Made by a program: the position numbers and the translations under genes
Source: a virus
Reading direction: 5' to 3' (one strand)
Length of the DNA: 23,802 bases
Virus record (IMG/VR): IMGVR_UViG_3300022842_000064
Coordinates: 1-23,802 of that record
Part shown: positions 1-23,802 of the stretch, piece by piece
How positions within the stretch are numbered: position 1 is the first letter of the stretch
Layout of the letters: every line of letters starts with the position of its first letter
The notes under the pieces: model-generated
The model's database searches: none
Told to the model about the DNA's origin: nothing
The model's input: only the letters and a program-made list of their open reading frames with translations

Positions 1-357
1 CAGGTACTGTGCTGGTGACCAATCGTCATACCCAACCTCGAGCGAAAAAGAGCTTTCGGTGGTGCCAACATCAAGCACGTTGGCTGTCCATGAATCATAC
101 ATGGCCGATTCCAGAAGATCGTCAAACGTCTCCATGGAATACTCAATGCCCAAAGACCCCGAAACAGACTCGCCAACCTTAATCAGGTCACTCACCATGC
201 GGTCGGCGCGAATCTCAGCCGAAACAACAGTGTTGGGGTTTGCAGCGAGGTTTTGCGAAACAAATCGCAGTGCCTGCCAGTCGGCAGAGTTTGATGGTGT
301 TGTGCCGTAAGCAGTTTCGGGCACGTATTTTACGCTTACGCGGTTTGACTCAGACAT
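1..357 (-). CDS. Tail tube protein, N-terminal part (runs off the left edge)
   Basis: An open frame of 119 codons from ATG at 357 to base 1 with no stop, so the gene continues outside the window. An AGGAG ribosome site lies 7 nt upstream of the ATG, and the start overlaps the preceding gene by 8 bp. The product begins MSESNRVSVKYVPETAYGTT and continues with an EIRADRMVSDLIKVGESVSG stretch. Family knowledge: this start and an 'EIR.DR...DL...G' segment are typical of siphovirus tail tube proteins, which polymerise into the inner tube that conducts DNA. Position directly after the neck and tail-completion genes fits. The call rests on the N-terminal pattern and gene order. A related minor tail protein is the main alternative. 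Confidence 0.75.
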   Translation of the reverse strand, partial: MSESNRVSVKYVPETAYGTTPSNSADWQALRFVSQNLAANPNTVVSAEIRADRMVSDLIKVGESVSGSLGIEYSMETFDDLLESAMYDSWTANVLDVGTTESSFSLEVGYDDWSPAQYL

Positions 358-742
358 TGCGTGTTCTCCTGAAAGGAATACTGATGTTCGTTTGGTGCCA
401 CCCGCCATTAATCCCAAGAGAACGCACGGAGGCTGTGTAGGCGACTATACCACTAAAGCGGGTGTGCTGGTAAAGGGCAACAAAGTCATCAGCAAAGCCA
501 TCAGCCGCGCCGGTTGCCGCGCCTTCTGGTACAAATACCTGCCCCACAATAAAGCCCCTGTCCTCGGCGTAGCCTGTGCTGCCGTCCAAGCCTTTTGTTC
601 GCCCTTCGCCAAAAACAAGCGTTAAACGAATCCAAGGCCCGTCTGGCGGAGTAAAGGACAAGTTTTCAAACGCGATCGGAGTGGCCGTCCAGCCCAGCCG
701 CGCACGCTCCTGCACCGCGATTTTCAGTTGCTTAAAACTCAT
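350..742 (-). CDS. Tail completion / tail terminator-like protein
   Basis: A 130-residue protein whose ATG at 742 overlaps the end of the preceding gene by 11 bp and whose stop overlaps the tail tube start by 8 bp. The sequence starts MSFKQLKIAVQERARLGW and has a beta-rich middle (WIRLTLVFGEG, GFIVGQVFVPEG) followed by a helix with DDFVALYQHTRF. Size, fold pattern and position between an HK97 gp10-like gene and the tail tube match the small tail terminator/completion proteins (DUF4128-like) that cap the tail tube at the head-proximal end. The role is inferred mainly from gene order and secondary-structure feel. I see no diagnostic motif, so the exact family is uncertain. Confidence 0.6.
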   Translation of the reverse strand: MSFKQLKIAVQERARLGWTATPIAFENLSFTPPDGPWIRLTLVFGEGRTKGLDGSTGYAEDRGFIVGQVFVPEGAATGAADGFADDFVALYQHTRFSGIVAYTASVRSLGINGGWHQTNISIPFRRTRNV

Positions 743-1112
743 TCAACACCCTTTCAATGGACAGCTGAACAAAAAATGCTGGGGCTTGCTGTGACCACCC
801 TTCGTTCAAGCGAACAATGTACGGGAGATTGTTGCTTAGGTACAGGGTAGGAAAGTCAGGCATGTTTTCTGGGTCGAACACTCCCATGGCGCGTTCCGAC
901 AGCTGGCCCAACGGTATGGGGCCGCTTACTGAATAGGACGGCGAGGAAACGGAGGGAATCCAGTTGCTCTGTGCACGCCCCGTATCAACCGGCGTGTTCG
1001 CCACAAGCTCACGGTCAATGGCCAGCGCCGCAGTGACCACCGTGGTTTTGTGGTCTTTTTTCACCGCCTCCACAAACTTGGTGGGGGCTACTGTCCAGCG
1101 AGATACGCTCAT
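732..1112 (-). CDS. HK97 gp10-like neck / tail-completion protein
   Basis: A 126-residue protein. I place the start at ATG 1112, which forms an ATGA overlap with the upstream stop at 1109-1111; a longer frame reaching 1175 would overlap that gene by 67 bp. The protein begins MSVSRWTVAPTKFVEAVKKD. It contains the phrase NTPVDTGRAQSNW near residues 40-52, the hallmark 'TPVDTGRARANW' motif of HK97 gp10-like proteins that sit at the head-tail junction. The C-terminus has NNLPYIVRLNEGWSQQAPA, also usual for the family (late 'Y...lE.G.s.qaP..m'). It lies in a tight four-gene connector cassette. I am confident of the family, less so of whether it acts in neck or tail completion. Confidence 0.8.
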   Translation of the reverse strand: MSVSRWTVAPTKFVEAVKKDHKTTVVTAALAIDRELVANTPVDTGRAQSNWIPSVSSPSYSVSGPIPLGQLSERAMGVFDPENMPDFPTLYLSNNLPYIVRLNEGWSQQAPAFFVQLSIERVLNEF

Positions 1113-1453
1113 CGGCGCAGCTGCACCGTCAGCGTGGCGTCTGCTGGGTCGCGGGAAATGTTCTTGATCTGCCACACCTGATCGTAAATACGCAGGGCAC
1201 CACTCTCTTGCAAATCGATGTCCAGCGAGGCCAGCTCAAAGATAGCTTTCAGGTCGCCGGATTTTATCACGCTGCCATCTATTTCGCGGGTACTGTAGCT
1301 TACGGCTACACATCGCACAGTGACCTCCGGCTGCACGGACAATACGTTGGTTGCAGGGTCAAAGATTCCGGCCGGCCGGTAGTAGGCCACATTCAACAGG
1401 TCGCCCAGTGAGCGAAACGCCAGAGCAACGTTATCCTGAATCAGCTTCTTCAT
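1109..1453 (-). CDS. Putative head-tail connector protein
   Basis: A 114-residue protein, ATG at 1453 in an ATGA overlap with the preceding gene and TGA overlapping the next start. It begins MKKLIQDNVALAFRSLGDL and is then mostly beta strands with short turns (VTVRCVAVSY, ALRIYDQVWQIKNI, ATLTVQLRR). Small all-beta proteins of 100-120 residues at this place, just before the HK97 gp10-like gene, are usually head closure or stopper proteins that seal the portal after packaging. I recognise no specific motif, so the role is inferred from size and order. Confidence 0.6.
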   Translation of the reverse strand: MKKLIQDNVALAFRSLGDLLNVAYYRPAGIFDPATNVLSVQPEVTVRCVAVSYSTREIDGSVIKSGDLKAIFELASLDIDLQESGALRIYDQVWQIKNISRDPADATLTVQLRR

Positions 1454-1950
1454 CGCCGAACTACCCTCACAACAGAGTCGCGGCCCGTATTAATCGTGCC
1501 GTACTGGTTCACCATCAGCTTCACGCCGGTAGGCATCGCGCCTTTGCGATCGCCTTTGTTGAAGTTTAGTGCGATGGGGCCAACACGCAATGACGTAAGC
1601 CCCGTAGCAGGGTCACTCGACAGGTTTTCTTTCAGCAACTCGGCCGCGTATTCCGCCGTGGCTACCTGCAGGAAGTCTGGGATTTCTGTGTCTGTGAAAT
1701 AAGCGTCCCGGTTATAAACCTTGACCTCTTTTCTGGGCCAGCTCAGCGGCTGGTCGTTCGCCGATGCGATTCCGTACCACGTCACATAGCGGTCTAGCAG
1801 CCGTGTGGCCATGAGCAGCGCACGCTTTTGATTCGTCTCGCCCGCCTCATCCCAAGCTGGGACATCGAGCCGCGTGCCTAGAATTACTGTGGCATCACCT
1901 TGAGAAACGTAGCAGTTAAAACCTTCTAACGTAGGGTCTGGCTGTAGCAT
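1450..1950 (-). CDS. DnaT-like ssDNA-binding-domain protein, probable head-tail adaptor
   Basis: A 166-residue protein starting at ATG 1950 with GAGGA 8 nt upstream. It is the first gene after the terminator that follows the major capsid gene. The middle has KRALLMATRLLDRYVTWYGI followed by a tryptophan-containing SWPRKEV and later AEYAAELLKENL. The pattern 'ALi.At.yld....w.G.....QaL.WPR' is typical of phage proteins annotated as DnaT-like ssDNA-binding, which structurally act as head-completion adaptors attached to the portal. The position right after the capsid and before the closure protein supports the adaptor role. The DnaT label is a family name and does not imply replication function here. 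Confidence 0.7.
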   Translation of the reverse strand: MLQPDPTLEGFNCYVSQGDATVILGTRLDVPAWDEAGETNQKRALLMATRLLDRYVTWYGIASANDQPLSWPRKEVKVYNRDAYFTDTEIPDFLQVATAEYAAELLKENLSSDPATGLTSLRVGPIALNFNKGDRKGAMPTGVKLMVNQYGTINTGRDSVVRVVRR

Positions 1951-1966
1951 TGCCGTATTCCTCGGA

Positions 1967-1993
1967 TATAAAAATGGGGGCCGAAGCCCCCAT
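1967..1993 (-). terminator. Rho-independent terminator after the major capsid gene
   Basis: On the minus strand an 8-bp perfect stem (positions 1993-1986 with 1981-1974, four or more G:C pairs in a row) closes a UUCG tetraloop and is followed by a T-rich run ending TTTTTATA. It begins about 20 bp after the capsid stop at 2014 and ends 17 bp before the next start. It should cut readthrough into the connector genes, keeping capsid mRNA high and connector mRNA lower. Confidence 0.9.
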
Positions 1994-2013
1994 CTTACGT
2001 TACACGCTTATGC

Positions 2014-2994
2014 TTAGTCGAACAGTCCGCGAGCACCGGGGCCAGCTTTGATACCGTTCGCAGCAGCCATAACGCTGTCCCAGTTGGTAGACAGGGCCAG
2101 AGCCGCGTCATCTGGGTTAGCGCCACCGTTTGTAACGTCCCACTTCATGCCACGCACTTTCATGTTGTAGGCATACTCACCTTGGATACGCATGATCAGG
2201 TTTTCCTTACCCGTAACCATGTCGCTCACAATCTCTTGCTGCTCGGATTCGGCAATGGTGCAAGCGCCGCGAGTCAGGCCGAGAATGTTGTACTGGTCAG
2301 GCGTACCAGAAGTGATCAGCGGAGAGCTGTCCACAACGATAACCGGACGGTTCAGTGTTGCCACTGTGCCGGTGTAGATGGTCACGCCCGCAACTTCAAA
2401 CACCTTGTCCGCAACCGCTTGGCGCATCAGGTCGAAGTACGACTTGGAGTGCATCATCCACGCAACAACGTTGCGCTCGCCGTCACCCATCTTGGACAGA
2501 ATGTCGATCAGTCCAGTGTGAGTAGGCGTACCCGCAGTGCCATCGTGCAGTGCACCAGAGCCAAGAGCCGTGATAGCTGCAACCAGAACACGTGCCGCAG
2601 TGTCCGCCATATCAACAGCAGAGGCTTTACCCACCTGCTCGCCCAGCAAGAAAGACATTTCCTGTGGGTCACTGGCAATTTTGCGGAAAGAGTCGAGCGT
2701 GTTAGCAACAGGCCCGATCTTACGGTTCACTTTCACGCCGATGAACTCATCCTGCGTCATCGCCGAGTCAGTAGCGTCAGCTACGGACGTGACGTTTCGG
2801 CGGGTGATCAGGTTGCTGATGTTCTTAACGAACGATTCCTTCTCATAGTCGCCCTTCAAGCGGTTAGGCTCAATGGTGATCGCGCCCTGAGAGGCAGCGT
2901 TAAAAATGTTGGAGTTTTGCTCCAACGCCTCGGAGTAACCACCAAAAAATTCTTCTTGGTAGATTACGAAGTTTGCCTTTGTGCCTACTGCCAT
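2014..2994 (-). CDS. Major capsid protein, HK97 fold
   Basis: A 326-residue protein starting at ATG 2994 with AGAGGAA upstream. It follows the scaffold gene by 16 bp, the standard scaffold-capsid pairing. Visible parts are an N-terminal arm (MAVGTKANFVIYQEEFFGGY), an E-loop region, a central helix-rich part (AARVLVAAITALG), WMMHSKSYFDLMRQ near residue 180 (the 'w.mhp.....L' phrase common in these capsids), and GRPVIVVDSSPL-type strand residues (NRPVIVVDSSPL). It lacks an obvious N-terminal delta domain or protease gene, consistent with use of a separate scaffold. Many copies form the icosahedral shell. A strong terminator follows. Confidence 0.88.
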   Translation of the reverse strand: MAVGTKANFVIYQEEFFGGYSEALEQNSNIFNAASQGAITIEPNRLKGDYEKESFVKNISNLITRRNVTSVADATDSAMTQDEFIGVKVNRKIGPVANTLDSFRKIASDPQEMSFLLGEQVGKASAVDMADTAARVLVAAITALGSGALHDGTAGTPTHTGLIDILSKMGDGERNVVAWMMHSKSYFDLMRQAVADKVFEVAGVTIYTGTVATLNRPVIVVDSSPLITSGTPDQYNILGLTRGACTIAESEQQEIVSDMVTGKENLIMRIQGEYAYNMKVRGMKWDVTNGGANPDDAALALSTNWDSVMAAANGIKAGPGARGLFD

Positions 2995-3010
2995 GGGGAA
3001 GTTCCTCTAT

Positions 3011-3784
3011 TTAACTTGCTTTTTGTGCGGGGGCACTTGGCAAGGCCAAATACGCATCGCGTCCATGTTCACCGATATATTTTGCCTTATCCGCTGCAGT
3101 GCGGAAATCAGCTTTGGTACGAACGGTGCCACTTCCCGTGTTTCCGCCACCAGCGTTGTCGGCTCCCCCTCCACCGCTGGGTTTGAATAAATGTGATGCT
3201 GTAGCCGACAGCTTCTTACCAAACTCCCGCATTGTCAAGGCTTCTACACCACTCTCACCGTAGACAATCTCGTTGTCTACCATGGGAACGACCTTATCTT
3301 CATGCAAACGGAACACAGAACGGCCCCGAGCAATGAAGTCATTCATCGGTTCGCCTTCCTGCACGCCCAACTCGCCGCCTACCTTGCGCAACTCATCTGT
3401 GATCAGCAGTGAAGCAAGCCGCTGATCTTTTTCACTCAGCTTTTGCTCGACTTCGCCGAACTTTGTTTCCCACGACTGGTTGTTCTTTTGGATGCGGGCT
3501 TGGACGAGTTCTTCAATTTTGGTGGGGTCTGCTTTTTCAAGGTCGGCCTCGCGTGACAGCAGGTTCTGATACTTATCTGGGTCTACGTCTTTAAACGTGC
3601 CCAGCTGCTTTTTCAGGTCTTTTACGTTCGTGCGCTCAGTGTCCAGCGCCTTCTTCAAGCCGCCAACGTCCGGCAGCCCTTCTACCTGCAAAGTAAACCC
3701 GCTCTTGTCCTCTTTCTCAGAGTAGAGTGCGTGCTGTTCTTCTGGCAGACCTTCAAGTGTTTCTAGTTCAAGCTTCAAACCCAT
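3011..3784 (-). CDS. Capsid scaffold protein
   Basis: A 257-residue protein. Of two candidate starts I choose ATG 3784 because a GGGAGG site lies 8 nt upstream and the product then begins MGLKLELETLEGLPEEQHAL. A charged coiled-coil region follows (GGLKKALDTERTNVKDLKKQ, EADLEKADPTKIEEL, KFGEVEQKLSEKDQRL). A phrase LITDELRKVGGELGV is typical of SPP1/GP20-like scaffolds. The C-terminus is Gly-rich and then helical. Scaffolds guide assembly of the capsid from inside and leave or are degraded before packaging. Placement directly upstream of the capsid gene supports the assignment. Confidence 0.85.
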   Translation of the reverse strand: MGLKLELETLEGLPEEQHALYSEKEDKSGFTLQVEGLPDVGGLKKALDTERTNVKDLKKQLGTFKDVDPDKYQNLLSREADLEKADPTKIEELVQARIQKNNQSWETKFGEVEQKLSEKDQRLASLLITDELRKVGGELGVQEGEPMNDFIARGRSVFRLHEDKVVPMVDNEIVYGESGVEALTMREFGKKLSATASHLFKPSGGGGADNAGGGNTGSGTVRTKADFRTAADKAKYIGEHGRDAYLALPSAPAQKAS

Positions 3785-3800
3785 GGCTATATCCTCCCGA

Positions 3801-3823
3801 TATAAAACCAGCATCACGCTGGT
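3801..3823 (-). terminator. Possible weak terminator or attenuator before the scaffold gene
   Basis: On the minus strand a 6-bp perfect stem (3823-3818 with 3812-3807) has a 5-nt loop and is followed by TTTTATAT. It lies in the 45-bp gap between the 106-residue gene and the scaffold start, and the scaffold ribosome site follows right after. It could reduce transcription from upstream or be a start-proximal RNA structure. The stem is short, so termination is uncertain. Confidence 0.4.
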
Positions 3824-3829
3824 GCCGTT

Positions 3830-4150
3830 TTACAAACTGTCGACCATTATCTTAACGGTCTGGTCTTGGTTTTCACCATTGGTGGCCGTGATGCGGTTTG
3901 TCAGGAAATAGGCCATGCCTTCAACCCCACCCGTCACAAACACCTTGGTTCTGGTTAAATCATCGTTTATTTCAGGTGACTCGGTGACCAAAAAAGGCGG
4001 CACCGTTGGGCCTTGCACTATCCATGAGGACGTAACAACGTCTGCGCCCTGCAGCCAGCCGTCACCGCCCTCAACATTAAGCCCGTTGCTGTCCCCCCAA
4101 TTAACACCGACCGCTGTGCGGCCGTCAGGGTCATGTGGGTACTTGTCCAT
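3830..4150 (-). CDS. Hypothetical structural protein
   Basis: A 106-residue protein coupled to the previous gene by a TAATG overlap (ATG at 4150). It begins MDKYPHDPDGRTAVGVNWGD and alternates short strands with polar turns, ending TNGENQDQTVKIMVDSL. The middle (KVFVTGGVEGMAYFLTNRIT) reads like an Ig-like or fibronectin-like beta sandwich. Similar small beta proteins occur next to capsid genes in other phages as decoration or fibre-associated proteins. I do not recognise a named family. Its place between the fibre block and the scaffold suggests a virion role. Confidence 0.6.
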   Translation of the reverse strand: MDKYPHDPDGRTAVGVNWGDSNGLNVEGGDGWLQGADVVTSSWIVQGPTVPPFLVTESPEINDDLTRTKVFVTGGVEGMAYFLTNRITATNGENQDQTVKIMVDSL

Positions 4151-4509
4151 TATGCAGATGCTTCGTACGTCAGCGAATCCACTTCAACCGTATCGCCAGC
4201 ACCAATGGCCAAACTGGTGATGTTGATGTCAGCGCCGCTAGTGCCAACAGTGCCCGTAATCATCACCGTGCCAGCAGACCGTTTCAACACGAATTTTGAA
4301 ATGGTGCCACCCACCGCGTTGGTGTCTGCAGCGATAGCGTTTGCCGTAGCAGCACCAGCAGCAGCATCACCAAAAGCCGGTGAGCCGAACGCGGGTTCTG
4401 CGACTTTAGCACTGCCGGTAGTCTGAAATTCGACCTTTCCGCCGTTGAGTTGGTCTACAACGTAGTCAGCCAGCCCGTTACGGACATCGGCTTCATGGGT
4501 TATTGCCAT
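4150..4509 (-). CDS. Hypothetical phage structural protein (MAITHEA-type)
   Basis: A 119-residue protein, ATG at 4509 with GAGG 8 nt upstream. It overlaps the previous gene by 17 bp. It starts MAITHEADVRNGLADYVVDQ, has an Ala/Gly/Thr-rich middle (AFGDAAAGAATANAIAADTN) and ends in beta strands with ITSLAIGAGDTVEVDSLTY. Proteins with this start and the 'aiGAGDTV.vsSLTY' ending recur in many phages near head or fibre genes; their function is not known to me. The composition is that of an exposed virion beta protein, possibly a decoration protein. Confidence 0.7.
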   Translation of the reverse strand: MAITHEADVRNGLADYVVDQLNGGKVEFQTTGSAKVAEPAFGSPAFGDAAAGAATANAIAADTNAVGGTISKFVLKRSAGTVMITGTVGTSGADINITSLAIGAGDTVEVDSLTYEASA

Positions 4510-4666
4510 TAGATTCGCCTCGCTCTTTGATCAGGTTTAGCGCTTCGGCTTCCTGCTCTTTGGTGGAAACGTCCGAGGAAAACTCAAACGTGCTCTTAAT
4601 ATTACCATGCTTGTCCCGCACAGTGGCTTTGCCGGAAACTCTCCCAACAGACGCTGCAGCTTTCAT
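4493..4666 (-). CDS. Small hypothetical protein
   Basis: A 57-residue protein. I choose ATG 4666 over the GTG at 4675 because AGAGG sits 8 nt upstream of the ATG. It begins MKAAASVGRVSGKATVRDKH and has one beta-hairpin-like segment (GKATVRDKHGNIKSTFEF) followed by a charged helix (STKEQEAEALNLIKERGE). It overlaps the next gene by 17 bp and lies 72 bp after the repeat protein. I do not recognise a family. The spacing and ribosome site support it as a real gene. Confidence 0.6.
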   Translation of the reverse strand: MKAAASVGRVSGKATVRDKHGNIKSTFEFSSDVSTKEQEAEALNLIKERGESNGNNP

Positions 4667-4738
4667 AGGATACACCTCTACTGTCTAGTGGCGTCAAATA
4701 AAACACGTAGCCCGCCCAACCGCAAGAATTTTGTGCCG

Positions 4739-7579
4739 CTACCTGCCAACAAAAGTATCCTTGCCGCTCGTTGGAACACGCACCGCTGGGCCTTTTTCTC
4801 CGGTCGAAGTCACGAAATTCGCGTCCGGCACGAATGCCTCAATGCCTCGCTGGTCGGCACTGGCTGTACCTGAACCAGCCTGCACACTGCTCTCGTTGTT
4901 CGGCACGCGGAACTCACCCGCAGAAACAACAGCAACCAGCTTGGCCCTTTCTGCCCTTAGCGCACCGGTTGCCGTGCGAACCACTCTAACCGTGGCGTTT
5001 ACCGTAGATCGGCTGGCCACCAGTTCCGCTGCAGTGACTATTGCTCTGCGGGACTGGGCGGATATGGCGGCTGGCGCAGCCTGCAGTGCACCTGTTGCAC
5101 GCACCACACGCCGGGCCGTACCAGTCAAAGCCGCCTGAGTCGCGGCAATGTCGCCAGCAACAACAAGAACCAGCTTCACGCTGCCAGAGACTTTAGCTCT
5201 GGCCGCCTGCAGTGCACCGGTGGCTTTTACCGAACGCGATGTGGTGGCGGAAACAGTAGCCTGCCCCGCACGCAACTCACCAGAAGCCCTGATCGCAGAG
5301 AAACGTCTTGCGATACCGGACACCGTGGCCGTGGCCGCCTGCAGTGTGCCGCTGGCATGGGCAATACGAATGGCAGAACCAGTGACCGCCGCTTGGCCCG
5401 CCGCCAACTGACCAACAGCCTTACGCTTAACACGTGCCGCACCAGCAACGCTGGCCGCCTGCGCCTGCAGCGAACCAAAGCTTGCGCCTGTGCCGAAGAA
5501 AGTTGCTTCACCGGCAACGGTAGAAGTCTGCGCCTGCAGCTCACCTTGTGCTGTGAGTTTTCGGGTCGTTGCGCCGGACACCGCCGCTGGCTGTGCTTGC
5601 AGTGAACCAGTGGCCGTTATTGTGCGCGAGGCCGTGCCGGACACCGCAGATGTTTGCGCCGCCAGATCGCCTGTCGCCTTGACCTTGCGCGTGGCGGAGC
5701 CAACTACCTGCGATCGACTTGCGCGTAATGCGCCGGACACCGTGCCAACAGCGTAGCTCTGACCCGCACCAGTAACAGCAGCATCCTGCGCTGACAATAC
5801 GCCGGTGGACTTGACCTTTCGAGTGGCCGAGCCGGTGACTTGAGCAACGGCCGCCGCCAACTGCCCAGAAGACTCATGGACAGAATATTCCCGTCCACTA
5901 CCAGAAACAGCAGCTCGCTGCGCCTGCAGTGCACCGGTTGCTTTGACCTTGCGCGTGGCCGAGCCAGCGACTTGGGCCGTTCCTGCTTGCAGCGCGGCAC
6001 TGGCCTGACCTATAGAGAACGCATCGCCCGCGCCACTAACTTCAGCACGTTGGGCCTGCAGTGAACCGGTTGCCTTGACCTTGCGAGTGGCCGCGCCGGT
6101 GACTTCAGCTCGCTGCGCCGCTAGTGTGCCAGCGGCTTCCGATACGGTGTAGTTGTCACCCGCGCCGGTGACTTCAGCGCGTTGGGCAGCCAGTGTGCCG
6201 GCTGCCTTGACCTTGCGCGTAGCAGCACCGGTGACTTCAGCACGTTGGGCCGCTAGTACACCACCAGCCTCAACAAGGGCTTGTGTATCAGCAACGCCCG
6301 AAACAGCAGCACGTTGAGCAGCCAGTACGCCGGTTGCCGTCTTGGTAGAAACGCCGTACGTGTTGCTGTCGAAATCTACTGGAAGAAAGCCGCTCCAAGC
6401 CTCAGCACCGTTGTTCATCGTGCCGTTAAAAGAGCTGCTGTTTATACCCGACCGCGTGTTGTTGTTGACACCAACACCAACACCGTTAGCGCCTGTCCAG
6501 TCGCCTTCGACGTCTTGTGTGCCCAGCGTTGAGCCGTCAGTGGTTTCACCATAACCCAGCGTGATGAATTCTTTGGTGTCGGAAGCAAAAACGTAAATTT
6601 TTACACGGCCTATTCCACTTGGCCTTATACACCAATAAATATCAACGGCCTGCCCCGCAAACAGAGTGCTGTCTACTGAGGCAAACGCTGTGTCGTTGTT
6701 AGCTGCGGTGTTGTTGCCCTGACCGGCTGCGCCTACCAGCAAACCAGCGCCGTTAAAGGCGAGGCCCATACCGTCACCACCGGCACCTGATTCAATGAGA
6801 AGACCTACGGGTGACGCTGGAACATCAACGTCTAGGAATGCAAACGTGACGCTTTCGGAGTCGTTAATGATAGTGCCGTCAGAGAACACAGAACCGGTGT
6901 GCCCTTGTGGCTCCGCCCAATCTGCCGTTGGGTAGCCGTCAAATGGTGTGCTGGACAACTCAAGTGTGTCTGCCGCCCCGCTAACCGAAGCAACAGCTGC
7001 CGCCAGCACGCCAGAGGCTTTTACCTTGCGAGTGGCCGCGCCGGTGACCGTGGCCGAGACCGCCTGAAGCGAGCCGCTGGCAGTAACAACAACGCTTACA
7101 GTAAAAGCACTTGATACAACAACGTTGCTGGCATCAACCCCGTCATACCAAACTGCAGCCAGCTTGTAGCTGCCAGAGATGAGTCCGTTAATGGCATCGC
7201 CAGTGAAAGGGTCAGTCGTTACGTCTGGTGCAGGGTCGTTGCCGAAAACGCCGCTTGCTACAGTACCCTCTATGATTTCGGTGTCGGTCGGGTCGGCTTG
7301 GCCACTAGGATAAATCGCCCAGTAAATAGTGGGTTCGTAAAGCACAACGAACGTATCACTCACAACAACGTTGCTAGTCGCGCTCCCATCGTCCCAGACC
7401 ACGGCTGTCTTGTAGCTGACGCCCTGCGCCAACCCGGTAAGAGGGACGGTTGCTGTGTCCGTTACAGTAGGCGATGCCTGACTGAAATGAATGCCATTGG
7501 GGACAGCCTCAGTGATGACCTGAGTATCTGTAGGGTCAGCCTGCCCCGAAGGATACGTGGCTACGTAAAGAGTGCCCAT
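4739..7579 (-). CDS. Large tandem-repeat fibre-like protein with FN3-like and lectin-like domains
   Basis: A 946-residue protein starting at ATG 7579 in a TAATG overlap with the preceding gene. Residues 1-162 hold two related beta domains, each with YPSGQADPTDT and a later SNVVVS. Residues 167-207 are two repeat units; 208-410 form an inserted Gly/Asn-rich beta domain resembling LamG/SPRY-type lectin folds. Residues 415-888 hold 22 more repeats of the form TG-x-LQAQRA-x-VSG-x-ATRKVKA. The C-terminal 58 residues are unique. Hallmark leucines are spaced 23 and 21 residues in strict alternation from L419 to L639, then mostly 21. A repetitive beta-helical or rod-like virion fibre is likely. Its location in the head gene cluster suggests capsid attachment; host binding is an inference. 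Confidence 0.8.
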   Translation of the reverse strand: MGTLYVATYPSGQADPTDTQVITEAVPNGIHFSQASPTVTDTATVPLTGLAQGVSYKTAVVWDDGSATSNVVVSDTFVVLYEPTIYWAIYPSGQADPTDTEIIEGTVASGVFGNDPAPDVTTDPFTGDAINGLISGSYKLAAVWYDGVDASNVVVSSAFTVSVVVTASGSLQAVSATVTGAATRKVKASGVLAAAVASVSGAADTLELSSTPFDGYPTADWAEPQGHTGSVFSDGTIINDSESVTFAFLDVDVPASPVGLLIESGAGGDGMGLAFNGAGLLVGAAGQGNNTAANNDTAFASVDSTLFAGQAVDIYWCIRPSGIGRVKIYVFASDTKEFITLGYGETTDGSTLGTQDVEGDWTGANGVGVGVNNNTRSGINSSSFNGTMNNGAEAWSGFLPVDFDSNTYGVSTKTATGVLAAQRAAVSGVADTQALVEAGGVLAAQRAEVTGAATRKVKAAGTLAAQRAEVTGAGDNYTVSEAAGTLAAQRAEVTGAATRKVKATGSLQAQRAEVSGAGDAFSIGQASAALQAGTAQVAGSATRKVKATGALQAQRAAVSGSGREYSVHESSGQLAAAVAQVTGSATRKVKSTGVLSAQDAAVTGAGQSYAVGTVSGALRASRSQVVGSATRKVKATGDLAAQTSAVSGTASRTITATGSLQAQPAAVSGATTRKLTAQGELQAQTSTVAGEATFFGTGASFGSLQAQAASVAGAARVKRKAVGQLAAGQAAVTGSAIRIAHASGTLQAATATVSGIARRFSAIRASGELRAGQATVSATTSRSVKATGALQAARAKVSGSVKLVLVVAGDIAATQAALTGTARRVVRATGALQAAPAAISAQSRRAIVTAAELVASRSTVNATVRVVRTATGALRAERAKLVAVVSAGEFRVPNNESSVQAGSGTASADQRGIEAFVPDANFVTSTGEKGPAVRVPTSGKDTFVGR
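4916..6337 (-). repeat. 22 tandem coding repeats of 63 or 69 bp
   Basis: Corresponds to residues 415-888 of the 946-residue protein; two further units lie at 6959-7081 (residues 167-207). The DNA is also repetitive: near-identical blocks encoding ATRKVKA occur around 5675, 5941, 6071, 6203 and 7018. The first ten intervals alternate 69 and 63 bp, pointing to duplication of a 132-bp double unit, whereas later units are mainly 63 bp and more diverged. Such repeats can expand or contract by recombination. Confidence 0.9.
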
Positions 7580-8298
7580 TAGAAGGTCACCGAAACATCA
7601 AGGCTTGCGGAGTTTGCAGTAATACCGCTCACCGTGGGCGCGGAGAGTGTTGGTGTGGTTATTACAGGGCTATCAGGTGCAGAAGACCCATCCGTACCAA
7701 ACCCCACGTTATCAAATCCAGTAGGCCAGTCGCTGCGAGAGCTTTGGAACCCCATTTTGCCCGCTGTTTGTATGCGGTCTACGCTAGTATCAACAGATGT
7801 TTGCGTCCACGAGAAAGGTTCTGCTGTACCAACAAGCCACTCTTTCCATTCTAGCGTTACCGTAGTTGTACCGCTGACCCTTGCACGGACATTAAAAAAC
7901 CCCGGCTGGCTAATGGGCACAACCATCCCATAATAGTCAAACCTGAAATTGGAGGCAGGTATGACTCGACGAATTTCAAGGGCTGACTGAAGGCGGTTAA
8001 AGTAATAATAAGATGAAAAATCTCCCGCCACCCTCAAAGCTAGACCACTATTACTGCTAGAGTTTGATGATTTGAATAAGCACCTAATTTCAGAGTCTAC
8101 AGAGGCAGGAACAGCAACAGGTACGGAGATGCCGTGCGTATCTGTTACTGTCTTAAGCCTGTAAACCCTAGAACCTACTGCCGCAGAATTATCATCGACA
8201 ATTATCTCATCCGCTGCGCCATCAGAGGTTTCTGTGAAGAACAGCGGGTCGATAGCACCTATTGGCTGATCTTCAAAATCGTAGTAAAACTGAGCCAC
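7579..8298 (-). CDS. Beta-sandwich virion protein, paralogue of the next upstream gene
   Basis: A 239-residue protein starting at ATG 8298 with AGGGGTAGGG just upstream, 13 bp after the preceding gene. It begins MAQFYYDFEDQPIGAIDP, which matches the start of its upstream neighbour (MAQYFTDFNNNPLGGID). The middle (residues about 20-200) has strand patterns of a concanavalin/LamG-like jelly roll, including YYYFNRLQSALEIRR and VTLEWKEW. A GSSAPDSPV linker precedes a short C-terminal beta tail. I take it to be a virion surface or fibre protein, possibly carbohydrate binding. No catalytic motif is visible. Confidence 0.65.
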   Translation of the reverse strand: MAQFYYDFEDQPIGAIDPLFFTETSDGAADEIIVDDNSAAVGSRVYRLKTVTDTHGISVPVAVPASVDSEIRCLFKSSNSSSNSGLALRVAGDFSSYYYFNRLQSALEIRRVIPASNFRFDYYGMVVPISQPGFFNVRARVSGTTTVTLEWKEWLVGTAEPFSWTQTSVDTSVDRIQTAGKMGFQSSRSDWPTGFDNVGFGTDGSSAPDSPVITTPTLSAPTVSGITANSASLDVSVTF

Positions 8299-8311
8299 TA
8301 AACCCTACCCC

Positions 8312-9682
8312 TTAAACAGTGATCGTGACGTTGGGAACCGCAGAAAACTCTGTGATGCTTGACGCGAAAACAGTGGAAAGGGTTGGCACAAGCGACCCGG
8401 CGACCTCGGTAAAGTTGACCATAGTTACAATCCAACTTCTCGTACTAACTATACTGAACTCTATGTATTGCGTATCTGGGGCAAAGTAGACACCGGAGTA
8501 GACCTGTAAACGGTTACTGTCTGTATTTGGGTGTTTGTCTGTGTTAACTAAAAAGTATTCAGCGTCAGATGCACTCTGCATACTGAAAACAAATTGATTT
8601 CCTCCCGCGTATGCGTTCACAGCGAACACAATAGACAATGCTCTATTAGCCGTAGTTTGTGTTAATGAGGTCGTTGTGGCTGTACCCGTCGAAGACACCG
8701 TATCAGCAAACGTAAAATCCACAGCTGTCTTGTAGGCGAGCACCAACGCTTCCATACGTGCTGCTGCAGACTGGGTAAGTGTCAATGATGTTCCCGCCTC
8801 GCTACCGTCAGCAATCTTCCACATGACACCACTACGCTGAGAGGCAATACCGTATATAACATCGCCGCTTTTTGTGTATCCAGCAGGGGGATTGATTGTG
8901 GCCCTTGCGTAGTATGGGACTAATATCAAGTCGCCCGCCTGTATTCTTGGGTCTATAGATACCGTTAACGATGTTCCTGAAGTCACAAAAGACGTTTTTG
9001 TCTCTGCGCAGCGCAGCTCCAAGAAGTCTATCGGTACAGGTGCCGTTGGGGCAGAACTTGCTCCTGTGCCAACAGCGTATTCAATGTAATTATGTACAGT
9101 GCCGGTAAAAGCGTTCATACAGATGCCGACAGCCCCTGCTTCGGGTATATCTGTATCTGTAGCAGTCAGTCCCCAGCCAGCTGGCTCAGGGTCTACATCA
9201 GCCCACGCCTTTACCGAGAGCGCGGAGCCTATAACAGAAAACCGAACGCACAAATCACCCGTAGTGGGCAACGCAGCAAGAGCTAGGCTAGTAATTACGG
9301 TCTCTGTGCCGTTTACATATTTTGCTATTTCAAGAACATTGTCCCCCACACCAGCATAGTAAAAATGGGTGTCGCTGTCTGTGTTGGACGAGTTTTTTGC
9401 CTTATCCGCCCGTGCCGCCAAGAAAAAAGAAGATGGCACATCACCAGAAACCAAACGAATTTTGGCGTACAGCTCAACGTCTGCTGTATCGGGTAAATTA
9501 TCATACGTGGCCAATTTACGTGAGCTGTTAATTGCTACTGCTAAGTAGCGTGTAGCGCCGTCTTGGATTATGTTCCAGCCAACTATCGAGTACCAAACGC
9601 GCGGCGTCCATTCGGCTATGGCGGGGTAGACATCTATCCCGCCAAGAGGATTGTTATTGAAGTCTGTGAAATACTGGGCCAC
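8312..9682 (-). CDS. Two-domain beta-rich virion protein (lectin-like)
   Basis: A 456-residue protein starting at ATG 9682 with GGGGAG upstream, 3 bp after the preceding stop. Residues 1-205 form a LamG-like beta domain starting MAQYFTDFNNNPLGGID and ending near a GTGASSAPTAPV linker, the same plan as the 239-residue neighbour. Residues 215-450 form a second beta domain with DLILVPYYARATINPPAGYT, WKIADGSEAGTSLTL and ALVLAYKTAVDF, a pattern common in phage receptor-binding or head-fibre proteins. No enzyme motif is visible. Surface display and glycan binding are inferences from fold type and neighbours. Confidence 0.65.
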   Translation of the reverse strand: MAQYFTDFNNNPLGGIDVYPAIAEWTPRVWYSIVGWNIIQDGATRYLAVAINSSRKLATYDNLPDTADVELYAKIRLVSGDVPSSFFLAARADKAKNSSNTDSDTHFYYAGVGDNVLEIAKYVNGTETVITSLALAALPTTGDLCVRFSVIGSALSVKAWADVDPEPAGWGLTATDTDIPEAGAVGICMNAFTGTVHNYIEYAVGTGASSAPTAPVPIDFLELRCAETKTSFVTSGTSLTVSIDPRIQAGDLILVPYYARATINPPAGYTKSGDVIYGIASQRSGVMWKIADGSEAGTSLTLTQSAAARMEALVLAYKTAVDFTFADTVSSTGTATTTSLTQTTANRALSIVFAVNAYAGGNQFVFSMQSASDAEYFLVNTDKHPNTDSNRLQVYSGVYFAPDTQYIEFSIVSTRSWIVTMVNFTEVAGSLVPTLSTVFASSITEFSAVPNVTITV

Positions 9683-9685
9683 ATT

Positions 9686-10342
9686 TTACTCCCCAAACAC
9701 ACCGTAAGGGTTGTCCAAGCTAAGCGCCCATCCCCGGTTCTCATGAGCTATGCGACACTCATAGATTCCCACAGCAGCCACATTACGCAAAAACCCTACG
9801 TTCTGGCTTCGGTTCGTTCTGGGGTTGATGCCGCGTATAACAGGCGAATGCTCTGGGCAAGTCGCCGTAGAGGTGGCCAACACAAATCCTGTTTCGTTCG
9901 GCGTTACCGAAACTGTAGGGCACTCGTCCCGCAAAGTGAGCACCGTGTACAAAAGCGTGCCTGCAAATGGATACTGTGCCTGCTCTGCATCGGCAATCAG
10001 CTGCGCCTTGAGCACACCAAGCTGAGCGGCATTGTCCGGCAACAGGGTGATCAGCATATCCAGCATGCGTATGTTGGACTGACCCGCTGGGTCAGAAGGC
10101 GCAAAGTTAAACTCGCCCTCGGCACGCAGCCTGTCCATTAGCGCAAGGCAAATGTCTCGCGCAGGGTGATCAGGGTCTTCTGCTGTGTCTGATAAGACGC
10201 CATAAACCCCCGCCCCAGCAACCAGCATGGTCATTACGTTGGCGGTGTACAGCACAGGCTGCTGCACGGTGTAGTTCAGAGCCTCCTGCAAAGCAACCGC
10301 GTTGTCAGTTGAGGCCATGGCCAGAAATTCTTGCAGGGTCAT
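9686..10342 (-). CDS. Hypothetical protein in the structural cluster
   Basis: A 218-residue protein. I choose ATG 10342, which makes an ATGA overlap with the preceding gene and has GAGG 8 nt upstream, rather than the GTG at 10351. The N-terminal half is helical (MTLQEFLAMASTDNAVALQE, then a mildly hydrophobic stretch TMLVAGAGVYGVL around residues 38-50). The C-terminal half is beta with two cysteines (DECPTVSV, TATCPEHSP). I do not recognise the family. Position just before the fibre-like genes suggests an adaptor or assembly factor for them, which is speculative. Confidence 0.55.
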   Translation of the reverse strand: MTLQEFLAMASTDNAVALQEALNYTVQQPVLYTANVMTMLVAGAGVYGVLSDTAEDPDHPARDICLALMDRLRAEGEFNFAPSDPAGQSNIRMLDMLITLLPDNAAQLGVLKAQLIADAEQAQYPFAGTLLYTVLTLRDECPTVSVTPNETGFVLATSTATCPEHSPVIRGINPRTNRSQNVGFLRNVAAVGIYECRIAHENRGWALSLDNPYGVFGE

Positions 10343-10638
10343 ACGTACCACCTCTTTTTGCCGTTACGAATGGCGTAGGCTCTGATAAAACCCCGCGACC
10401 TAATAGATGCCGCAAGGGCACGACTCTTTTCTAAACCGTTCAGCCGCTCACCAGCCATAAGTTTGGCAAAGCCGCCGCCTTCGTCTATCAGCACAACAGT
10501 GAACTCAGTAGGAGACAGTCCGAAAACTGCAGCGTCCTCAAGGCCCCGCAGCAGCCAAACCGTCTCCGCAAGCTGCTCCCACTCAACTACCACAGGGCCG
10601 CTGCGGCCGACAGAGCAAGCGCCACCGCGACAGTCCAT
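10339..10638 (-). CDS. Small hypothetical protein, start uncertain
   Basis: A 99-residue frame from ATG 10638. The body, from VVVEWEQLAETVWLLRGLED onward, reads like real protein and ends RAYAIRNGKKRWYV in an ATGA overlap with the next gene. The first 15 residues (Gly/Cys/Arg-rich) look non-native, and this stretch overlaps a hydrophobic 25-codon frame. A GTG at 10593 would give an 84-residue product starting just inside the end of that small frame. Neither start has a clear ribosome site. The family is unknown to me. Confidence 0.55.
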   Translation of the reverse strand: MDCRGGACSVGRSGPVVVEWEQLAETVWLLRGLEDAAVFGLSPTEFTVVLIDEGGGFAKLMAGERLNGLEKSRALAASIRSRGFIRAYAIRNGKKRWYV

Positions 10639-10664
10639 AGCACATAGCAGCCGAGAAAGAGCAT
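10587..10664 (-). CDS. Candidate 25-residue membrane peptide
   Basis: ATG at 10664 lies 7 nt after the preceding stop and has GAG 6 nt upstream. The 25 codons encode a peptide beginning MLFLGCYVLW and continuing with an almost uninterrupted Val/Ala/Leu run to a final Trp before TAG, long enough to cross a membrane once. It fills what would otherwise be a 33-bp gap plus the odd N-terminus of the next gene, whose alternative GTG start overlaps its end by 7 bp. It is too short to be sure of; chance hydrophobicity is possible. Confidence 0.35.
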   Translation of the reverse strand: MLFLGCYVLWTVAVALALSAAAALW

Positions 10665-10671
10665 CCCGTAC

Positions 10672-10869
10672 TCAGCGGTTGAGAGAAGCAACAGAGGCTT
10701 CCGTTGCATCGTCAACGTGCTTTTTTACGGTAGCCATGATGTCGTAAAACATCGGAATCTGCTCCGACAGCTGCTGATCTTTGGTTTCAAACGACTGGTA
10801 GTGGGTGTCTTGCATGTAGACGACATCACCGTTCCCGGCCTCGATAGTGACTTTGATGTAACGTGACAT
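10672..10869 (-). CDS. Small hypothetical protein
   Basis: A 65-residue protein. Of two in-frame starts I choose ATG 10869 because AAGGAG lies 7 nt upstream and it begins one base after the preceding gene; the longer frame to 10995 would overlap that gene by 125 bp. It begins MSRYIKVTIEAGNGDVVYMQ and ends in a helix (IMATVKKHVDDATEASVASL). I see no transmembrane segment and no known motif. It is a cytoplasmic or virion protein of unknown role. Confidence 0.6.
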   Translation of the reverse strand: MSRYIKVTIEAGNGDVVYMQDTHYQSFETKDQQLSEQIPMFYDIMATVKKHVDDATEASVASLNR

Positions 10870-10870
10870 T

Positions 10871-11221
10871 TTACTTCTCCTTGGAGTAGTTGTTGTTGAT
10901 ACTGCGTATCTCTTGAAAGAGCCGCTGAAAATCTTCCCGCGTCTCCTTACGTATAACTTCCATTGCTTCGGTCTGCTTGTCAATCTGTTTGACAATGCTT
11001 CCCTGATCTTTTGCCGCTTGGGTGGCTACGCGAGTGATGCTCTCCGTGTTTCTGTCCACGCGAGAGCCGACAACTGCCACCTCGCCTTTCAGCCCAGTGA
11101 TTTCAGTGCCAGTAAGATACCCGGCATACACAATGGTAGCGAGCACTGTAAGCATGCCAATAAGCTCTTTGTAACCCAAGCGCCTTATCTCCTGTTGAAC
11201 GTTTTCTGGCACTTCTTCCAC
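10871..11221 (-). CDS. Membrane-anchored coiled-coil protein
   Basis: A 116-residue protein. I place the start at GTG 11221 because GGGAGG sits 7 nt upstream, whereas the ATG at 11242 has no ribosome site. From that start, residues about 19-41 (ELIGMLTVLATIVYAGYLTG) form one transmembrane helix, followed by a long heptad-like helix rich in Glu, Lys and Gln (VDRNTESITRVATQ, IDKQTEAMEVIRKETRE). The likely topology is a short cytoplasmic N-terminus, one membrane pass and a coiled-coil tail. It could belong to lysis (holin- or spanin-like) or be a membrane-bound accessory, but nothing in the sequence decides this. Confidence 0.6.
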   Translation of the reverse strand: MEEVPENVQQEIRRLGYKELIGMLTVLATIVYAGYLTGTEITGLKGEVAVVGSRVDRNTESITRVATQAAKDQGSIVKQIDKQTEAMEVIRKETREDFQRLFQEIRSINNNYSKEK

Positions 11222-11278
11222 GGAACGGCCTCCCTGCAGCATTGGCTATGTGCGGGGAGTGTAGCACATAGGTCAGCG

Positions 11279-12274
11279 CTAAACGCGAGCCTCAAGTTCC
11301 TCTATTGTGAGCGGACGACCTGATTGGTCTACCATGTCACGCATCGATAACTTGCCTTCTTTCCAGATCGCATGCTTCCGCTTTCCCAGCACTTCGATCT
11401 GTTCTGCTTCGGGTAGGGACTTGAACCACTGATCGTAGCTTATGTCACCGGCAACAGGGCCGTCTTTGCTGGACTGCATGCCAACAAAGGTCTTATCGAT
11501 TTCCAATATCGGCACCAGCATGGAACGGCAATTCCAGTGCCATGGCGGTGGGCCGGGGAACTTGTCTGTTGTGCCGTCCATAGGCGAGCCGTCTACTTCC
11601 CAGTGCATGCCTGACCGAGCGCGGCAGAGGGCAGAGGTGCGCAAGTCCAGTGTGGCCAACACCCGATACCCCTTAATCAAATCCTTGTGCGCCTCGTACA
11701 TTTCAAAGCGTGCGGCGTTGGCCACGGACATAACAGAGGTGCGAATCTGGGCCTCAGCGTGTCGGCGTAGCTGGCCGCTGGCCTCGCGCCACTCGCGCAC
11801 CATGGTGCCGTTGTCCTTACCAGTCAGCACGCCAGCACGAACGATGTCAGCAAACCGGCTGTAAGTAGCCCGCCTCTGCCTTCCCCACCACTCAGCGGCC
11901 GGCGCACCCATGACCAAAGCCCTGCGCATTACGGACTTTGAAAACGCTGCGGACACCGTGTTGGTGGCGATCGCCGTGCCCATCACCGCATTGATCTGGC
12001 CAGCAGCCACCGTGGCTTCAAGCTGTATCAAGCGGAAATTATCGCGCAAAGCCCGCTTCTCAGCAGCACTCAACGCTTTGTTGGTTTCCGACTCAGCCAG
12101 CGCAAGCAGCACTTTGAATCGCGTGTTGTCGCTGCGCTGGGAAATCATGCCAACCAGAATCGTTTCGAGGCGCACCAGTTCTTTCAAGGTTTCGCCCCGC
12201 ACACCCTCTCCGAAGCGCTGCAGGTCAATCGTATGGCGTATGACCGCTCGCGCTATTTGGTCGTCTCTGGTCAT
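11279..12274 (-). CDS. Minor head protein, SPP1 gp7 / Mu gpF-like
   Basis: A 331-residue protein coupled to the portal gene by an ATGA overlap (ATG 12274). The N-terminal two-thirds is helical. Residues about 180-255 carry the family signature: NAARFEMYEAHKD, then VLATLDLRTSALCRARSG and the metal-ligand-like PPPWHWNCRSML. This 'D.RTs..Cr..G...P..H.nCRs' pattern defines the phage head morphogenesis domain (PF04233). In SPP1 and Mu such proteins bind the portal, enter the procapsid with it and affect DNA exit. The position straight after the portal is the usual one. Confidence 0.88.
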   Translation of the reverse strand: MTRDDQIARAVIRHTIDLQRFGEGVRGETLKELVRLETILVGMISQRSDNTRFKVLLALAESETNKALSAAEKRALRDNFRLIQLEATVAAGQINAVMGTAIATNTVSAAFSKSVMRRALVMGAPAAEWWGRQRRATYSRFADIVRAGVLTGKDNGTMVREWREASGQLRRHAEAQIRTSVMSVANAARFEMYEAHKDLIKGYRVLATLDLRTSALCRARSGMHWEVDGSPMDGTTDKFPGPPPWHWNCRSMLVPILEIDKTFVGMQSSKDGPVAGDISYDQWFKSLPEAEQIEVLGKRKHAIWKEGKLSMRDMVDQSGRPLTIEELEARV

Positions 12275-13677
12275 TCATCTGACCCATCGATCGGCGGCAC
12301 ACTGGTCGGCATCTGCATGGCGATCTTGTCCAGCTCATCTTCCACCGTCCGCCCGTCAGGCACCAGCTCGCCTTGCTGCAGGTTGTAGAACAGGGTTTCG
12401 TAGCTGATTGCGCCGCTCATCCATGCGCTTACCAGCGCCGTCATAGCAGTAGGCTCAAGGTGCGTATCGATGAAGTCTGTGTTGAAGTCTGCTGCTATGT
12501 CGGGTTCTTGGACGCCCTGCCAGTTTAACCAGTACGTGACCAATGTGGTCAGCGACTCACCGGCAGCAATGGCCAGCGAAGACAGCGTGCTGGTTTCTGC
12601 TGATTGGCCTATGCGTGCTGTTTCAGCGGTTTCCACTTGTCGGCGCTGAGCACGCAGCATGCGCGAACCCATGGCGGCCATTTGCTCCTGCTTTTCGGCC
12701 AACGCGACCTGCAGTGAACCAAGGCCAGCCCCGGTAAACTCCAAGAATCCAGCGCGCGCACTGGGGTTGGACGATACCCAAGCCACCTGTGAGCCTACTT
12801 TCAGCTCTTGGTCAGTGTCGAAGCCAGCGACCCACGCAGTCGGCAAACCAGTGAAGTGCCGCCCGTGCTCCAAGTCAGCCGAGGTGTGGTAATGCGACTC
12901 GTTGATGACGGCAATGGATGACAGCACCGGCTCATGAACAGTGGGGTCATTGCCGTTGGGGGTGAAGAAAACGAACGGAATGTAGTCCAGCGGTTCGCCT
13001 GTGTTTAGGGGGACGGGGCTTTCGGTCAGGTTGTACACCAGCTCATTGCGGCCGTTGATCGTGCCCTCAAAAACCGACTGCACATACACGCCGTCCACAA
13101 GCTCAAGAACGCGGTATCGCGTGCCTTCTTCAAAGCCGAAACGCTCAAGGTCACGAACATAAGTCTCCCGCAAAACAATCAGCGTCAGCCTGTACTTGTC
13201 GTTTAAGCGCTCAAACCGCCAGTTGATGATGTCCTCCGCCTTGTACTTCACGAAGTAGATGCCGCCGCCGTCAGAAGCACGCGCCCGCTCAACAAGCACA
13301 CCACAGCGAGACACTGAAACCAGTTCTTCCATCACAGAACGCACGAACGCCGCCATGGAATAGCCGTCCAATGTCACCTGCTTAAAGCTGTCCAGCTGTT
13401 CTTCAGTAAGACCCGTAAACTGCACCGGCTTGCGCATGATAGCGCCCAGCAATGCTTGGTGCGTGCGCTTTGTCGCTTCAAAGTAAATGGCGCGGCGCTT
13501 ATACTTTTCGTAGTCCTGCTTGGCTTGGTCGTCACTTTCATCGCCGAGCATTGGCAGAAACACCGTGCCCTTGCTCTTAATAGCCCGCGACCCAGCAAGG
13601 TGCGTTCGCATCCACTCCCACACAACCTTGTAATCTTTGTATTGGGGGTGCTCTGTCGTCACCGAGTTGTCGGTCAT
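12271..13677 (-). CDS. Portal protein, DUF4055 type
   Basis: A 468-residue protein starting at ATG 13677 with GAGG 8 nt upstream, 10 bp after the terminase. Characteristic parts are YEKYKRRAIYFEATKRTHQA and IMRKPVQF near residues 55-90, SRCGVLVERARASDGGGIYF near 145, and NPSARAGFLEFTGAGLGSLQ followed by a long helix MAAMGSRMLRAQRR near 305-345. These match the DUF4055 phage portal family. Twelve copies would form the channel at one capsid vertex through which TerL pumps DNA. The gene order small terminase, large terminase, portal, minor head protein is canonical. Confidence 0.85.
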   Translation of the reverse strand: MTDNSVTTEHPQYKDYKVVWEWMRTHLAGSRAIKSKGTVFLPMLGDESDDQAKQDYEKYKRRAIYFEATKRTHQALLGAIMRKPVQFTGLTEEQLDSFKQVTLDGYSMAAFVRSVMEELVSVSRCGVLVERARASDGGGIYFVKYKAEDIINWRFERLNDKYRLTLIVLRETYVRDLERFGFEEGTRYRVLELVDGVYVQSVFEGTINGRNELVYNLTESPVPLNTGEPLDYIPFVFFTPNGNDPTVHEPVLSSIAVINESHYHTSADLEHGRHFTGLPTAWVAGFDTDQELKVGSQVAWVSSNPSARAGFLEFTGAGLGSLQVALAEKQEQMAAMGSRMLRAQRRQVETAETARIGQSAETSTLSSLAIAAGESLTTLVTYWLNWQGVQEPDIAADFNTDFIDTHLEPTAMTALVSAWMSGAISYETLFYNLQQGELVPDGRTVEDELDKIAMQMPTSVPPIDGSDE

Positions 13678-13687
13678 TGCGTTGGCC

Positions 13688-15172
13688 TCACAAGCCTTTG
13701 AGTTTCTGCACTTTAATCTCCCGCACCAAATTCATCAACCGATAGCGCACTTCGTCTGCCAAGTGATCTTCGGTGTTGGTGTCGAGGTCGTCTAGGTCTT
13801 TGGGATTTCTGGGTGCCACGGGGATAGTACGCCAAAACTCCCTGCAAGTGTCGAACACGACAAAAGCTGGCTCATCAATGATAGCCTTTCCAGCGGCCGT
13901 CATCATCTTGCGCATGTTCTCCCAGCCGGTCTTACGCGACCCCGGCCTCTTGTCACAAGGCTGCCACTTCACGCCAGCATTGGACATAGTGTCGGCAATG
14001 CTCACGCCGTCTTCTGCGTTGTATATCGAGGCGTCAGCTGGCCCAGCTTTGATGGGCTGGCCCGAAAGGTAGTTCTCTTTGATCGATGCCTCAATTTCCA
14101 GAATGCCCTTGGAAATGTCCTTGGCCAGCATGCGAAGTCCCACGTTCGGCTCGCCGGTGTAGCCATACCATTCGGCAATGCGGAAGATTGTTCCACGTGG
14201 AACAGTTAGGAACGGGTTGCCGTCACGGTCGTATGCCACGCTGCCATCGCTCTCGGCGTACCAGCCAACAGAGAATGGTGCGCTGCTGCCCCAGTCAAAC
14301 GCCCTGTCCACGCGCCAGCTCGCTGGAATGCGGAACGGCGAACACTTGCTGCCGTAGCCCCAAACACGGCCCGCATACTCATGCGGCGTGCGCATATCCA
14401 GCACATCGTCAAACATGCCGCCGGCGACAATGTTCCAATCACCCTCAATCCACGCGCGTGTCAGCCACTCTGGCCCAGACTCTTTCAGCCTCGACAGGTA
14501 CATGGGGTCATTGAGCGCTAGGGCGGGGTTGTCTTTGAACAGCGAGGGAATGAACACCCTGCGCCGGTAGTCGTTCATGTCCTCGTCAAATTCTGCAACG
14601 ACCTCGTAAGGCCGAGCAGGGTCAACGTAGCGGCGCTTCACCCAGTTGTGGCCTACGCCACCCGGGTTGCCAGTCAACAGAAAGCGTAAGCCGTTGGCCG
14701 GAACGTAAGCCGAGCGCAAGCAAGCACGGAGCTTGTTGATCGGCCCCGCACTAGGCCAGTTGGTCACTTCGTCAAACGCCATCCAGCTGTACTGGTGACC
14801 TTGGTACAGGTCGGCGTCAGTGTCGCGGTTCAGGTGTCTGAATTTGAGGACGGCACCATTGGGCATAATCATGTGAGGCCCGCCACTGCGCCACTCACCG
14901 CCCAACGGCACGCAAATCTTCTGCGCAGCGTCCATCACTTCTTCAAGTTCTTTGTAGGTGCGGCGGAACAGGATGCCTTTGCTGTTGCCGCCATGGCGGC
15001 CGGAGTGAACAACCCAGTCCAGCAACACCCCGAAAGTCTTACCGCCGCCGCGTGCACCGCCAAAGAAAACCTCGGCAATGGGGCAGGAGACTAGGGCTGT
15101 TTGTGGCCCAGCTTGAACCTTGAACAGGGCTTCGCGTTTTTGGCGATCATCAAAATCACGGGCCTGTTCCAT
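13688..15172 (-). CDS. terL: Terminase large subunit
   Basis: A 494-residue packaging motor starting at ATG 15172 and overlapping the small subunit by 17 bp. The ATPase domain has a Walker A variant GGARGGGKT (residues 38-46), Walker B WMAFDEVT (130-137; D134, E135) and a coupling motif LLTGNPGG (165-172). The C-terminal RNase H-like nuclease has likely metal ligands D293 (AFDWG), D380 (GPADAS) and D473 (EDHLADEVRY). All key residues appear intact and the length is normal. It cuts concatemeric DNA and translocates it through the portal. A palindrome identical to a parS-type site is embedded in codons 323-328. Confidence 0.95.
   Translation of the reverse strand: MEQARDFDDRQKREALFKVQAGPQTALVSCPIAEVFFGGARGGGKTFGVLLDWVVHSGRHGGNSKGILFRRTYKELEEVMDAAQKICVPLGGEWRSGGPHMIMPNGAVLKFRHLNRDTDADLYQGHQYSWMAFDEVTNWPSAGPINKLRACLRSAYVPANGLRFLLTGNPGGVGHNWVKRRYVDPARPYEVVAEFDEDMNDYRRRVFIPSLFKDNPALALNDPMYLSRLKESGPEWLTRAWIEGDWNIVAGGMFDDVLDMRTPHEYAGRVWGYGSKCSPFRIPASWRVDRAFDWGSSAPFSVGWYAESDGSVAYDRDGNPFLTVPRGTIFRIAEWYGYTGEPNVGLRMLAKDISKGILEIEASIKENYLSGQPIKAGPADASIYNAEDGVSIADTMSNAGVKWQPCDKRPGSRKTGWENMRKMMTAAGKAIIDEPAFVVFDTCREFWRTIPVAPRNPKDLDDLDTNTEDHLADEVRYRLMNLVREIKVQKLKGL
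14189..14204. promoter_or_regulatory. parS-like 16-bp perfect palindrome inside terL
   Basis: The sequence TGTTCCACGTGGAACA is a perfect 16-bp palindrome. It differs from the widely cited bacterial consensus TGTTTCACGTGAAACA at two symmetric positions and, from memory, equals the GTTCCACGTGGAAC core used by Pseudomonas chromosomes. It is embedded in codons for T-V-P-R-G-T of the terminase. Such a site could be bound by a host chromosomal ParB. Function on the phage is unproven; coding constraint alone could in principle produce it. Confidence 0.55.
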
Positions 15173-15611
15173 TCACGCCCTTCTCCGGTGCGAATGCCGC
15201 TTCCCACGCTTCCTGCTCCATGGCAGCTGGCGCTTCGACCACGTACTGAGTCTCGGTGACAGTGCTCTCGGTCTTCTCGGCGCGGTTTTTGCGGGTCATT
15301 TCGTACCAGCGAATAGCGTGCATGTCGCCGCTCTTGGCCTTCTTCACCAGAGCATTGGCCACCAGCATGCCCACGTTGGCCTCGCCAAACTCGTAGGCTT
15401 CGTAGACAGATGGGAACATCTTTGCTCGGTCATAGAACGTATCCCGCGCAAGACCAACCAACGTTGCAATTTCGTATTTGGGTAATCCCATGCCGGCGCA
15501 GGCTTCAACAAGCTGCAGGCATGCTTTAGTGGGGGAACCGTCTTTCTCCCAAAATGGCAGATCACCTGCTTTGGGTCGTCCCGGCTGCTTTAAAGTATCA
15601 CCACGTTCCAC
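15156..15611 (-). CDS. terS: Terminase small subunit-like protein
   Basis: A 151-residue protein from GTG 15611; a TTG at 15617 is the only other upstream start, and a stop lies just before it. A GAG 9 nt upstream of the GTG favours it modestly. After PGRPKAGDLPFW the protein shows an HTH-like stretch (GMGLPKYEIATLVGLARDTF) and a central helical region with YEFGEANVGMLVANALVKKA and DMHAIRWYEMTRKNRAEKTE, the usual ending of small terminases of this group. It would recognise phage DNA and deliver it to the large subunit encoded immediately downstream with a 17-bp overlap. Confidence 0.75.
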   Translation of the reverse strand: MERGDTLKQPGRPKAGDLPFWEKDGSPTKACLQLVEACAGMGLPKYEIATLVGLARDTFYDRAKMFPSVYEAYEFGEANVGMLVANALVKKAKSGDMHAIRWYEMTRKNRAEKTESTVTETQYVVEAPAAMEQEAWEAAFAPEKGVNGTGP

Positions 15612-15633
15612 AATCAACGTCTCGTATCAAGGG

Positions 15634-15668
15634 AAAAAGAAAAGCCGCCAACCATCACGGTCAGCGGC
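15634..15668 (-). terminator. Rho-independent terminator before the packaging genes
   Basis: On the minus strand a GCCGC/GCGGC stem (15668-15664 with 15648-15644) with a 2x2 internal mismatch and an inner ACC/GGT-type helix is followed directly by TTTTCTTTTTCCC. It begins 14 bp after the stop at 15683 and ends 22 bp before the small terminase start. It should limit transcription from the ParB-like operon into the packaging genes. Confidence 0.85.
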
Positions 15669-15682
15669 CTACTGCTTGCTGC

Positions 15683-15922
15683 TTAGTTCCGAATCGGACT
15701 CGGCAGGTTGTTGCTGAACAGCGTTGCGAAACGGGCTGGGGTTACGTTAATCCCAGCGTTCTCAAGGTCTGATAGCTCACGGTTTGTATCTCGCGCAGCT
15801 GCACGAATTTCAGCGGCACTGTTACCAGCGGCATCAGCGGCCTCCGCCAATTGAGTCAAAGCAAAGTCGCGGTCTGCCACGTTGCCGGTTGCGTTTACTG
15901 CACTTGTTGCGCCACGTCCCAT
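15683..15922 (-). CDS. Small hypothetical protein, helical
   Basis: A 79-residue protein. I choose ATG 15922, one base after the ParB-like stop, because GGGGA lies 7 nt upstream; a longer frame to 16021 would overlap the neighbour by 98 bp. It begins MGRGATSAVNATGNVADRDF and is Ala/Asp/Asn-rich and helical through the middle (LAEAADAAGNSAAEIRAAAR), ending FSNNLPSPIRN. I see no motif or membrane segment. It is the last gene before a strong terminator. The role is unknown. Confidence 0.65.
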   Translation of the reverse strand: MGRGATSAVNATGNVADRDFALTQLAEAADAAGNSAAEIRAAARDTNRELSDLENAGINVTPARFATLFSNNLPSPIRN

Positions 15923-15923
15923 A

Positions 15924-17135
15924 TCAAAATCCCCGTTCTGTCCCAATATCCATTGCGGCTGTCGCGCGGTTAGTGACGCCAACGAACCGTACTCCATGTC
16001 TTTTACAGATTTCCTGCCCAAGGGTCAAGCCCCGCTCGCCACCATACACCAACAGTGTCTCTGGCTTCAACAAGTCTAGCCCAACACCAATGCTCGCACG
16101 GAAGTCATCTTCGTCCACGCCCTTGCCGCCTTCGCCGGACTTCAACGTACGCCCGCCAACCGTCTGAATCTGGCAGGACAGGGTGGGGGCACGCTCTGGA
16201 ATCGGTGCACAGCAGCCCTCAACGCTATCAAGGTTCCACTCACAGAGGCTTGGGATTACGGGGAGTCCGGCCATCTGCCAGTACAGAGCACAGTAAAACG
16301 ATCGGTACACGGCCCACAGGTTTTTTGGCAGCGGCCAGCCGTCCATGCGCGTGAAGTCAGGCATGGTCAGCGCGTATGGCCCAGCGTTAAGGAATCGCTG
16401 AGTGTTGTCCCGCAGCTTCGACCACACACGCTCAAACCGCACATCGTCAATGTAAAACGAGATTACGGTGTCTGCCGGGTTTAGTCCCTTGGTCGATTCT
16501 CGCCCAAACAGGTGGTAGTGCATCTGGCCTTGGCCCAGCGGTGGTGTGCGGTGCCGATTCATCCACACCACCATTTCCTCTGGTATGTGGGGAATGTTCT
16601 TGGATAGGAGGCGGGGCAGCTGGTACGGCCCAACGCAGTCGCTGGCGTGCAAAGCAAGGGACTCTTTCAGCTCACGCATGCCAAACGACTCAGTGCCCGC
16701 ATCCTCAAACTCGTCCGGCGCGTCTTCCTCCGCCTCAAAATTAAGCAGCTTATCCAGCTCTTTCTCGCTGAATCCCATGTCTGAAACGTCAATGCTTTTG
16801 CTGTCCAAGTCCCGCAAAATCTCGGCCACAGCATCGAAATCAGAGCCTGTCATAGCGTTGGTTTGGTTGTCAGACAGGAGAAACTTACACTGGGCCTCAT
16901 CGCTCAAACCAGCGACTGTGATAACAGGACATTCCACATCGCCCCGCTTCTTGTGAGCCATCCACCGGCCGTGGCCAGCAAGTATGACACCCTGCTCGTT
17001 CACAACAATGGGCTGTATTGACCCCTGCGTGTTGTCCATCGACTTAGCAATACGATCGATCTGCTTGTCAGTATGGATTTTGGCGTTCTTGGGATGGGGT
17101 TTCAGGGTGATCGGGTCACGCATTTCAATTTGCAT
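15924..17135 (-). CDS. ParB-like N-terminal domain fused to a DUF4417-like domain
   Basis: A 403-residue protein starting at ATG 17135 with GGAGG 7 nt upstream. Residues 1-95 form a ParB/sulfiredoxin-fold domain: LKPHPKNAKIHTDKQIDRIA, QPIVVNEQGVILAGHGRWMA (GHGR box at 54-57) and FLLSDNQTNA. Residues about 96-170 form an acidic linker. Residues about 222-390 resemble DUF4417: YALTMPDFTRMDGWPLPKN, a Tyr/Trp-rich YRSFYCALYWQMAGLPVIP and a final VRFVGVTNRAT. There is no HTH of the chromosomal ParB type, so specific parS binding by this protein is not expected. Phage ParB-fold proteins are often NTPases, nucleases or partners of DNA-modifying enzymes; the role here is unknown. It is the first gene after a strong promoter. 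Confidence 0.78.
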   Translation of the reverse strand: MQIEMRDPITLKPHPKNAKIHTDKQIDRIAKSMDNTQGSIQPIVVNEQGVILAGHGRWMAHKKRGDVECPVITVAGLSDEAQCKFLLSDNQTNAMTGSDFDAVAEILRDLDSKSIDVSDMGFSEKELDKLLNFEAEEDAPDEFEDAGTESFGMRELKESLALHASDCVGPYQLPRLLSKNIPHIPEEMVVWMNRHRTPPLGQGQMHYHLFGRESTKGLNPADTVISFYIDDVRFERVWSKLRDNTQRFLNAGPYALTMPDFTRMDGWPLPKNLWAVYRSFYCALYWQMAGLPVIPSLCEWNLDSVEGCCAPIPERAPTLSCQIQTVGGRTLKSGEGGKGVDEDDFRASIGVGLDLLKPETLLVYGGERGLTLGQEICKRHGVRFVGVTNRATAAMDIGTERGF

Positions 17136-17150
17136 TTGGAGCCTCCGGTA

Positions 17151-17173
17151 TTACACGCGCGTAGGAAAAAACG
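17151..17173 (+). repeat. Inverted repeat, left copy
   Basis: A 23-bp element containing ACGCGCGTAGGA followed by an A-run and ACG. It matches the reverse complement of 17322-17344 at 19 of 23 positions. It lies in the untranslated leader of the ParB-like gene, 16 bp upstream of its start codon and downstream of the predicted promoter, a suitable place for an operator. Confidence 0.6.
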
Positions 17174-17227
17174 CAGTGAACAATAGAAAAAGTTTACGCT
17201 AATCGTCCGCGCGAATTAAAGCGGATA

Positions 17228-17256
17228 ATATTATTTAGATACGGTATCACTGTTAA
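17228..17256 (-). promoter_or_regulatory. Predicted sigma70-type promoter for the ParB-like and late genes
   Basis: On the minus strand TTAACA (17256-17251, 5 of 6 matches to TTGACA) and TAATAT (17233-17228, 4 of 6 matches to TATAAT) are separated by exactly 17 bp, inside the AT-rich control region. Transcription would start near 17221 and give a leader of about 85 nt before the ParB-like gene. The -10 element overlaps a 10-bp palindrome (17225-17234). Confidence 0.6.
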
Positions 17257-17290
17257 GTCCTTGTTTTAATTGAAAGCATCAGTGTTTTAC

Positions 17291-17320
17291 AAAAACAACG
17301 AACATTTATTATTGTTCGTT
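17291..17320 (-). terminator. Terminator-like hairpin after the nuclease gene
   Basis: An 8-bp perfect stem (17320-17313 with 17304-17297) with an 8-nt AT loop is followed on the minus strand by GTTTTTGT. It starts 21 bp after the nuclease stop. The stem has only three G:C pairs, so it may be a weak terminator; the same inverted repeat could be an operator for a repressor. Confidence 0.55.
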
Positions 17321-17321
17321 A

Positions 17322-17344
17322 CGTTTTCCCCTACGCGCGCGTTA
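17322..17344 (-). repeat. Inverted repeat, right copy
   Basis: A 23-bp element that, read on the minus strand, matches 17151-17173 at 19 of 23 positions. It contains a 10-bp perfect palindrome ACGCGCGCGT and includes the TAA stop of the nuclease gene. The two copies sit at the edges of the control region, 148 bp apart, in opposite orientation. Confidence 0.6.
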
Positions 17345-17758
17345 CCGCAACAATTTTCTTCCACTAGCGACCACAGCCAAGAAAACTTCCCAATTGACCG
17401 AGCCTTCCCAGTGGTGGCGGGAGAGCGCATATAACTCATCAAACGGCACATGCCCCAGCAGCTCAAACTGATCTTCAAACAACAGGAACGTGCTGTCGAT
17501 GCGCCAGAACAAAAAAGTCTGCGGCCACGTGGTCAGGAACCGGCGTTGCTCAATCGTGAAGTGCGGCAGCTGTTGCACCCTCCCCGCCTTAGCCTCCTTG
17601 GGAGAAAATTTCAGCTCCACCCACGCGGTTTTGTCATTATGGGTTTTGATTGCCACATCAGGGATGCCGGGGGAGAATTTATCCTCAAATCGCTGATAAA
17701 CCACGTCCCTATCATTAAACACCCTGCGCATACTGCCCCAAAGCCCGCTCTCGCTCAC
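17342..17758 (-). CDS. PD-(D/E)XK family nuclease
   Basis: A 138-residue protein. I choose GTG 17758, which overlaps the polymerase stop as GTGA and has GAGGG 7 nt upstream; a TTG at 17776 is weaker. The active-site pattern is visible: an upstream acidic RFEDKF, then SPGIPDVAIK (catalytic Asp) and AWVELKFSPK (E-x-K), followed by HFTIEQRRFL, typical of small phage PD-(D/E)XK nucleases related to VRR-NUC and resolvase-like enzymes. It probably processes branched or damaged DNA during replication or recombination, given that it directly follows the polymerase. The exact substrate cannot be read from sequence. Confidence 0.75.
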   Translation of the reverse strand: MSESGLWGSMRRVFNDRDVVYQRFEDKFSPGIPDVAIKTHNDKTAWVELKFSPKEAKAGRVQQLPHFTIEQRRFLTTWPQTFLFWRIDSTFLLFEDQFELLGHVPFDELYALSRHHWEGSVNWEVFLAVVASGRKLLR

Positions 17759-20409
17759 AGGGAAGCCCTCACCCAACGTTCGTCACCCAACTGGTACGAA
17801 GGTAGCGCCCCCATGTCTAAACGCGCCACAGCGCCCCAATTAGCCCCAGCCTCAACATCAATAATTAACGGCACTCTCAATCCCTCGTAGGTTGTTTCCA
17901 TAATGTGAACCATTTCCCGCAAAGCCTCGCAGTGTATCGGTGAAGTCAGGTCAACAGAATTGTCCAATTCATCGTGCACAGTCAGGTAAGGCACGCCGAT
18001 CACATCAAAGATGCCAGCGCGCTCGCACTCGACCATGGCTTTTTTCATCACGTCCGCCGCCCCGCCCTGAATCAGGGAGTTCAGCGCCTTGTAAGTAAAA
18101 GCCCTCTTAATCGCCTTGCCGTAAGCCTCTTTGGCGGCGTCATGCGACAGGGCAGGGCGTTTGTCGTCAAATTCTCGCGGTTCCCACAGATCAAAATGCC
18201 GCACACGGCCGCCGATAGTGGTGAGCACGCCGTCTGCTTCGGCTTTGGCCATGACTCTTCGGGACAGCTGTTTAATGTACGGTGCGCCTTCGTGGAACGC
18301 CTCAAACAGCGGCTCGGCTTCGGCAACGTCCATGCCCATGTTCGCGGCCATTAAATCTTTCCCCATACCATAAGTGTTGGACACCAGTTTTCCGTTGCAC
18401 GTGAATCGGTGCAATGGCCCCGCATTCACGACATCGTATACCCTGACCTGTTCCGCAGGTTCTCCGAACGTGTCACCAGCCGCAGGTTCGACAGTTCGTA
18501 GTGGCCGTTGTTGTCTATCCTGTCCACTTCCAGCTTGCCGTTCGTGAATTCCACATTCTGCGCCAGCGCCCAGTGAATGAATTCCTCCCTTGTCATGCGT
18601 AGCTGAATCCCCCGCTCTTTGTACCGCCGGACGCTGTGCGGTTGTGCCGTACCACTCACGCAGCGTTGGCGCATCGCATCGTACCGCTTGCTGAGTATCA
18701 CCGCAGACTTCGCATCGCCGTACTTGCTCGGACGACAGCAGTTCACTGCCCCCTTGCGCGCGTTGTCCACGTAGACTTCTCTCGGCTTGCCACAGCGGGG
18801 GCAGTTGATCACTGCCTTCCAGTTTTTCCCACGTGTCACCGACAGTACCGTAAACCCCAATAGGGTTAGCTCCGTCTCCACTTCGGCACAGGTTTTCGCC
18901 TTCGGATGCCGCGCACCCGAGACAAACTGTCCTGCCTGATTCCGTCCAGACTTTGTGGTCTGGCGTTCCAGTAACTCCGTCATACGTCACTACCTCGCGT
19001 ATTCCCATGTCCACCACACCATCGTGGCTCACCCACTCTACTCCATCCCATACTTTATGCCTAGTGGTGAGTTTTTCAATCGGAACCTCGCCCGAATCCG
19101 TCAGCACCAAAGAGCCTTCGGCAACACACATGCCAAGCCATATCGCTTTAACTTGGTTGCGGTTTAGGTTGTCGGGCATGGATTCCATCATGCCGTTGTA
19201 GCAGTCCAGCAGTGGGTCGTTGGCGTACGCGGTGACCACCTGTTTAGCGTCTGGGCCTCTGGCATAGGACAGCAGCAGGCGTGGCTCGATTTGTGAGTAG
19301 TCGAGCTTGACCCATGACTGCCCTTCTTCGGGTCTGTAGAGGGTTCGGATGGTTTTGCCGACTTCGCTGCGTGCTGGAATTTGCTGCAGGTTAGGCAAGC
19401 TGGAACTCATGCGGCCGGTCACCGTGCCATATTCATCGCCTTTCAGCTGGTTGAACTGACAGTGAATGCGCCCATCGACCAGATTGGACAGAATCGAATT
19501 TTCCAGAAACGTGCTGCGCATTTTGTCGTACTGCCGTGCCCGCAAAACAGCCTCTGCCACAGGATGATGATGGCCGGACAGGAATTCTTTGGTGAAGCTG
19601 GGCTTGCCAGTAGGTGTGCGGCGATATTTCAGGCCCAGCTTGTCAAAGAGACGGGCTAGGCTGGCAGCGGCCCAGACTTCGACACCCATGCCGCCGTTCA
19701 GGTGTTTCAGTTGTGCCAGTGTAGTTTCTAGGCGGCGCGTAAACAGCTCTTTCATGGATTCCGCATCTAGCCTATGCACAGGTACTCCCCGCCGCTTCAT
19801 CTTCAACAGCAGCGGTTGCAGGGCGGTTTCCAGCGCCCATACCTTCTGCGGCACGATCGGTAGCTGCAGCTGCAGGATTTTCAGCGGTAAAACTACATCG
19901 GATATGGCGTAGTCATTAACAATGGACGCAGGACAGCGCCAGATATTACCGGCTTGGGCTTTGCGGGTTGCTTTGCCGCCGAACCGGCGCGCGGCGTATT
20001 CATACAGCATTTCATCGTTTTTGCCTTCGTCCAGATACTTGCGCGCCAGTGTTTCCAGCGAATAGCTGCGCTGGTTTTCGTCAATCAGCGCCTCCGCCAC
20101 TTGAATATCGCACCACTGCCCAGTGAACCAGACGCCCCACTCCGCCAGATAGTCAAAGTCATACAGCAGGTTAGTGCCCGTAACCGGCACACCGCTCGCC
20201 GCCAGCGCCTTCAAGCGGCCAATGACATCGACCAGCGGCATGTTCTCCGACTCAGGGTGCTTGACCGGCAGGTATTCAGCCTCAATCGAGCCGTCATCGT
20301 GCAGCACAGCAATGGCTACGCCGACCACAAACCCACCCCGCCGTACGCCGGCACCCTTGGTTTTCAGGTCGTCATCACGTGTTTCAGTGTCAATCGAAAT
20401 CAGTTGCAT
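17755..20409 (-). CDS. Family A DNA polymerase containing an intein
   Basis: An 884-residue precursor (633 residues after splicing), ATG 20409 with AAGGA upstream, overlapping the AraC-like gene by 10 bp. The 3'-5' exonuclease domain is intact: SIDTET (D7, E9), GTNLLYDFDYL (79-89) and NDYAISD (165-171). Polymerase motifs are TGRMSSSLPNLQQIP (331-345), motif A VKLDYSQIEPRLL (D370), motif B RNQVKAIWLGM (417-427) rejoined after the intein to TYGMG (679-683), and motif C VHDELD (811-816; D813, E814). This resembles T7-like replicative polymerases. The intein (428-678) splits the O helix of the fingers, so unspliced protein should be inactive. Confidence 0.93.
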   Translation of the reverse strand: MQLISIDTETRDDDLKTKGAGVRRGGFVVGVAIAVLHDDGSIEAEYLPVKHPESENMPLVDVIGRLKALAASGVPVTGTNLLYDFDYLAEWGVWFTGQWCDIQVAEALIDENQRSYSLETLARKYLDEGKNDEMLYEYAARRFGGKATRKAQAGNIWRCPASIVNDYAISDVVLPLKILQLQLPIVPQKVWALETALQPLLLKMKRRGVPVHRLDAESMKELFTRRLETTLAQLKHLNGGMGVEVWAAASLARLFDKLGLKYRRTPTGKPSFTKEFLSGHHHPVAEAVLRARQYDKMRSTFLENSILSNLVDGRIHCQFNQLKGDEYGTVTGRMSSSLPNLQQIPARSEVGKTIRTLYRPEEGQSWVKLDYSQIEPRLLLSYARGPDAKQVVTAYANDPLLDCYNGMMESMPDNLNRNQVKAIWLGMCVAEGSLVLTDSGEVPIEKLTTRHKVWDGVEWVSHDGVVDMGIREVVTYDGVTGTPDHKVWTESGRTVCLGCAASEGENLCRSGDGANPIGVYGTVGDTWEKLEGSDQLPPLWQAERSLRGQRAQGGSELLSSEQVRRCEVCGDTQQAVRCDAPTLREWYGTTAQRPAVQRAGDSATHDKGGIHSLGAGAECGIHERQAGSGQDRQQRPLRTVEPAAGDTFGEPAEQVRVYDVVNAGPLHRFTCNGKLVSNTYGMGKDLMAANMGMDVAEAEPLFEAFHEGAPYIKQLSRRVMAKAEADGVLTTIGGRVRHFDLWEPREFDDKRPALSHDAAKEAYGKAIKRAFTYKALNSLIQGGAADVMKKAMVECERAGIFDVIGVPYLTVHDELDNSVDLTSPIHCEALREMVHIMETTYEGLRVPLIIDVEAGANWGAVARLDMGALPSYQLGDERWVRASL
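18376..19128 (-). mobile_element. Intein in polymerase motif B
   Basis: Residues 428-678 of the polymerase precursor (251 residues). Block A starts at C428: CVAEGSLVLTDSGEVPIEKL. Block B is VTGTPDHKVWT (T482, H485). Block F is VRVYDVVNAGPLHRFTCNG, and block G ends LVSN|T with terminal N678 and the +1 extein residue T679. The usual penultimate His is Ser677. Removing it rejoins IWLGM to TYGMG, a good family A O helix. No in-frame LAGLIDADG or HNH motif is visible; the middle (about 499-655) has a low-complexity look, and an HNH gene occupies the same DNA in the +1 frame. Splicing is inferred from motifs. Confidence 0.92.
18426..18983 (-). CDS. HNH homing endonuclease nested out of frame in the intein
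   Basis: A 185-residue protein on the same strand as the polymerase but in the +1 frame, wholly inside the intein. ATG 18983 has a GAGG 9 nt upstream. Residues 61-83 have CPRCG and later NCC, a likely zinc site. Residues 98-140 include SKRYDAMRQRC, YKERGIQLRM and REEFIHWAL. Residues 152-178 carry the HNH core EVDRIDNNGHYELSNLR followed by TRSENLRNR, a very typical phage HNH homing-endonuclease ending. Its start codon lies in the codons just before block B and its stop in block F. It probably cuts intein-less polymerase genes to spread the intein. Target and activity are untested. Confidence 0.85.
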   Translation of the reverse strand: MTELLERQTTKSGRNQAGQFVSGARHPKAKTCAEVETELTLLGFTVLSVTRGKNWKAVINCPRCGKPREVYVDNARKGAVNCCRPSKYGDAKSAVILSKRYDAMRQRCVSGTAQPHSVRRYKERGIQLRMTREEFIHWALAQNVEFTNGKLEVDRIDNNGHYELSNLRLVTRSENLRNRSGYTMS

Positions 20410-20723
20410 GGTGCCCAGTCCTTGTACCGCCGCCGAAAACTGGCCGCGCTCGAGTAGCCAAAATACGCATGGTTATCAATGGGCCGCCCGCCCACGTCCC
20501 CCAGCCGCAGCCGCTTTTCTTCGTTCACCAGCTCCCTGAAACTGGTGCCTTCATTCATCAGCCACCGCCGCAGGCTTCTTGGGCTTGTCCCGTACTCCGC
20601 CGCCACGCTTTGCAGGTTTGTCTGTGTCAGGTCGCAGTTCTTCAAAGCCTTTGTGACAAAATCCCTTGCGCCACCCACGGAGCCAGTCAGCTGATTTTCC
20701 TTTTTCGATCCACTCTTGTTCAC
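20400..20723 (-). CDS. AraC-type HTH-like small protein
   Basis: A 107-residue protein from GTG 20723 with GGGGAG 6 nt upstream; other starts (GTG 20678, ATG 20558) would shorten it, the last losing half the domain. Residues about 36-105 read like an AraC-family DNA-binding domain: NLQSVAAEYGTSPRSLRRWL, then NEGTSFRELVNEEKRLRL, then AYFGYSSAASFRRRYKDW. That is two helix-turn-helix parts with no effector-binding domain. It resembles the protein at 22261-22560. It lies between helicase and polymerase genes and overlaps the polymerase by 10 bp. A transcription regulator or DNA-binding accessory is likely. The first 35 residues overlap another frame and are less certain. Confidence 0.65.
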   Translation of the reverse strand: MNKSGSKKENQLTGSVGGARDFVTKALKNCDLTQTNLQSVAAEYGTSPRSLRRWLMNEGTSFRELVNEEKRLRLGDVGGRPIDNHAYFGYSSAASFRRRYKDWAPCN

Positions 20724-20757
20724 GTTTCGCTCCCCACCGTTTAACTGGCGCTTTCAT
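20551..20757 (-). CDS. Doubtful 68-residue ORF overlapping the AraC-like gene
   Basis: ATG 20757 overlaps the helicase stop as ATGA, the commonest junction in this genome, and the frame ends at 20551. The product is Lys/Arg/Trp-rich (EWIEKGKSADWLRGWRKGF) with a Pro/Lys-rich end. It shares 173 bp with the AraC-like gene in another frame. Its start coupling and early residues look plausible, but the AraC-like frame has clear domain similarity over the overlap. It may be a shadow or a genuine overlapping gene. Confidence 0.3.
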   Translation of the reverse strand: MKAPVKRWGAKREQEWIEKGKSADWLRGWRKGFCHKGFEELRPDTDKPAKRGGGVRDKPKKPAAVADE

Positions 20758-22214
20758 AGTTTGTAGAAGGCTTCGGTGATCGGTTGCACGATCACTAGCC
20801 GCTGTTTGGCGCGGGTTGCGCCGACATAAAACACCCTGTGTTCGTTATCTGGTGTGGTGTACTGCTCGTCCAAGCAAGCTTTGGACACGTCCGCCATGAG
20901 CATGACGTTATCGGCCTCGCGGCCCTTGCTGGCATGAATAGTCATGACGTTGATACGCGGCTTTGCGGGGTGTTCGCCGTTGCGCAGGCAGGCTTGGGCA
21001 TAGCGCCTGTCATGGTGGCTGATCGCATCCAGCGAGTCGAACCACGCGGCCGTCTGGTTCACGCCCCAACCCACGCGCAGGTCTTCCAAGGTATACACGC
21101 CGTTGTTCAGGGTGAAGGCTCTGGCCGGCACAATCCCGTGCCGAAACAGCGCTTTGACTTGTGCCGCAGTGAGCGTGCCGCCCTTGCGCAGCTGCTCCCA
21201 ATTCATGATCGTTGTCCACAGGTCTTTTTTGTGCAGCGCCCCACTGTTGTTGAACACAATCCCCCGTTCCTCAAGCAGCTCAATGTACGTGTTCAGCAGT
21301 CGCCGGTTACGCGCTAACAGCAGCCAGTCGCCCTCAAAGGTTTGGCGAGACATCGCAAACCCCGAAATATGATCAACCGAACCAATCTCGTTCTTAGGGT
21401 GAAACGCTTTTTCGTAGCGCGTGCTGATACGGTCGCCGATGCCTTGGGCATAATCGAACACGGCCTTGGGCAGGCGGTAGGATTGTTCCAGCACCTGAGT
21501 CTCGTCCACTTTGTCATCCAGCCCCATAAATCGATTGATAGAAGCCCCCGCCCACAAGTGAATGGTCTGGTCATCATCGCCGCCGTAATAAACATCAGGT
21601 ACGCCCATAGCCATGCTGTCTATCACACGCCACTGTAGCTCGGTAAGGTCTTGTGCCTCGTCCACAATCAGCACCTTGACGCCAAGCCCCCGCCTATTCC
21701 TGCAGTACATGGACAGCATGTCCGTAAAATCAAGCTTGTGGTTGGCGTCTTTGTATTTCTTGTAAAGGGTCGCGTAGCGGCGCAAGAGGTGCGGCGACAG
21801 TTCTGGTGCCAAGTCCTGTGCACAGTCTTCCAAACCAATACAGCGCACTCTGGCCTGTTCCTCCACAAACCGTACCAGCTGGCCCGTCCCCTGCTCGTCT
21901 TCAAAGTCGCCGTGCAGCTTGTAGTTAAACTCGCTGGACAGTTCCTTCCAGTCACCGTGCTGCATGGTCTGGTTTCTGGTAATCCCCAGTTCTGAATAAC
22001 ACAGCGCGTGAATCGTCTTAAAGTAAGGCAGCTGGTGTTCTTTGAAACCGAACCTCGCCATAGCCCGCTCTTTAGCTTCATAAGCCCCAGCACGTGTGAA
22101 CGTGACAAAGGCAATCTCGTTGGGCTTAACGCCAGCAGCCAGTTCATCTTCAACAATAGACAGCAGCTTGGTTGTCTTGCCAGTTCCCGGTGGCCCCAAT
22201 ATAAGTTTTCGCAT
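20754..22214 (-). CDS. UvrD/Rep-like superfamily 1 DNA helicase
   Basis: A 486-residue protein. I choose ATG 22214 (MRKLILGPPGTGKTT) because GGAGA sits 7 nt upstream; an in-frame start at 22250 has no site. All SF1A motifs are visible: Walker A GPPGTGKTT (7-15), Ia VTFTRAGAYEAKERA (37-51), KTIHALC (66-72), II LIVDEAQDL (182-190), III YYGGDDDQTIHLWAG (209-223), IV EQSYRLP (243-249), V VMTIHASKGREAD (423-435) and VI FYVGATRAKQRL (462-473). It is shorter than UvrD (about 720), as is common for phage members with reduced 1B/2B domains. It should unwind DNA during replication with the polymerase encoded downstream. Confidence 0.93.
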   Translation of the reverse strand: MRKLILGPPGTGKTTKLLSIVEDELAAGVKPNEIAFVTFTRAGAYEAKERAMARFGFKEHQLPYFKTIHALCYSELGITRNQTMQHGDWKELSSEFNYKLHGDFEDEQGTGQLVRFVEEQARVRCIGLEDCAQDLAPELSPHLLRRYATLYKKYKDANHKLDFTDMLSMYCRNRRGLGVKVLIVDEAQDLTELQWRVIDSMAMGVPDVYYGGDDDQTIHLWAGASINRFMGLDDKVDETQVLEQSYRLPKAVFDYAQGIGDRISTRYEKAFHPKNEIGSVDHISGFAMSRQTFEGDWLLLARNRRLLNTYIELLEERGIVFNNSGALHKKDLWTTIMNWEQLRKGGTLTAAQVKALFRHGIVPARAFTLNNGVYTLEDLRVGWGVNQTAAWFDSLDAISHHDRRYAQACLRNGEHPAKPRINVMTIHASKGREADNVMLMADVSKACLDEQYTTPDNEHRVFYVGATRAKQRLVIVQPITEAFYKL

Positions 22215-22260
22215 TACAGTTCTCCGTAAGTGTGTTTCGCAGTGTGACATTTAGGCCGTG

Positions 22261-22560
22261 CTATGTCGAGCGGTTTCTCCACGACACGCCGAATTCACGC
22301 GCGTGCCAGTTGTAGAAAGACTTTTCGTGTTTGAACCCCAAGTACCCGCAAAAATACTTGGGTGGATGCTCACCATCAAAGCCTCTCAGCGCCTCGCGGC
22401 GAGCCATGTTGCGCAAGTCTCTAAAACAGGTGCCTCTGGCTTGCAGGTCACGCTGCAGCGAATCCATGGTGCGGCCGCATGCGGCGGCGTAGTCTTCGAT
22501 GTTGTTGGGTATCACTGGCATGGCCAGCATTACACTCAGGTGCGCTCGAAAACATGCCAT
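22261..22560 (-). CDS. AraC-type HTH-like small protein, paralogue of the 20400-20723 product
   Basis: A 99-residue protein from ATG 22560, supported by GGAGG 6-7 nt upstream, although it overlaps the preceding gene by 25 bp; ATGs at 22530 and 22521 lack sites. Residues about 20-92 follow an AraC DNA-binding layout: YAAACGRTMDSLQRDLQA, RGTCFRDLRNMARREALRGF, then YLGFKHEKSFYNWHAREFG ('lGF....sF.r.fk..fG'). It shares AA-x2-G, SL-x-R-x-L, GT-x-FR-x-L and a Y-x-G(Y/F)-SF pattern with the protein at 20400-20723. It contains only the DNA-binding part. It may regulate early phage or host promoters; this is inference. Confidence 0.65.
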   Translation of the reverse strand: MACFRAHLSVMLAMPVIPNNIEDYAAACGRTMDSLQRDLQARGTCFRDLRNMARREALRGFDGEHPPKYFCGYLGFKHEKSFYNWHAREFGVSWRNRST

Positions 22561-22787
22561 ACCAGTCCTCCATCTTGCACGGTGCCTATGTAGGTGCCGG
22601 GGTTTTTGGGCATTGGGTGCCCAGTGCCGTAAACCTCAAACATTCGGTCTTGTCTGGTGTTCGCGGCCTCGTCACACAAGGCCCACAACACAACAGCCGA
22701 ACCTTGGACGCCCACGGACAGAACGCGGGATTCGCTTGGCATGTTGGTATGGTTCACGCCGTCTAATACGTATTTATAAACAATCAT
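22536..22787 (-). CDS. DUF7352-like conserved phage protein
   Basis: An 83-residue protein from ATG 22787, ATGA overlap with the preceding gene, AGGAG 8 nt upstream. It begins MIVYKYVLDGVNHTNMPSES and has VQGSAVVLWALCDEAA and YGTGHPMPKNPGTYIGTVQ followed by GGLVWHVFE. The 'LWALvd ... YGTGHP... YIGT... LVWHVFE' pattern is characteristic of a small phage protein family (DUF7352) of unknown function. It probably folds as a compact beta protein. It sits among early small genes, so a host-takeover or accessory role is possible. Confidence 0.75.
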   Translation of the reverse strand: MIVYKYVLDGVNHTNMPSESRVLSVGVQGSAVVLWALCDEAANTRQDRMFEVYGTGHPMPKNPGTYIGTVQDGGLVWHVFERT

Positions 22788-23020
22788 CGTTGCTTCTCCT
22801 GTGATTTAATAAAACCCATGACAAGCCCATCAAGGCGCGTGTCCACGGTGAAGTGCTCTGGCATGTAGTTGCGCCGGTAGATACACGCCCACCCCGGCAC
22901 GCGCATTTTTATCTGCAACGCTTGGTACTCGCCCTTGGGTGGTCTGTGCTGAATACCCTGTGCGTCCAGCCACTGCTTAAATTCTTCAAGTTTGGTTCGG
23001 TGCAAAAGTGCGCGGCTCAT
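22784..23020 (-). CDS. Conserved small phage protein, unknown function
   Basis: A 78-residue protein. I choose ATG 23020, in an ATGA overlap with the preceding stop and with GGAG 8 nt upstream, over a start at 23053. It begins MSRALLHRTKLEEFKQWLDA and continues with GEYQALQIKMRVPGWACIYR and MPEHFTVDTRLDGLVMGFIK. The alternation of an N-terminal helix, three strands and a C-terminal helix suggests a small alpha/beta fold. Similar proteins occur in other phages in early regions. No function is known to me. Confidence 0.65.
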   Translation of the reverse strand: MSRALLHRTKLEEFKQWLDAQGIQHRPPKGEYQALQIKMRVPGWACIYRRNYMPEHFTVDTRLDGLVMGFIKSQEKQR

Positions 23021-23199
23021 TCGCCTTGCTCCAATTTGTCCAATGGTCGGCACAGCACATACCTAAAGTTTTCTGGGCCGTGATCTTCCAACAGCATTTC
23101 GCGGGCTTCTAGGCAGTCTTCTTTGTTGGCGTAGTGGACATTGCGCGTCATGCCGCACATCAACCAGCCGGTTGTGCAAACAGAGAGTATCCACGTCAT
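23017..23199 (-). CDS. Small membrane or secreted protein
   Basis: A 60-residue protein. I choose ATG 23199, which overlaps the preceding stop and has GGAG 8 nt upstream; the GTG at 23208 is too close to that site. The first 16 residues (MTWILSVCTTGWLMCG) are hydrophobic with Cys, like a short signal anchor or a lipoprotein-like leader. The rest is soluble and charged (NKEDCLEAREMLLEDHGPEN, YVLCRPLDKLEQGE), with two more cysteines that could pair. It may be an inner-membrane or periplasmic accessory; no family is recognised. Confidence 0.6.
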   Translation of the reverse strand: MTWILSVCTTGWLMCGMTRNVHYANKEDCLEAREMLLEDHGPENFRYVLCRPLDKLEQGE

Positions 23200-23540
23200 G
23201 ATGCGCACTCCGGTCGGTCATCATCGTTTGTATCCCACGCAAGGTCGCACTTCACGCACACGGTTTGGTCGCTGTACTGCACTGCTTCACACAGCTTTGG
23301 TGCGGGCCTGTAGTGCTGCCGTTTCAGCTTTATGTTCTCGACTTTTAGCGCCGCTATGCGCTCACGCAGTGCGTCAATTTCACCGTCCAGCACATTCAAG
23401 CCCTCCCACCGGTCGCTGAGCGAAGCCTCAAGCTCTGCTATACGGGCCGCTGCTTCTTCCATAATTGATTCAGTCCGGCATCGCCCAACACCGTCATAAC
23501 ATGATGTTGGGCGGGTGAGTTCGCTCATTAAGTTATCCAT
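23196..23540 (-). CDS. Coiled-coil protein with a C-terminal cysteine cluster
   Basis: A 114-residue protein. ATG 23540 forms a TGATG junction with the previous gene and has AGGAG 6 nt upstream; the GTG at 23543 is too close. Residues about 25-75 are a heptad-rich helix (EEAAARIAELEAS, LDGEIDALRERIAALKVEN). Residues 85-113 have cysteines in CEAVQYSDQTVCVKC and a final PEC, a possible zinc-binding knuckle. The segment NVLDGEIDALRERIA is encoded by a 43-bp stretch identical to DNA in the upstream gene. The function is unknown; oligomerisation through the coiled coil is likely. Confidence 0.65.
   Translation of the reverse strand: MDNLMSELTRPTSCYDGVGRCRTESIMEEAAARIAELEASLSDRWEGLNVLDGEIDALRERIAALKVENIKLKRQHYRPAPKLCEAVQYSDQTVCVKCDLAWDTNDDDRPECAS
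23353..23395 (-). repeat. 43-bp exact direct repeat, copy 1
   Basis: Identical base for base to 23760-23802. It encodes (N)VLDGEIDALRERIA in the 114-residue coiled-coil gene. The flanking base on the low side differs between copies (C against T), so the identity ends there; on the other side the second copy is cut by the window edge, so the repeat may be longer. Confidence 0.95.
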
Positions 23541-23802
23541 CACTCTCTCCTGTTAGGTGGGGCTGTATAGCTAGACTGAATTACCCACGCACGACAGTCA
23601 TTCCACCCCGTGCTGTAATCGCTGTCGTCTATGCGCTTTTCCGGCACCGCGCTGGTGGGTGGGCTTTTCAGTTCAGCAAGCTGGGCCTCAAGCTCTGATA
23701 TGCGGTGCTCCATTACAAGCATGGAGTCGTCCTTTGCGGCATCCTGCTCCAGAAGCTCTGCTATGCGCTCACGCAGTGCGTCAATTTCACCGTCCAGCAC
23801 AT
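23540..23802 (-). CDS. Coiled-coil protein, C-terminal part (runs off the right edge)
   Basis: The frame is open to the window edge; a GTG at 23800 is only a Val codon of the repeated NVLDGEIDAL segment, and the true start probably lies outside. The visible 86 residues have heptad-like helices (LDGEIDALRERIAELLEQDA, VMEHRISELEAQLAELKSPP) followed by a polar C-terminal part with DYSTGWNDCRAWVIQSSYT. The next gene repeats the same coiled-coil motif, so the two genes look like paralogues or have recombined. 'YS.GWNDCR' endings occur in small phage proteins of unknown function. Confidence 0.65.
   Translation of the reverse strand, partial: VLDGEIDALRERIAELLEQDAAKDDSMLVMEHRISELEAQLAELKSPPTSAVPEKRIDDSDYSTGWNDCRAWVIQSSYTAPPNRRE
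23760..23802 (-). repeat. 43-bp exact direct repeat, copy 2 (at window edge)
   Basis: Identical to 23353-23395 and truncated by the window end. It lies 364 bp from the first copy, in the same orientation and in the same reading frame of the neighbouring coiled-coil gene. Confidence 0.95.

Follow-up and report, generated by a model that had tools for sequence, protein, structure and literature searches.

Three adjacent virion genes of the Alishewanella phage LSH1, gp34-gp35-gp36, encode a payload, one domain of which is poorly predicted and perhaps repetitive, together with a fibril protein like that of GP4 and an Ig-fold protein; the three are proposed to act together in the sections of the LSH1 report considered here (PMC13243795). 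By the same sections, LSH1 resembles the phage studied here in being a siphovirus with SPP1-like head proteins. In the Ralstonia podophage GP4 (8jou), an adaptor of the Gp77 family and a small fibril protein are parts of the tail, as indicated by their names, the PDB title and the consulted portion of PMC13243795. In Shigella phage Sf14, gp31 (9c39_K) is described as a neck-whisker dimer in the sections consulted (PMC11821841), and its gene lies between the portal and capsid genes; a neck protein of phage Bas63 is represented by 9mt4_K. Sf14 and Bas63 differ from the present phage in having contractile tails, and their whiskers are described without a lectin payload in the published sections considered. 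In Agrobacterium phage 7-7-1, chain A of 9rkv, an entry from the baseplate/tail-fibre region, probably corresponds to the garland dimer protein gp014, judging from the part of PMC12796354 consulted.

The locus compared with these systems lies in a window comprising the full 23,802-nt stretch of the IMG/VR virus record IMGVR_UViG_3300022842_000064. Six closely spaced ORFs, all on the minus strand, occupy positions 3830–9682 between a MuF-like minor head gene (11279–12274, minus strand; phrog_241, E 1e-75; PF04233) and a scaffold gene (3011–3817, minus strand; phrog_206, E 7e-32), with a portal gene at 12271–13677 (minus strand; phrog_145, E 2.9e-114; DUF4055) and a Gp13-like major capsid protein (MCP) gene at 2014–2994 (minus strand; PF20036, E 3e-90) on the far sides. 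Coordinates and flanking families agree with the original prediction, which had placed six same-strand ORFs between the minor head protein and the scaffold. Read along the coding strand, the ORFs encode proteins of 456, 239, 946, 60, 119 and 106 aa. The tight coupling that had also been predicted holds at three junctions, namely a TAATG overlap at both the 239/946 and the 119/106 junctions and a 17-nt overlap of the 60-aa ORF with the start of the 119-aa ORF, but not at the 456/239 and 946/60 junctions, which have gaps of 13 nt and 63 nt, respectively. Termination-reinitiation is the simpler reading of the 239/946 junction, because the genes overlap by TAATG and no slippery run is obvious by eye; a programmed frameshift is disfavoured on the same grounds. 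Three more ORFs (221, 99 and 123 aa), absent from the original prediction, lie between the MuF-like gene and the block.

The fibre-scaffold gene order is also seen in a second assembly, since another IMG/VR contig (3300005913_000520) matches window positions 111–6482 at 99.92% identity and spans the fibre-scaffold junction, on which basis misassembly was rejected. Sample 3300022856 contains the same virus as two contigs, ending at window positions 4516 (99.98% identity) and 4551 (99.95%). In six annotated MCP relatives, a small sample of the 594 records with an MCP match, the interval from portal/MuF to scaffold holds 0–2 genes, none longer than 201 aa (for phiHSIC, MuF and scaffold were identified by gene position); therefore, the block is unusual within that small sample. 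The contig 3300022856_000061, which is 99.98% identical to window positions 1–4516, carries tail genes in their usual place, namely those for a tape measure, for a J-like protein (Phage-tail_3), for a tail-fibre protein rich in Gly and for a CBM5/12 protein. The check suggested with the original prediction, to look for separate tail-fibre genes, is thereby answered, and its view that the block does not encode the ordinary tail fibres gains support from this separate tail-tip and tail-fibre set. That the block simply represents the phage's own tail fibres, relocated, is less likely because such a set exists in its usual place.

The 106-aa Ig-like protein (3830–4150, minus strand) scores 45.3 bits against the Gp77 family PF23148, whose gathering cut-off is 27. 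A profile built from seven Gp77 relatives, with the window protein as its first row, finds the GP4 adaptor 8jou_D at E 1.2e-14; the 106-aa sequence by itself reaches E 0.38 against the same chain, and phmmer with the Gp77 protein of BcepIL02 gives no window match at E up to 5. Profiles are thus the basis on which the 106-aa protein is assigned to Gp77, the GP4 fibre-tail adaptor family, and it is the only protein of the block so assigned. In reaching the Pfam cut-off, it differs from the Ig-fold protein described for LSH1. In BcepIL02, a Gp77 gene comes directly after another virion protein gene. Among 50 contigs encoding relatives of the 119-aa protein, just one contained PF23148, with a second locus (L042) also matching when its protein is scanned; hence, the adaptor does not invariably accompany that protein.

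The neighbouring 119-aa protein, p119 (4150–4509, minus strand), is predicted with high confidence to combine helix and beta structure (AF2, pLDDT 94.4), and its fold relatives mark it as a linker/whisker-like protein. Its best fold match is 9rkv_A of phage 7-7-1 (Z 13.4, rmsd 1.9, 117 aligned residues, 26% identity), followed by the Bas63 neck protein 9mt4_K (Z 9.8) and Sf14 gp31 (Z 9.6, rmsd 2.4, 102 aligned, 16% identity), with which it shares the same fold as well as a gene position between portal and capsid. By sequence, p119 matches phrog_3758, a virion structural protein filed under head and packaging (E 2.9e-10), and PDB 44nx_B, entitled "Structural protein" (E 3e-4), an entry absent among the fold-search matches listed. 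The small fibril protein of GP4, fibre I type (8jou_a), is a weak fold match (Z 5.5, rmsd 3.6, 87 aligned), and profile comparison reveals no sequence relation between the p119 group and the fibre I-type group (hhalign probability 0.4%, E 0.13), even though the fibre I-type profile itself finds 8jou_a at E 6.8e-9. A sequence relationship was rejected on this result, and p119 is consequently not assigned to the GP4 fibril family. The ORF preceding p119 (4493–4675, minus strand) encodes a possible accessory protein of 60 aa from GTG or 57 aa from ATG with no PHROG match; small ORFs, some of them similar by eye, come before p119 in many other loci.

The remaining three proteins are candidate payloads. 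The N-terminal part (residues ~1–210) of the 456-aa protein (8312–9682, minus strand) is modelled by AF2 as a ConA/CBM66-like domain that matches CBM66 (Z 18.2), TM4 gp23 (9n6a, Z 18.0) and Douge gp20 (8zdp, Z 17.8), of which, going by the entry titles, TM4 gp23 is a receptor-binding domain and Douge gp20 a central fibre; the likeness is one of fold, and pLDDT falls below 50 from residue 219 onward. The 239-aa protein (7579–8298, minus strand), a lectin-like domain with a short C-terminal tail, can be aligned at 24–28% identity to the 456-aa protein as well as to four viral relatives. The 946-aa protein (4739–7579, minus strand) carries 22–24 repeats of 21–23 aa, the upper figure being the number of repeat domains scored by an HMM built from 22 of its own units; a ~200-aa unit is placed between repeats, two similar units of ~80 aa each are seen by eye at the N-terminus, and a tail lies at the C-terminal end. 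When phage records were searched with this protein by tblastn, the sole match at E up to 1e-5 was to Sphingopyxis phage VSN-002. The modelled lectin/CBM66 fold makes glycan binding by the 456-aa N-terminus probable, and the predicted fibre or adhesin nature of the block is supported. The original prediction had called the three large proteins beta-rich; the structures modelled here, p119 and residues ~1–210 of the 456-aa protein, are beta-rich.

Relatives of p119 are encoded in 319 IMG/VR stretches; Sphingopyxis phage VSN-002 and Vibrio phage K354 are cultured phages that carry p119. In 32 loci sampled for their long flanks, the families found repeatedly are portal and head families on the upstream side and fibre-like or tail-fibre families downstream. 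Repeat-bearing ORFs are enriched near p119 (29 of 203 within 3 kb versus 7 of 231 further off; Fisher p 1.9e-5), and a repeat gene lies downstream of p119 in 26 of 29 sampled relatives; in the window, the payload genes precede p119.

We consider it very likely that the block is an extra-appendage (adhesin) cassette that functions in the manner of GP4 fibre I or the LSH1 gp34-36 module. In such an appendage, the 106-aa Gp77-type protein would dock on the virion, p119 dimers would join this adaptor to the payloads, and the payloads, comprising the lectin-like domains of the 456-aa and 239-aa proteins and the long repeat shaft of the 946-aa protein, would reversibly bind host-surface glycans before a separate tail tip engages the receptor. 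Virion presence, p119 dimerisation, the docking order, the neck site and a glycan ligand are all what we infer from these comparisons. Of the LSH1-type trio, the window has a payload and a Gp77-type protein, with the relation of the linker to the GP4 fibril being weak by fold and absent by sequence; the LSH1 module lies after lysis, whereas the window block lies inside the head cluster and has three payload ORFs. Granted an appendage cassette, the neck has somewhat better than even prospects of being the docking site. It is the likeliest dock because the genes lie among the portal-to-capsid genes, where Sf14 encodes the fold relative of the linker as a neck whisker, and the recurrence of p119 relatives in head clusters, together with the Sf14 whisker genes, suggests the same site. 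Phmmer found no match to Sf14 gp30 (the whisker partner), gp31 or gp37 (the neck adapter) at E up to 5 in either the window or the tail contig, with positive controls working. As a whole, we modestly favour the account of an additional virion appendage of adaptor, linker and payloads, most likely at the neck.

The appendage may instead sit on the tail, because Gp77 relatives lie within or beside minor-tail genes, the GP4 adaptor is used on the tail (by Pfam name and PDB title) and 9rkv is a tail-fibre entry. The proteins would then form side fibres on the distal tail or baseplate, with genes merely out of their usual order. Indeed, the Gp77 relative sits among minor-tail genes past the tape measure in GodonK and Faith1 and adjoins a minor-tail gene in Vasanti. 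However, in DSL-LC06 TerL and portal come immediately after the Gp77 gene and are followed by scaffold and MCP, p119 relatives repeatedly have portal families on their upstream side, and the present phage already encodes tail-tip and tail-fibre proteins behind its tape measure, so that we regard tail side fibres as rather unlikely. Less probable still are capsid-surface fibres or decorations, fixed to capsomers and retaining the phage in mucus or on glycans, which is where the original prediction had placed the proteins. The position of the genes between MuF and scaffold, the lectin-like domain and the head-and-packaging filing of phrog_3758 would fit such a site; yet the significant structural matches of the 106-aa protein and p119 are neck, tail-fibre or fibre-adaptor chains, which argues for the neck or tail, and the one coat-protein match, to MS2, is not significant (E 0.033). 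Sf14 gp33 and the Hoc-like gp20 gave no window match by phmmer, a comparison of sequence. That the proteins are not virion parts but lectins which the infected cell secretes or displays on its surface is highly improbable, given family or fold relatives of the adaptor and p119 in solved virions and the location of the partly overlapping genes among head genes.

Returning to the neck appendage, we tentatively propose, at somewhat less than even confidence, that it exemplifies a widespread and largely unannotated plug-in architecture. A p119-type dimeric linker would combine with Ig-type adaptors that can be exchanged and with payloads of lectin, beta-helix or Gly-rich type that can replace one another, many of them borne on 21–23-aa repeat shafts; the payloads would dock via a short terminal strand motif. 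Such modules would be carried beside portal or terminase genes (in L021, L114 and L115 assigned by a look at the sequence) by phages with different head types, allowing host-surface binding to evolve separately from the tail tip. Gene order often guides the reading of phage genes, and fibre-like genes beside a portal look odd or are called tail fibres. If the cassette builds neck appendages, it would constitute a second host-binding system, missed when host range is predicted from tail-tip proteins; p119 together with Gp77 offers a means of recognising appendages of this sort in phages that have not been cultured, and the unplaced LSH1 module would be one case of a recurrent architecture.

By eye, several payloads adjoining Gp77-type genes carry a motif of the type x-D/E-N-R-x-x-x-V at their free end. 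This terminal motif is weak or absent in the payloads of three loci (L047, L036 and L061) and is loosely similar in the 946-aa protein of the window.

The phage genes identified by gene calls and family searches of the window, a viral record of 23,802 bases, all lie on the minus strand, in the order TerL, portal, MuF-like head protein, small ORFs, the block, scaffold, Gp13-type capsid protein, head-closure and the start of the tail tube. The block runs from 9682 down to 3830 (minus strand) and contains six ORFs of 456, 239, 946, 60, 119 and 106 amino acids, bearing out the original prediction that large and small proteins lie between the minor head protein and the scaffold. TAATG stop/start overlaps at the 239/946 and 119/106 junctions and a 17-nt overlap between the 60- and 119-aa ORFs make translational coupling likely for at least these three pairs. 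A separate assembly, IMG/VR record 3300005913_000520, spans the block–scaffold junction and matches window positions 111–6482 at 99.92%. Sample 3300022856 has this virus split over two contigs ending at window positions 4516 and 4551, which flank a stretch (4517–4550) between the 946-aa ORF and the gene of the 119-aa protein (p119), inside the 60-aa ORF; this break may hint at strain variation or payload-gene swapping. The two lectin genes (7579–9682) have a G+C of 0.48, below the 0.56 and 0.59 of the genes on either side, which fits recent acquisition.

One contig of that sample, 3300022856_000061, extends beyond the window into the tail genes of the same virus. These code for a tail-tube protein, a tape measure protein of 1151 aa, a J-like protein (Phage-tail_3, 1062 aa), a 369-aa protein that matched no family, a fibre protein rich in Gly (phrog_863, E 1.8e-25; PF21722) and a protein with a CBM5/12 module. 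Separate tail-fibre genes, for which the original prediction had pointed to the rest of the genome, are thus present as a tail-tip and fibre set at the usual place. Searches of the first 12.5 kb and the 9.9–18.3 kb region of this contig found no p119 or Gp77 relatives beyond the copies shared with the window, so the block is an addition to this ordinary set. The CBM5/12 carbohydrate-binding-module protein (record L025, 5454–6104) is encoded behind this virus's tail-fibre genes.

p119, modelled with 30 relatives at a pLDDT of 94.4 and a pTM of 0.84, has as its top solved match chain A of 9rkv, a tail-fibre entry of phage 7-7-1 (Foldseek E 2.2e-5; Z 13.4, rmsd 1.9, 117 aligned). Next in rank are 9mt4_K from the Bas63 connector (Z 9.8) and 9c39_K from the Sf14 neck (Z 9.6). 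The HFTV1 tail (6.7), a phi812 arm segment (6.6), A511 gp105 (6.2) and 8jou_a, GP4 fibre I (5.5), follow with scores in a range that can reflect a mere common arrangement. 9c39_K is Sf14 gp31; according to the Sf14 report, gp30 and gp31 are the neck whiskers, with a gp31 dimer sitting on a gp30 dimer that is fixed to the neck by the adapter gp37 (PMC11821841). In the Sf14 genome, portal gp29 and capsid gp34 flank the gp30 and gp31 genes, which occupy the same portal-to-capsid interval as the window's block.

The 106-aa protein is a member of the Pfam Gp77 family (45.3 bits, cut-off 27), whose name comes from the fibre-tail adaptor of podophage GP4. A profile of seven proteins, each matching PF23148 singly, recovers the GP4 adaptor structure (8jou_D) with an E value of 1.2e-14; the window sequence by itself reaches it at E 0.38 only, and a phmmer search with the BcepIL02 Gp77 protein did not match the window. 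In phage DSL-LC06, the genes run from a repetitive-looking 448-aa protein through Gp77 directly to terminase and portal, and then to scaffold and capsid. In GodonK and Faith1 the gene lies among minor tail genes past the tape measure, in Vasanti it adjoins a minor-tail gene, and in BcepIL02 it adjoins tail-fibre genes behind the capsid gene. Because both head-side and tail-side positions are known, gene position alone does not fix the virion site. Faith1 gene 23 (9361–9747), which adjoins the Gp77 gene past the tape measure, is annotated as a head protein, a name that may mislead, since the group aligned with it matches the GP4 fibril 8jou_a.

Among the payload proteins, the 456-aa protein is modelled over about residues 1–210 as a ConA/CBM66-like domain, the model being unreliable from residue 219 onward. 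The best fold matches of this N-terminus include mouse galactocerebrosidase (Z 18.8), CBM66 (18.2), the receptor-binding domain of TM4 gp23 (18.0) and the central fibre of Douge (17.8), suggesting a lectin-like fold, which alone does not prove that sugars are bound. Across this domain, the 239-aa protein can be aligned to the 456-aa protein. IMG/VR relatives begin with the same MAQYF-like residues, and four records (L048, L021, L114 and L115) have them at most a few ORFs upstream of ORFs that resemble terminases on sequence inspection. The 946-aa protein is mostly a chain of 21–23-aa repeats, plus N-terminal units and one insertion of ~200 aa.

In IMG/VR, 319 stretches encode a p119 relative. 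The best 80 were kept; two are contigs of the window's own virus, and the other 78 gave 58 non-redundant stretches, 32 of them with >3 kb on each side. Among same-strand ORFs of at least 150 aa, periodicity (19–25 or 40–47 residues; z >8 versus shuffles) was found in 29 of 203 within 3 kb of p119 versus 7 of 231 further off (Fisher p 1.9e-5, indicative because neighbouring ORFs are not independent), and one or more such ORFs occur nearby in 17 of the 32 loci. When up to three flanking ORFs of at least 100 aa per side, each cut at 500 aa, were scanned in these loci, the commonest PHROG families were portal, minor head and terminase upstream (92 ORFs; first 25 of 128 families) and tail-fibre and tail families downstream (94 ORFs; first 25 of 111). 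Pfam portal families gave 16 matches, hence at most 16 proteins, upstream (92 ORFs; 25 of 30 families) versus 1 downstream (94 ORFs). Gp77 beside p119 is not universal, occurring in 1 of 50 p119 contigs in a genome search; record L042 also matches when its protein is scanned. Where Gp77 follows p119 (the window, L064 and L042), payload-like genes come first. In Sphingopyxis phage VSN-002, an unannotated 488-aa ORF (5956–7422) behind the p119 relative has a Gly-rich part followed by repeats resembling the window's.

Taken together, our findings are best explained, with moderate confidence, by an extra glycan-binding appendage, with the neck as the favoured site. The adaptor would dock on the virion, and p119 dimers would link it to a payload of lectins borne on the repeat shaft; glycans would be bound reversibly first, and the tail tip would then take over. 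In their working model, the LSH1 authors arrange gp36, gp35 and gp34 in this same order (PMC13243795). The window's block encodes a payload and a Gp77-type protein, but its linker resembles the GP4 fibril weakly in fold and gave no sequence-profile match to it, which lowers our confidence somewhat. Docking on the tail would agree with the tail positions displayed by GP4 and the 7-7-1 entry; we favour the neck because one fold relative of the linker is an Sf14 neck whisker and another lies in the Bas63 connector entry, and because portal genes recur beside p119-family genes. The capsid lattice as docking site gains no backing from any significant structural match seen, the MS2 coat match (E 0.033) not being significant. 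Of the original prediction of capsid decorations or head fibres rather than tail fibres, the distinction from the ordinary tail set is supported, and the capsid-lattice placement is not.

Systems of this kind are already known, namely the LSH1 module (2026) and fibre I of GP4. So far as the literature was searched, the novel points are the block's placement between MuF and scaffold, the combination of lectin and repeat payloads within one block, the fold similarity that ties the 119-aa family to neck whiskers, and the association with repeat shafts across uncultured phages.

Several genes nearby and in related phages are also of note. Just upstream of the terminase genes, a single protein (15924–17135, minus strand) joins a weak ParB_N match to DUF4417. 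The Family A DNA polymerase (17755–20409, minus strand) matches PF00476 in two stretches, interrupted by roughly 250 inserted residues that, by their motif, may be an intein. Five phages with a 53–54% identical capsid protein (L010 and L012–L015) carry a run of glycosyltransferase-/methyltransferase-like genes directly behind the capsid gene. In L012, a KdsA-like gene also separates a portal-like gene from the scaffold-like one; all these names come from sequence inspection.

Follow-up and report, generated by a model that had tools for sequence, protein, structure and literature searches.

A probable accessory phage adhesin with a beta-rich repeat stalk, encoded beside a garland-like gene

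We propose that P0001, a 946-aa repeat protein of an uncultivated phage, is an accessory virion adhesin with a beta-rich repeat stalk, anchored at the head or neck more likely than at the tail tip; we hold this reading, taken as a whole, to be fairly probable. The window is the whole stretch of DNA that was analysed (23,802 nucleotides, IMG/VR record IMGVR_UViG_3300022842_000064). P0001 would be the long subunit of the adhesin, with its FN3-like and insertion domains and the proteins encoded by ORFs 7579-8298 and 8312-9682 touching the host surface, its 22 repeats acting as a beta-rich spacer in which the linker between units can have either of two lengths, and the garland-like and PF23148 proteins connecting the stalk to the particle. 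Stalk length may be altered between phages by gain and loss of units, as seen in relatives of another family member. The features concerned are:

3830..4150 (-), PF23148 protein (family of the GP4 fibre-tail adaptor gp77), E=1.3e-11
4150..4509 (-), garland-like protein, phrog_3758, E=2.9e-10
4739..7579 (-), P0001, 946-aa repeat protein, open frame
4742..4897 (-), non-repeat C-terminal tail of P0001
4898..6334 (-), main array, 22 repeat units, residues 416-894, by 21/23 motif spacing
5675..6334 (-), strictly alternating 23/21 block of ten units, by leucine spacing and 132 bp tandem DNA period
6344..6952 (-), insertion of ~200 residues between the solitary units and the main array, lectin-like only by eye
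6953..7078 (-), two solitary repeat units, L171 and L192, by motif spacing
7085..7579 (-), two tandem FN3-like domains, residues 1-80 and 81-165, which align with each other
7579..8298 (-), ORF upstream of P0001, related to the 8312-9682 ORF by sequence alignment
8312..9682 (-), second ORF of this type, with probable adhesion-type domains

The repeat array and its family

The strict motif occurs 22 times in P0001, whereas shuffling the array region yields 0.034 occurrences on average. From L419 to L874 the leucines are spaced by 23 and 21 residues, five times over, and then by 21, 21, 23, 21, 21, 23, 21, 21, 21, 21 and 21 residues; a run of ten alternations has p=0.0065 under permutation of that set of spacings. 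TRF reports periods of 63 bp and 132 bp in the array DNA with only 69-74% matches, so the duplications are old rather than due to recent slippage. An earlier note on this DNA had described much of this organisation, and its description holds: all thirteen leucines that it listed (L171, L192 and L419 to L639) are at their positions in P0001, ten strictly alternating spacings from L419 are followed mostly by 21, the 132 bp DNA duplications are recovered alongside the 63 bp period, its array limits (4916-6337) agree with ours (4898-6334), and L171 and L192 do stand alone before the insertion. Its lectin label for that insertion, on the other hand, finds no backing in Pfam or PHROG, where 6344..6952 has no match, and no relative of this segment was found among the fetched loci.

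The array is one of many. A profile scan with the garland-like protein gave 80 loci, and a 21-23 residue periodicity was frequent in the products of genes at most three places away from the garland gene. From these garland-proximal proteins we trained a 13-position matrix (consensus SGALAAQAATVSG), which had 676 matches vs. 108 in shuffles, with unit spacings among family members of 21 (219), 23 (101), 22 (70) and 26 (22) residues; reversed sequences gave no valid null for repeat calling, because the motif is nearly palindromic. When loci selected by their garland gene were grouped at 90% garland identity into 53 non-redundant IMG/VR clusters, 37 had a repeat protein, of 4-31 units each, and several of the others were contigs ending beside the garland gene. 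Repeat ORFs were concentrated close to the garland gene (41/290 at a distance of up to three genes vs. 9/346 further away, Fisher p=6e-8), and all nine of the farther ones were only 4-6 genes away. Long 23/21 alternation was seen in the window and in four other loci (L030, L059, L070, L096), in line with the two-unit periodicity that the earlier note had claimed; distinct phages thus have the two-unit period in common, whether through descent or through constraint.

The family is seldom matched in cultured phages. An HMM built from the window's units and run on 1048 ORFs reached Vibrio phage K354 (4e-10), 501E54-1 (2e-5), L021 and L022, the last two being weaker matches because the reversed control scores too, and tblastn reached Sphingopyxis phage VSN-002 (6e-6). 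In VSN-002, an unannotated 488-aa ORF directly after the garland-like gene (L004:5956-7422) encodes a Gly-rich region and, after it, 23-residue repeats. The repeats of P0001 and ten relatives had no clear match in Pfam or PHROG: PF21722 and phrog_2295 fall on a Gly-rich domain of L046, phrog_10080 spans residues 241-429 of the L056 repeat protein, and phrog_20477 matches that of L075 at E=0.0066 only. A PDB sequence search with the repeat profile gave no match, and a scan of genome contigs with the array gave no relative. The P0001 array belongs to a repeat family that is unnamed in the libraries searched (Pfam, PHROG). In 37 clusters of environmental phages this family lies next to garland genes, which links it to a protein whose structure is solved. 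Related stalks in dozens of unrelated environmental phages probably hold host-binding domains off the particle.

Neighbouring genes and position on the virion

A profile of phrog_3758 relatives matches PDB 9rkv_A at E=1.1e-7. This chain, from the tail-fibre entry of Agrobacterium phage 7-7-1, is the 7-7-1 garland protein, and the match identifies the 4150-4509 product as its homologue; the same homology extends to the garland protein of Milano. The 7-7-1 protein is named gp014 in PMC12796354 and, by our reading of gene order and length, corresponds to locus 7-7-1_000103, with which the aligned chain sequence agrees. According to PMC12796354 and PMC10811340, the garland proteins of both phages surround tail fibres, and their fold resembles T4 gp8 and A511 gp105 (PMC10811340). 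Adjoining the garland genes are 7-7-1 genes 107-109 and Milano 001-003, among whose products one has G-x-W-x-Y-P-x-Y-x-x-x-G repeats in a register that is, by eye, the same as the window's. In the passages of PMC12796354 and PMC10811340 consulted, no repeat protein is placed in either structure, and these genes are specific candidates as structural genes of the two phages. As markers of capsid fibres, genes 107-109 were rejected: they are present in both phages, with fibres reported in 7-7-1 and none identified in Milano.

The 3830-4150 product scores 45.3 bits against PF23148, above the Pfam cut-off of 27, and so falls in the family of the fibre-tail adaptor gp77 of GP4. GP4 is a podophage, whereas the window's phage is a siphophage by gene content, and PDB chain 8jou_D, possibly the GP4 protein, was matched only at E=0.38. 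PF23148 relatives directly adjoin the garland genes in L030 and L031, which share the order repeat-garland-PF23148 with the window. Homology to the garland protein and to the GP4 adaptor family is what suggests these two products as stalk connectors, and their presence next to P0001 supports the virion-fibre setting first put forward in the earlier note.

Upstream of P0001 in the direction of transcription are terminase, portal, a Mu-F-like protein and ORFs 8312-9682 and 7579-8298; downstream are the phrog_3758 and PF23148 proteins, scaffold and a Gp13-like capsid protein. In L008 and L011, whose capsid protein is 53-54% identical, no such cassette is present between Mu-F and scaffold, which argues that the cassette is accessory. 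The tail genes of the same phage are on contig L005/L027, with a Phage-tail_3 hub, a Gly_rich_2 protein, a CBM_5_12 protein and a tape-measure-like protein recognised by eye. Among 19 loci classified by their nearest recognised neighbours, window included, portal, capsid, TerL or neck genes were nearest in 16, and tail genes in three (L044, L046, L101), as follows for the head-neck group:

Portal just upstream of the cassette: L065, L067, L076, L088, L098, L104
Portal and MuF upstream: L105, window
MCP upstream: L038, L056, L068, L078
Cassette beside TerL: L030, L031, L034 (ambiguous, with a tail protein upstream as well)
Cassette by neck genes: L075

By eye, L021 and L022 suit the head-neck group too. 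Judged from gene order, and from a tail-tip module that is encoded separately, the adhesin is more likely to be anchored at the head or neck than at the tail tip, as far as gene context can indicate.

Fold of the repeats and alternative readings

An AlphaFold model of six units was all-beta, with pLDDT 71 and pTM 0.66. Modelling of four units, which the earlier note had proposed as a check, also gave an all-beta structure when a 23-row alignment was used, but at a pLDDT of only 60.6; neither model has a helix, at modest to low confidence. A fold search of the PDB gave no match at E<=0.001; as to a beta-solenoid, FapC, CsgA and ice-binding proteins are among the weak matches. The rod or beta-helical fibre imagined in the earlier note thus gains from the beta content of the models, but not from their confidence or from the PDB. 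Each 21- or 23-residue unit would consist of a pair of short strands flanking a tight turn (sequence pattern G-x-L-x-A-Q-x-A-x-V-x-G).

Ranked by probability and TM-score, the first viral structure match was the minor tail protein encoded by gene 96 of Gordonia phage GodonK (probability 0.97, TM 0.67, E 0.17, 24% identity), which the window's sequence profile did not reach. GodonK had been reached earlier through a PF23148 relative two genes from gene 96, but gene 96 sits among tail genes, unlike the window's cassette. Adenovirus-type triple beta-spiral shafts are also built of short repeats, of about 15 residues, in which two strands come with a tight turn and a loop that varies; the likeness is in pattern only, the window's units being 21-23 residues long. 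The phi29 head fibre gp8.5 is likewise a virion surface fibre made of repeats, reportedly a helix-turn-helix supercoil, to judge by the title of a reference cited in PMC12796354; helical repeats of this type are not matched by our helix-free models, at their low to modest confidence. The P0001 stalk would be a new variant of phage fibre. We consider the stalk of conserved beta repeats, as part of a modular phage adhesin, to be real; host contact, attachment and fold are what we infer.

P0001 could instead belong to the tail, as a fibre or a tail-tip adhesin, its genes lying in the head block by chance and the PF23148 protein being a strict fibre-tail adaptor. We think this rather unlikely, although the PF23148 family is named after such an adaptor, the solved garlands of 7-7-1 and Milano encircle tail fibres, and the GodonK relative is annotated as a minor tail protein and located after the tape measure; in addition, the L044 cassette adjoins a tail fibre, that of L046 follows a tape measure, and that of L101 is beside tail genes, all of which count against a head or neck position. 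In the window's phage, however, tail-tip adhesin genes are already at their usual place, and most classified loci fall in the head-neck block. A low-complexity spacer, mostly disordered and with no fixed fold, is in our view a very unlikely account of the repeats: their composition is Ala/Gly/Ser-rich and AlphaFold confidence is low, but conservation is position-specific over 37 clusters, unit lengths are restricted and the models are all-beta.

Another explanation would make the repeat chain a 'string' that threads dimeric garland beads, one unit pair per dimer, rather than a self-standing stalk. The authors of the Milano tail structure (PMC10811340) describe garland dimers that seem to be arranged as a filament, and call it unclear what the string is; repeat and garland genes co-occur, the 23/21 alternation is a two-unit period, and the repeats alone fold without confidence in AlphaFold. 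The same source gives a different string candidate, gp126, however, and the motif suggests strand pairing inside one unit, which leaves this explanation quite improbable. Just as much of a long shot is a widespread, uncatalogued appendage in which repeat chain, garland-like dimers and PF23148 adaptor form one unit, the chain being the string and the 23/21 pair the predicted site for one dimer. How the garland is held together is thereby given an explanation that can be put to the test.

Stalk length, flanking domains and other observations

Returning to P0001 as an adhesin with a stalk, the earlier note had suggested that fibre length could vary by recombination, and had held that a constant repeat number together with a predicted disordered chain would speak against it. 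The first half of this holds in the three contigs available for this phage, where the number is constant: the same P0001 protein recurs in a second IMG/VR contig, the array is intact in a third, and in these contigs (L002 and L003) the main array has no indel vs. the window, with 4-5 mismatches across the whole overlap. The variability is found elsewhere in the family. In L048, L073 and L075, most flanking proteins share 90-98% identity, with lower conservation at the -3 and +1 positions, whereas the repeat proteins have 57-64% identity and differ by blocks of, for example, 43, 42, 26, 21 and 20 residues, so that gain and loss of units is seen between close relatives of that member. A stalk changing by unit blocks amid near-constant neighbours would be a simple way to alter surface reach.

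Residues 1-165 of P0001 may be FN3 domains, and the C-terminal tail (4742..4897) is a possible attachment segment. ORFs 7579-8298 and 8312-9682 are 23% identical over 223 aa (E=1.5e-5), and both end in a similar terminal peptide of ~25 residues (PTLS...) that resembles FN3 first strands. P0001 starts at the point where the remainder of such a domain would begin, and the last ~25 residues of the 7579-8298 ORF could be the missing first strands of P0001's opening FN3-like domain. The 7579-8298 ORF and P0001 are joined by a TAATG stop-start overlap, which we prefer to a programmed frameshift, no slippery site being visible by eye.

Two glycosyltransferase-like ORFs (by eye) lie beside the repeat protein in the head block of L021 (1662-2258, 4478-5275) and of L022 (8885-9481, 11314-12111). 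Elsewhere in the window, a family A DNA polymerase ORF (PF00476, 17755-20409, minus strand) has an intein-like Hint stretch at ~residues 425-660, by eye, and is overlapped in another frame by an HNH-endonuclease-like ORF (18426-18983, minus strand) with no Pfam match at E<=0.01. The ORF at 15924-17135 (minus strand) combines DUF4417 with a sub-threshold ParB N-terminal match.
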